Origin: Zoroaster sp. YZ-2022
Lineage: Eukaryota > Echinodermata > Asteroidea > Forcipulatida > Zoroasteridae
DNA length: 64,000 nt
NCBI GenBank assembly: GCA_029582265.1
Contig: CM055816.1
Span: forward strand, 20,393,843-20,457,842
Direction of reading: 5' to 3'
Part shown: in pieces, positions 1-64,000 of the stretch
How the letters are laid out: each line of letters opens with the position of its first letter
How positions within the stretch are numbered: position 1 is the stretch's first letter
Translations under genes and position numbers: made by a program
The notes under the pieces: generated by a model
What the model was told of the DNA's origin: nothing
Databases searched by the model: none
What the model saw: only the letters and a program-made list of their open reading frames with translations

Positions 1-252
1 ATAAGGCTCATAAATCATTCCTGAAACCATCTCAGCTCCCTGGGGAGTATACAGCTCAATTGCTGCCATTTCTAGCGCATATAGAGCAAACCAACTCTGC
101 CTTCACAGGTACCCATTTAACCCCTGGGTGGAGAGAAGCAATTATGATTAAGTGTCTTGCTCAAGGACACAAGTGTCACGGCCGTGATTCGAACCCACAT
201 TATGTTGCTAACACCAGAACTTGAATCCGGTAAGCTAGACCGCTCGGCCACC
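1..252 (-). repeat. tRNA-derived SINE, cut by the window edge
   Basis: This is a minus-strand copy of the SINE family that recurs seven more times here. The tRNA-like head lies at the right end: the reverse complement carries an A-box-like TGGCCGAGCGGTCTA and a B-box-like GGTTCGAATC. The body, with CTTGAGCAAGACACTTAA and GAGCTGTATACTCCCCAGG, runs to the window start. The LINE-like 3' tail is outside the window. Confidence 0.85.
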
Positions 253-416
253 AGTGAAAAAGAAGATATTTGTTAAAAATATTTTTGTTTTTAGATTAAC
301 TCAGTGGCTGAAAACAATACCCCTTAAATAAGGTCATAACAATTCTAAAATTATATTACTGTTGCTGCTGCACAAATGAGCCAGTAAATTTCAGTCACTG
401 TATGTGTTCTTCACTC

Positions 417-712
417 CAGGCCTGTGATTTCTCAGGATTTTTCCTGATTTCAGGATTTTTTTTTTACAAATCTCCCTTTGCCTGAAAATTTCCTTGAAAT
501 AAGAGAAGTAGCCACCAAGGAAAGAAAGAAGTAGCCTGTATTGTGTCCAAACCTCTCGGCCTGTTTGTGGGGATGTGGAGAGTCTGTAAATTCTCCAAAA
601 TTAAACATACGGGAGGTTCAGGGGGCTAATTTGTCCTCTAGACCAAAGGGAGACGTGACCCTGGCCCGCTACCCATTTTAGGGATTTTTTAACTTTTGTC
701 AAATCACACACC
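417..712. repeat. dispersed repeat R1, copy 1
   Basis: This block of about 300 bp starts CAGGCCTGTGAT and includes AAGTAGCCTGTATTGTGTCC and GTGGGGATGTGGAGAGTCTG. It recurs at 31142-31432 and 44491-44765 in the same orientation. I see no coding capacity and no clear terminal repeats, so the class is unknown. Confidence 0.75.
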
Positions 713-1237
713 TGAACCCAGGACAACAATTCCATGCCCTGTTGAAAGTCTGTTCTGACCGTGACGATTCCGTCCCTTTAAAGGGCCAGTTTAAGCATGA
801 ACAAATTCATGCTTCATCCTTGGCACACGAGGGCGCTGTTATGTGAGAACACAAAGAGCCGTTATTATACGGCTCTGAGATCAGAACAGTCTTCATCACG
901 AGCACTGAAAGTGCACATAAAAACACCCCCGCATTGCACAAGAAAACAGAGATTACTTCAAAATGTTTACTAATTCGTAACCAAACACTCTAGCTGTTAA
1001 CAGGACAACTTGTTTTACCTGAAATTTCCAGATTTTTTTCATTTGAAAACAAATACAGAAGCTCGGTGTGTCGTGAATAAGTGTCAACGTAAATTTTACA
1101 CCGTGCGTGACGGCCACCTACCATAAATTAATTTTAATACTTATTTACTGTAAAACCATGCTTCTCACAATTATTTTGTTCCAAAAACGTTCAGAATTGC
1201 CGTCAAATTAGCCAAAACACGGGTGATATATCTTTAA

Positions 1238-1459
1238 AGGGACAGTATCGTCACGATCAGACTTTCGACACTGCATGGAATTGGTGTTCTAGTTTAAGCT
1301 CAGAGTGACCAAGGTAAATGAAAAACACTGGCTCATTTATGCAACATAACAGCAACGGTAATAATTCATGATCTTATCATGTGTGGTTTCAGTCACTGAG
1401 TTATTCTAAATTGAAAGCAGTCCGATTCCATATCCTGTCGATTGTGACGATATTGCCCC
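1238..1459. mobile_element. MITE-like element with GGACAGTATCGTCACGATC ends
   Basis: The left end reads GGACAGTATCGTCACGATC. The right end is an approximate inverted copy (TGTCGATTGTGACGATATTG). A related copy lies at 47245-47441, and a single arm with the same words lies near 735-790. Non-autonomous DNA transposon is inferred from the inverted ends and recurrence. Confidence 0.55.
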
Positions 1460-1460
1460 T

Positions 1461-3760
1461 AGAATGAATTATTATCGGCAAGCTAACTTGAAGTGAATTA
1501 GTGTTAAAGGTACGAACAAGAAAACACAGAAATATACAGAAATACAATTCTATGCACATAACAGTAAGTTGCTAAAGGCAACATTTTGCTTCTAGCGTTT
1601 TCTATAAATTTGTGAATGCTTTTTCACACCCAGTGCTTCCACTTTTCAAATCTACATTTCCTTAGATTTACAGAAACATTTCCTTAGATTTCCTTCCCCG
1701 ATGTTCCTTAGTTTTACTTAAATCATCAAAAGTGTATTAGCCCCTGTATGCATACACAGTTTGCATATGTGAAAGTTGCAGTAGCAGAGATGCCAACATT
1801 GAATTCCAAAAAAGAGTAGCATTTATTGAAAAATAAAATCGCAAAAATCTAACGCAAAAAAATGCATGTCCGGATTTTGGGCAACGTCAGCGCCGCACTC
1901 GGTGTGAACCCCGTTGGCGGTAGTGGGACCGGGGGCAGAGTAAATTGGAGGAAAATACTCAATGAAAAAATTATGAAATTATAACAATGCTAGACGTATT
2001 TTATCTTAAAAAGCTCACAATAATGATCTTCCGAATTAGTAATCCATGCATCAGTCACGTTAGAAATTTTGATTATAATACTAACTGTTCTCTTTCTTGG
2101 GGTCTCGAAAGCAAATAACAAATTGATAGCCTTAGCTAGGCCTAGGCCTAGCCCTAGCTCACCTGGGCCCAATTTCATGGCGCTGCTTACCACAGAATTC
2201 TGCGCTTACGGCGCCATGAAAAGCATGTGATTCTATGCGCCGTAAGCGCTGAATTCCGCAGTAAGCAGTGCCTGCACTGAAGTCGCACTTGCAAAGAAGC
2301 TTCGAGAAATTAAAAGGTAATATGCACGTGCGCGAGCACAATTGTGCGCGAGCACAATTATGCGCGCATGTACACGTGTACACACAAGCTACCTCACCGA
2401 CAACCTCATTCCCCACGGGTATGCTCATTATTCCCCATTATGTAATAGAGATCAATGGGTACGACCTTGCAAATAATGTACAGATGTACAGGCAGGGTAC
2501 ATGTGGCAGGTATGTAGGCAGTCGAATCCAGCGCGCTCGCGCTTGTGTGTGATACGTACATAATCGTGTGAATTCGCCGCTAATCCCGCTATCGTCGCTT
2601 TTTACCACCACTGTGGTCTATATTTAAAAGGTTGTTTTGTTTTTTCATTTTTAAAATTATTTTTCATCATTTTTATTTCCACTTAATAGTTCATTCATTG
2701 TTTGCTTGTATTGTAACTATATACAATTATACTGGGGCGGCTTGTTTAGCGTATTTCAATGAAGTATTATCGTAGAGTCGTATTCACGGCTCAAAATCGT
2801 ATTTGCTACGCCCAAATCGTGTATGTTGGCATCTCTGCAGTAGGCCATAAGAAGCGCATGCTGTTGAAAAAAAGCGCAAAACCTTTCAAAATGGAAAGTC
2901 AATTCATGGGAAAATAAGTTTTTGCACGCCTTTTCTAGTGTAACGTTAATTCTTTAAATGCGAGCCCGCGGTGGTCACTTTCCAGACATACATACATGTG
3001 CGTAGGCCAGCCTAGGTAGCATGAAAATCTGACGTCATGCTTAGACTAGCCCATGGCTGTGCCTAACATGCGGCCGGCAACTAGGCTGTTTGTGCCGTGC
3101 CCAGTCAAATCTGCGTCAATGCTATACAGCGCGCAAACTGACCGAGGGTATAAATAATAAGTGTTAATTTTTATGCAACATTATTTCGTAAAAAAATATC
3201 GAATATTTACGAACATTCCTTAGAATTTCCTTAGAATTTACGGCATTTCCTTAGATTTCCTTAGATTTCTTTATTTCCTCAGAAATTTCCTTAGAGCGTC
3301 AAAACATTTCAAAATTTCCTTAAAATAAGGAAATTTCCTTGAAAGTGGAAGCACTGTTCACACCTTTCAATGACTTACACAGCTGTCGACAGCTAGTTTT
3401 GTGGCTTATTTGGGGGGGGGGGGGCGGGCGGCTATTGTGACAGCTTTGTTACTACAAGGCCATCATTTGAATGAAATTAAATAAAAAGTGTTCCTTTCCA
3501 GACGAGGACAATTGAAAAGGAACATTTGTTGGAAATCGCGGATAAAATTCCAGAAATACAGGCGAAACATATTCTTTCGGCCCCGCCCCCTGGCGATCCC
3601 CGCCAGCGTTATTGCGATCCTCAATGCTGTGATCTGCTATTGCTAAGTACCGTGCATGCACGCATGCAGTACATTTTATACGACTGTTGCATGAGTGTAA
3701 TACAGGTAAATTGCTGCGCAAAATTTTCAATGGAATAAAACATCCGTTGGTAATATTTGG
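1461..3760. other. intergenic region upstream of SRPRA, no gene seen
   Basis: No convincing exon is visible. The stretch holds a foldback at 2181-2270, a purine/pyrimidine-alternating GCGCGAGCACAATT repeat near 2330-2365, several CCTTAGATTTCC words (1630-1720, 3220-3340) and a poly-G run near 3413-3424. Distal SRPRA promoter or an untranslated 5' exon could lie here, but I cannot place either. Confidence 0.4.
2181..2270. repeat. imperfect foldback
   Basis: CGCTGCTTAC...GAATTCTGCGCTTACGGCGC on the left mirrors GCGCCGTAAGCGCTGAATTC...GTAAGCAGTG on the right around a short loop. It is probably a remnant of a small inverted-repeat element. Confidence 0.6.
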
Positions 3761-3761
3761 T

Positions 3762-3769
3762 TGACGTCA
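3762..3769 (+). promoter_or_regulatory. CRE-like TGACGTCA upstream of SRPRA
   Basis: A perfect palindromic TGACGTCA (CREB/ATF consensus) sits 157 bp before the SRPRA start codon. Secretory-pathway genes are often driven by CREB/ATF-type factors, so a promoter role is plausible. It is inferred only from sequence and position. The same octamer also occurs inside repeats near 48 kb, so chance is possible. Confidence 0.35.
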
Positions 3770-3925
3770 TCTTATTTTTAGCTGGTGCACATCATTGTAC
3801 ACGGATTTTGATTGTCACACACACATTGTGTATAGTAATTATATGAAAGATCGTAATCACATTGCGAAATACCAGCATAGAGCAGAAATAACATCTGGCC
3901 AGAATTGCCAGTGAAAACTATCAAA

Positions 3926-4042
3926 ATGTTAGATCTTTTTACGATTTTTAGTAAGGGCGGCATCGTTTTGTGGTATTTCCAGGGAACATGCCAGGCCCTT
4001 GGATCATCAGTGAACGCCCTGATCAAAAGTGTCATCTTACAG
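3926..4042 (+). CDS. SRPRA: SRPRA exon 1 (residues 1-39)
   Basis: Starts [12 protein letters not shown], the conserved beginning of the SRX domain, with A at -3. Ends in CAG before donor GTAAAG, phase 0. The 5' UTR boundary was not determined. Confidence 0.95.
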
Positions 4043-7000
4043 GTAAAGGAAATATATTTTATTGCAAGTTATTCTGGGAAAATAATGTTTTTTAAGTGAA
4101 TGTTATGATACGGTAGACCGTGAGAATGAAAGTGATAGATTTGCGTCCACCGCCCGCATGTCCCGAAAGCTACCGCCTAAATTTTTCATTATTTGCCAAA
4201 AAAATCATTATTTGCACAAAAAAGGTATTTCCACCAAACAAATTTAGTTCCAAATCATCCACATCAGTAAAACGAAGTTTTTACCAAATTTCCACCAGTA
4301 GGCCGAAATCATTAGTACATGTAGCCTACATTATTGCCTACTACTAGTACTAGTACTACAATACATGTACACTGTACATGTTCTCTTATTTTTACAGTCT
4401 TAGTCCCGCATACTTCGTTCACAAAAAAGGTCGCATCGCGCTAAAACTGTATGGTAAACTCCGATCCGCACCTGCAACTGTACCGCCTTCACATGCACAA
4501 CACGTTCGCTGTTGAGCCTTTCCATTGTATCTTATGCCTGTGTGTGCGGCCTGCACGTATAATGATGCACGTACGTACACAGATTAGAAGAAACATCTTG
4601 TGATTGCGCTGTAGTGTTATTAATGATCAATGGAAATAATGAATAATGAATAATGAAAAAAAGCCTCATGTGTTTTCGAAATTTCCCGGACGCAAATCTA
4701 TGACTTTCATTCTCTTGGCCTTATAACAAGTATGGTCATGGTTGCGTTACGTGTTAAAATGTGGGAAGTCCTGCAAAATTACCATAAATAATGGCAATAC
4801 GCACATAGAATGCATGGCGCATTGCATTGCTCATGATCAAAGTTCAAGATGTTCAAAAATCAAAGTTAAATTTTTTTCGTCATACAAATTACAATTAAAC
4901 AAATTAACATTGAATTTATTAATATAATCGACTTTGTGATTATTATACAACAGTGATTGAGCAGTGCATGTAGGGACCACAAACAAACTACCGCGCATCG
5001 CTACTGCACATGCCGCTGCCGAAAAAACGCGTGTACAAAAAATGGTATACCGAGGGGCGCATGGCTTCCCTTCGGCTAGCACAAAGCACTGTGGGATAGA
5101 ATTACGTTTGTGGACGCCATTTTGTTTTCCGATAATTTCTGAGGATACTGCCGAAAGAATAATAATAAATAATAATGTATAGATTTATATAGCGCACGTA
5201 TCCACCAACTAAGTGGCGCTCAAGGCGCATTATATTATTATCCCTGCTCATAAGGCTCATAAGGCTCATAAATCATTCCTGAAACCATCTCAGCTCCCTG
5301 GGGAGTATACAGCTCAATTGCTGCCATTTCTAGCGCATATAGAGCAAACCATCTCTGCCTTCACAGGTACCCATTTAACCCCTGGGTGGAGAGAAGCAAT
5401 TATGGTTAAGTGTCTTGCTCAAGGACACAGGTGTCACGGCCGGGGCTCGAACCCACACTCTGCTGCTGGCAACACCAGAACTTGAGTTCAGTGCGCTAGA
5501 CCGCACGACAATCCACTTTACGTGCATTATACAACACACGGGACCTACGGCGTTACGTCCCATCCGAAGGACGAAGCAATTATGGTTAAAGCAGGACGTC
5601 AACGGAATATATTACAGTGTTTTGATGCTGTTAGGCTTACAAGAAGTGTGTAATGATTACTTCTATATGATTAAAATTCAAATAAAGTAATTTCTTAATG
5701 TAAAAAAAAATTCATTTTGATCAGCATTTCACTATCTAGAAAAGTCGTGTTTCGCAAAAAGCCCGAACTCATGAATAATTCATATCGTAGTTGTGACGCA
5801 TAATCAAGGACTGGCATTCGCTGCTTATGCCCCAGATAGTACGTCACACTTACGCTGGTTTACGTGGGCTGGTATTTCACCGCTCATTTCTATGGGCCTT
5901 TGCTGGGAACCATGAAAGCAGCCAACGCGCGAAAAACCACTCGCTCAGAAATCTAAGAAGGGGGGCTATTTTTTACAATCAAAATTAAACAAAATAACAG
6001 GGAATAAAACCATCGTACTGATAATGAAATAATAACTAAACACAACATAAACAAGACTCAGGAGACGATTTAGTGTACGAGCTCTCGTTGAAGTCCATCT
6101 TTAAGTACCTTGCTCAAGGACACAAGTGTCACGACCGGGGCTCGAACCCACACCCTGCTGCTGGCAACACCAGAACTTGAGTTCGGTGCGCTAGACCGCT
6201 CGGCCACGACACTCCAATGATGAAAATCGACCAATTTTTCGACCAAGTTCTAATCTAAGGAAATTGAAGGGTAAGTAATTTTCAATGTCAAATTTGAAGT
6301 ATAAGGGGGCTTTAAACTTCAAATAGAAGGGCAGAAATGGAAAGATTGACGTCGAAATAGGGTGGAGACGATGTTTTTAACCGGGGGAGACTAGCGCAAA
6401 TGAGCGCCGGCAATTTCTTAAACATGGGTCCAGCTGGCATTGCATGAAAAATTACAACAATTCATCTTTCCGATATCAGTCTATGGGGATTTTTAATACC
6501 AGGATTTTCGGAATAAACTATGATTGACCGAAAAACCAATAAAGAAAAGACAATTTTAATCTGAAAATGTGAGGGAAAATATATTTCCATCAAATTCAGA
6601 GGGAGTAAGTTTAACTAATATAATTGGTAATAGTGTGTTTGTTGCTAGCCTAGTATAAGGGTTTTGGCTGTTCTCTTTGTTTAACTTACCCTTACTCAAC
6701 CAGTGATAATTTAAAAAAACTTTTTAATAAAATATTTTGATGTTTTTCATACAAAATACATTTGAAATACACAAAATTTAAGGAACTACATTTCAGAAAA
6801 GTATAGTTGAAGAATATTCATGCATTTGCAAACAATTTTTCCCCAATTTTTTTATGAACATCAGGGAAAGTTGAAGAGTATGTTTTATGTTTTTTTTATT
6901 TCATAAAAATTGTTATTTAAAAAAAAAAAAAAAACTGTTTTACTTAATTTGTTTTCTTTTTCAAAATTTTCTTTAGGAATCCTCAACCAAACAGGATGGG

Positions 7001-10000
7001 TGTTTCCCTTGAAGTGTGGAGGCAATAAATAGGATGTCATCAATCAGAAGAGGTAGTGTTCAAGAAAGTTGGCATTCATCTTAGTCTGGGCATTCGTACA
7101 TACTTGGCCGTTTTCATCTTTTTGTGGTCTGCTGCTCTCCAGACAACTGTGTGATGTCACCATATCTGGTGATGTTGAGTTAAACCTCGGACCTTCAACT
7201 GTTGGCAGTTGGCACAACCCCACCACTTTCTGTCGATATTCTTAAATCCTTTGTTACATACATGTATACACTCAAACCGCAATCTGCGCGTGACCGCGTG
7301 TTAACCCCAAAGGGGGCGGGATTATGTTTACAGGTTATGAATAGAACGTTCTGGAAGTTTCTTTTGGAAAATGATGTAATTTTCAGAAATTTCTAGAAGT
7401 GAAGTGAAGAAGAAACCTTTAGTATTTTCTAGAAGGGATTAAAAACTATAAATACGGGCTGGTAGAGGATTTTAGGCAGGACTTGAGCAAACCATTAAGA
7501 CTTCGGTAAACAGTACTTGAGAAACCAGACTTTCAGTGTACACCCACTAGGACCTGTGATGTCACTTACGACTTGTCTGTGTGGAGTGTTTTGAGAAAAT
7601 TCGTCTTGACCGAGTGAAGTGTCTGAGAGCTGAATTTAATTCCGGAAGAGACATTTTGTGAACTAAATCTACAGTTCAGTATTTTTGGGATTTCTTTCCC
7701 ATATTTTTATCACAGTAGTCGACTTGTGTCCCCGTGGTTTCGTCTATTTCCGGCCGTTTGTTGGAGGTGAATTCGCCCCACGTCCAGCTCTATTTACACC
7801 GTGTCAGAGAACTGTTTTTTTTGTCATTTTCGCTGGAGCCTGCTCAGCCCTCGGCCGTAAGATATTCTTATTTAGTATAAGATCGTTTCTTAATGTACAC
7901 TTGTTTACCTTAATCATTGTACGCTTGTTAAACCCATCGATATTTGAAGCAGTTGATATTTTCATTATTAAATCACTTTCTTTGTTCTTTATATCAGTGT
8001 GACCTTGTTTGATTTCTTTGTTGCATCTGAGAAAATTCAGGCTTTTTGAGTAATTTGCATTCACATATAGTTTGAAGATTTTCGGATCGTAACACCTTGA
8101 AAAATGGAACTTGCCCTGAAGTGAATCTTCATCATGATGTAACGAACATACTTAAAATGATTTATCATTTTATAAAAGAACTTCTCCAATGGAATAAAAC
8201 CTTTCACAGCTAGATTTAAGGTCAGATTGTTTCCTTTATTGCAATCAAGTACGAGTACACATTTTACCAAGCAAGTACATTGTATAGGGGCCGGAGAGAA
8301 ATTCATTCAATATCAGTCATCCGTGTAAAATATGTCATTAATAATATTTTGAATAAATAATAATTGTTTGAGTGGAATGGTTAGTTGTAACACAAATTTA
8401 TTGAAAATATAATTAGATAGCTATAACTTTAAAAAATAATAAGTTGATAGCTTACCCAGTTTTTGTAATACAGCTACTCCATTTTGTTTACTGCTTTGTT
8501 TACATTGCGAAAATTGAGTAAACAAATTAAATGAGCCATTGTTGAAAAACAGATTGAAAATACTTGTTTTACTTGGACTGTGTGCTTTATTTATATCCTG
8601 TAAGGGACCCAAAACCACCATGATTCCCTTCACAATATCCAATTTTGACCAATGGAGGGATTATTGTTATAAAAAATATAATAAATAAATTAAAAAAATT
8701 AATGTATGTCATGCAGGGAATTTCACATTGTTGCTTTCACACAGAAGGTTATTTTGTGAAATAAATCCCATATTTTAACGTTTAAAAATCCTTTGAGCAT
8801 GTTGAGTTTTGATAGCTTTTTGTCAATTACGCTGCTATGCCATACGTGTACAAATAAATTAATTTTACTAAAATGATAGCACCTGAGACATACATATTTC
8901 AAGGGATGTTTGATACTATCATCAACTTAAACACAGTAAGTTTCACATTAGCTGAAGTAACTGTATCTCAAAGGTCATTGGGTCGAATCAGACCTACATG
9001 TAAGAGCTACAGACTTTATAGGAAATTTGGGAGACCCATTCTTTGTACACTATTCAAAATAGACTGGTTACACAGATTGATTTATATGATAAAATGCAGT
9101 CTGTATCATGGGTTACAGACTATTAGGCTTGGGTGATTTCATAATACAATGTGAGTTTTCAAATTTTTGACATTACAAATCGGTTTTGGTCATTGTTGAT
9201 CCATTCAAATGATAGAGGAAGTATCTACATGTACATGTACAAATGTAGGTGCATTCTGTGGAGAGGAAAGGCGCCTAATATTAGTATTTATCCCTCCTAC
9301 TACAACGGTCAAAATCAGTCAAAATGTTGAAATACTTCCCAAGGTATATCTAGTGCACTTACAAGTCAAACACTGTCGAACCTTACGTGTAGTTAGTACA
9401 TTTACAGGTCAAAATGAGTCGACTGTTTTTGACTGGTAAAAGCATTATCTGGTATTGTTCAGGGAAGTCAAAATGACAGTAAAAACCAGTCAAAAATGCC
9501 CCTGTGTTGCACATTTGGGTCAACAGTCAAAACAGGCAGTTGACTGGTTTTGACCACTACAGCAACTTTCCACTAAAGTGCGTCAATAGTAGGAGGGTTA
9601 AATAAGGAGATATTCAAAAGGTGCCAAATTTCCCCCGAGTGTCTCCCAAATTTCCCCCGAGTGTCTCCCAAATTTCCCCCGAGTGTCTCCCAAATTTCCC
9701 CCCGAGTGTCTCCCAAATTTCCCCCCGAGTGTCTCCCAAATTTCCCCCCGAGTGTCTCCCAAATTTCCCCCCGAGTGTCTCCCAAATTTCCTCCGAGTGT
9801 CTCCCAAATTTCCCCCGAGTGTCTCCCAAATTTCCCCCCGAGTGTCTCCCAAATTTCCTCCGAGTGTCTCCCAAATTTCCCCCGAGTGTCTCCCAAATTT
9901 CCCCCCGAGTGTCTCCCAAATTTCCTCCGAGTGTCTCCCAAATTTCCCCCGAGTGTCTCCCAAATTTTCTATGTAAAAGTCTGTAGCTCTAAGGTCTGAT

Positions 10001-13000
10001 TCGACACAATGACAAGACATTTGAGATACAGTTAAAGCAGCTAGTTTTACATAAATCTGTGATGTGTGTTTCTTCAAGAATACCAATTTGTGGTACATTA
10101 ACCCTCATATTTATTTTATTTCAGGAGCGTGGAGGCACAGACACCTTTAATCATGAGTCTTTAGCCCTCAAGTATAAACTAGACAATGAGTTTGAGCTTA
10201 TATTTGTTGTAAGTACTTATGTATCAACATTTTAACCATAAATATAAATCTTGCATTGTTTTTTATACATTCGAAACAAAAGTCATCATGAGTGTTTCAT
10301 ACAACCATGTGTGTTTCACAAATAAACCCTGTCACAGTAATATACGCCGTGTTTTTGACGGGGCAAAATTGTTTATTTCAATCACTCGTTGCCGTCTGTG
10401 ATCCAGCGCTTGAACTTCACGCTCCATACACAAGGGTGAAGTTTGTGAAGGTCGCAGATGGCAACGAGTGTTCCAAATAAACAGTTTTTCCCCGTTAAAC
10501 ACATGGCACATATTACTGTGAAGGTGTTTATTCACCAGTAATTTTGTTTGGAATTGTTATTTTGTTTCTGTAAAAATGAAGTCAATCTTTTTTCAAACAA
10601 GACTTTATTAAAAACAAAATTGACCGAAATTGACCAAGGGGCAACCATCATTAGTACATCAGGTTGCCCCATTGAATTTTAAGGTTCCCTGGGAAGTAGG
10701 AAACACTTGATTTCATACCTTGAAAAGACAGAGACAAATAGCTGAATATCAATGTACATATAGTCTAATCAAAAAAGTGTATCAGCAAGGGTAGAGCCAA
10801 TGATTTTCCATTTCAGAAAAGTCAGTTTTCCATTTTTACAAATCTTCATTTCCGTTTCGCCCATTAGAACAGTGTACAAAAATCTTTTTCATTTCCGTTT
10901 GACATTATTTCCTACATGTAAATGAATGCACAATGAAAGAGGCCAATTCCGTTAATTCAGTTTCGTTTCCGCTAAAACGGAAAATCATTGGCCCTACAAG
11001 GGTTAAAATTAACACTAGTCTGCTAGCCTGAGGCTAGTGGTTTTAGCAGCGGGACTAATGCATGCAGCTGCTAGGGTTTGGGTAGTGAAAAATGGGCAAG
11101 TGAAAAAAATGGGGGGAAAAAAAAAAACTTGACTTGTAAGTACAAAGTATGTTTTCACCTTTTTCAGGACTATTAAAAAAAATGTGAAGGACTAGAAAAA
11201 TGTTGACATACATGCAGCTAGTCCTTTGGGCTACCATAAAATTCAAGTTAATTTCGACCACTGATCAGCAAAAGAAAAAATACTGTAAAAAAACAAAACA
11301 ACTGATGAGTGAATAATTGTAGCCACAATGTACACTTGTAAATACAGACAGTTACATGTATTGTTTCCCATCTAAGTACTCACAATTTTTGCCTTTAACT
11401 CTTTGGCTCCTAAATTGTTTTGGCAAAAATCACATGGGGCCTCACATAGGGCCTGCATTGTCTTACTCAAGCTGTCATATTTACATTATTATTCCAAATA
11501 ACCTCATCAATGTATACATTTTTATAATCCACAATAATTGTGCATTCGAGCAGAGTAGGTTATGTGGTCAACCCGTCTCCATGACAACAGTACTGGTCAT
11601 GTGACCATGACCAAGATGGCCGCCATGATGGCCGCCATGTTGAAAAAAAAAAATTCTTCTAAATACTGCCTATGAAATGATTCAAAATGTACCCAAACTA
11701 GTAAGAGTTATGTAGAAAAAGCTTTCATAATCCAAACAGAATATAACTTCATGATATTGGTCTTGAATTTTATAATAAACAATTGAAGAACGCTTCAAAT
11801 GACTATACGCTTCAAATGACTTATACGCTGTTTGTTGGTTTATTTTTCCATTATGACAGGTGCAGTCTGTTTTTCTGTGAATGACATTTTGCATTTTCCA
11901 GATAAATCAAAACATGATTTACATATTAGTTCATCCAATAAAACCATGTTCATCAAACTGTTTCCTTGGCAACAGATAGTCATGTGACAATATACAAGAT
12001 GGCCACCAATTTGAAAAAAAATCCATGTTTGTACAGTACATGTACTTTTACACAACCAGTAAAAAGATCTGTTCCAATGAAAAAGTTTCTTTTTGAGCAA
12101 TACTTACTAAAACAATGACTCTAAATTCTCTAACGGCCAAAGATTTCTTAGTGGGAAAAGATGCTAGGAATTTGATGATAATTTTCAAATGCAGCTGCTG
12201 TTCCAAATGTAAATGTTTTTCACACCCATCTGCTAGACTATCTTTTACTCTGGGTGTGAAAAACTTCAAAACAGTCCTTGCACACAAAACAGTCACATTT
12301 GGAACAGTAGTTTGAAGTTTTTCGATCCCGACGCTTCCCCTCAGATGTCTTGCGGTGACCGCAACCAACGCAATGGTGCCTTTCAGGATAACGAGACGAC
12401 AGAAAGTGTTTGCCCTTGAGACGCAAGTCATCGGAGACTGGTTTCCTTCCTGGACTGAAGACCAGTAGTGGGCGTGTAGGATCTGTCCTTCGATCAAGCA
12501 AGGGCTGCACAAGCTCTTCGGCAAGGTTCATCCTGAACGTCTTATGTGCACGCCGCTGCTTTCCATATTCTGGATGAATGGCAAAGCAAAGCACCATAGA
12601 ATTTATGATGCACAAGTCAAGGAGTCGGAAGAAAACCCTCTTCCACCATTTCACAGATTTTCGTCCAATGGCATAGTAGCTTAGATACTGATCACATTTG
12701 TCCACACCATTCATGTACTTGTTGTATTCGCAGATGAGCTCTGGCTTGGTGACCTTTTCATCACGGCGTCTGACCACTTCCTGTGTGCCACTGCCATGGA
12801 TGGTCGACATCGCACGAACATCCCTCTTGTCCTTCCAATAAACAGCGAGTACCTGTCCATTGCGGAGAAATTTCATGTCCCCTTTCTGGAGTGTGTTCTC
12901 CTTGAATCTTTTGGGAAAGTCTCCCCGATTTGATCTTACTGTCCCACAGCAGTATGTAGCATCCATTGCAAGGTCTTTCAGTAACTTCAAATGTGTGTAA

Positions 13001-16000
13001 AAATTATCAAAATATACATGGTAATTCTTGTTCAGGTACAGCTGTAATAAGTCATACACGACTCGGTGGGAGAGACCATGTTCCTGCACTTCACTTTTTC
13101 CTGTGTAGATTTGAAACTGCAAACAATATCCGGTCAGAGCTTCACAAATGGCCCATACTTTGATCCCAAATTTTTTAGGTTTTTTGGGCATGTACTGAAT
13201 GAAACCAATTCTACTCTTTGTTCCAATCATTTGTTCATCAATACTGAGGTTTTGTGAAGGAGTATACAACTCACAAAAACGTTTGTTAATTTTTTCGTGA
13301 AAATTGCCAAGTTTGAAGAGTTTGAACTTTGGGTCACCTCTGTCTGGTTGTTGCTCATTGTCAACAAGGTGTAAGTATCTTCCTATTTGCAAAAATCTGT
13401 CACGAGAAAAAATTGAAGAAAACCATGGCATGTGTGTTATACCTCCTCTTGCCCAACAGTCACGAGCCTCTGGCACACTGACTACGCCCATTGCTATGAC
13501 GACACCCACATATGCCATCATCTCCTCAATGCATACATCACTCCATCGCATTGTGGAGGGGTGAGCAGCTTGCGACTGATGCCGGTAGAGATTTGTCTGA
13601 TCCACGAGGACTTGAAAGAGCTCCTGTGTGAATAACAGCATGAAGAAATCCAAAATGGTCCTTGCTCCAGCCACAACTCCATGTGGTCCAGGCTGCTCCA
13701 GACATTGTATGTTGGCATTTGGGTTTTGATATTCACCACTCACGTCAATCCACTCAGGGTCTCCATCTCGTTTCTGTTGGTTTCCTCTTTGATTTCTTCT
13801 CCTTGTACCCCGACCAGAACTCCCCCTGCGTCGATGACCACCACGAGCTTGCTGATCACCTTGGCCTCTGCAGGTGTGATTACTGGACACTCCTGCAGTA
13901 TCCATGCGATTGGGTATTTCATCGTCACTAGATTCCTATAAAATACAAAGAAATTTCCTAAAATATAACATTTCACTGAATATTCAGTAAATTGACAGCC
14001 AAAACCAATAAAGGATCGAGAGTGAGCCTTCTAAAATGAACATACATGTAGCTATCTATTGTATCTTAGCCACATGGCTTCATTGGTACGGTAGGTGGCT
14101 TGAAAAAAAAGAAGTTTCATTGGGAAAAATATTGGGAAAAATATATCCGAAAATATTGAAAGAAAACCTTTTGTATAAATGAATGACCCAACAACCTTAG
14201 GCCCAACGACCGGATACCGACGATCCGTGGCCCAACTAAGACCTAAAACTGATCAAAATGAACTAGACAATAAATCTGACAATTGACAGGTGAATCCAAG
14301 AAGACAGGTGCACGTGTCACATGTTCCAAAACGGGCCACTCCGCGTACAGACGAGGTGGACAGTGCACATTCCAGAAGGTGATATAAACAGGATCTCAGA
14401 AACACAGACCAGCACCCCAGGGCCTAATGCCAATCATCTTTATAAAATTATAACAATAAACACCTAAATGATCTTTATAAATCTTACCTCCTCTTGTGAT
14501 GAAGTATTGAAAACACTAACACGATCACATGCATCGATACATGTACTAGTACTAGGCCCAGTAGCCAAGATGGGAATGTTGCACTGATTCCCATCATCGT
14601 CTTCAAAATCGCCAATAAGCTGATCATCAGAATCACTTAGCTCATCTGAGGAACATTCTCCTTCATCTATGCGCCATAAAATTTCTTCAGCCGTCAGTTT
14701 ATGACCCCTTTCCATGGTTATTTGCTCACAATCCTTCGCTAAATAGACAGACTTTCTTCAAACAATCCACCTGGTACACATACGTAACCAGGTACATACA
14801 GTGTACGTTCACATGAGTTGTAGTCTGCTTCCTATCCACCATAAACCAGTAAAATGGTAATATAACACAGATAAAGAACCTTGGGAACCAGATTGTTAAT
14901 ATTTATTAGGTTCTGGAAGGCAGGGTCAACATTAAACGGACTCCATTCAGACGCAAATATTGTGGGGTTCATATGCAAATTTTGTGGGGTCGTTAACGAC
15001 CCCTCTCGGCGCGAAAGAGTTAAGAAAGAACCTGCTAGGTTCAAAACGTAAGGCCAATATCTACAATATTGTATTCTCCTGAGGACGATCAGAGCATACT
15101 GATCGAAACGTCGAGTTGTACCTCCAGTTCTTTTCAGAACTAATTACTACTCAATTGAGCATTTCACATGGTGTCACCGCAATTACTCTTACTTAATATC
15201 TACAATGTTACGATTTCATCATGTTTACTAACTCTTCCATTGAGCATTAAACATCTTTCCTATTCTCCTAGGTCGCATACCAAAAAATTCTTTCTCTTTC
15301 CTACATGGACAAATTTATTGATGACATCCACCTTGAATTCAGAGATAAATACAAAGAGGATTTGAAGATTGGCAGTTTGTTTGGTAAATTTGACTTCAAT
15401 AATGAGTTCCAACGAGTACTGCAACTGGCAGAGAGAGAGAATCGAGACAAGGCCAAGATAGGGAAACAGGTGGGTAAATGTGCACAGTATGGGATTCATT
15501 AGTGGTTAACAGGTGGATGGGATAAGTGGATAACATGTGGATGGGATAAGTGGATAACTGGTGGATGGGATAAGTGGATAACTGGTGGATGGGATAAGTG
15601 GTTAACAGGTGGATGGGATAAGTGGTTAACAGGTGGATGGGATAAGTGGATAACAGTTGGATGGGATAAGTGGTTAACGTGGATGGGATAAGTGGATAAC
15701 ATGTGGATGGGATAAGTGGATAACAGGTGGATGGGATAAGTGGTTAACATGTGGATGGGATACATGTAAGTGGTTAACATGTGGATGGGATAAGTGGATA
15801 ACATGTGGATGGGATAAGTGGATAACAGGTGGATGGGATAAGTGGTTAACATGTAATGGGATAAGTGGTTAAAAGGTGGATGGGATAAGTGTGCTAACAG
15901 GTGGATGGGATAAGTGGATAACAGGTGGATGGGATAAGTGGTTAACATGTGGATGGGATACATGTAAGTGGTTAACATGTGGATGGGATAAGTGGATAAC

Positions 16001-19000
16001 AGGTGGATGGGATAAGTGGTTAAAAGGTGGATGGGATAAGTGTGCTAACAGGTGGATGGAATATAAAGTGGTTAACAGGTGGATAGACATGGGCAGAAAG
16101 GAAAAGTATTGGATTTGCGGATAACGAAAAGGTTATCAGGGAAGGTGATTAGACCCAGAGAGTATGTGGCTAGTGGAAAAGAGGTGGGCAGACACTCTGA
16201 AATGTGCACATCCCATATTAAAAAAAAAAAAAAATTTGGGGGGGGGGGAGGGAGGGAGAGGGAAAGAGGGACAAAAATTGGCAGGACAAATTATTTTGTT
16301 GTAATTGTCTATACATTTATCCCCCCCTTCTCCCCATCAAGCCTATTGGCACAAATAATTCACAGGGAATTTATTAAATATGAACCAGGCTTAAGGAAAG
16401 AAATGTATTTACATTTTCCTGTTTGTAATTTCGTTTGTCCCTGATAGATGCGGACATTTGGAGAGTCCCAGAAATCCAAGAAGACGGTGGCATCGATGAT
16501 ATTTGAACCGAAGAAGGAAGAGAAAAATAAAACAAACAAAGCCAAGAAAGCAGGTGAGGCCATTTCGTTTAAATTACTTTATGCATTATGGGTGGGCAAC
16601 GGGGGAATAAAAACACCACGAATGAGGGTGTTTAATGCAACTACTATGAAACGATGAGTGAAATATATATGGCATTAAGAGTGGGCCCAAAACCTCAAAA
16701 ATGTAACGTGAGTAACCATGGAATTACCCCTCAGAGGTGAAAGGCTCAAATAAGACTTGCATCCAAAAATAGATTGGTGATAGATCGGTGATAGATCGGT
16801 GATAGATCGGTGATAGATCGGTGATAGATCGGTGATAGATCGGTGATAGATCGGTGATAGATCGGTGATAGATTGGTGATAATCGGTGACTAGAAAATGG
16901 TTACCAACTTCATTAAACAGAAATAGTCAGACATGGACTCGCCTCATCACTTTGGACCAAAAATACAATTTGAGTAAAACAAGTCAACAGAGATGAATTG
17001 TCACTGAATGGAGTTGCACCATCATTTCGTCGCATCAGTGCAACAAGGTCGTATCATAGTTACGACCTTGTTGCAGACATGGATTTTGCTCAGTGCAACA
17101 AGGTCGTATCTTTTTACAGAGTTCCAGGATGAACACGCAAAACCTATGGAAGATACAACATTGTTTCATTTTTAGATACGACCTTGTTGTTCTGACAGGA
17201 CGATTTATCAATCAATCATAAAATTGTATCCTGTTGTTGATTGTTTGTTAAGCTGTGAAGCCAGATCCAGCCCCGACCCAAATCATCACCAATGGTGCCA
17301 AAGATGACCAGGAGGAAATCAAGCTGGATGAAGAGACTATACTCAAGAACCGAGAACGTTTGTTCAACAGGACTAAGACCAAGAAAGTTGAGAAATCACC
17401 GTAAGTGTCAAAGATGCAAGAAGACGATCAGAGTATACTGATCGAAACGTCGAGTTGTACCCTCCATTTTTTTTCAGAACTTATTCTTACTTAACCCTCC
17501 TACTATTGCTGCACTTTTGTGGGAAGTTGCTATAGAGGTCAAAATCAGTCAACTGTCTGTTTTGACTGTTGACCAAAATGTGCACACAGGGGCATTTTTG
17601 ACTGGTTTTTACTGTCATTTTGACTACCCTGAACAATACTAGACATTGCTTTTACCAGTCAAACTTTTACCAGTTAAACAACAGTCGACTCATTTTGACC
17701 TGTAAATGTACTTACAACATGTAAGGTTTGACAGTGTTTGACTTTTAAGTGCACTACATATACCTTGGGAAGTATTTCAACATTTTGACTGATTTTGACC
17801 CTTGTAGTAGTAGGAGGGTTAACCAGTTCGCGTCGGAGGCCGTTTATACACGCACATTTTTTTTTGGACAGCGGATCGGAGAGCGTCTAAACACGCCACA
17901 GGATTCTCGGGAATTTTGTATAGATTCCCGGTCGACGTGGCAACGAGCCATAAGCATACGGTGGAAGACGCGGTCTCCCCGGTCACGCTCTGGTGAGCAC
18001 CATTGTTCGTGTTTGTGCGGTAAAAATAAACCCGCCACGGGGGTTCGGAAAAACTTTTTTATTCCCGGTGCGAACTGGTTAAGTGCACTAGATATACCTT
18101 GGGAAGTATATCAACATTTTGACTGATTTTGACCCTTGTAGTAGTAGGAGGGTTAATTGAGAATTTCACATCGTGTCACTGCAAACGGTACTTAACTTGC
18201 AGATACTTCATAATTCTGGGTAACTGATGTGACACAGAATAAATTTGCATTTACACATCCCCACATGATGACACCACATTTAAAGGGATTATACACAACA
18301 GTACAACAATAAGAATTGCTTTACACAAATGTTACGTGTTGAAAAGGAAATACATGAATATTTTGTCAACATGTAGGAAAATAAGTGAAGCATAATGCTT
18401 TTGTACTTTCCCCATTGAACAGACAAAAACGTGAACAGGACATGATATGATAGACAAAGACAAGATGATGGCAGAGACCCGATTATTTAACCATTTAACC
18501 CTCCTGTAGGTTTAACAATCAAAGACACTCAAAATTTGTATGTCACTCCCAACCCATTGACTTTGTGCAGTGCACTCAAATGAATGCAAGGACATGTGGC
18601 TATGGTAGGAGGTCAAACCAAAACCACTCCACTGTAACTTATGCAGTACATACACAGCTCTGTGTGACTCTGCATATAACTTATGTAGGACATACACAAG
18701 TGTGTTTGACTTTGCCACTAACTCCAGCACTCTTAGAGAAAAATACACACGTGTGAACAATTGGCAATGCAACCAAAAATACTCAAGTGACTGTCTGTGG
18801 GTGCGGTGCTTACTGGGCCAAATTTCAGCCTGGGCATAGGAGGGTTAATCAATGGAATTAAAATAATCACTTTTAACACATTTGGTAATTACCTGTTCAC
18901 AAAATGCCCGACTTAAAATCTAAAAACTAACTTGATTTGAATTAGTGATCAAACATCCTGAGAAATGATTCGTCCGACATGCTGTTTAGAAAATGTGAAA

Positions 19001-22000
19001 TGTATTACGAATGTGAAGTGGATCACACTCGTGATCCATTTTCCTTCTGGTTCGATAAGTGACGTTTTAATTGGTATCTCAGGAAAGTCACCAAGATAGA
19101 AGACAAGAAGAAGAAAGGAAAAGAGAAGAGACAGTGGAGTAATGGAGGAACTGTTAAAGACATGGCGGTATTGGACTACAGCGCTGAGAAGACATCGGAC
19201 GGGGGCATGAACGGGGGAAGACAAATAAACCTTGAGGAACAGGTAATATGCATCAAATCACTGGTTTAGGGGTTACAGGGAACGGACGACAACCAGGGAG
19301 AAGGGCCAAAGTCGTGGTACAGCCAAGACTTTGAGAAGTCCGGCCAGGCCCACCGAACCGACTAATCTGTCTTTTGTGAGTCCTAATCCTGTAACAATAC
19401 AGTATAGGTAAAACTTGTAGCTTTGCATGGTGAAGAGGATAAGTAAGACTAATTGCGGTGACACCATGTGAAATTCTCTATTGAGTAGTAATTAGTTCTG
19501 AAAAGAACTGGAGGTTACAACTCCAGTTCTTTTCAGAACTAATTACTACTCAATAGAGTATTTCACATGGTGTCACCGCAATTAGTCTTACTGTCATGAT
19601 CAAGCCTATCATCCCATGCGCAATAATTATGCGTAGCCTTAGCGTGCGCGCATTGCAAAGTCCAGCGTGTTGAAACAGACGCAATGCCGCGTGATGAGAA
19701 TGTTTTTGATATTGTTTTGTTATGGAAAATAAAGATAAATAATTCATTCTTCGGTTGGGGTCTGACTGAGAAGGAGACACACACACATATCTATGCTGTA
19801 ATGCTTTTATGAATCAATAAATGTTGAATCTATTTGATATTTATAATCAACTGGAAGTCTGGTAAAACTTGTAGCTTTGCATGGTGAGGATGATAAGTAA
19901 GACTAATTGCGGTGACACCATGTGGAATCTCAATTGAGTAGTAATTAGTTCTGAAAAGAACTGGGGGTACAACTCGACGTTTCGATCAGTATGCTCTGAT
20001 CATCCTCAGGAGAATGCCGGACTCTGGAAAATGCTGCTGCTTAAGTAGACTGCTGGAGGATCATCCCATGAATGGATGCTGGAGGATTAGTTCGTTGAGG
20101 CGCGCAGGCGGGAAACTGTGAGACTATGAGACTAGGATCCTAGGGGTTGGGGAGAGGAGTGTGCTCACTGAACTGAATCAGTTGTTAACAAGCACAGGGG
20201 AAGGAGGGTGGTTGACTTAGGATATAGGGATCCCTCAGTCTGGGGTGGGTTATGGACTTTGGATATAGAAGATCCTTCAGTCTGTAGTATAGGTTCGCCA
20301 AATGTCGCTGATGAAGAAACCGATGTCCTGTGGCACAGTGTCGTGTTTGACGATCTCGATGGCCTCTCTGATGCGTCTGGGGTGCCATGCGTCGATGGGT
20401 GTGATGAGTTGGGCTGCCTGCCAGTCGATTTGGTGGTCCTTGATGTGCGAGTGCTTGACGATGGCGGACTTCTCGAAATCTCATCTGCGGCCGTGTGCTC
20501 GGTGTTCCTTCAATCTGATGGGGAGGTTGCGCTTTGTTTCGCGATGTACACCTTACCGCACTCACAGGGGATCCGGTAGACTCCCGCTCTGTTGTTTGGG
20601 TCCGGTTTGTCCTTGTGGGTATGTAGAAGTCCTTGGAGTTTGCTGGGGGCTGAGTGGAACACATCGATGCCTGCTTGTCGGAGGATGCGTTGTAGTTTGT
20701 GAGACATTGAACCTAGATAGGGGAGACAAGCAGAGAGGGTTAGATCACTTACCTTGCTTTTGGAGTTTGGAACCGACTTCGCTGTGCTGATCTTGTTGGG
20801 ATTGTAACCGTTGCGTTTGAGGGTAGTTCGGATGTGCTGTAGTTCCTTGGGAAGGCTGTCCTTGTCACAAATGTTGTAGGCGCGTTGTACGAGCGTACGG
20901 TTGACCGATGACTTGATGCTTGGATGATGGAAGGAGCGCTGGTTCAGGTACTGATCTGTGTGCGTGGGCTTTCTGTAGATGTTGTGGTGTAGGGAGCCGT
21001 CTGGGTTTCTGGAAATGCCAACATCAAGGAACGCGATCTTGTCATCTTCTTCCGTTTCCATGGTGAACTTGATGCTCGGGTGTTGCTGGTTTAGATGTTG
21101 TAGAAAATCCTGGAGTGTGTCTCTGCCGTGTGGCCAAACCACAAAGGTGTCATCCACGTATCGGAGCCACAGCTTGGGTTGGAGGTCGGCGGTGTTGAGG
21201 GAAGAGTTTTCAAACTCTTCCATGAAAATATCAGCAAGGACCGGGGATAAAGGAGAAACGCAACCTCCCCATCAGATTGAAGGAACACCGAGCACACGGC
21301 CGCAGAGGAGATTTCGAGAAGTCCGCCATCGTCAAGCACTCGCACATCAAGGACCACCAAATCGACTGGCAGGCAGCCCAACTCATCACACCCATCGACG
21401 CATGGCACCCCAGACGCATCAGAGAGGCCATCGAGATCGTCAAACACGACACTGTGCCACAGGACATCGGTTTCTTCATCAGCGACATTTGGCGACCTAT
21501 ACTACAGACTGAAGGATCTTCTATATCCAAAGTCCATAACCCACCCCAGACTGAGGGATCCCCTATATCCTAAGTCAACCACCCTCCTTCCCCTGTGCTT
21601 GTTAACAACTGATTCAGTTCAGTGAGCACACACTCCTCTCCGCCAACCCCTAGGATCCTAGTCTCATAGTCTCACAGTTTCCCGCCTGCGCGCCTCAACA
21701 AACTAATCCTCCAACTGGAAGTCTCTTGAAGTAATACTTCTTGTGAATGCGTGTATCCTCTCCGGACGTGAATGCGTGTATCCTCTAAGGATCACAACAC
21801 AACACTACAGTACTTGGCAATCATCATAACCTAGGCTTCTGGTGGGCTTAGTCCGGCCAAGTAGAGCTCATTATAATACTCCAGTTGTGAACAAAAAACG
21901 GCTGAAGTGTCTGCCAAGTCAGCGTTAATAATAAGAGCTATGTGAGATCAACTCATTAGTAAAGGGTCTTTTGTGCTCAGCTAAGGGATTATATCGGCCT

Positions 22001-25000
22001 GTAGGACCAGGGCTCGATTTCACAAAGCACTAAGATTCATCTTAAGATGAGTTGTTAGTATTACCATAGTGATTTGTATTGTGACATCACACTTTGCTAA
22101 GCAATTAAGATTGATACACAGTTAAGATCAATCTTAGCTCTTTGTGAAATCGGCCCCAGGTGAAGCCTGGACCTGGCTGGGCTTCTCACACTATGAATAA
22201 CTTTACCCTGAAAATGCCCTGAAAATCCATTTTGCCGTGAAATAACATTTCACCGTAATTTCATGGCAATTTCATGGTGGCTCTCCTCAGATATTGACAA
22301 AAATGTTTACGGTGATTTCAGGGCAAATTCACGGCGCTCTCGAGAATTAATGAGCTGCCCCAAAACTGCCACAAGCAGTTCATGGCGTTTTCACGGAGAA
22401 GGAATCTCAAGAGTATTTCATGGCGTTTTCACGGTGTTGTGTCATCATGAAATTACTGTTTATTTCACGGTAAAACAGATTTTCAGGGCATTTTCAGGGT
22501 AAAGTTATTCATAGTGTCAAAGGCTGGCCAGTACCAAGACATTGGCCCTCATCCCTAACATACAGTATTAACTGAATGCTTAACATTTCATTGTGTCAGT
22601 GCAAAAACGTCGTATGTTCACAATGCAATAAGGTCGTATGTACAGCGCGTCGTCAATCTGCATGAATTTACATACATTAAAAAATGTTTGTGCAACAACG
22701 TCGTATCTCAGCCATTGCTTTTGTGCATTCATCCGGGAACTTGTTACATACGACCTTTTTGCACTGACACGACGATTTAGAGTTACAGGATGATGACATG
22801 AAATTTGTTATTGCTTCTAGTTGGCCATGGTTGGTTCTATGGCAGGCGATCTTCAAAATATTGATGAGTCAAGTGGTGAGGAAGAAGATGAGGTAGAGGA
22901 GGAAGGTGAGGAAGATGAGGAAGATGAGGAAGAAACTACCCATCAGGAGGAAACAAAGACCCAGCAACCCAACCGACAAAAGTAAGGGAACGTCTTAAGA
23001 CTCGGTTTGTTCCACTTTGGCATCAAGTGAGCGCATTGTGCGTACACTGTATGCACGTATGTTATGGTACTAACCATGCCATGTACTTTTGCAAGCCAAT
23101 GATCGCTGGAGATATTCCGCGCGTATGCACATCAATTGCAAAATACGCCAAATGCGACGCACTATCGCTGCCCTTTCACCCACAGTGGTCTAACAATATC
23201 AGAAAGGTACTTCGTTAATAAGATTACAATACATAAGATTACAATACAAGTTAAATGCATGTCATTATTACGTCATCGTTATCTTTCTACAGGTCATCCA
23301 AGTCCAGTGGGTTTGGTGTCTTCAACATGTTCAGGGGCCTTGTAGGGTCTAAGACACTCACCAAAGAAGACATGGCCTCGGCAATGGATAAGATGCGAGA
23401 TCATCTTACTGGTGAGTTGCTTGTAGTTATTCATGTTCAGGGGCCTTGTAGAATCTAAGGCACTCACCTAAGATGACATGGCCTCGGCAATGGATAAGAT
23501 GCGAGATCATCTTACTGGTTAGTTGCTTGTAGTTATTCATGTTCAGGGGTCTTGTAGGGTCTAAGACACTCACCAATGAAGACATGGCCTCGGCAATGTA
23601 TAAGATGCGAGATCATCTTACTGGTGAGTTGCTTGTAGTTATTCATGTTCAGGGGCCTTGTAAAATCTAAGACACTCACCTAAGATGACATGGCCTCGGC
23701 AATGGATAAGATGCGAGATCATCTTACTGGTGAGTTGCTTGTAGTTATTCATGTCCAGGGGCCTTGTAGGGTCTAAGACACTCACCAATGAAGACATAGC
23801 TTTGGCAATGGATAAGATGCGAGATCATCTTACTGGTGAGTTGCTTGTAGTTATTCATGTTCAGGGGCCTTGTAGGGTCTATGACACTCACCAAAGACGA
23901 CATAGCCTCGGCAATGGATAAGATGCGAGATCATCTTACTGGTGAGTTGCTTGTAGTTATTCATGTTCAGGGGCCTTGTCGGATCTAAGGCACTCACCTA
24001 AGATGACATAGCCTCGGCAATGTATAAGATGCGAGATCATCTTACTGGTGAGTTGCTTGTAGTTATTCATGTTCAGGGGCCTTGTCGGATCTAAGGCACT
24101 CACCTAAGATGACATAGCCTCGGCAATGTATAAGATGCGAGATCATCTTACTGGTGAGTTGCTTGTAGTTTTTCATGTTCAGGGGCCTTGTAGGGTCTAA
24201 GACACTCACCAATGAAGACATGGCCTCGGCAATGGATAAGATGCGAGATCATCTTACTGGTGAGTTGCTTGTAGTTATTCATGTTCAGGGGCCTTGTAGG
24301 GTCTAAGACACTCACCAAAGACGACATAGCCTCGGCAATGGATAAGATGCGAGATCATCTTACTGGTGAGTTGCTTGTAGTTATTCATGTTCAGGGGCCT
24401 TGTAGGGTCTAAGACACTCACCAATGAAGACATGGCCTCGGCAATAGATAAGATGCGAGATCATCTTACTGGTGAGTTGCTTGTAGTTATTCATGTTCAG
24501 GGGCCTTGTAGGGTCTAAGACACTCACCAAAGACGACATGGCCTCAGCAATGGATAAGATGCGAGATCATCTTACTGGTGACTTGCTTGTAGTTATTCAT
24601 GTTCAGGGGCCTTGTCGGATCTAAGGCACTCACCTAAGATGACATAGCCTCGGCAATGTATAAGATGCGAGATCATCTTACTGGTGAGTTGCTTGTAGTT
24701 TTTCATGTTCAGGGGCCTTGTAAAATCTAAGGCACTCACCTAAGATGACATGGCCTCGGCAATGTATAAGATGCGAGATCATCTTACTGGTGAGTTGCTT
24801 GTAGTTTTTCATGTTCAGGGGCCTTGTAAAATCTAAGACACGGCCTCGGCAATGGATAAGATGCGAGATCATCTTACTGGTGAGTTGCTTGTAGTTATTC
24901 ATGTTCAGGGGCCTTGTAGGGTCTAAGACACTCACCAATGAAGACATGGCCTCGGCAATGGATAAGATGCGAGATCATCTTACTGGTGAGTTGCTTGTAG

Positions 25001-28000
25001 TTATTCATGTTCAGGGGCCTTGTAGGGTCTAAGACACTCACCAATGAAGACATGGCCTCGGCAATGGATAAGATGCGAGATCATATTACTGGTGAGATGC
25101 TTGTAGTTATTCAGGTTCATGGGCCTTGTAGGGTCTAAAGGCAAAACAAATTTGTTAATAAAACAAAAAAGTTCCTTTTCCTCTTTTCAGCTAAGAACGT
25201 TGCTTGTGACATCGCCGAGAAACTTTGTGAGTCAGTGTCGACCAAGCTAGAGGGAAAAGTCCTCGGTACATTAAGCCGTAAGTTCAGCATAATTATTTTA
25301 TTGCTTAAAATCAGTGTACACTTTTAGTTAAATGTCTGTAATTATGCATCGATGCTTTATTAGAATCAAGAGAGATGTATAATAGGGGTGATGATATTGA
25401 ATTTTTTTGATAATCGATTTTTGACGGCATAATATCGGCGATATACAATATTATCGTCTCAATACGCAGATTTTTTAAATACATAAAAAAATGTATGTAT
25501 CGTACATTAGCGACATTGACACCCATATATGAACTACTTTTACAGTTCTACAGGGAAGTTGCGTGGGTAATGAATTAAAGACCACAATCGCAAGTAGTGG
25601 GAACATGAGCGGCGCAGTGTCTTGATTTTTTTCTTTCTTTTAAGCTCTTCACGGTACCGTAACTCCAGCAATATTTTAACTAAAAATAGCTATATAAATT
25701 TGATACCGGCTCTATTTTTGGAATATCGGCTATTGGAATATCATCAATATAGCGATATTTCGATGACCCCTTTTGTTTAGCTGCAATTGTAAAAGTTTCA
25801 TAGTGCGGCTCTGAGGAGAGACGTGCGCAGAAACCTTTTTGGGGGCCTCAGTTAAGTTTTATACTTTCCTTAACCCTAACTCCCTAGGCCCATTTGCTTA
25901 CACATAACCTGAATCCTTCCTAACTCCCTAGGCCCATTTGCTTACACATAACCTGAATCCTTCCTAACTCCCTAGGCCCATTTGCTTACACGTAACCTGA
26001 ATCCTTCCTAACTCCCTAGGCCCATTTGCTTACACATAACCTGAATCCTTCCTAACTCCCTAGGCCCATTTGCTTACACATAACCTGAATCCTTCCTAAC
26101 TCCCTAGGCCCATTTGCTTAATCGTAACCTGAATCCTTCCTAACTCCCTAGGCCCATTTGCTTACACATAACCTGAATCCTTCCTAACTCCCTAGGCCCA
26201 TTTGCTTACACATAACCTGAATCCTTCCTAACTCCCTAGGCCCATTTGCTTACACATAACCTGAATCCTTCCTAATTCCCTGGGCCCATTTGCTTACACA
26301 TAACCTGAATCCTTCCTAACTCCCTAGGCCCACTTGCTTACACATAACCTGAATCCTTCCTAACTCCCTAGGCCCATTTGCTTACACATAACCCGAATCC
26401 TTCCTAACTCCCTATGCCCATTTGCTTACACATAACCTGAATCCTTCCTAACTCCCTAGGCCCACTTGCTTACACATAACCTGAATCCTTCCTAACTCCC
26501 TAGGCCCATTTGCTTACACATAACCTGAATCCTTCCTAACTCCCTAGGCCCATTTGCTTACACATAACCCGAATCCTTCCTAACTCCCTAGGCCCATTTG
26601 CTTACACGTAACCCGAATCCTTCCTAACTCCCTAGGCCCATTTGCTTACACGTAACCCGAATCCTTCCTAACTCCCTAGGCCCATTTGCTTACACGTAAC
26701 CCGAATCCTTCCTAACTCCCTAGGCCCATTTGCTTACACATAACCTGAATCCTTCCTAACTCCCTAGGCCCATTTGCTTACGTAACCCGAATCCTTCCTA
26801 ACTCCCTAGGCCCATTTGCTTACACGTAACCCGAATCCTTCCTAACTCCCTAGGCCCATTTGCTTACACATAACCTGAATCCTTCCTAACTCCCTAGGCC
26901 CATTTGCTTACACGTAACCCGAATCCTTCCTAACTCCCTAGGCCCACTTGCTTACACACAACCTGAATCCTTCCTAACTCCCTAGGCCCATTTGCTTACA
27001 CATAACCTGAATCCTTCCTAACTCCCTAGGCCCATTTGCTTACACGTAACCCGAATCCTTCCTAACTCCCTATGCCCATTTGCTTACACATAACCTGAAT
27101 CCTTCCTAACTCCCTAGGCCCATTTGCTTACACATAACCTGAATCCTTCCTATAACTCCCTAGGCCCATTTGCTTACACATAACCTGAATCCTTCCTAAC
27201 TCCCTAGGCCCATTTGCTGACACATAACCTGAATCCTTCCTAACTCCCTCGGCCCATTTGCTTACACATAACCTAAACCCTTCCTAACTCCCTAGGCCCA
27301 TTTGCTGACACATAACATGACATGTATGCACACATGTGTTTCTAATCTGTGATACATGTACATGGCCAGGGACCCTCCCTGCATGCATGGAGCAATTATT
27401 ATTTTTTATTATTATTATTATTTATTCGGCCAGAAAATGCAACAATAATACAAACAATACAAATCATACATGAAAATAAATCATGGTAACTCTTTCGAAT
27501 TAACAGGAAACAAATTAAGGAAAATATGATAAGAGGTGACAGAAGCCATCTCATGGAACAACACAGGAAAATAAATTAATTTAAAGGCAGGAAAAAAGGC
27601 AGGCGTAGATAAGACAAAACAAAACAAATCCATTTTAAGATGGCCAGGATTAATAAAAGTGTACTTAAACACTGTGACTCGAAAGCCTATCAATCCAGTC
27701 TTAAAAAGTAACACTGATTTCGAAAAATAAAATATGATATATCTAAGCATAAAATAAAAATGTATACACATGTAAATAAAAAGATACAACATGAATCAAA
27801 CCACTGGAACAGTCAATACAATGAAACAGTAATATCAACAACCAAACAAACAATAGGCACCCCAACAAACAAACACACAGACAAACAAACAAACAAGCAC
27901 TGACCTTGCAATCACTACAACAAACATGGATGTACATGTACCATAGAAAGGCAAGTATGCCTAATAACCTCATTCCTCCAAAATCCTTCACTTTAGCAAA

Positions 28001-31000
28001 GAGCATGTAGCATGTAACCTCAATCCTTCAAAATCCTTCACTTTAGCAAAGAGCATGTAGCATGTAACCTCAATCCTTCAAAATCCTTCACTTTAGCAAA
28101 GAGCATGTAGCATGTAACCTCAATCCTTCAAAATCCTTCACTTTAGCAAAGAGCATGTAGCATGTAACCTCAATCCTTCAAAATCCTTCACTTTAGCAAA
28201 GAGGATTTTGGAGGATTTGGGAAGGTTAGGGTTAAACAGCACGATGATATTTATTTTGCATCTTGTACACAGGTGTGACTTCAGTGGTTCGTGAGGGGAT
28301 CCAGGAGTCACTGGTACAGATTCTATCTCCACGTCGTCGTATTGACATCTTACGTGATGCTATGGATATATGCTCCCGTGGTCGTCCTTACTCCATGGTG
28401 TTCTGCGGCGTCAATGGAGTGGGAAAGTCCACTAACTTGGCCAAGGTATCATAAAGATTTATTGTAACTGTTTCATATTGAACTTATCTATGACAAACTC
28501 TTTCCAAATACATTACTGAATTCTTTGTAGTCATGCATTGTAAAAACGGAGGTGAAAATGTGACCAAGTGGAATTTAAAGGGAAGGTACATCATTGGTAT
28601 TTAGAAATGTACGTTCATTTGGGTAAATTGTCTGTAGATGCATCCATGTCTGTAGATGCATCCATGTCTGTCTGTAGGTGCATCCATGTCTGTAGATGCA
28701 TCCACGTCTGTCTGTAGATGCATCCATGTCTGTCTGTAGATGCATCCACGTCTGTCTGTAGATGCATCTATGTCTGTCTGTAGATGCATCCACGTCTGTC
28801 TGTAGATGCATCTATGTCTGTCTGTAGATGCATCCACGTCTGTCTGTAGATGCATCCACGTCTGTCTGTAGATGCATCCATGTCTGTCTGTAGATGCATC
28901 CATAGCTGTACGTGCATCCATGTCTGTAGGTGCATCATGTCTGTAGGTGCATCCATGTCTGTAGGTGCATCCATGTCTGTAGATGCATCCACGTCTGTAG
29001 GTGCATCCATGTCTGTAGATGCATTCACGTCTGTCTGTAGATGCATCTATGTCTGTCTGTAGATGCATCCATGTCTGTCTGTAGATGCATCTATGTCTGT
29101 AGATGCATCCATGTCTGTCTGTAGATGCATCTATGTCTGTCTGTAGGTGCATCCATGTCTGTCTGTAGATGCATCCATGTCTGTCTGTAGGTTCATCCAT
29201 GTCTGTCTGTAGGTGCATCCATGTCTGTAGGTGCATCTATGTCTGTAGATGCATCCATGTCGGTCTGTAGGTGCATCCATGTCTGTAGGTGCATCTATGT
29301 CTGTAGATGCATCCATGTCGGTCTGTAGATGCATCCACGTCTGTCTGTAGATGCATCCACGTCTGTCTGTAGATGCATCCACGTCTGTCTGTAGATGCAT
29401 CCACGTCTGTCTGTAGATGCATCCACGTCTGTCTGTAGATGCATCCACGTCTGTCTGTATATGCATCCACGTCTGTCTGTAGATGCATCCACGTCTGTCT
29501 GTAGATGCATCCACGTCTGTCTGTAGATGCATCCACGTCTGTCTGTAGATGCATCCACGTCTGTCTGTAGATGCATCTATGTCTGTCTGTAGATGCATCC
29601 ACGTCTGTCTGTAGATGCATCCACGTCTGTCTGTAGATGCATCCACGTCTGTCTGTAGATGCATCCACGTCTGTCTGTAGATGCATCCACGTCTGTCTGT
29701 AGATGCATCCACGTCTGTCTGTAGATGCATCCATGTCTGTAGATGCATCCACGTCTGTCTGTAGATGCATCCACGTCTGTCTGTAGATGCATCCACGTCT
29801 GTCTGTAGATGCATCCACGTCTGTCTGTAGATGCATCCACGTCTGTCTGTAGATGCATCCACGTCTGTCTGTAGATGCATCCACGTCTGTCTGTAGATGC
29901 ATCCACGTCTGTCTGTAGATGCATCCACGTCTGTCTGTAGATGCATCCACGTCTGTCTGTAGATGCATCCACGTCTGTCTGTAGATGCATCCACGTCTGT
30001 CTGTAGATGCATCCACGTCTGTCTGTAGATGCATCCACGTCTGTCTGTAGATGCATCCACGTCTGTCTGTAGATGCATCCACGTCTGTCTGTAGATGCAT
30101 TCACGTCTGTCTGTAGATGCATCTATGTCTGTCTGTAGATGCATCCATGTCTGTCTGTAGATGCATCTATGTCTGTAGATGCATCCACGTCTGTCTGTAG
30201 ATGCATCCACGTCTGTCTGTAGATGCATCCACGTCTGTCTGTAGATGCATCCACGTCTGTCTGTAGATGCATCCACGTCTGTCTGTAGATGCATCTGTGT
30301 CTGTAGATGCATCCACGTCTGTCTGTAGATGCATCCACGTCTGTCTGTAGATGCATCCACGTCTGTCTGTAGATGCATCCACGTCTGTCTGTAGATGCAT
30401 CCACGTCTGTCTGTAGATGCATCCACGTCTGTCTGTAGATGCATCCACGTCTGTCTGTAGATGCATCCACGTCTGTCTGTAGATGCATCCACGTCTGTCT
30501 GTAGATGCATCCACGTCTGTCTGTAGATGCATTCACGTCTGTCTGTAGATGCATCTATGTCTGTCTGTAGATGCATCCATGTCTGTCTGTAGATGCATCT
30601 ATGTCTGTAGATGCATCCATGTCTGTCTGTAGATGCATCTATGTCTGTCTGTAGGTGCATCCATGTCTGTCTGTAGATGCATCCATGTCTGTCTGTAGGT
30701 TCATCCATGTCTGTCTGTAGGTGCATCCATGTCTGTAGGTGCATCTATGTCTGTAGATGCATCCATGTCGGTCTGTAGGTGCATCCATGTCTGTAGGTGC
30801 ATCTATGTCTGTAGATGCATCCACGTCTGTCTGTAGATGCATCCACGTCTGTCTGTAGATGCATCCATGTCTGTAGATGCATCCACGTCTGTCTGTAGAT
30901 GCATCCACGTCTGTCTGTAGATGCATCCATGTCTGTCTGTAGATGCATCCATAGCTGTACGTGCATCCATGTCTGTAGGTGCATCCATATAATTTGTAAG

Positions 31001-33560
31001 AATCAAGATATATGTATAAAAACCAATCTTTGAAAGTCAGTTTATTTAATTTTGTCAATTATAAGGAGAAAATTGTGAAAATGCATTCAGATTGTTTGTA
31101 TCCATTCCAATGTGCAATTTCTGGAAAAGTGGGATATTTACCAGGCCTGTGATTATCTCGGGATATTTTCCTGATTTCAGGATTTTTTTTACAAATCTCC
31201 ATTTGCCTCAGAATTTTCTTGAAAGAAGAGAAGTATCCACCAAGGAAAGAAAGAAGTAGCCTGTATTGTGTCCAAACCTCTAGTTTCTTGTTTGTGGGGA
31301 TGTGGAGAGTCTGTAAATCGTCGAAAATTAAACATCCAGGAGGTTCAGGGGGGCTTTGTCCTCTAGACCAAAGGGAGACCCAGGATCGCTTGCCATTTTT
31401 CACAATTTTGTTACTTTTGTCAAATCACACCCCCGAGTTAATCCTGAAAGAAATTTGAGATACCAAACTCGTTAATTTATATTTTCAGATCTGTTTTTGG
31501 TTAGTTGAGAATGGTTTCAATGTACTGATTGCCGCCTGTGATACATTTCGTGCTGGAGCTGTCGAGCAACTCCGTACCCATACCAGTCATCTGAACGCTC
31601 TCCACCCTGCCGAGAAACATGGAGGGCGTTCTCCGGTACAGCTCTATGAGAAAGGTTATGGGAAGGATGCAGCTGGCATAGCTATGGAGGCTATCAAATA
31701 TGGTAATACTCGTGGCGCGTGTTTTCGCGACCCTGACCAGAAACATGTTAGGGGTTCTCATGGGCGGATCCAGAACATTTTTTAGGGGGGGGGGGGGGGG
31801 GGCTGAGAATCAAAAACAATTTATTTTCAGTACAGTACTAAGTAGGTCACCTCCTTATGTTTATCCTGCACACTGTGGGAATGGGAGTGCGTTCTCTCCT
31901 CCCCTCCCTCTCTCTCTCTCTCTCTCTTTTTTATTTATTTTATTTTATTTTATTTTTTTAACGATTTTAGGGGGCTACAACCCCCTTAGACCCCTGGATC
32001 CGCCAATGGTTCTGTTATTGGTTAAGCTTTTTCGTGAGTCAGGTTGCGCTGCAATGACGTCAATGTTCTGACCAAACGTAAACCGAAGTTTGTGATTGGT
32101 TCTATTTTGACAAAATTTTAATTACACGTATATTTTGAGAAACGGTGATGATTGAACATGTCACAAACTGAAAATAATTTTCTGGTTATGTTCACGTTTA
32201 CACATAATAATAATAATAATAATAATAATGTGGACTTATATAGCACATGTATCCACTAAACTGGTGCTCAAGGCGCATTATATTATTACCCCTGCTCATC
32301 AGGCTCATAAATCATTCCTGAAACCATCTCAGCTCCCTGGGGAGAGTATACAGCTCAATTGCTGCCATTACAGCGCATATAGGGCTAATCAAACACAACA
32401 ACCAACTCTGCCCTCACAGGTACCCATTTACCCCTGGGTGGAGAGAAGCAATTATGGTAAAGTGTCTTGCTCAAGGACACAAGCAACATGGCTGCGGTTG
32501 AGATTCGAACCCACATTCTGACGACTCGGCCATCAGAACACAAATGATGCATTAAACCGCTCAACCATGGCACTCCACATAGATATGCCATCTTGTTTCT
32601 GGTCAAGAATTTGACGTCAGAAACAAGTTTCTTTTCATGTTTACCAAAACACATCCCAGATCTCTATTGCACTTACTGAATAGAGGGTCGACCTATTGGT
32701 AAAAGCATTGTCTTGTATTGTAGAGAGGGTCAAAATGACAGTAAAAACCAGTCAAAAATGCCCCCTGTGTGCATATTTGGGTCAACAGTCAAAACAGACA
32801 GTTGACTGATTTTGACCTCTATAGCTACTTTCCACAAAAGTGCAGCAATAGTAGGAGGTTTAAGTAAGGCAGTTGACTGATTTTGAGGGTTAATGATAAT
32901 TTCATATGTTGATTTCATTAGGAAAGTCAATAATAATAGTAATTTGTTTCTTCATTGCATCTCAATCAAGGTGTTGTCCAGGATTTAGAAATACGGTGTC
33001 CAAATGTAAATGACAAATAAAATCTTCTTCATCTTTCGGCTGCTCCTTGTTGTTAGGGGTCGCCACAGTGAATCATCTGTTTCCATCTCTTCCTGTCCTC
33101 TGCATCTTCCTCTGTTGCACCAACCACCTGCATGTCCTCCCTCACCACATCCATAAACCTCCTCTTTGGCCTTCCTCTTTTCCTCGTGCCTGGCAACTCC
33201 ATTTTTAGCATCCTTTTCCCGACATACACCTCATCTCGTGGCCAAGCGGTCTAGCTTACCGGACTCAAGTTCTGGTGTTAGCAGCAGAATGTGGGTTCGA
33301 ATCCCGGCCGTGACACTTGTGTCCTTGAGCAAGACACTTAACCATAATTGCTTCTCTCCACCCAGGGGTTAAATGGGTACCTGTGAGGGCAGAGTTGGTT
33401 GATTAGCCCTATATGCGCTGTAATGGCAGCAATTGAGCTGTATACTCCCCAGGGAGCTGAGATGGTTTCAGGAATGATTTATGAGCCTTATGAGCAGGGG
33501 TAATAATATGCACCCTGAGCACCACTCAGTTGGTGGATACATGCGCTATATAAGTCCACA

Positions 33561-33593
<33 letters not shown>

Positions 33594-36500
33594 CATCTCT
33601 CCTCTGCACATGTCCAAACCATCTCAATCTCACCTCTCTCACTTTGTCTCCAAACCGTCTAACATGAGCTGTCCCTCTAATATACTCATTCCTAATCTTG
33701 TCCATCCTCGTTACTCCCAACGAAAACCTTAGCATCTGACAGATAAAATAGAGTGTCCAAATTTGCTGGGAAGTGACGGATTGCTAAAAAATCGTATTTT
33801 TTTGGAAAATGAGTTTAGTCAATATTTGGACTTCAAATACTGTTATCTTTCATTTCACCAAGTTTTAATCCGCAAAACTATCTAGTTTTCTAATTAAAGT
33901 AATGAAGTTTTTGTAAAATTGAAGTAAACTGTGGTTTTGTTTTCACGAAGTGACCGATCGCAGCCTTGTGCATGTATTACTGCATGTATTTTATGCGAAC
34001 GGCGTGTTTTTAAGTTTTCACGAACTGACACAATTCGATCACGCCACACGTGTGTTCCACGAAGTTGACGCGTGTCCATATACTAATGCACAGGAAACGT
34101 CAGTTCGTGAAAACTTGACAACAGCGTGTGCAGTTTTCACAAAATGACTGTTTGGTTTATAAGTTTATTACTCGTTTATAGTTATTTTCCTCTACAAAAC
34201 AAATCTAGTTACGTATCATATGAGATTTCAGCTTTCTAACAAAGTAAAAATTAATGATCTTCGAGATTAAAATGACATCGAAACCGCGGTTTTAAAACTT
34301 GACGAACTTCAATCGCTTATATCTCACAACGCGATTTTACCACGACGTGGACGAATATAATAATAATAATAATAATAATAAAGATTTATAGCGCGCACAT
34401 ATCCACCCTGCTGGGCGCTCAAGGCGCGGAAACAAAGATAAAAACATGAATACAAACAATATACAATGATAACATAGGGAAAAATTATGTACTGAGATAC
34501 ACGTACCTACAATGGAATTACAAATATACATCATCTTTGAAGAATTGTGACATAAGATGAGTTTTAAGCATCGACTTAAATCTAGTTATACTATGACAAG
34601 ATTTGAGTTTAGTTGGAAGATGATTCCAGAGTCTCGGAGCCGCGACAGAAAAAGACCTATCACCCCAGTTCCGCTTTTGATGTTGGTTCCTTTAGGAGTG
34701 ACATGTTGCTGGAGCGCAAATTATGTGATGGAGTGTAGACTTTAAGCAGTTCAGAAATATAAATTGGAGCAATGTTATTAAAAGATTTGTGAACAATTAG
34801 CATAAGTTTAAAACAATTCTCTGTGAAACAGGAAGCCAGTGCAGTTCTTTTCAAGATTGGCGTGATATGGCATGACTTTTTGGACAAAGTCACAACACGA
34901 GCTGCTGTGTTTTGTATGTTCTGAAGACTAGATATTTGATTCTGCGGGAGACCGTAGAGTAGAGCATTCCGTTATCGGGACGTGATGTGACAAACGCATG
35001 AATAATTTGTTCAGTAGCACTTTTATTCAAGTATTTCCTTATTCGGCTGATATTTCTGATATGAAATGATGATATGCGAACAATGTTGGAGATATGAGGT
35101 TTTAAAGTCATTGTCGAGTCAAATATAACACCCAAATTACGTGCTTGTGATGAGGGGGTTATCTGCAGTCACCAATTGCAATAGATGGAAGAGAAACTTT
35201 AGACAATTGCTGACGTGATCCAAATAGAACAAATTCTGTTTTTCGTCGTTCAATTTCAGGAAGTTTTGTCGCATCCAACTTCGAATCTCTTGAATACATT
35301 TCTCCAGTGTTGTAATGCAGGAATCGGCAGGTTCTTGAGAAGATTTAAAAGTAATGTAGAGCTGCGTGTCATCAGCGTAGACATGGTAATTTAAATTATA
35401 CTTCAAAATGATATCACGAACTGGAAACGTATAAACAGTAAACCACTGTGGGCCGAGCACGGAGCCTTGGGGTACAGAATAGTCAAGAATAACAGGCTCG
35501 GAGGTGGCATTACCAATACAAACATGCTGAGGCCTATTTAAAATGTAGGACTTACACCAATCCAGGGCTGTGTCATGTATTCCAAGATGATATTGCAGGC
35601 GGGAGAGAAGGATTTTGTGATCGACCGTGTCAAAAGCGGCGCTTAAGTCTAACAAAACTAATGCAGTGATTTTTCCATCATCCATGGCAGATAAAATGTC
35701 ATTGTTGACGCGGAGAAGAGCAGTTTCCGTTCCATGAAATGGTTTATAGGCTGACTGAAATGTATCCGACAGGTTATTCACACGAACATGGTCAGAGATC
35801 CGTGATGAAACAACTCGCTCGATTGTTTTTCCAAGGTACTTTAAATTCGCCACCGGGTCGGTAATTTTTGAAAACTTCCTTGTCCAAATTGGGTTTCTTC
35901 AGGAGTGGTTTAACATGAGCAATCTTCTGGCTATCAGGAAACAACCGGAAGAAAGAGATCTGTTTACAATAATTGTGATATACTTAGCAAACACATCAAT
36001 ATTTTGTTTTATTAGCGAAGTTGGCACTGGATCAAGTTCACCACGATTTTGATGGCGATTTCATGATGAGTTTCTTGATCTCCGTAACACTAGTAGGCTC
36101 AAACATAGACAGTCTACATTGTGGATCCTTGCGTGATGGTGTTTGTGATAGAATGACAGGTACTGGGGGAAAATAACGACGGATATTCTCAATTTGTGTG
36201 ACAAAAAAGTTTGAAAATTCATTAGCGAGGTCCTGATTGGAGTGTGTAGATGGAAGCACTGGAGCTTTGGGTTTATGAAGCAGCTTTTCAACAATGTTAA
36301 AGAGTTTTTTCTGATCGCCAGAGTTCTCTTCCACAAGAGATGAGTAGTGAGTTATTTTGGCCTGGTTAATCATGTTCTTCACAATATCTCGTTGGTTACA
36401 GTATTCTTGCCGATGTACTCCAAGTTTCCCATTGTCACGCCATTTTCGTTCAAGTTGACGACGGATTTTCCTTGCAGCACGAATATCATCATTGAACCAG

Positions 36501-39500
36501 GGGGATTCAGATTGTAGTTTTACAGTTCTAGTTTTTTGCGGAGCATGATCGTCCAAGATGTTACGGACAGTAGATTCAAATAGATTGACACAAGAATCCA
36601 GCTCACCATCTTCAAGGTTTATGTCACTTCGTGAAAACTGCGATGAATTGTTCACTTACAATATGTTTACATGTAAATGACAGATAAAATAGGGTGTCCA
36701 AATTGTTCACTTACAATACTTTTACATGTAAATGACAGATGAAACAGGGTGTCCAAATTGTTCACTTACAATACTTGTACATGTAAATGACAGATGAAAC
36801 AGGGTGTCCAAATTGTTCACTTACAATACTTGTACATGTAAATGACAGATGAAACAGGGTGTCCAAATTGTTCACTTACAATACTTGTAGATGTAAATGA
36901 CAGATGAAACAGGGTGTCCAAATTGTTCACTTACAATACTTTTACATGTAAATGACAGATGAAATAGGGTGTCCAAATTGTTCACTTACAATACTTTTAC
37001 ATGTAAATGACAGATGAAACAGGGTGTCCAAATTGTTCACTTACAATACTTGTACATGTAAATGACAGATGAAACAGGGTGTCCAAATTGTTCACTTACA
37101 ATACTTGTACATGTAAATGACAGATGAAACAGGGTGTCCAAATTGTTCACTTACAATACTTGTACATGTAAATGACAGATGAAACAGGGTGTCCAAATTG
37201 TTCACTTACAATACTTGTACATGTAAATGACAGATGAAACAGGGTGTCCAAATTGTTCACTTACAATACTTGTACATGTAAATGACAGATGAAACAGGGT
37301 GTCCAAATTGTTCACTTACAATACTTGTACATGTAAATGACAGATGAAACAGGGTGTCCAAATTGTTCACTTACAATACTTTTACATGTAAATGACAGAT
37401 GAAACAGGGTGTCCAAATTGTTCACTTACAATACTTTTACATGTAAATGACAGATGAAACAGGGTGTCCAAATTGTTCACTTACAATACTTTTACATGTA
37501 AATGACAGATGAAACAGGGTGTCCAAATTGTTCACTTACAATACTTTTACATGTAAATGACAGATGAAACAGGGTGTCCAAATTGTTCACTTACAATACT
37601 TGTACATGTAAATGACAGATGAAACAGGGTGTCCAAATTGTTCACTTACAATACTTTTTACATGTAAATGACAGATGAAACAGGGTGTCCAAATTGTTCA
37701 CTTACAATACTTGTACATGTAAATGACAGATGAAACAGGGTGTCCAAATTGTTCACTTACAATACTTGTACATGTAAATGACAGATGAAACAGGGTGTCC
37801 AAATTGTTCACTTACAATACTTTTACATGTAAATGACAGATGAAACAGGGTGTCCAAATTGTTCACTTACAATACTTGTACATGTAAATGACAGATGAAA
37901 CAGGGTGTCCAAATTGTTCACTTACAATACTTTTACATGTAAATGACAGATGAAACAGGGTGTCCAAATTGTTCACTTACAATACTTTTACATGTAAATG
38001 ACAGATGAAACAGGGTGTCCAAATTGTTCACTTACAATACTTTTACATGTAAATGACAGATGAAACAGGGTGTCCAAATTGTTCACTTACAATACTTTTA
38101 CATGTAAATGACAGATGAAACAGGGTGTCCAAATTGTTCACTTACAATACTTGTACATGTAAATGACAGATGAAACAGGGTGTCCAAATTGTTCACTTAC
38201 AATACTTGTACATGTAAATGACAGATAAAATAGGCTGTCCAAATTTGCTGGAAATTTCAAAACGGTGACAGATGAAATAGGGTGTCCAAAATTGAAACTG
38301 GGTGTCCAAAAGACACCCCTCTGGCTAATACTGTGATCTCAATGATGTTTATTCATGTTAGTCTGATGTTGTTTTGTTGTGTTTCCTTCCTCCTAGCCCG
38401 AGATTACCACTTTGACATTGTGTTGATTGATACAGCAGGACGTATGCAAGACAATGAGCCTCTAATGAGAGCACTATCTAAGGTAATTACTCTGTCCTCA
38501 AGTGGATCCAGGGGTAACATTGGAACGAGCCTCTAATGAGAGCACTATCTGAGGTAATTACTCTGTCCTCTAGTGGATCCAGGGGTAACATTGGAACGAG
38601 CCTCTAATGAGAGCACTATCTGAGGTAATTACTCTGTCCTCTAGTGGATCCAGGGGTAACATTGGAACGAGCCTCTAATGAGAGCACTGTCTGAGGTAAT
38701 TACTCTGTCCTCTAGTGGATCCAGGGGTAACATTGGAACGAGCCTCTAATGAGAGCACTGTCTGAGGTAATTACTCTGTCCTCTAGTGGATCCAGGGTAA
38801 CATTGGAACGAGCCTCTAATGAGAGCACTGTCTGAGGTAATTACTCTGTCCTCTAGTGGATCCAGGGGTAACATTGGAACGAGCCTCTAATGAGAGCACT
38901 GTCTGAGGTAATTACTCTGTCCTCTAGTGGATCCAGGGGTAACATTGGAACGAGCCTCTAATGAGAGCACTGTCTGAGGTAATTACTCTGTCCTCTAGTG
39001 GATCCAGGGGTAACATTGGAACGAGCCTCTAATGAGAGCACTATCTGATGTAATTACTCTCTGATGTAATTACTCTGTCCTCTAGTGGATCCAGGGGTAA
39101 CATTGGAACGAGCCTCTAATGAGAGCACTATCTGAGGTAATTACTCTGTCCTCTAGTGGATCCAGGGGTAACATTGGAACAAGCCTCTAATCAGAGCACT
39201 ATCTGAGGTAATTACTCTGTCCTCTAGTGGATCCAGGGGTAACATTGGAACGAGCCTCTAATGAGAGCACTATCTGATGTAATTACTCTGTCCTCTAGTG
39301 GATCCAGGGGTAACATTGGAACGAGCCTCTAATGAGAGCACTATCTGAGGTAATTACTCTGTCCTCTAGTGGATCCAGGGGTAACATTGGAACAAGCCTC
39401 TAATCAGAGCACTATCTGAGGTAATTACTCTGTCCTCTAGTGGATCCAGGGGTAACATTGGAACGAGCCTCTAATGAGAGCACTGTCTGAGGTAATTACT

Positions 39501-42500
39501 CTGTCCTCTAGTGGATCCAGGGGTAACATTGGAACGAGCCTCTAATGAGAGCACTGTCTGAGGTAATTACTCTGTCCTCTAGTGGATCCAGGGGTAACAT
39601 TGGAACGAGCCTCTAATGAGAGCACTGTCTGAGGTAATTACTCTGTCCTCTAGTGGATCCAGGGGTAACATTGGAACGAGCCTCTAATGAGAGCACTGTC
39701 TGAGGTAATTACTCTGTCCTCTAGTGGATCCAGGGGTAACATTGGAACGAGCCTCTAATGAGAGCACTGTCTGAGGTAATTACTCTGTCCTCTAGTGGAT
39801 CCAGGGGTAACATTGGAACCAGGGGTAACATTGGAACGAGCCTCTAATGAGAGCACTATCTGAGGTAATTACTCTGTCCTCTAGTGGATCCAGGGGTAAC
39901 ATTGGAACGAGCCTCTAATGAGAGCACTATCTGAGGTAATTGCTCTGTCCTCTAGTGGATCCAGGGGTAACATTGGAACAAGCCTCTAATCAGAGCACTA
40001 TCTGAGGTAATTACTCTGTCCTCTAGTGGATCCAGGGGTAACATTAGAACGAGCCTCTAATGAGAGCACTATCTGAGGTAATTACTCTGTCCTCTAGTGG
40101 ATCCAGGGGTAACATTGGAATACATTAAAGTATTAGTTTTCTGATCCTCATGTAATATTGTTTTTTGTTGTTGGATAAATCCTTTTTTCGGAATTTAACA
40201 TTTTTGAAGTAACATGGCGAATAGATTCCTCTGAACCAATTAACGCATGTATTTCACCCAATGGTTTTTCACATTTCTGTGAAAAAGTTCACTTTTTCAA
40301 TTGACATAAAATGCAAAGCATGAAAGAGAAATCTTGATTGAGGGATTTTGATTGATTACAATATTAAAACTTGCTGTCAACACTTCTCTCCACTCAAACA
40401 GCTCATCAAAATCAACCAGCCAGATCTGGTCCTGTTCGTAGGTGAGGCTTTGGTTGGTAACGAGGCAGTGGACCAGCTGACAAAGTTCAATCGTGCTTTG
40501 GCCGATCACTCGGACATGGACCGGCCTCGACTCATTGATGGAATTGTCCTCACTAAGTTTGATACAATTGATGATAAGGTATAATATCCATTAACCCTCC
40601 TATGGTTTGACTTTTCAAAACCTTTCAAAATCTGCTTACGGGCCAAAATGGCTATCAATAATTATGAACCCTTTAAAACCCTCCAGAATTTGTTGCTAAC
40701 TGAACAACCACACCTTTCAATACCCTTTGAAAGGTATTGAAACATTTCAACACCAGTTTGTTCAGAGAGTTGTTACACCTTTCGAAACATTTCATAGGTC
40801 CCTTTTGTCAGACAGTTTTCTCACCTTTCAAAACCCTTCAGTACAGCAAACTTGAAAGGTTTTGAAAGGTCTGACAATTCTATGGCAACTGCACTGTACA
40901 TAGGAGGGTTAAAACCCTCCAGAATTTGTTGCTACTGAACAACCACACCTTTCAATACCCTTTGAAAGGTATTGAAACATTTCAACACCAGTTTGTTCAG
41001 AGAGTTGTTACACCTTTCGAAACCTTTCATAGGTCCCTTTTGTCAGACAGTTTTCTCACCTTTCAAAACCCTTCAGTACAGCAAACTTGAAAGGTTTTGA
41101 AAGGTCTGACAATTCTATGGCAAACTGCACTGTACATAGGAGGGTTAAGGCTGTGGGTTTTCAGTTATTTCAGGAACCAGATACCCGAAATTAGAAATCT
41201 TCTGATACCCGGGTACCCGTAAACAATTTGTAAAAACCCATAAATACTCCCGAATGTATAAAATAACCAATATGGACACAAGTTTCTCTTGTTTAATTAG
41301 AGTCATAATAAATGTGGACTTCTGTAATAATTTTCCTGCCTCTATATTAAAAATGACTCCGCATTTCCCACACAAAAAATGTTAACAAAAAAATTGGAGA
41401 CTTAATTTGTGTGGCTTAAATATTCAATCAAAATTTTTTGAAAGTTTTTTTGCAAATCAACCTTGTTTGCATGGTTGTGTATGCAGGGTTTTCCTTGTCA
41501 GAATATCGTCTTTGTCTAGCATATTCTGACCAGGGCCAGTCAGCCTTTTTACAATCATTGTTCCTTGTAATTTTATATTGCATTGTTCTTACCATGTATT
41601 TTGTTTTATTGTTTACTCTAATGTGTCACTGCGCCATGAGCGTCTCTTTTGACGGATACCGGCGCATTACAAATGTTCATTATTATTATTATTATTTTAA
41701 TTGGAACCAAAAAATGGAACAGGGTAATGACAATTTTGGTTGAGTATCTGGATACCCGGATCAGTCTACCCATCTTAGTTGCTAGTGGTTACACTGCAAT
41801 TTCTTATAATGACACTTCTTTCATTCTTTTGTAAATACCATCCTCCATTCTTGTTCCATGGATATCAAGATTTCGACTTGATCCAGGGTTCTGCCCACGG
41901 TGGTCGGCGCCAGAAACCCAGACCAGCACTCAAGATCCTGCGACCACCACTGGCAAACATTTTGTTTTTTCCGACCACCACTCATTTTCCAACTTGCCTA
42001 TTTCCTTTCACAGATTATCAATAAAAGATGACAGATGTTATATGTACCAGTAAAAATTGAAACATTTCTACACTTGGGAGGAGGTGGGAGGAAGTGGGGG
42101 GGGGGGGGGGGGGGGTTAGTTAGATATGAAAGAGGAAAGCTGTGGCCTAGGACTGACTAATGTTTAGATTCTAGATGCTGTGTGGTTTGTTCCGAGCACA
42201 GAAAGACTTCAGTGTGCACACGTATTTCCATACGCTTACAACATTATATACATAGGTTGGTTAAATTCTTGCGTCGGGTGATAAACAATTGATTTAATTT
42301 TGCCCTACACCGACGTGTGTATAGCACTGTATACTCGGTGCTTTCCGAGTGTCTGTGGAAAAAACTTCACAGATGACTCGGGCAAGATTCGAACCCACGA
42401 CCTCCTGCTTACTAGTGCAGAGTCTTAATCCGAGTATATACAGCACTGAGTATACAGTGCTATACACTATATTACATTATATACATGATATAAAAGGCAC

Positions 42501-43368
42501 AGCCAAGCCTTTGAGAAGCCAGGCCAGTCCCAGACTCTGCCCAGGCCCAGAGGCCCATATAATCCTCTAGCTGAGCACAAAAGACCCTTTACTAATGAAT
42601 AGATCTCAAGTGGATCTTATTGTTAACCAGTTCGCGTCGGAGGCCGTGTATACACGCAATTTTTTTTGGGACAGCGGATCGGAGAGCGTCTAAACACGCC
42701 ACAGGATTCTCGGGAATATTTGTATAGATTCCCGGTTGATGTGGCAACGAGCCATAAGCATACCGTGGAAGACACGGTCTCCCCGGTCACGCTCTGGTGA
42801 GCACCATTGGTCGTGTTTGTGCGGTAAAAATAAACCTGCCACGGGGTTCGGAAAAACTTTTTTATTCCCGGTGCGAACTGGTTAACACAGACTTGACTGA
42901 CACCTCCGCTGTCTCTTTTCACAACTGCAGCCATTATCATGTGCTCTATTTGGCTGGGCTAGGCCCTCCAGAAGCCGGGGTTAGGTTGATTGGCAGGTAC
43001 TGTATTGTTACAGGATTAGGACTCATAAAAGACAGATTAGGAGGCCAGGTAGCCTGGACCTGGCCAGTCTTCACGAAGGCTTGGCTGTACCATGACTTTG
43101 GCCCTCATCCCTTAATATGCATTGTCTTTGAAAAAAAAAAAAAAAAATTGAAATTTTTCTCGTCACCACACCAAACTGTGTTCCTCTTTTCTTATTTACA
43201 GTTCATTTCTAATTTACAATCTTTTATTTTATTTCCAAGGTTGGTGCTGCCATATCCATGACCTACACCACTGGCCAGCCTATCGTCTTCGTTGGTACTG
43301 GACAGACTTATCGTGATCTCCGTAAACTTAACGTCAAAGCTGTCGTAAATGCTCTTCTCAAAGCCTAA
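3926..43368 (+). CDS. SRPRA: signal recognition particle receptor subunit alpha, 14-exon gene model
   Basis: This is the GTPase of the SRP receptor on the ER membrane. It docks ribosome-SRP complexes through mutual GTP hydrolysis with SRP54 and is tethered by SRP receptor beta. Exons: 3926-4042, 10125-10208, 15272-15469, 16448-16553, 17253-17400, 19083-19242, 22821-22981, 23293-23411, 25191-25277, 28273-28445, 31489-31702, 38397-38482, 40402-40578, 43240-43368. They sum to 1959 nt with consistent phases and GT-AG borders throughout, giving 652 aa against about 638 in mammals. Layout: SRX domain (1-133, binds the beta subunit), charged Lys/Glu-rich linker (134-330), NG GTPase domain (about 340-652). 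G motifs: GVNGVGKST 439-447, DTFRAGA 469-475, DTAGR 534-538, TKFD 602-605, GTGQ 629-632. No frameshift or stop is seen, so it is very likely functional. An in-frame ATG seven codons upstream (3905) is less likely, because family members begin at the [12 protein letters not shown] site. Confidence 0.97.
4118..4719. mobile_element. MITE-like element in intron 1
   Basis: The ends are inverted: GAGAATGAAAGTGATAGATT at the left and the inverse of GACTTTCATTCTC at the right. Both are followed inward by TTTGCGTCC. The ~600-bp interior is non-coding and AT-rich. Family not recognised. Confidence 0.65.
5158..5513 (-). repeat. tRNA-derived SINE, full-length
   Basis: Minus-strand copy. On the minus strand it runs from a tRNA-like head (GGGTTCGAGCCCCGGCC box B) through a conserved body to a tail ending GCGCTATATAAATC and a short ATT-rich run. 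The GATAAGGCTC-type motif is duplicated internally (CTCATAAGGCTCATAAGG). Confidence 0.88.
6105..6215 (-). repeat. SINE head fragment
   Basis: Only the tRNA-related head and the adjacent CTTGAGCAAGG segment are present on the minus strand. The rest of the body and the tail are missing. Confidence 0.75.
7060..7245 (+). pseudogene. remnant of a retroelement N-terminus with a mutated 2A-like motif
   Basis: The frame contains a hydrophobic run ([18 protein letters not shown]) followed by [15 protein letters not shown] (motif at 7168-7194), then a stop. It matches the 2A ribosome-skipping consensus D-V/I-E-x-N-P-G-P except that the first Pro is Leu, which should abolish skipping. 2A motifs near the N-terminus are known in some CR1/L2-like LINEs of sea urchins and amphioxus. 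No start codon is in frame, and the LINE body does not follow. Confidence 0.45.
7246..9286. other. intron 1 sequence without recognised gene
   Basis: AT-rich sequence with no family I recognise. A TATAAATA at about 7448 and a following GC-richer stretch could be an old LTR or promoter, but no paired repeat or primer-binding site is seen. Confidence 0.3.
9291..9597 (-). mobile_element. TTAA element, family A (CAGTCAAA word)
   Basis: Ends CCCTCCTAC...GTAGGAGGG; the right flank is TTAA (9598-9601) and the left flank is a degenerate TTTA. The interior is made of many copies of GTCAAAA/TTTTGAC and CAGTCAAA/TTTGACTG. It is inverted relative to the copy at 17495-17818. No ORF; a piggyBac-type non-autonomous element is inferred from the TTAA target. 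Confidence 0.75.
9620..9968. repeat. minisatellite, 22-23-bp unit, intron 1
   Basis: About 15 head-to-tail copies of CCCAAATTTCCCCCGAGTG plus TCT, varying as CCCCC, CCCCCC or CCTCC. It begins 22 bp after the TTAA of the neighbouring family A element. Open frames across it on both strands are an artefact of the repeat. Confidence 0.95.
10125..10208 (+). CDS. SRPRA: SRPRA exon 2 (residues 40-67)
   Basis: Follows TTTATTTCAG and encodes ERGGTDTF...[13 protein letters not shown], the second strand/helix part of the SRX fold. Ends before donor GTAAGT, phase 0 on both sides. Confidence 0.95.
10317..10535. mobile_element. foldback MITE-like element in intron 2
   Basis: AATAAACCCTGTCACAGTAATAT at the left mirrors ATATTACTGTGAAGGTGTTTATT at the right. 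GGCAACGAGTG/CACTCGTTGCC forms inner arms. No coding content. Confidence 0.65.
10786..11004. mobile_element. MITE-like element, ends AAGGGTAGAGCCAATGATTT
   Basis: The left end AAGGGTAGAGCCAATGATTT matches the inverse of the right end AAATCATTGGCCCTACAAGG with small gaps. The interior repeats CGTTTCC/TTTTCC words. Autonomous relative unknown. Confidence 0.6.
11395..15023 (-). mobile_element. complete piggyBac transposon
   Basis: The element (11399-15019, about 3.6 kb) is flanked on both sides by TTAA (11395-11398 and 15020-15023), the piggyBac target duplication. Terminal inverted repeats are short and imperfect: CTCTTTGGCTCC at the left, and CTCTTTCGCGCC as the inverse of the right end. A palindrome GGGGTCGTTAACGACCCC (from about 14986) sits just inside the right end. 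The transposase is on the minus strand. The borders are my reading of TTAA plus TIR. The 5' and 3' non-coding parts hold no other gene. Confidence 0.7.
12238..14715 (-). CDS. piggyBac transposase, two exons, apparently intact
   Basis: Cut-and-paste DDD transposase (PGBD-like). Exon 1 is 14715-14488 (76 codons; acidic N-terminus with [10 protein letters not shown], typical of the family) and ends at donor GTAAGA. Exon 2 is 13935-12238 after acceptor TTTTATAG. Spliced length is 641 aa. The Asp triad matches piggyBac spacing: Asp309 in SIDEQM, Asp386 in YFDNFYTH, and Asp488/Asp491 in NGVDKCDQY. Spacings of 77 and 102 residues are close to the 78 and 101 of the founder piggyBac. The C-terminus is Cys/His-rich (CVGCGHRK...[12 protein letters not shown]), the family's DNA-binding ring/PHD-like finger. 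No stop or frameshift is visible, so the source may be recent or active. It lies antisense inside SRPRA intron 2. The intron prediction is inferred from consensus sites and frame continuity. Confidence 0.9.
15068..15194 (+). mobile_element. 127-bp Penelope-like terminal insertion with 12-bp target duplication
   Basis: Flanked by identical AATATCTACAAT at 15056-15067 and 15195-15206. The body carries CTGAGGACGATCAG...CTGATCGAAACGTCGAG and then TTCTTTTCAGAACTAATTAC. The same sequence occurs at the edges of the Penelope-like element in intron 6 and in intron 5. The first part can fold like a hammerhead ribozyme (see findings). It sits only 66 bp upstream of exon 3. Confidence 0.6.
15272..15469 (+). 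CDS. SRPRA: SRPRA exon 3 (residues 68-133)
   Basis: Encodes [20 protein letters not shown]...[17 protein letters not shown], the rest of the SRX domain that contacts SRP receptor beta. Acceptor CTCCTAG, donor GTGGGT, phase 0. Confidence 0.95.
15500..16085. repeat. minisatellite, 24-bp unit, intron 3
   Basis: About 24 copies of GTGGATAACAGGTGGATGGG plus ATAA, with GTTAAC, ACATGT and CATGTAAG variants. It starts 31 bp after the exon 3 donor. The unit's AACAGGTGGATGGG resembles the real junction AACAG/GTGGGT. Long minus-strand frames ([12 protein letters not shown]) are repeat artefacts. Confidence 0.95.
16448..16553 (+). CDS. SRPRA: SRPRA exon 4 (residues 134-169)
   Basis: Encodes [20 protein letters not shown] then [13 protein letters not shown], the start of the basic linker. 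Acceptor CCTGATAG, donor GTGAGG, ends phase 1. Confidence 0.93.
16771..16888. repeat. short tandem repeat, 11-bp unit, intron 4
   Basis: About ten copies of GGTGATAGATC, nearly perfect except at the ends. Confidence 0.95.
17025..17209. mobile_element. MITE-like element with GCAACAAGGTCGTAT ends
   Basis: Three direct or inverted copies of GCAACAAGGTCGTAT lie at the left and ATACGACCTTGTTG at the right. CGTCG/CGACG and CAGTG words lie outside them. A diverged relative is at 22592-22772. Confidence 0.6.
17253..17400 (+). CDS. SRPRA: SRPRA exon 5 (residues 169-218)
   Basis: Encodes the linker [19 protein letters not shown]...[14 protein letters not shown]. Acceptor TTGTTAAG (weak polypyrimidine tract), donor GTAAGT. 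Enters phase 1, leaves phase 2. Confidence 0.92.
17495..17818 (+). mobile_element. TTAA element, family A
   Basis: Complete copy with TTAA on each side (17491-17494, 17819-17822), CCCTCCTACTATTG start and GTAGTAGGAGGG end. The interior is made of GTCAAAA/TTTTGAC words. No ORF. Confidence 0.85.
17823..18078 (+). mobile_element. TTAA element, family H (CCAGTTCGC ends)
   Basis: 256 bp bounded by CCAGTTCGCGTCGG and the inverse of CCGGTGCGAACTGG, with TTAA on both sides. A near-identical 255-bp copy is at 42627-42881. Both interiors contain GGACAGCGGATCGGAGAGCG and GTCACGCTCTGGTGAGCACC. Confidence 0.85.
18083..18152 (+). mobile_element. right-end fragment of a family A TTAA element
   Basis: Repeats the last 70 bp of the preceding family A copy (GTGCACTA...CTTGGGAAGTA...GTAGTAGGAGGG) and ends in TTAA. 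A duplication or recombination around the family H insertion explains it better than an independent insertion. Confidence 0.7.
18499..18844 (+). mobile_element. TTAA element, family B (ACACA-GTGTG words)
   Basis: TTAA on both sides, CCCTCCTGTAGG start and CATAGGAGGG end. The interior has ACATACACAGCTCTGTGTGA-type words and ends GGCCAAATTTCAGCCTGGGC. An inverted copy is at 56805-57161. Confidence 0.82.
19083..19242 (+). CDS. SRPRA: SRPRA exon 6 (residues 218-271)
   Basis: Encodes [20 protein letters not shown] then [12 protein letters not shown], aligning with the conserved W-x-x-G...LDYS block of the linker. Acceptor ATCTCAG, donor GTAATA. Ends phase 0. Confidence 0.94.
19262..19400 (-). repeat. 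dispersed repeat R2
   Basis: Contains CAAGACTTTGAGAAGTCCGG and CCTAATCCTGTAACAATACA. The inverse is seen at 42990-43115 (TGTATTGTTACAGGATTAGG) and partly around 42495-42560 and 22165-22190. Class unknown. Confidence 0.55.
19430..19592. repeat. head-to-head Penelope-like ends (long palindrome)
   Basis: Near-perfect inverted repeat with arms of about 73 bp meeting at CTGGAGGTTACAACTCCAG. Each arm reads outward through AGTTCTTTTCAGAACTAATT to ATGGTGTCACCGCAATTAGT. It corresponds to two Penelope-like ends fused head to head. Confidence 0.8.
19862..20040 (-). mobile_element. Penelope-like terminal segment
   Basis: The minus strand reads CCTGAGGATGATCAGAGCA...CTGATCGAAACGTCGAG and then CAGAACTAATTACTACTC. 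It is the same end as at 15068-15194. It abuts the inverted-arm element starting at 20081 and is probably part of it. Confidence 0.65.
20081..21713 (-). mobile_element. Penelope-like retroelement with inverted terminal arms
   Basis: The left arm (20081-20539) and right arm (about 21254-21713) are nearly identical inverted copies. Examples are GATATAGGGATCCCTCAGTC against its inverse, and GCGCGCAGGCGGGAAACTGT. They enclose reverse-transcriptase coding sequence on the minus strand. Such inverted repeats are the pseudo-LTR arrangement known for Penelope-like elements. The 5' part of the RT is missing, so the copy is truncated. Confidence 0.8.
20215..21223 (-). pseudogene. Penelope-like RT / GIY-YIG endonuclease, broken
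   Basis: The frame from 21223 carries the RT catalytic motif YVDDTF (after LQPKLWLR), [13 protein letters not shown] and [13 protein letters not shown], typical of Penelope-like RT. Near the end it has [15 protein letters not shown], the start of a GIY-YIG nuclease. There a one-base loss (near 20547) shifts the frame, and an in-frame TGA follows in the left arm. The right arm carries the better-preserved nuclease C-terminus on the + strand (21277 on: [20 protein letters not shown]...). Role: target-primed retrotransposition. This copy cannot make an intact protein. Confidence 0.85.
22009..22157. mobile_element. 149-bp MITE, ends GGGCYCGATTTCACAAAG
   Basis: GGGCTCGATTTCACAAAG at the left and the inverse of CTTTGTGAAATCGGCCCC at the right, with CTTAAGAT and GATCTTA words inside. 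No ORF. Confidence 0.75.
22188..22517. mobile_element. 330-bp MITE with long TIRs
   Basis: The terminal inverted repeats, starting ACACTATGAATAACTTTACC, are near-perfect for about 40 bp. The interior reiterates TTTCATGGCGTTTTCACGG-like words in both orientations. Superfamily unclear; no obvious target duplication. Confidence 0.78.
22592..22772. mobile_element. MITE-like element, TGTCAGTGCAAAAACGTCGT ends
   Basis: TGTGTCAGTGCAAAAACGTC at the left is inverted at the right (GACCTTTTTGCACTGACAC). Several internal GCAA(T/C)AAGGTCGTATG words occur. Related to the element at 17025-17209. Confidence 0.65.
22821..22981 (+). CDS. SRPRA: SRPRA exon 7 (residues 272-325)
   Basis: Encodes [20 protein letters not shown] followed by a Glu/Asp-rich run (about residues 291-312), the acidic patch of the linker. 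Acceptor TGCTTCTAG, donor GTAAGG, ends phase 2. Confidence 0.92.
23293..23411 (+). CDS. SRPRA: SRPRA exon 8 (residues 325-365)
   Basis: Encodes [20 protein letters not shown] then [19 protein letters not shown], the conserved entry into the N subdomain. Acceptor TTTCTACAG, donor GTGAGT. Enters phase 2, leaves phase 1. Its last 84 nt are the founder of the downstream array. Confidence 0.95.
23328..25137 (+). repeat. exon-junction minisatellite, 105-bp unit, intron 8
   Basis: About 17 copies. The first unit is the last 84 nt of exon 8 plus the first 21 nt of intron 8 (23328-23432). Later copies keep the TTCAGGGGCCTTGTAGGGTC and GATGCGAGATCATCTTACTG segments and almost always the GGTGAGTTG donor (variants GGTTAGT, GGTGACT, GGTGAGA). 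No acceptor precedes the copies, so they are not extra exons. Reading past the real donor meets a stop within one unit. Confidence 0.95.
25191..25277 (+). CDS. SRPRA: SRPRA exon 9 (residues 365-394)
   Basis: Encodes [20 protein letters not shown] then EGKVLGTLS of the N subdomain four-helix bundle. Acceptor CTCTTTTCAG, donor GTAAGT. Phase 1 on both sides. Confidence 0.95.
25385..25770. mobile_element. MITE-like element with ATCG-rich words
   Basis: Starts GGGGTGATGATATTG and ends with the inverse CGATATTTCGATGACCCC. The interior contains GATATCGGC and ATAATCGAT words. Resembles the element at 57170-58015. Confidence 0.5.
25870..27318. repeat. minisatellite, 44-bp unit, intron 9
   Basis: About 33 copies of CCTAACTCCCTAGGCCCATT then TGCTTACACATAACCTGAAT. 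Variants include CACGTAACCCGAAT and CCACTTG. It begins TTAACCCTAACTCCCTAGG, the end sequence of the TTAA/CCCTAAC elements, so it may have grown from one. Confidence 0.95.
27400..27960 (-). mobile_element. probable LINE 3' end (untranslated), intron 9
   Basis: The minus strand ends ATTTTCTGGCCGAATAAAT followed by (ATT)n, the sort of tail seen in CR1/L2-like LINEs. The preceding ~500 bp has no RT motif. Assignment rests on the tail only. Confidence 0.35.
27969..28203. repeat. minisatellite, 50-bp unit, intron 9
   Basis: Between four and five near-identical copies of ACCTCAATCCTTCAAAATCC then TTCACTTTAGCAAAGAGCAT. The array is followed by GGTTAGGGTTAA (to about 28235), an end of the TTAA/CCCTAAC type. 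Confidence 0.95.
28273..28445 (+). CDS. SRPRA: SRPRA exon 10 (residues 394-451), with P-loop
   Basis: Encodes [20 protein letters not shown] and the G1 motif GVNGVGKST (439-447) followed by NLAK, as in SRP GTPases. Acceptor GTACACAG, donor GTATCA (weaker). Phase 1 in, phase 0 out. Confidence 0.96.
28636..30990. repeat. minisatellite, 22-bp unit, intron 10
   Basis: More than 100 copies of TCTGTCTGTAGATGCATCC plus ACG/ATG/TATG. Some units are 18 or 14 bp, having lost TCTG. The central part is highly homogeneous; the flanks carry variant units. Frames of up to 537 aa ([10 protein letters not shown]) on the minus strand come only from the repeat. Confidence 0.97.
31142..31432. repeat. dispersed repeat R1, copy 2
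   Basis: Same block as at 417-712, including GTGGGGATGTGGAGAGTCTG and TTTGTCCTCTAGACCAAAGG. Confidence 0.75.
31489..31702 (+). CDS. SRPRA: SRPRA exon 11 (residues 452-523)
   Basis: Encodes [20 protein letters not shown], the G2 motif DTFRAGA (469-475) with VEQLRTH, and [14 protein letters not shown], the insertion-box region specific to SRP GTPases. Acceptor ATTTTCAG, donor GTAATA. Phase 0 in, 1 out. Confidence 0.96.
31761..32005. mobile_element. MITE-like element, TGGGCGGATCCAG ends
   Basis: TGGGCGGATCCAG at the left is inverted at the right (CTGGATCCGCCAA). A poly-G run and a CT-rich/T-rich run fill the interior. No ORF. Confidence 0.65.
32206..32576 (-). repeat. tRNA-derived SINE
   Basis: Minus-strand copy. 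The (AAT)n at the left is the 3' tail; the tRNA-like head ends near 32576 with diverged A and B boxes. Confidence 0.87.
32696..32859 (-). mobile_element. truncated family A TTAA element
   Basis: Contains CAGTAAAAACCAGTCAAAAA, CAACAGTCAAAACAGACAG and ends AGCAATAGTAGGAGG, then TTTAA. The left end is missing. Confidence 0.65.
33012..33736 (-). pseudogene. RTE-like LINE C-terminal fragment, split by a SINE
   Basis: The minus strand encodes [37 protein letters not shown], then after the [24 protein letters not shown] and [20 protein letters not shown]. This is the C-terminal end typical of a widespread non-LTR retrotransposon (RTE-like; clade from memory). The two parts are separated by the SINE at 33233-33592. 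Outer flanks share TGACARATAAAAT, a likely target duplication within the intron 11 minisatellite. Confidence 0.75.
33233..33592 (+). repeat. tRNA-derived SINE inside an RTE-like LINE
   Basis: Plus-strand copy, complete: head CGTGGCCAAGCGGTCTAG, B box GGGTTCGAATCCC, body, GCGCTATATAAGTCC tail and (ATT)n. Confidence 0.9.
33900..34150. repeat. reiterated GTTTTCACGAAGTGAC-like words
   Basis: Five near copies of GTTTTCACGAA(G/C)TGAC occur in both orientations within 250 bp (about 33936, 34014, 34056, 34105, 34131). Probably the interior of an unrecognised inverted-repeat element. Confidence 0.4.
34354..36655 (-). pseudogene. CR1/L2-like LINE, 5'-truncated and broken
   Basis: Minus strand. The region before RT is at 36655-36038 ([20 protein letters not shown]). 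The RT at 35853-35137 has [25 protein letters not shown] and the catalytic YADDTQLY. C-terminal pieces are at 35135-34660 ([34 protein letters not shown]). Several frameshifts and stops separate these. The endonuclease domain is absent; the 5' end abuts the 55-bp minisatellite. The 3' end reads GCGCCTTGAGCGCCC...GGTGGATATGTGCGC...TATAAATCTT and then (ATT)n. The clade is inferred from motif style. Confidence 0.88.
36650..38250. repeat. minisatellite, 55-bp unit, intron 11
   Basis: About 29 copies of AATGACAGATGAAACAGGGT then GTCCAAATTGTTCACTTACA and ATACTT(G/T)TACATGTA. First and last copies read GACAGATAAAATAG. Matching half-units at about 32992 and 33737 suggest the LINE, SINE and RTE copies inserted into an older, larger array. 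Confidence 0.96.
38397..38482 (+). CDS. SRPRA: SRPRA exon 12 (residues 523-551), G3 motif
   Basis: Encodes [20 protein letters not shown] then PLMRALSK, with G3 DTAGR at 534-538. Acceptor TTCCTCCTAG, donor GTAATT. Phase 1 in, 0 out. Its last 27 nt found the next array. Confidence 0.96.
38456..40118 (+). repeat. exon-junction minisatellite, 71-bp unit, intron 12
   Basis: About 23 copies. Unit 1 is the last 27 nt of exon 12 plus 44 nt of intron. Each copy repeats GAGCCTCTAATGAGAGCACT, then ATCTGAGGTAATTACTCTG, then TCCTCTAGTGGATCCAGG. Downstream copies read CTGAG/GTAATT instead of CTAAG/GTAATT. Each unit holds a donor-like and an acceptor-like (TCTGTCCTCTAG) site. All three frames of the segment between them contain a stop. 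Confidence 0.96.
40402..40578 (+). CDS. SRPRA: SRPRA exon 13 (residues 552-610), G4 motif
   Basis: Encodes [37 protein letters not shown] and the guanine-specificity motif TKFD (602-605). Acceptor CACTCAAACAG, donor GTATAA. Phase 0. Confidence 0.97.
40595..41144 (+). mobile_element. TTAA element, family C (CCTTTCAAAACC word), partly duplicated
   Basis: TTAA at 40591-40594, 40909-40912 and 41145-41148; ends CCCTCCTATGG and CATAGGAGGG. The interior is CCTTTCAAAACC/GGTTTTGAAAGG words. The right ~236 bp is a direct duplication (AACCCTCCAGAATTTGTTGC at both starts). Confidence 0.82.
41150..41780. repeat. composite repeat with a LINE-like tail
   Basis: Outer parts carry GATACCCGGGTACCCG and AATGGAACAGGGTAATGAC, also found at 54898-54990 and 60440-60500. 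The middle (about 41490-41697, + strand) ends GGCGCATTACAAATGTTC and (ATT)n, resembling a CR1/L2-like LINE tail. Confidence 0.5.
42300..42480. repeat. tRNA-like SINE fragment / foldback
   Basis: The minus strand has TGGGTTCGAATCTTGCC, a B-box-like sequence unlike the main SINE family. It is flanked by ACACTGTATACTCGG-type repeats in both orientations. Confidence 0.4.
42627..42881 (+). mobile_element. TTAA element, family H, copy 2
   Basis: TTAA on both sides (42623-42626 and 42882-42885), CCAGTTCGCGTCGG start, GCGAACTGG end. Very close to the copy at 17823-18078. Confidence 0.87.
42990..43115 (+). repeat. dispersed repeat R2, copy
   Basis: Contains TGTATTGTTACAGGATTAGG and AAAGACAGATTAG, the inverse of 19262-19400. 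A poly-A run at about 43129-43147 follows. Confidence 0.5.
43240..43368 (+). CDS. SRPRA: SRPRA exon 14 (residues 611-652 and stop)
   Basis: Encodes [21 protein letters not shown]5 GTGQ (629-632), then [19 protein letters not shown] and TAA, ending as family members do. Acceptor ATTTCCAAG. Confidence 0.97.
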
Positions 43369-43540
43369 GAAGCTTCCTAAGACGTGCCTCCCAAATCTTG
43401 AAGATCTTCATCAAAGATGAAACCACTTTCATATAGCAGCTGAGCGAAAAACATTTTTGTTATGCAATATGAAACAGACCACCAACCAAAATCAACACAA
43501 CTTGTATGACAGCTTGGCTGGTACCCAATTAACTAATCAG

Positions 43541-43561
43541 AATAAACTGCTGAGCAATAAA
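43541..43561 (+). terminator. SRPRA polyadenylation signals
   Basis: Two AATAAA hexamers (43541-43546 and 43556-43561) lie 173-190 nt after the stop codon. Mature 3' ends probably fall just before the TTAA element at 43599. Confidence 0.65.
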
Positions 43562-43598
43562 TCTGTGCAAATAGTTGGTCTGTGAAATTGACCGTTAA

Positions 43599-44338
43599 CC
43601 CTCCTACTGTTTGACCATTTGAAACCATTCAAAATTTCCACTTTCAGAAATGGTCATTGGTCTTGTACACACATGGTGATACCATTTGAAAAGTGTTGGC
43701 AGCAAGCTTTACTACCATTCAAATCCATTCAAATGGTTTTTGAATGGTGGATACACTACACCTTGGTGTGTTTCCATAGCCGAATGGTTTCAAATGGTGA
43801 ATGTACTACACAGTGGCGTATAAATCATTCAAATGGTTTTGAATGGTGGATACACTACACCTTGGTGTGTTTCCATAGCCGAATGGTTTCAAATGGTGAA
43901 TGTACTACACAGTGGCGTATAAATCATTCAAATGGATATGAATGGTGGATACACTACACCTTGGTGTGTTTCCATAGCCGAATGGTTTCAAATGGTGAAT
44001 GTACTACACAGTGGCGTATAAATCATTCAAATGGTTTTGAATGGTGGATACACTACACCTTGGTGTGTTTCCATAGCCGAATGGTTTCAAATGGTGAATG
44101 TACTACACAGTGGCGTATAAATCATTCAAATGGATATGAATGGTGGATACACTACACCTTGGTGTGTTTCCATAGCCGAATGGTTTCAAATGGTGAATGT
44201 ACTACACAGTGGGTTACATGTATAAATCATTCAAATGGTTTTGAATGGTGGATACACTACACCTTGGTGTGTTTCACAAAACGAATGGTTTCAAATGGTG
44301 CATCAACTTGTCTGAAAAAGGCACCAGAAGTAGGAGGG
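43599..44338 (+). mobile_element. TTAA element, family D with internal 102-bp tandem repeats
   Basis: TTAA flanks (43595-43598, 44339-44342), CCCTCCTACTG start, AAGTAGGAGGG end. The interior is built of CCATTTGAAACC/GGTTTCAAATGG words. About five tandem 102-bp units run from about 43733 to 44270. Because 102 is divisible by three, a 243-aa frame stays open, but it looks like no protein. Confidence 0.85.
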
Positions 44339-44490
44339 TTAAAAAACTAAAAAATATTAAAATGCATAAACCATTTCTGAAGAGAGATCTATTTTCATTA
44401 AGAGCATGTTGGCCAATCTGATACTGCTTTTCACCCAAGAAGTTTTCTCCAAAACAACAATTCTACCAACTTTTTAATCAAAAATGTTGA

Positions 44491-44765
44491 CAGGCCTATG
44501 ATTTCTCTGGATTTTTCCTAATTTGAGGATTTTTTTTTTTTTTTCACAAATCTCCCCTTGCCTCAAAAGTAACCATCAAGGAAAGAAAGAAGTAGCCTGT
44601 ATTGTGTCCAAACCTCTAGTTTCTTGTTTGTGGGGATGTGGAGAGTCTGTAAATCCTCCACAATTAAACATCCAGGAGGTTCAGGGGGCTTTGTCCTCTA
44701 GACCAAAGGGAAACCCAGGCCCTGCTACCCATTTTTTCAGGATTTTTTATTTTTGTCAAATCTGT
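44491..44765. repeat. dispersed repeat R1, copy 3
   Basis: Same block as 417-712, including AAGTAGCCTGTATTGTGTCC and GTGGGGATGTGGAGAGTCTG. Confidence 0.75.
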
Positions 44766-45475
44766 GTTAAATGTCTCTTGGAATGTGAATTTCTTTAATA
44801 ACATGCTAAAGTGTGAAATTAAACCCATATCCGCCTAACCATGTAAACACACAAAAGACTGTATGTGCCTAAGCCCCCGCACAGAGATACATTGTTTTTG
44901 CACACAATCAGAAAGATTCCTTATTTAGAGAATATTACAATCACTGACACAGACACATTATATACTGATGGAAAGAGGAGAACATGCACTTTATTATGAT
45001 GTCAGACTTGTCTAATTTCATATCTATAATCATGAAATACAGTCATCGAAAAAACGTAAATTGGAATTGGACAAAAACACGGTACGGAAAATCACGTAGG
45101 TCGGCGTTTGTAGCGTTTTACATATCTACGGGTTATCACGTAGATCGGCGGATACGGGTTAAAGATGTATTTCCTGTGTTTTTCACTATGTTAACATCAA
45201 CTTTTGCTATTTTAACAGACATTTTATTTTTCATCAGAACATTGCTATAAAATTATTTTAAATATGGTTTTACAATCAATATGTACTGGAATTCAATTTT
45301 GTTTCTGTTAAACCAAACTTCTAACAACTGTTTTCTGGAATATCACATTTCAAAGTAATTTTATTCCTTTTGACAGGAAATTATCAATGTTCCAATGAAA
45401 ACAAATAAAACAGACAATGCATATTTTTAAGGGGAACCAAATATCTGTCATTACTGAGACAAATGTTACTATATT
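44766..45475. other. no gene seen
   Basis: AT-rich intergenic sequence. A short imperfect repeat GTAGGTCGGCG / GTAGATCGGCG lies near 45100-45150. Nothing else is assignable. Confidence 0.3.
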
Positions 45476-45894
45476 CAGGCCTCCCAGCGAAACCTATAAA
45501 AACCTATAAAAACCTATATTTCAAAATGGGAACCTTTATTTCCCCCAAAAAACCTATATTAACCTGTAAAAACCTATATTTTTAATCTCCTGCAACACAT
45601 TTTCAACTTCCTCATAAAATCCTCTTTGAAGAAAAATTACTTCCTAAGTATAAAGAGATGAAGCCAAAACAGTAGCCAAACTGTAACATGTGCCTTGCGC
45701 TTAGATTTTGTTGCAAAAAGTACTCGGAAGGTAGGCAATTTACCAAATATTTGTTACTTAACACTGCATAATCACGGGAAATAACCTATAAAAGCCTATA
45801 TTTTAGCATTTGGTAAACCTATAATAACCTATATTTTGCTTTAAAAACCTTTTCAAAAAACCTGTATTTGGTAGATTAGGTACTGGGAGGCCTG
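45476..45894. mobile_element. MITE-like element, AACCTATA word
   Basis: CAGGCCTCCCAG at the left is inverted at the right (CTGGGAGGCCTG). The interior has at least ten AACCTATA/AACCTGTA words in one orientation. No TTAA flank. Confidence 0.72.
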
Positions 45895-46397
45895 TGTATT
45901 CTTAAGAGAAAGGGGAAATGAAATCGATTTTAAGGGGACAGGGATAACACGTATATTTGGAAATGTACGTTCATTTCAACCCTGTAATTTTCATCACATT
46001 AGGTGCTCACTTTGAGAAAAATACTGATACACTGAAGTTTTTTGTCGTTTTTGTCGTTATACAGAAAGTTGTAGAACAGCTATAAAATAAACCCAAGCTC
46101 TAAAACGTTTGACTATTTTGTTTCAGAACCATCCAGTATATAACATTTCTTTTTGTTTCAATGCAAACCCTGCCTTAAAAAAAGTATAATTATTCCAACA
46201 AAGATTTGTCATATTGGATCAACTTATAGAAAATATATTATGTATTAATATTATAAAGATATCATTAATTATATTATGTTTTATTTTAAAAGAGTATCAT
46301 GAAAATTGCCTTGGTTTTGGTCTAAAAAATATCATTGATTAAAGTTTGACATAACTTGGTGTAAAGTTAATGATGATATCAAACATCCCTTGAAATA

Positions 46398-46647
46398 CAC
46401 TCACTGGCCATAAGTATTGCAACATTGAAATTCACTCCAAAGTTCAGTTTGGAGAACTGTGTTACAATAATTTGTTTTATTTAAGACTTCAGCATTTTTG
46501 AAATTGCCTTTGTTTTGAAGTCAATGTTCTTTTTTTACTGTTCTTGCTATGTAATACACAATCGATGAAATCGGATTAAATGATCATCTCACCTGTTACT
46601 GTAAAGTGCTATTTTGAGCATGTTGAAATACTTTTGGCCAGTGAGTG
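46398..46647. mobile_element. Tc1/mariner-like MITE, 250 bp
   Basis: 27-bp TIRs: CACTCACTGGCCATAAGTAT at the left, inverse of ATACTTTTGGCCAGTGAGTG at the right. Dinucleotide TA occurs on each side (46396-46397, 46648-46649). No ORF. Confidence 0.82.
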
Positions 46648-46689
46648 TATAATATAGGCATAATACAAGCCCACTGCTGGTGGAAACAT

Positions 46690-47104
46690 TAAAACTGAAA
46701 CACTAAAACTGGCCTGTCATCAAAAACACGTCAAATTTATTAATTTTATATCTGTCGGTGACAGTGTTATTAATATTATTATTATACGGATGAGATAATA
46801 CTCGTTACAAGCACAACAATACCGAACAAAAACCGCTTAAAATTCAATAGTCTGTTCTCAGTAAGAGCTGAAACCTCTCATTATAACACGAGTCAACAGC
46901 GGGCGGAAAAACGTAATGAAACACTAAATTGTCCTGTCATCAAAAAGACTTCAGATTTATTGATTTCATATCTTTTGTTGACAGTGTTATTAATATGATC
47001 ATTATACAGATGAGATAATACTCGTTACAAGCACAACAATACTGAACAAAAACCACTTAAAATTCAATAGTCTGTTCTCAGTAAGAGCTGAAATCTCTCA
47101 TATA
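46690..47104. repeat. two-copy direct repeat, about 215 bp
   Basis: GATGAGATAATACTCGTTAC, AAAATTCAATAGTCTGTTCTC and GTTATTAAT segments recur in the same order in two adjacent blocks. Confidence 0.8.
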
Positions 47105-47244
47105 TTATTTACAAGCCGACTCTGCGAATGGAAACACTTAATAAGCCATTTCGATTGAGTCTCAAACCATTTGGTGGATTGGGGAGGGGTTGTGGTGGTT
47201 GGGGAAGGGAGCAAGTGCATTTCTGGCTGAGGTGCTATCATTTA

Positions 47245-47441
47245 AAGGGGGAGTATCGTAACGATCAGAGCAGACTTTCGACAGGGCATGGAATTGATGT
47301 CAGTGACTGAAAATTACTGGCTCATATATAATTATGCAGAATACGACCTTATCATGTGGGGTGTTACGGCAGTCACTGAGTTAATCTAAAACTAGCCTTC
47401 CGATTCCATGCCCTGTTGCTTGTGACAATACTGTGCCTTTA
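47245..47441. mobile_element. MITE-like element, GGAGTATCGTAACGATCAG ends
   Basis: Related to 1238-1459. CAGGGCATGGAATTG at the left mirrors ATTCCATGCCCTGTTG at the right. Confidence 0.6.
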
Positions 47442-48021
47442 AGTTAAATCAGTGAACTAATTTACCAACTGACCTTTTGACTTCATGGGATGAACATTTG
47501 ATGTTAGAATAGCATTGAAATAAGGTGAGTCTGTAGATCTCTTGATTCATATAAAGTATGGATTCATTTACAGACATTTGAATAAAAGTGTAGACTGGAT
47601 TTACATTTGTAATAATAAAACAAAACTTAATATTATAATAAATAAATACACATTTATTGATGGAAATGCCAATGAATCAGAAATGCCAGTGAGTTAGACA
47701 GTTTTTCTGACGCCAAAAACGGTGAGTTTGTAAAAAGTACAGTAGATTTTGTTTGTTGGGGTGTGTTTTTTTTGGGGGGGGGGGGTTGGATATTCCCCTT
47801 CTTGATCAACCAGTGTTACCACTGTTTCAGAGCTGCAATCCATGATAATATTGGTTGGGACCACCACCCTCCCATAAACAATGCTTTTCAGCAGGGTTGT
47901 CTGCAGGATACATGTAATTGTATGCAGTGTACACCAGGCTGCTTTCATTGGTTCATGTATGCGCGCTGCGCATTACACGCACGCACAGTATGCATACATT
48001 AACCAATGAGTGACCTTCCAT

Positions 48022-48413
48022 AGCCTGAAGATCTGACGTCACGCTCTTTGAGCTAGAGGCGCGTGAATTACTAAGTATATCCTTGATAGGATATAGACAG
48101 GGGACCAGTCAAGACCTAGACTGGTCCCCTGTCTATATCATATCAAGGATATAGACAGGCTTCAGGCGTACCACTCAAAGTATTTTATTGGATACGTTAA
48201 CGCGGTGTGCTGAAGATCTGACGTCACGCTTCGAGGCTTGCGCGCGTGCTTGCTACCAACCAAGGTCGAAGTTCAGCATCTGGAAAAATATGGCGGATGC
48301 ACGGCCAGTGTCTCTCGTAATATAATTCACGCGCCTCTTGTTCAAAGCGTGACGTCAGATCTTCAGGCTAGTCAAGACCTAGACTGGTCCCCTATCTATA
48401 TCCTACCAAGGAT
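48022..48413. repeat. nested foldback with TGACGTCA copies
   Basis: Outer arms: AGCCTGAAGATCTGACGTCA at 48022 and its inverse ending at 48369. Inner palindrome: GACAGGGGACCAGTC, spacer, GACTGGTCCCCTGTC (about 48096-48133). A third TGACGTCA copy is near 48219, and the AGACTGGTCCCC arm recurs near 48381. Confidence 0.8.
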
Positions 48414-49940
48414 AGAACAACCAGAATAAATTTCCAGTCAGCAAAGCTGCGTTTTCAGGTGGTAATTGCCCTAGGCGCCCCCCCCCCCCCCCCCAAATGT
48501 TGTGATTTAAAATAAATAAATTAAACCATGCTTTGTACAATAATTTATGTAAAATAGTATTAGTATAGGATTTTGTCCATAGAAGATTTATAATACAATT
48601 AGAGAACCATGGGCTTCACTTGTAGGCCTATTTCGTTATCTTGCTTAGCCTTTAGTCAAGGCGCACGCGTCAACCCGCGAAGCAGTCAGTATTAATTTTG
48701 TGACTGGCTCTGGCAAAACTCTAAACTTGGACCCAATTTTCAAAAGTGAGATTTTGGTATAGTTCGATTCTCTAGATTGTCCTCTTTCATTTGATACCAG
48801 ATTTGTAGAAAATAGGGGGAAAATAATATGTTTGCTTGGCATTACAGTAAAAAATAGCGAACGTCATGTGACACGCTCTCAACCAATTACAATACAGAAT
48901 CTATGTAATGTGTTATAATACATTTGATGACAAGTATGAGAACTTACTCATCGAGTATGTGCATGATAAAACAATTTCTGTACACTTCAAGGAAAGGTTC
49001 TACGAGCATAGTGTCACTGGCTGAGAGTGAACGCCCTCTGTCAGTGGATTACAATGGATCGTGTACAATACAATGTGAGAACGGTACGGGGAAAAATCAT
49101 ACGCAGTATGATGTGATTGAGTACGAGTACGAGGACCAACGTTTGCCTTCAGCAGACTATGTATTGAGAAGAATTGTAACGAGTTTGGCAGAATTTTAAA
49201 ACAAGAGTGTGAAAAATCAAGTATGATTGTAATTATATGGTCGCCGCCCTATAAAATACCCAATCCTCAAGAATTTGAACCCCTAATTCCCATTTAAAAA
49301 TAAATAAATAAATAGACTAAAATATTTATTATTAAAGCGATATAAGAGGGTGAATTATCTGACGGCCGTCTTAGCAAATTGTTTTAATCTTTTAGGGTTT
49401 GAAACATGAATTTGGATATTAAGCTGTCTGAATAAAATAGAAAACTTCATGAACAAAATACTGAGTAAAATTTAAATAAGATACAAAAATAGGATCATCT
49501 CAAACCATTTATTTTTGGGACGAGATAAATCAAATTATTGAACAAACTTCTTGAATTGGTAGATGTGGAACCCCGAACTACTTTAAAAACTAGTTGCATT
49601 TACTATACTTTAGACGCGAGCATGGCACACAGTCACACACCGATCTCTATATAATAGAGATCATTGGCATAGCATCCATCCATACTATAATGATCGTTAA
49701 GTCGCCATCTTTGTTAGTGCAAACACGGGGCGCCGCCATCTTTGTTTCAGGGCGCCGCCATCTTTGTTTCAGGGCGCCGCCATGTTTCGCGTCAACTGGC
49801 GCCCGCACCCTGCTGAATTGATGCGTCCTGGGGTCAATTTCGGGGTACCCGTGGGTTGGGGTCTGCGTTGTTGGTGTTCCGACGTCTACCCGCGATTGCG
49901 TGGATTGCGTGCAACGGCAGCCGGACACCCGCAATGATCG
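48414..49940. other. no recognised gene; short repeat at 49716-49790
   Basis: Contains a poly-C run (about 48478-48493) and three GGCGCCGCCATSTTTG units at 49728-49790. A 91-aa frame at 48924-49199 has no family I recognise and no splice context. YY1-like GCCGCCAT cores in the triplet could be regulatory (inference). Confidence 0.35.
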
Positions 49941-49944
49941 TTAA

Positions 49945-50580
49945 GCTTGGTCGGGTGACTTCGCGGCTATCCTCGGTGATCGAGGGGTCGGGCGGGTGCC
50001 AGATGAGGCGAACACTCCCCTGACTGCTGTGGTTCGAGATGTCTGGTTGGCTGTTTCAGACGGACCCCCTGATTGGTCTTATTTTCATCAATGAACTCCG
50101 TACCTACGTGACCTTTGTGCTCAAAAGACAATTTTCATCAACATTTACAACACACGTTTGGAATGTTTGTTGTTTTGTTGTTTGATAATAAAACAATAAA
50201 ATACCAAACATCCGTAAACATTTTAATCAACATGAGCAACATTGGTTGGGTTACTCCGCGGCTTTCGGTGAGCGTTGGTCGAGGAGGCCGGGTGCCACAT
50301 ACCACGAACAGTACCGAACTGCCGCGTTGCGAAATGTCTGATTCTCTGTTTCAGACGGACCTCCTGATTGGTCGGTAATGACGTCGGTGTGTCGACTCGA
50401 CTCTTTGTTGATGCATTTATTTCGCGTAGCTCTTTTAGTCCTAGTTATAGGGACGTGACCAAGAGCTACGATTATCACAGCTATCTCCAAACATCAATAA
50501 ACAATTTTAATCAACATGATCAACATTTACAAAACCCTTTTTTTTGTTTGATATTTGATAATAAATACCAAACATCAATT
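49945..50580. repeat. diverged tandem duplication
   Basis: TTGGTYGGGT...CGCGGCT...GTGCCA and CAGACGGAC-YCCTGATTGGTC recur, each followed by TTTTAATCAACATGA/ATTTACAA and TTTGATAATAAA segments. It looks like two or three diverged copies of one unit of about 290 bp. Confidence 0.55.
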
Positions 50581-51667
50581 AACCTCAGTACCCATGTAAT
50601 ACTTTTGAAAGCCTGTAGTATCCAGACGCCATGTCCTCGATTGTGTACAAAGTCTATGGAGAGTTCAGTGCACTTTCAAATAATTTCTTAACACAATGTG
50701 AATTATTTCTCAGTCCCAGATTCATGTCTTTTGGAGAGTTCACTGCATTTTCAAAGTAAAGTTTAACACAATTTAAATTATTTCTCAGTCCCAGATTCAT
50801 ATAATATATATTATAAGATATATTATAATATAGGCCCTATGTTATAATATATATTTTTATAGCAGTTCTGTATTCCTCAGCTTGCTGATTTGTGAAAACA
50901 ATTTTCAACCGATGAAATAGGGACTCTGACCTTTGATTTTACATACATAGAAGTAGAACTTGAACTGTTAGAAAAGCCCAAAATGATTTCACAATTGCCA
51001 GTGTAGATACCATCAGTCTTTCAACTTTGAGGTAATATAAAACGATTTCAGATCTGACAATCACAACAGCTTATGCACTTAGGTTTCAGGACATTTCTCA
51101 CACAAAACAATTTTGGGAATCTTTTCTCCCAATTTTGAATATTTTAAAAAGGTTTTAAAAACCTACAGCGCCATGGCAACAATTTAAACTCAAACTGCGT
51201 CCTATTTTATATTAAGGGGGTGGGGGCCTCAGGAAACAGTGCAGATTTCATCTGCAAATTTAATGTTATTCATATTTATTTCCCCCTTTTTTCATGACTT
51301 GAAGGGGCCATGCAATCAATTTCCAAAAGAGACATTTTGTGCACATATCTGTGTCTGAACTGTACGAAAATACTAGGATACCCGTTTTCTGTCTACATGT
51401 ATTTCTTTTCAGTACATTTATTTATTCAATATTCACTGTCCTACCATGTTAAAAACCCGAGGGCGCTGTTGTGTTATGTCACTTTGACTTTTTACATGCC
51501 CCCCCCCCCCGCTCAAAAATTAACCAATCACCAAGCTCATTCTAGAAAATGATGACCCTTGAGTGCCCCCTGCAAATTAGACCCCGTTACCCCATATTAC
51601 ATTACATAAACCAGCAAAGAAGTCGGCACAAAACCCGCAACATTTAATACTCACACATCACCCACAC

Positions 51668-51703
51668 CTAGCGGGTGCCGCGCGAAGCGCGGCATCCCGC
51701 TAG
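51668..51703 (+). mobile_element. probable Helitron 3' terminus (hairpin + CTAG)
   Basis: CTAGCGGGTGCCGCGC, loop GAA, GCGCGGCATCCCGCTAG followed by T. A GC-rich hairpin ending in CTAG before T is the Helitron 3' signature. The 5' TC end was not located, and no Rep/helicase coding is seen, so a non-autonomous copy is likely. Confidence 0.55.
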
Positions 51704-51969
51704 TACGATATAAATACAAATATCATGGCGCCCTCTTTTGATCAAAACTCCATGTAGCAATTTCCGAAACGAGGCTGTTAAACTCAAGACTGGTTCCGAC
51801 TCGAATTTGGTGTACAAAATTAATTGAATAATGAGGCTGGCATCAGACATTTAGGGTCAGTCAAAATGGCGACAAGTCAATCGCGATTAATTTTCTTTGA
51901 CATAAACAATTAAAATTTAGTACAAAATACCGCCTATGGGAGATTAATATATAGCTCCATTCTGTCATA

Positions 51970-52108
51970 ATGGATACAGAAGATCTTCAAGGTCATCAAA
52001 TTGATGAAAATGAGGTTAATCGAAGAACAGAATTGATAACAAATGCCGCTGAAAAATACTTGAATGGTGAAGTGTCGGAAACGGACAACGCTACGACGGT
52101 GGACACAG
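51970..52108 (+). CDS. candidate first coding exon of an unidentified gene
   Basis: An ATG opens MDTEDLQGHQIDENEVNRRT, then ELITNAAEKYLNGEVSETDN and ATTVDT, and reaches a donor CAG/GTGCGT at 52109 (phase 1). It is hydrophilic and acidic with a helical stretch, like a normal protein N-terminus, and lacks low-complexity bias. It lies 266 bp downstream of the Helitron-like hairpin. No later exon could be joined confidently; most may lie past the window. Not recognised. Confidence 0.4.
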
Positions 52109-52199
52109 GTGCGTTTTTTTTTGCATTTTAAATGTAGGCCTGCGCCTACACAGTTGCACAAATGAAATTAAATATCAGCCCATGCTGCTTGCTTGTTAA

Positions 52200-52835
52200 T
52201 CATATTAATTATATGCCAAGGCTTGGTGAGAATGTTAATCAATCCAATGTCATGAACTGATTTGATTTGATATTGTATTCAGTTCCAATCCTTTTTGTAT
52301 GAATAAGTTATGAGCTAATGTTAGTTGGAGTCCTTGGCTTGGTGTCAAATTTGAGTCTTGTGTCAAGAGGCAATTACACAGTTTGTTTATGTGATCTGTC
52401 TGCCATGTAAACTAGGGTAGGGATAACCTAGCTAGGATGATCCTATTGTTATATTATTCACATAAGCGCTAGGATACAGAGTGTATCTAGAAAGAAACGT
52501 AAATTGCACATTTCACGAACAAAACACATTGCACTGTAGGCCTAATTCCTTATGTATCTATACTGTATTGTTATTACATGTATGCCTTTGATAATAAAAA
52601 ATATTGAAACTTACACTGTGTTTTTGACCAATTCTTGCCTTGTTTTGGTCTTCTCTGCGGTTCGATTCTGTCCGCATGATGTGATCACCGAAGCGGCAAA
52701 CAGTGCCCCCGACCGACTCAACAAGTTTGTATTGAAAACACGAATTAACATCCTAGCTAGGGATAACCCACTTTCGTTTCACATTAAAAGTTAGCTGCTG
52801 TTAGTGTTAAGACCTCAAGGTTTTACTGCTAACAT
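52200..52835. other. no gene seen
   Basis: AT-rich sequence, intron of the candidate gene if that call is right. A short direct repeat CTAGCTAGGAT / CTAGCTAGGGATAACC (52428, 52752) is the only structure noted. Confidence 0.3.
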
Positions 52836-52850
52836 TAACCCTAACTCCCT

Positions 52851-53430
52851 TCGTATACCTGTAAAGTTTGCACTGGATTTTCTCCGTTTTTTTTACCTGT
52901 CTTCATTGGGTGAACCGAGGAAATGCAGACACTGTTACTTCTTAACTGCCTCTTGGAGAAACGTTTTTTGCCGAAATATGTCTAAAAAAGTATTTCCCAG
53001 ACATTTCTCAGAACAGCGCAATCTGTACAAACTTTTCATGCCGTTCATGCTGAATAATGCGCATGCGATGACCTTGGGGTCAGAACATCGATTGCGGCGG
53101 AACATCAATTGCGCAAGAGGCGACAGGACTTTACTTACAGTGCAGGCGATTTAATGAGCTGAGGCGTGTTCTGCCGGCGCACTGATGTTTCTGACCCAAG
53201 GTCATCGCTCATGTGCATTATTCAGCATGAACGGCATGAAAAGTTTGTACACAGATTGGCCGTTGCTCTGAGAAATGTCTGGGAAATACTCTTTTTTTTA
53301 GACATATTTAGGCAAAAAACGTTTCTCCAAGAGGCAGTTAAGAAGTAACAGTGTCTTCATTTACTAGGTTCACCCAATGAAGACAGGTAAAAAAAGGAGA
53401 AAATCCAGTGCAAACTTTACAGGTATACGA
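52851..53430. mobile_element. large foldback element, arms of about 255 bp
   Basis: CGTATACCTGTAAAGTTTGC at the left mirrors GCAAACTTTACAGGTATACG at the right. Arms stay paired through AAGAAGTAACAGTG and GAACGGCATGAAAAGTTTGT to about 53102/53178, with a loop of about 75 bp. The left flank reads TTAACCCTAACTCCC, an end of the TTAA class; the right flank lacks it. No coding content. Confidence 0.85.
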
Positions 53431-53494
53431 ACGGGAAGTACTCTTGGTCAGGACCTAATCGTAAGTGTACTGTAGATAAGGTCCTATCAGGGCT

Positions 53495-53576
53495 ACCTAA
53501 CTCCCTAGACAACAAAAGCAGTTGGAGGATTTTGAAGGATTTTTATTGTTCAGTAACAATGCTTAGGGAGTTAGGG
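53495..53576. mobile_element. short TTAA/CCCTAAC element
   Basis: Left CTACCTAACTCCCTAG, right CTTAGGGAGTTAGGG plus TTAA (53577-53580). The interior has GGAGGATTTTGAAGGATTTT and CAGTAACAA words. Confidence 0.65.
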
Positions 53577-53682
53577 TTAACTCCTCTCAGAGCAGAGGTG
53601 AGTAAGCGGGGTAAAGCATTCCAAGTGTGAACACGGCAACAGTAATTTCCAGCGGAAGTCAACTGATGGTAGCTCATATTAA

Positions 53683-54427
53683 CCCTAACCCCCAAGGTAT
53701 TCTGGCTAGGGAAAGAATGTTGTATCCGACCGCCACTTTTTAAGGGTTTTTGGAATTTTTTTGCAACCACTAACCAGTTAAAAAATGATTCCATTGATTT
53801 TTGGGGGTACAGAAAGTAAAAACTACAAGTATCTTTAAAATCCACTTTTAATATGATGGTTTTCGGACTTTATTTCCCTTTAAAAAAAATCTTCCCTTCA
53901 GAAAATAGAAGGATCCTATTAGTTGCCACTGCGCATGTACATGTACAATGACTGTGTTGGTCACTAATTGGGGAGTTGACAAGATCAGACTGACATGACT
54001 GAGGAAGTCATCGTCTACCAAAAATGCCTGATTTTTCATGAAAAAAATATCCTGGAATAATTTGAAGTATATGTCCATCGTCATCCATTGTATGTTCTCC
54101 ACCTTACTACCTGTAGGTAAGATTACTTTATTGGTTATATTGAATGAGAAAAAGTGGCGGTCGGATACGACATTCTACCTCTGGCTAGGAACCTTCCTGA
54201 ATCCTCCAAAATCCATCAGTGCACTTTTGGAAACATGCCCTTATCTTCAAAATGCACCATGCATTTTCATTGATCTTTCATATTCACCACTTATGGCCAG
54301 TACTTCTTGCCAGGTAGTAATTTTGCCCCATTTGAAGAGGTGAAAGTAACAGTTTTGAACAGTGCTGAATTTTTCCAAAAAAGTGCCCCTTGGAGGATTT
54401 TACAGGATATGGGATGGTTAGGGTAGG
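53683..54427. mobile_element. TTAA/CCCTAAC element with inner inverted arms
   Basis: TTAA at 53679-53682, then CCCTAACCCCCAAGG. The right limit is near GGATGGTTAGGGTAGG. Inner arms GTATCCGACCGCCACTTTTT (about 53722) and its inverse AAAAAGTGGCGGTCGGATAC (about 54151). The right TTAA is degenerate. Confidence 0.6.
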
Positions 54428-54534
54428 CAGTTTCATGAAAATTTGAAGTTGCTTCAATGCTTTTAAATGTCATATCACTGGATAGAACAACAAATTAGAA
54501 AGAAAATGAGGGGTCAATGGTCATGATAGGTTAA

Positions 54535-54894
54535 CCCTATGCAAAGTTACGAATTTTTGTTGATTTAAATATTAGGTAATTTTTTAAGATCCAGTTTCAT
54601 TTGAAAAGTTGTGACCGAATTTGCCTGCAATGTATCCTTGTAGTACTAACAAAGTCTATTTTGCGCAAGTTGCACTGTTTTTGTGCCAACGTTACAGTTG
54701 GCATGGACTGATCAATTAAGATAACCACGATGTGTAGTATCCATTTATCGACACTAGAAGTGACTACATCCGTAGACTACCCTTTATATTAGAATTTTAC
54801 CATGAAAGTTCGGCGGGTCACAACTTCGACAGAAAAAAAGGATATGAAAAATAGCGCCACCATCGGCGGTTTGCGTGAATCTGCCTAGTTAGGG
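54535..54894. mobile_element. possible TTAA/CCCTA element
   Basis: TTAA at 54531-54534 and 54895-54898; starts CCCTATGCAAAG, ends CCTAGTTAGGG. The inverted terminal match is only about five bases, so this is tentative. Confidence 0.4.
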
Positions 54895-55085
54895 TTAAGG
54901 CTGGTACCTGATACCGACCAAAACTGTCATTACCTGGTTCTATTTTTTTTTTATTCCAATTACCCGTGAACGACTTCTTAAAATTCAGACTGAGCATTTA
55001 AGCCACACAAAATGTCTGATTATTTTGTTAGGGAATAGTGGTGAAAATGTGTGTGGGGAATAGGGATGTTACTAAGATTTGTTAA

Positions 55086-55889
55086 CCCTAACCACCCTGA
55101 ATCCATCAAATCCATCCCCCTGTATTGGAAGATTTTGGTGGATTCAGGATACCTCCACATTGAGCATGTGGCGGATTTTGATGGATTCAGGATTTCAATA
55201 GTTTTTAACTGCTTGGTCATGTTGGTTGATAATAATAATAATAATGTGTGGATTTATATAGCGCACGTATCCACCAACTAAGTGGTGCTCAAGGCGCATT
55301 ATATTATTATCCCTGCTCATAAGGCTCATAAGGCTCATAAGGCTCATAAATCATTCCTGAAACCATCTCAGCTCCCTGGGGAGTATACAGCTCAATTGCT
55401 GCCATTTCTAGCGCATATACATTGTAGAGCAAACCAACTCTGCCTTCACAGGTACCCATTTAACCCCTGGGTGGAGAGAAGCAATTATGATTAAGTGTCT
55501 TGCTCAAGGACACAAGTGTCATGGCCGTGATTCGAACCCACATTCTGTTGCTAACACCAGAACTTGAATCCGATAGCTAGACACGCCGCTACGACACCCC
55601 TATGATGGATTATAGTTACATGTACTGTATGTTGGGATTTGCGATGGATTCTATGCAGCAAACATACTATACAAATTTTCATGTGAGCATGGTATTTTGA
55701 ATGATCCGCCAAAATCCACCAGAAATTTAGTGGTGGATTTTGGCGGATTCAGGATATGTCCAATATCTACACTGGCGGATTCTGATGGATTCAGGACACC
55801 AGCATTTTGTGTGTGACAAAATTGGTGGATTTTGGTGGATTCTGGTGGATTCAGGATGATTTCTAGTAAAAATACCCAAGGGGTTAGGG
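55086..55889. mobile_element. TTAA/CCCTAAC element (GGATTCAGGAT word), split by a SINE
   Basis: TTAA flanks at 55082-55085 and 55890-55893; ends CCCTAACCACCC and the inverse of GGGGTTAGGG. The interior is built of TGGATTCAGGAT and TTTTGGTGGATTC words in both orientations. A SINE occupies 55230-55601. Confidence 0.8.
55230..55601 (-). repeat. tRNA-derived SINE
   Basis: Minus-strand copy with an (AAT)n tail at the left and a diverged head at the right. It carries three tandem AAGGCTCAT units and sits inside the TTAA element. Confidence 0.88.
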
Positions 55890-55899
55890 TTAATATAGA

Positions 55900-56800
55900 G
55901 TCCACATTTATTATGACTCTCATAAATCAAGAGAAACTTGTGTTCATACATACATGTACATGTATTTGTTATTTTATACATTTGGGAGTAGTTGTGTATT
56001 TTTACAAAATTGTTTAAGGGTTATCCAGGTAGGATATTATACCAACTGCAGGGATCGATTTCGTTAAAAAAATTTTGCATACCAAATCTTTAGGCAGAAA
56101 TATTTTTGGTGCGAATCTAATGCTAATCATAGCAAAATCTTGTATTTTGCGTAGCAACTTCACATTTTGAGTAGAATTTTCCTAGATGCAATACAAGCGA
56201 AATTATTCACTCTTTGTATGTGGCAATTTGTATCAAAGGCAGTACAAAAATCTGTCAACAAAATTACTTTTGCAGGTCTTTTTTATTTCACAAAGTGCGA
56301 CAAGTGGACCCTCTATTAGGCCAAAAAAAAAAAAGTTGAGTTGCCCTCCAGTGAAAATATTTGAAGGGGTCGGTCGGTCGGGATTTTTTAATTTTTTTTA
56401 ATTTATTTTTTTCTCCTTGACTGTCATTTTAAGATTGAAATGCATTGGAACTGAAATCACATACCATGTTTTTCAAAGACAATGATCTAGCAGTATGCAC
56501 AAGTACACTGTACATGTACATGTACCTAAAGAATAAAAAGACATCACACATTCAACTTTATAATAATCTTTCAACAACTTTATTTCAACATTTCATACAC
56601 TTGTTTCTAGCACTTTTGTTCCTAACAACTTTACGTGAATTTAAGCGTTTAGTTAATTTATTTTTTTCGTGTACATATGTAAATGGGTAAGTTCGTCCCA
56701 AACCTGTAGCTGTAATGTAAAGGTTGAAACCCCTTTTGGTTAATGACATACTGTACAGTACACGTATGCTAGATTGCTGTATTGGGGGAGCTGCAAACCA
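55900..56800. other. no gene seen
   Basis: AT-rich, with TACATGTA words near 55962 and 56510 and poly-A/T runs. The reading frames are short and unremarkable. Confidence 0.3.
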
Positions 56801-56804
56801 TTAA

Positions 56805-57161
56805 CCCTCCTACATGTATGCCCAGGCTGAAATTTGGCCCAGTAAGCACCGCACCCACAGACAGTCACTTGAGTATTTTTGGTTGCATTGCCAATTGTTC
56901 ACACATGTGTATAAGAGTGCTGGAGATAGTGGCAAAGTCAAACACACTTGTGTATGTCTTACAAGTTACAATGTGCAGAGTCACACAGAGCTGTGTACAT
57001 GTACATGTATGTACTGCATAAGTTACAGTCGAGTGGTTTTGGTTTGACCTCCTACCATAGCCACATGTCCTTGCATTTATTTGAGTGCACTGCACAAAGT
57101 CAATGGGTTGGGAGTGACATACAAATTTTGAGTGTCTTTGATTGTTAAACCTATAGGAGGG
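56805..57161 (-). mobile_element. TTAA element, family B, copy 2
   Basis: Inverse of 18499-18844: begins CCCTCCTACATGTATGCCC (TTAA at 56801-56804) and ends CTATAGGAGGG, followed by ATAA rather than TTAA. Confidence 0.8.
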
Positions 57162-57169
57162 ATAAGCAT

Positions 57170-58015
57170 GGGCGATATTGATTTTTTTCATCCACGATAT
57201 ATCAGCAAACATACATGTATGTAGCGATTTTCGATAGTATCGCGATTTTCGATAGTATTGCGATTATTTTGTTACATTACATTTTGTTACATGCGATTAT
57301 TTTGTTACATGGAGTGTCGTGGCCGAGCGGTCTAGCGCACCGAACTCAAGTTCTGGTGTTGCCAGCAGCAGAATGTGGGTTCGAGCCCCAGCCGTGACAC
57401 CTGTGTCCTTGAGCAAGACACTTAACCATAATTGCTTCTCCACCCAGGGGTTAAATGGGTACCTGTGAAAGGCAGAGATGGTTTGCTCTCTATGCGCTTA
57501 GAAATGGCAGCAATTGAGCTGTATACTCCCCAGGGAGCTGAGATGGTTTCAGGAATGATTTATGAGCCTTATGAGCCTTATGAGCAGGGATAATAATATA
57601 ATGCGCCTTGAGCGCCACTTAGTTGGTGGATACGTGCGCTATATAAATCTATACATTATTATTATTATTATTCACGCATGATTGCTTTAGAGCTGATAAC
57701 CACAGGTACATGTATATACATGTACATTGTACCCCTCTACAAACATCACAATAAATCACAAATTAGTTTGCGTTGTGTGCATACTTCTGAAGTAGTTCAC
57801 TTTTGTTTCTCACTTCCAAAAGCTGAAAAGACTGTCCTAATTTTGTTTCCATGGAATTTCTGACTTGAATCACAATGGCGATTTTTTTTGTGTTAATCTC
57901 GATGTATTTTTTTAATCGCGATTTTGCCGGATATCTCGATAACTTCAAAGGTTCTCGTATCGTAAATCGAATAAAAAAAGATATCGCGATATTTGATATT
58001 ATCGTCTTATCGCCC
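57170..58015. mobile_element. ATCG-rich MITE split by a SINE
   Basis: GGGCGATATTGATTTTTT at the left, inverse end ATATTATCGTCTTATCGCCC at the right. The interior is rich in CGATTTTCGATAGTAT and ATATCGCGAT words. A SINE occupies 57311-57672. Confidence 0.65.
57311..57672 (+). repeat. tRNA-derived SINE, best-preserved copy
   Basis: Head GTGTCGTGGCCGAGCGGTCT (A box) and GTGGGTTCGAGCC (B box), body CTTGAGCAAGACACTTAACC, tail GCGCCTTGAGCGCC...GCGCTATATAAATC and (ATT)n. RNA polymerase III promoter boxes look intact. Confidence 0.93.
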
Positions 58016-58092
58016 AAACAAAACCATAATTGCCAGTTTTGTTGAAAAATAAAGATGTATTTTCCGAGCTTTACTGGCAATTTGAGTGTCGT

Positions 58093-58445
58093 GAAGTGTC
58101 GTGGCCGAGCGGTCTAGCTTACCGGACTCAAGTTCTGGTGTTAGCAGCAGAATGTGGGTTCAAATCCCGGCCGTGACACTTGTGCCCTTGAGCAAGACAC
58201 TTAAACCATAATTGCTTCTCTCCACCCAGGGGTTAAATGGGTACCTGTGAGGGCAGAGTTGGTTGATTAGCCCTGTATGCGCTGTAATGGCAGCAATTGA
58301 GCTGTATACTCCCCAGGGAGCTGAGATGGTTTCAGGAATGATTTATGAGCCTTATGAGCAGGGGTAATGATATAATGCGCCTTGAGCACCACTTAGTTGG
58401 TGGATACATGTACGTGCGCTATATAAGTCCACACATTATTATTAA
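58093..58445 (+). repeat. tRNA-derived SINE
   Basis: Plus-strand copy starting GTGTCGTGGCCGAGCGGTCT and ending GCGCTATATAAGTCC plus a short ATT tail. Confidence 0.9.
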
Positions 58446-59857
58446 TTTTTACATGTTTGTCCACATTGAGTATTCTTCATTGGATGTGAAAATGGTCAAT
58501 ATTGAACAGGCCATTTTGCCTCCGAAATCGAGTTACAATCTTCTGAGTCAGTCTAATTTCCAAGGGTTGAGTCTGAGTCATTATACATGTTGACTCGAGT
58601 CAGAGTCACTAAAAATGTGACTCGAGTGGGGGTCATGAGTCATGTACAAGTCTGACTGATTAATGGGTGTTTGTATCTATGGCTACAGGTTTTGAATGTG
58701 ATGGTGATCTGCTGCCCAAATGCTAGTTAAAATGACGGCGGACTACTCAAAACCCCTATCCTACATGTACATGTAGTAGTCCAACAGGCCTTATGAACTT
58801 TGGAACTTTTTTTGTTTTGTTCAACAAGTCTCATCGAGAAGGAAAAGGAAAACAAAAACAAACAAAAAACGAACAATTTCAAAGAACATTACGAACAATT
58901 TCAAAGAACATTGAGAAATGTTCTCATATTTGATAATAAAAGTAAAGTAGACTTTGTTCTTCAAATGCATTTTAGTAAATATACCCGTGCACACGTGTTA
59001 TGTATCGGCAGTTGAAGCTCATGTACGTAATTAGACTTTACAGATCACAAATTCCCTGGAAATTTGAAATGGCCACGGTTATTACATGTAGCTACAACTG
59101 GTTTGTGCAATTTCTTTATCATTTGCTGTCTCGTGTAGAATATTTTACCTTGTGGATTGGGCCATTTCTAGTCTTGGTTCAAAACTGTTTGTATGTTTTT
59201 GATACACGATCCGATGACGCTACGAGCAGCTACAATCACGAACCGCTACCACACACATGAACCGCTATCAAACACAGTCTTGGGAACTTCAAATAATCTC
59301 CCCCCCCCCCCCCCGAAAACGGGGGGAAACCACTACGCATGCGTCAGTTTGAAATGCTAGCGCGGCCCACATTTTTGGTGTGCACGCGCATAAACAACAA
59401 CGGACTGCTGTGAAGTTATCGATCAGTGAACACGGCAGTCCATAAAATGCAAGATAAAGTATATGAAATTTCCAACTCATCACAGCTGTCAGAAGTTCAA
59501 AGATAAACTAGTGACGTGTAAAACATGTGCTAATGAAGAAAACGTGCGCTTACAGGAAGCAGGTTGCATTGTGGGTAAATTCCTCTGCTTTTGTGTATAA
59601 CACTGCCCTCTGTTGTTTTATGCTGATATTCATAAAGTAAATCTTAATGCCATAGGCATATACATGCAGGCTAACATTGGGCACAGTAACTTTCGTTACA
59701 TGTGGGTAACTTTCGTTACACTGTAACTTTCGTTACAGTTTTGGGTATCTTTTTTTTCCTAAGCAGGTGTATCTTGTTAGTTTTCGTAGTTTCTATTTTA
59801 TTTTCTCCACATGCGGAGGAAGAAAACTAATTGCCAGATATCAAATCCAACAAATAG
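58446..59857. other. no gene seen
   Basis: Contains AACAATTTCAAAGAACATT repeated near 58872-58915, a poly-C run at about 59300-59314 and TAACTTTCGTTACA words (59687-59740). No exon is supportable. Confidence 0.3.
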
Positions 59858-60509
59858 AAATGCAATGGAAAAAAAACCCCTCATCTTTAAGTAACTTTCA
59901 TTACATACATGTAGTCTGTAACACAAATTTCTAGATTTTCCGCTAACCTTTATGAGCCAGAGATATAAATATGTTCAAACATTTACAGTGGCCTTGGGTG
60001 ACACACAGTTGATTTTGTGAGATTACTTGGAAAGGATAGCAGGCTTGTATGTACTAAAGGTTGGTGAAAAACATACTGAAAATTTAGGATCGGAGTTTCC
60101 GCCATTTGTAGGAGGGTTAATAGCGCAACAATTAATGCGGATGTTAGCTATAATAATATCCCCTCTATTAACAACTCATGGTACACACTCCCAGTGCAGA
60201 CATGAAGCATGCACTAATCCAATAACTGCTAACAATAGGCAAACATATCACACTGAATCAGTAGGAGGAAAGTGTGTGGAAACCATCTGTAAAATACTAC
60301 AATTTAAGCATTTATCTAACTAGTGTAATCTCTTGAATCTCTTCATTACATTCAAACATTACATTATTCAAGAGTCACAGATTTCTGTTGGCACCGCTCA
60401 AATGTTAAGTCTGAATTTTAAAAAGTCGTTTATGGGTAATTGAAACCGAAAAATGGAACCGGGTAATGACCGTTTCGGTCGGGTATCCGGGTACCCGGCA
60501 CAGCATATG
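59858..60509 (+). repeat. 650-bp direct repeat, left copy
   Basis: Starts AAATGCAATGG, ends GGTACCCGGCACAGCATATG. About 97% similar by eye to 63047-63694. Contains GTAGGAGGGTTAA, so part derives from a TTAA element end. Confidence 0.9.
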
Positions 60510-63046
60510 GGCAATTCTTTGGTAACGGAATTACGCCCATTTGTCACTTTGTCAAGGATTATTCTTTCCCAAGAAAATATGTTCTATGCTAGGCAACTCA
60601 TCTAAACATGGAAAGGGAGCCAAGACCCAATAGAATTGATTGACCGCTAAAAAAAAAAATCCCACAAGATTACCCTTTAAGGGGCGGAGCTTTAATATCG
60701 GTAATGGAATTACGGATGGAGGACAAGCATATTTGAGTTCTCGCATAAATTAATAAAACTCTCTGAAGTTTTGAAATTTTAAAATTGGACACTACCTGTT
60801 ATTTGTAGAGTTCAGGGTTGTTGTTAACTACAATGCAGAACAAAGTTGAAAAAATAATCACTCTTTTCATAATTTGCATTTTAATCACGGTAACGAATTA
60901 CGCCTGGGCGGTAACGGAATTACGCCATAGGTTTAATAGGTAAATGCAATACATTAACATTGAATTCAACATAAACTCATCACAATACAAATTTTAGAAG
61001 TTTATAAAATGGCACAAGGGGAAAGCTAGGTGAAAATTAGCAGATCAAAATGTAAATGTAGGCCTAAACATGTCTCAGCTTCATTTTTTAGGTCAAAGGT
61101 CAAGGTCAAATGAAAGTAATCTGGTGATGGCTGCATTGCTGGTTAGCAGATTTTAGAATTTGCCTAATTAATAGACCAATCACAGGATTGCCTACATCAC
61201 CACTGTACTTGAGGATTTTACCGTGGCTGACTTTTGGTGGCATACATGTAGCAAAGGCTGTGATTGGTCAACACGTTAAGGGCGAGCTTAATGGATTGAT
61301 CTATTGTTATCTTCCTAAAGGTAAAAATGGTCAAATAATATATAATGTGTCCTGGTTAAAACAAGGGCATGTACTTTAAATCCATTTAACATGTTTAAGA
61401 GGGAAATCTTTAATAGAAATATTTAACACATACATGATGAACTGCAGCAACAATAACAAATGTTCAATATTTGCTTCCTCAAATTCTTTTTTTTTTTAAC
61501 ATTCTGTGGTTGTTCCATGTTAAAAAACGTATTATAGATTTGGTAATTAATAACCATGCAAATGGAAACATTAGTACATTTCAAGTTTAGTATTTTCCTG
61601 AAAATGCGACCAAAGTGACTGAAGCGGCTGAATTGAGAAAGAAAATTGTCCTTGGAATATTTTTACGCATATGTTTATGATTTTTAAATGCTCAACTGTG
61701 CAATTTAGAGCATTTTAAATGGTTTTACATGTATTTATGTATTTTTTTTTACCGAAAATCGAATTTTACTATGAAAAATTGTATTATCGTATTTCACTAG
61801 TTTATCGTGCAAAATACAATAAAACTGTACTGGTTGGCATCTCTGAGCAAGGGAAAATGTAACAAGACTGTGCAAGCTGTGAAAAAAAAAAAGTTATTGG
61901 ATGTTGTAGCTTGAGAGATCTGTGTGGAATGAAAGCACATCTCGTCTATCCATCTGGGGTTCAGGTAGGATCAATGTGATGTTTGTTGTCTCAATAACAT
62001 CAACATCTTCACGCTCTGGCCACACAAACTTAAACTGACCCCTGTGCTGCAGAAAGTTAACTGCTACCTTTTCTTGACTCTCTGTTTGTGTCAAGATTTG
62101 GCCAACATAGTAGTTTGTTGTTTTGGCAGTGTGATATGGGATTAACACCCACTTTCCAACAACTACATCTGGCAAGACAACATTTACTACTTCTACAGCT
62201 CTATTCAAGTCAGTTTTCTCATTTGACACTTTCTCTTGGACGCTCTGTGGATGTTCAACTTTGAAGATGTGCCTGACAGTTGTACTTGATTGGGCATGAG
62301 GTTTCACATCAACCACATATCGGGATATGACTGAGTTTGTGCATCTGCTTGGTGTTAGGAATTGCCTCTACACCTTCACATTTAGTATTTAAAGTTATTG
62401 TCCAAGGTTACATGCAAATCTCCTATTCAATATGTCATGTACATAATCTGGAGGAAATGTGCATACTTTGTGCATGCGTAATTCCGTTACCGTAATTCCG
62501 TTACCGTTTCGTAATTCCGTTACCACTTGGAAAAATGCCAAGAAATTACTATTTTAAAGTTTTATTTTCATTTATGTTTATAGTAGGGTCTTTTAAAAAA
62601 AAACAACATATGAATAAAAAAAACAAGAAAATTTGTGAAATAAGTAACTTTTGCCATTTTTTCGGTAACGGAATTACGTGCTAATTTTGACATTTTTAAA
62701 TGAAGGCCTACACTATATATATATATATATTTATATATATAGATTTTTGTTTAATGACCCTGAGTAATGTTAGTAACTTGTAACATTATAAAATAAATCA
62801 AACCTTTTCCCTGTATGTAATTCAGAAAGTAATACATACACAAAATTATATTTTTTTACCAAATCTGAACGTTTTTAATCATAAATTGCAAAAATCACTG
62901 TTTTTACCAGAAATATGTTTTTTTTTTCAATTTCATTTTTTGAACTGAATTCCCCATTTAATTGAGGTCTGGAAAAAGTACAAAAAAGGTTTAATATGTA
63001 AATATTAATTTTTGACATTTTTTCCTCTCCCATGGAGAATTGCCCA
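60509..63046. mobile_element. 2.5-kb element between direct repeats
   Basis: The ends GGGCAATTCT and AGAATTGCCC are inverted. The word GGTAACGGAATTACG occurs near both ends (60522, 60893-60930, 62480-62522 inverted, 62664). It fits a DNA transposon with subterminal repeats, but the class is not established. It is bounded exactly by the 650-bp direct repeats. Confidence 0.5.
61894..62316 (-). CDS. uncharacterised C-terminal domain, possibly transposon-derived
   Basis: 140-aa frame. GKWVLIPYHTAKTTNYYVGQ, then EKVAVNFLQHR, KFVWPEREDVDVIE, NITLILPEP and a C-terminal LSFHTDLSSYNIQ. The W-x-x-I-P-Y / Y-V-G-Q / F-x-W-P-E / P-P pattern resembles a small beta-barrel (SH3/Tudor-like) tail that I recall at the C-terminus of uncharacterised metazoan proteins linked to transposons. 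It could be the last exon of the transposase of the surrounding element. Upstream minus-strand sequence (62317 on) shows no obvious continuation; an acceptor was not fixed. Confidence 0.4.
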   Translation of the reverse strand: MVDVKPHAQSSTTVRHIFKVEHPQSVQEKVSNEKTDLNRAVEVVNVVLPDVVVGKWVLIPYHTAKTTNYYVGQILTQTESQEKVAVNFLQHRGQFKFVWPEREDVDVIETTNITLILPEPQMDRRDVLSFHTDLSSYNIQ

Positions 63047-63694
63047 AATGCAATGGAAAAAAAAAACCTCATCTTTAAGTAACTTTCATTACATAGTCTG
63101 TAACACAAATTTCCAGATTTTCCGCTAACCTTTATGAGCCAGAGAAATAAATATGTTCAAACATTTACAGTGGCCTTGGGTGGCACACAGTTGATTTTGT
63201 AAGATTACTTGGAAAGGACAGCAGGCTTATGTACATGTACTAAAGGTTGGTGAAAAACATACTGAAAATTTAGGATCGGAGTTTCCGCCATTTGTAGGAG
63301 GGTTAATAGCGCAACAATTAATGCGGACGTTAGCTATAATAATATCCCCTCTATTAACAACTCATGGTACACACTCCCAGTGCAGACATAAAGCATGCAC
63401 TAATCCAATAACTGCTAACAATAGGCAAACATTATATCACACTGAATCAGTCGGAGGAAAGTGTGTGGAAACCATCTGTAAAATACTACAAAGGCGTTAT
63501 CTAACTAGTGTAATCTCTTGAATCTCTTCATTACATTCAAACATTACATTATTCAAGAGTCACAGATTTCTGTTGGCACCGCTCAAATGTTAAGTCTGAA
63601 TTTTAAAAAGTCGTTTACGGGTAATTGAAACCGAAAAATGGAACCGGGTAATGACCGTTTCGGTCGGGTATCCGGGTACCCGGCACAGCATATG
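63047..63694 (+). repeat. 650-bp direct repeat, right copy
   Basis: Same sequence and orientation as 59858-60509, with scattered substitutions and small indels (for example loss of an ACATGT unit). Confidence 0.9.
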
Positions 63695-64000
63695 TAGGTT
63701 GTTGACCGTCTAACCTACGTGTACATGTGTACATTGTACATGACCAGATCACCTGGACAAAAATTGCCCTTTCTACAAACATTTTCAATGTTCATAATTT
63801 TTACAAATGTACATTATGTGCTCATACTACATGTAGTAATATGCAGCAGTTATTCAATGCTAGTTTTATCCTTGACACTGTACATAATTACATGTATATT
63901 CAGTCAGTTCACATAATTCTTAGCCATGTACAGTACATACAGTGTATAATTATATTCAGTCAGTTCACATAATTCTTAAACATTTCATTATGAATTATAA
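63695..64000. other. no gene seen
   Basis: AT-rich, rich in TACATGTA/GTACATGT words. A near-identical ATATTCAGTCAGTTCACATA segment occurs twice (63896 and 63953). Confidence 0.35.

Follow-up and report, generated by a model that had tools for sequence, protein, structure and literature searches.

Minisatellite-like arrays that occupy exon/intron boundaries, known as mirages, have been described in amphioxus, in the Adh3, globin, TnC, and PGBD5 genes, according to two reports (PMC3087553, PMC3902484). In the globin genes BflGb6 and BflGb9, an exon/intron boundary has undergone minisatellite-like tandem duplication and many of the copies retain AG/GT; regular splicing is suggested by RT-PCR, and units at the edge of the cluster escape homogenization (PMC3087553). 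The BflGb6 array involves an acceptor and consists of 150- to 160-bp units, six and three of them in two haplotypes, and the BflGb9 unit is 157 bp long. The Adh3 mirage is reported to show length instability, including in somatic tissue (PMC3087553). The PGBD5 gene carries two boundary arrays (60 and 108 bp) in which the first copy adjoins the 5' splice site and copy numbers vary by assembly (2 or 7, and 3 or 6) (PMC3902484). Splice signals were likewise carried along by a tandem duplication across an intron-exon boundary in the potato RdRp gene (PMC4974935).

Here we describe two such arrays in the SRPRA gene of the deep-sea starfish Zoroaster sp. YZ-2022, within a window of 64,000 nucleotides (the whole stretch of DNA that was analysed). 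Both are mirages, in that the repeated unit joins exon sequence to the adjoining intron sequence (86 + 20 nt and 27 + 44 nt). In contrast to the globin arrays, they have units of 106 and 71 bp, reach 17 and 23 copies, and involve donors only; the Adh3 unit, by comparison, is 10 to 72 bp long. SRPRA resembles PGBD5 as a single gene with two boundary arrays, but the PGBD5 copies are few and imperfect and have no mRNA across them, whereas the SRPRA arrays are longer and more regular and lie in a housekeeping gene. In potato, a single duplication gave rise to a new intron (PMC4974935); the SRPRA array under study lies within an existing intron and gives no sign of a new one. No report of arrays of this kind in echinoderms was found among the records listed from the literature searched, which covers few subscription journals. 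The new elements are the occurrence of a mirage in an echinoderm and the presence, in a housekeeping gene, of long arrays whose near-identical donors compete.

Structure of the arrays in SRPRA

SRPRA (signal recognition particle receptor subunit alpha) spans positions 3926 to 43368 on the plus strand, with 14 exons and 652 codons, as modelled from PDB sequence matches and a tblastn search with the Asterias protein. All 13 introns are GT-AG, the 14 exons read as a single open frame, and exons 7 to 14 show 92% identity to the SRPRA of Asterias amurensis, in line with a gene that is closest to those of sea stars. A Pfam search of positions 44000 to 53901 on both strands found no gene.

The first array (mirage 1; 23326 to 25138, plus strand) begins inside exon 8 (23293 to 23411, 119 nt) and fills 97% of intron 8 (23412 to 25190), of whose 1779 nt 1727 nt are array and 52 nt are unique sequence with the acceptor region; exon 9 follows at 25191 to 25277. 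Each unit comprises the final 86 nt of exon 8 (23326 to 23411) and the first 20 nt of the intron (23412 to 23431), so that coding sequence and 5' splice site were copied jointly, as the original prediction had stated. That prediction gave the unit as 84 + 21 = 105 bp, and it placed about 17 units after the first, where 16 follow. Counting exon 8 itself, there are 17 donor-bearing copies and an 18th, partial copy of 27 nt, numbers that are taken from one wtdbg2/Nanopore assembly. The 18 unit starts are spaced by 106 nt in 16 of 17 cases and by 90 nt in the other. Tandem Repeats Finder (TRF) detects the array with a period of 106 (23326 to 24841, 94% matches, score 2591) and, as the best-scoring solution, with a period of 212 (23326 to 25138, score 3066). 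A search of the 1.0-Gb assembly with the unit gave 17 matches, a lower bound, every one of them inside the array. By the measure of this search, the array is local and the unit is not a dispersed repeat.

Nearly all copies were said to keep GGTGAGT, and indeed the motif is exact in 14 of 17; copy 2 has GGTTAGT, copy 12 GGTGACT, and copy 17 GGTGAGA. The description of the donors as equivalent holds for these 14, which have the same calculated U1 pairing (-9.2 kcal/mol). By the same calculation, which covered exon 3 and exons 7 and 9 to 13, the donors of exons 7, 9, 10, 11, 12, and 13 range from -5.0 to -6.6 kcal/mol and that of exon 3 reaches -13.0 kcal/mol. When the donors were joined in silico to exon 9, donor 1 gave no stop, whereas all 16 of donors 2 to 17 led to a common stop codon within unit 2, which bears out the claim that only the first donor leaves the frame open.

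The second array (mirage 2; 38456 to 40120, plus strand) begins in exon 12 (38397 to 38482, 86 nt), the final 27 nt of which form its first copy, and makes up 85% of intron 12. Its 71-bp unit of 27 exonic and 44 intronic nt occurs in 23 copies, and each of the 23 carries one GTAATT donor (preceded by AAG or GAG in 21 and by GAT in 2); an 87-nt unit holds one additional internal GAT/GTAATT. Internal indels aside, the array runs from start to end for a whole number of 71-bp units, and the AAT at the exon edge recurs where the last unit ends, which may reflect micro-homology. At the position of an AAG (Lys) codon of exon 12, all 22 intronic copies have G as the first base (20 GAG, 2 GAT), and Lys occupies this position in 4 of 4 relatives read. 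The exon copy retained a Lys codon that the array lost, and so resembles the edge units that are described as escaping homogenization in the globin mirages. A 24-bp array at 15501 to 16084, 31 nt past exon 3, contains the 9-mer AACAGGTGG in common with the exon 3 donor, a likeness matched by an equally high score in 5 of 1383 random gene windows. We did not count it as a third mirage, because it lies outside the exon and is one of several places that were open to inspection.

Origin of the arrays

We consider mirage 1 to be a minisatellite descended from a tandem duplication which happened to straddle the exon 8/intron 8 boundary, and put the probability of this reading at roughly 0.87. An initial duplication across the boundary would have been followed by expansion and homogenization of the array via unequal exchange, slippage, or conversion, a process that would have produced most of intron 8. 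The identity of non-adjacent copies (8 with 13, 9 with 16) and the 212-bp period fit what is expected of unequal exchange or conversion, and agree with the growth by slippage or unequal exchange that had been proposed. Within this one assembly, the identical copies also give an indirect hint of length instability. Exon 8 would be the left end copy, kept by purifying selection, and the extra copies would be intronic freight: a duplication across a donor leaves copy 1 on the intact exon, so that a splice from donor 1 should still yield normal mRNA. One point against a simple duplication is the right edge, a 27-nt partial copy rather than a clean end, which calls for an extra deletion.

We infer the use of donor 1 from two things only, the open frame and the conservation of the protein. 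Donor 1 may be chosen as the first complete exon end past the exon 8 acceptor, a candidate explanation that would draw on exon definition, on the 119-nt length of the exon, and on its being transcribed first; slips to later donors would putatively be removed by nonsense-mediated decay. When 5' splice sites are duplicated in cell-free splicing, the intron-proximal copy is often preferred, which is the opposite of what mirage 1 needs.

The original prediction had the growth anchored at the intron's own 5' splice site, and arrays might more generally arise through a process linked to splice sites or to the transcription of exon ends, for example where a polymerase stalls or an R-loop forms at the 5' splice site. 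In SRPRA, a gene chosen owing to the finding itself, boundary-straddling arrays number 2 of 9, where random placement predicts 0.37 (P = 0.049), which would favor such a process. It is not borne out by the myosin sample, which was chosen regardless of arrays and comprises 69 of 74 domain matches with their flanks (5 were left out): there, 1 of 29 arrays straddles a boundary, against about 1.6 expected. Among the exons sampled outside SRPRA, a mirage was found in 1 of 89, in a myosin gene and at a donor, and in 0 of the 20 kinesin exons (the best 20 of 128 matches). In both samples, domain-match ends served as a proxy for exon ends, so that an array that reaches just the final bases of an exon could escape detection. 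Left uncounted were a 13-bp, 4-copy row that overlaps one myosin match by 5 nt and a 20-bp, 2-copy TRF row that touches a kinesin exon match by one base; the remaining TRF rows lie at least 21 nt from a match among these best 20 of 128. That all 3 mirages lie at donors and none at acceptors also points to the splice site, but with donors and acceptors equally likely such an outcome has a probability of 0.25, and amphioxus mirages are described at both boundaries (PMC3087553). The myosin mirage shows that the structure is not peculiar to SRPRA, and tandem duplication placed at random roughly accounts for the number of mirages seen, so that a splice-site-anchored mechanism is unnecessary; we regard one as improbable.

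Slightly less probable still is that the array is maintained because the extra donors act, either by holding U1 or by diverting a share of transcripts into unproductive, decay-prone splicing that tunes the level of SRPRA. The 14 identical donors, whose calculated U1 pairing exceeds that of exons 7 and 9 to 13 (though not that of exon 3), and the premature stop reached from every inner donor would suit such a role. However, among the 16 full-length copies the donor 9-mer varies at 3 of 9 sites and the whole unit at 22 of 106, so that conservation is no higher in the donor than elsewhere in the unit. A like structure also occurs at unrelated places (exon 12 and myosin), in numbers that roughly fit random birth.

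Nor do the copies show any sign of coding constraint. Relative to exon 8, the 15 full-length copies (the 90-nt copy 15 excluded, and changes common to related copies counted per copy) carry 39 non-synonymous, 9 synonymous, and 6 stop changes, where the possible single changes of exon 8 number 192, 54, and 6, respectively.

That consensus building or polishing of long reads inflated or scrambled the copies is very unlikely. The assembly comes from Nanopore reads that were assembled by wtdbg2, with Illumina reads used for polishing (PMC10394057), and such assemblies err in repeats; against this, the window is without N, the contig N50 of 376 kb (PMC10394057) makes reads spanning 1.8 kb likely, the copies differ by patterned substitutions that several of them share, 16 of 17 spacings match the period exactly, and three separate boundary arrays were found. 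The least probable alternative is a row of alternative exons akin to a mutually exclusive exon cluster, an idea that might be suggested by the donor and the 86 exonic nt that each unit carries (with less exon sequence in the 90-nt copy). However, no pyrimidine-rich acceptor is visible by eye before the exon piece of mirage 1, the 106-nt period is not a multiple of 3 and shifts the frame, an in-frame stop occurs in 6 of 15 full copies, and the changes are those of unconstrained sequence. Mirage 2 does contain 22 pieces that run from an acceptor-like site to the donor (51 nt long in 20 cases, with single pieces of 50 and 69 nt), but in the phase used they read WIQG-stop.

Implications

These boundary minisatellites extend a little-known amphioxus structure to a deep-sea starfish, with two long arrays in SRPRA and one in myosin. 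The SRPRA arrays confront the spliceosome with near-identical donors in similar sequence, at most 17 in one array and 23 in the other, and so constitute a ready-made test of 5' splice site choice, and the share of introns 8 and 12 that they occupy illustrates one route of intron growth. More broadly, boundary minisatellites may, throughout animals, be a frequent side product of introns rich in arrays, may affect an appreciable fraction of genes in this starfish, and may have their outermost donor reliably taken, a conjunction that we judge to fall a little short of an even chance. If it is true, these loci would be natural experiments in which the intron-proximal preference gives way to exon definition or first-come choice, and whole introns could be built from repeated exon ends.

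Two boundary minisatellites in SRPRA

The gene for signal recognition particle receptor subunit alpha (SRPRA) extends from 3926 to 43368 on the forward strand and has 14 exons, which join into a single open frame of 652 codons; all 13 introns are GT-AG. Solved SRPRA chains match the gene in sequence (a single frame of 33000-47999 yielded no match to them), and Asterias amurensis SRPRA is 92% identical to exons 7 to 14.

Two of its exon/intron boundaries carry a minisatellite of the kind named "mirage" in amphioxus genes. The first (mirage 1, 23326-25138, forward strand) has a 106-bp unit that spans the boundary at 23411, where exon 8 ends, with 86 nt on the exon 8 side and 20 nt in intron 8. 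Including the exon, there are 16 full-length copies, plus one of 90 nt (copy 15) and a final partial copy with 2 mismatches to copy 17 over its 27 nt. The original prediction of a 105-bp unit (84 plus 21) was sound in its general picture, with lengths off by 1 to 2 bases. The second (mirage 2, 38456-40120, forward strand) comprises 23 copies of a 71-bp unit, of which 27 nt come from the 3' end of exon 12 and 44 nt from the 5' end of intron 12. The window lies in an assembly of 1,001,958,528 bases in 616 contigs, which we take to be the published Zoroaster cf. ophiactis assembly (PMC10394057); that assembly was built with wtdbg2 from Nanopore reads and polished with Illumina data, so there is some doubt about exact copy numbers.

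Reading frame and splice sites

Splicing at donor 1, the 5' splice site of exon 8 itself, keeps the frame. As originally predicted, it alone does so: from each of the inner donors (donors 2 to 17, 16 of 16), the extended exon reaches one common stop within unit 2. Set against exon 8, the remaining 15 full-length copies (copy 15, at 90 nt, was left out) hold 39 nonsynonymous, 9 synonymous, and 6 stop codon changes, and the possible single changes in exon 8 number 192, 54, and 6, respectively. The copies show no sign of translation as protein.

Among the 16 copies, 3 of 9 positions vary in the donor 9-mer versus 22 of 106 in the whole unit; the likeness of the donors therefore reflects homogeneity of the array rather than protection. 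Calculated pairing with what we take to be the U1 5' end gives -9.2 kcal/mol for the common mirage 1 donor, -5.2, -5.1, and -8.1 kcal/mol for its three variants, -5.0 to -6.6 kcal/mol for the donors of exons 7 and 9 to 13, and -13.0 kcal/mol for that of exon 3 (exons 1, 2, 4, 5, and 6 were left out). By this measure, most inner donors match the true one. In our reading, donor 1 would be picked via exon definition, and mis-spliced RNA would be decayed.

Read-through beyond exon 12 likewise stops in unit 2 of mirage 2. An AAG codon of exon 12, whose lysine occurs in all four echinoderm proteins compared, is GAG in 20 of 22 intronic copies and GAT in the other 2. The copies after copy 1 contain a possible acceptor, CTCTGTCCTCTAG (22 occurrences), where copy 1 has CTCAAG; the next donor follows after 51 nt in 20 of 22, and the intervening piece meets TAA in the phase used.

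Origin of the arrays

Some nonadjacent copies of mirage 1 are identical and the best-scoring period is 212 bp, which points to unequal exchange or conversion. In mirage 2, the last unit ends in the same AAT that stands at the exon edge, and this may have served as micro-homology in the first duplication.

Nine arrays of at least 200 bp cover 27% of SRPRA; with one unit per array placed randomly, 0.37 boundary hits are expected versus 2 seen (P = 0.049). This leans towards an excess, in a gene chosen because of the finding. The genome holds 74 myosin-head exon matches, 69 of which were examined with at least 400 nt on each side. A boundary array overlaps 1 of the 69, and the 29 arrays of this sample give 1 boundary hit versus about 1.6 expected. 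Taken together, the two counts do not require a mechanism that targets splice sites. Boundary arrays can survive selection because duplication across a donor leaves copy 1 joined to an intact exon.

The myosin boundary array (locus L043; C15:12688433 to about 12690319, locus positions 1634-3520) has a unit of about 117 bp and 16 unit starts. If AGG|GTACGT is the exon/intron junction, the unit is 66 exonic plus 51 intronic nt; the exact stretch GAAAGGGTACGT recurs in 11 copies, and a possible acceptor lies 92 nt 3' of the array end. Among 128 kinesin matches, the best 20 were examined and have no boundary array, so the sampled frequency outside SRPRA is 1 in 89 exons.

Tandem repeats of 88 bp (TRF) also lie near myosin exons on contigs C3, C12, and C15 (loci L036/L055, L046, L045, and L043). 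The units of two of these loci, L036 and L043, were compared and by eye look like mutual reverse complements. A dispersed element that contains a minisatellite may account for these arrays.

Other elements in the window

A 24-bp array (15501-16084) begins 31 nt past the exon 3 donor, with which its unit has AACAGGTGG in common; it is possibly a degenerate boundary array or a product of chance. Large minisatellites that are solely intronic have units of 44 bp (25875-27320), 22 bp (28629-30951), and 55 bp (36646-38245); long minus-strand open frames at 28601-31058, which overlie the 22-bp array, probably arise as artefacts of the repeat. Intron 2 contains a 555-codon minus-strand open frame with a DDE_Tnp_1_7 transposase domain (12238-13905, E = 1.3e-93), presumably of piggyBac type, and intron 11 a minus-strand reverse transcriptase fragment (RVT_1, 35137-35853, E = 1.2e-27). 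Tandem GCTCATAAG (at least 2 copies, at most 1 mismatch) occurs at five sites spread over the two strands (5246, 33478 minus, 55315, 57559 minus, and 58342 minus), with 9 matches versus none expected, and is perhaps part of a dispersed element.

Relation to known boundary arrays

The amphioxus mirage papers report that splicing is apparently undisturbed and tie mirages to the formation of new introns (PMC3087553, PMC3902484); work on potato describes a single duplication crossing a boundary (PMC4974935). Our literature search for such arrays in echinoderms found none among the matches listed. The SRPRA arrays add an echinoderm member to the mirage kind described in amphioxus.
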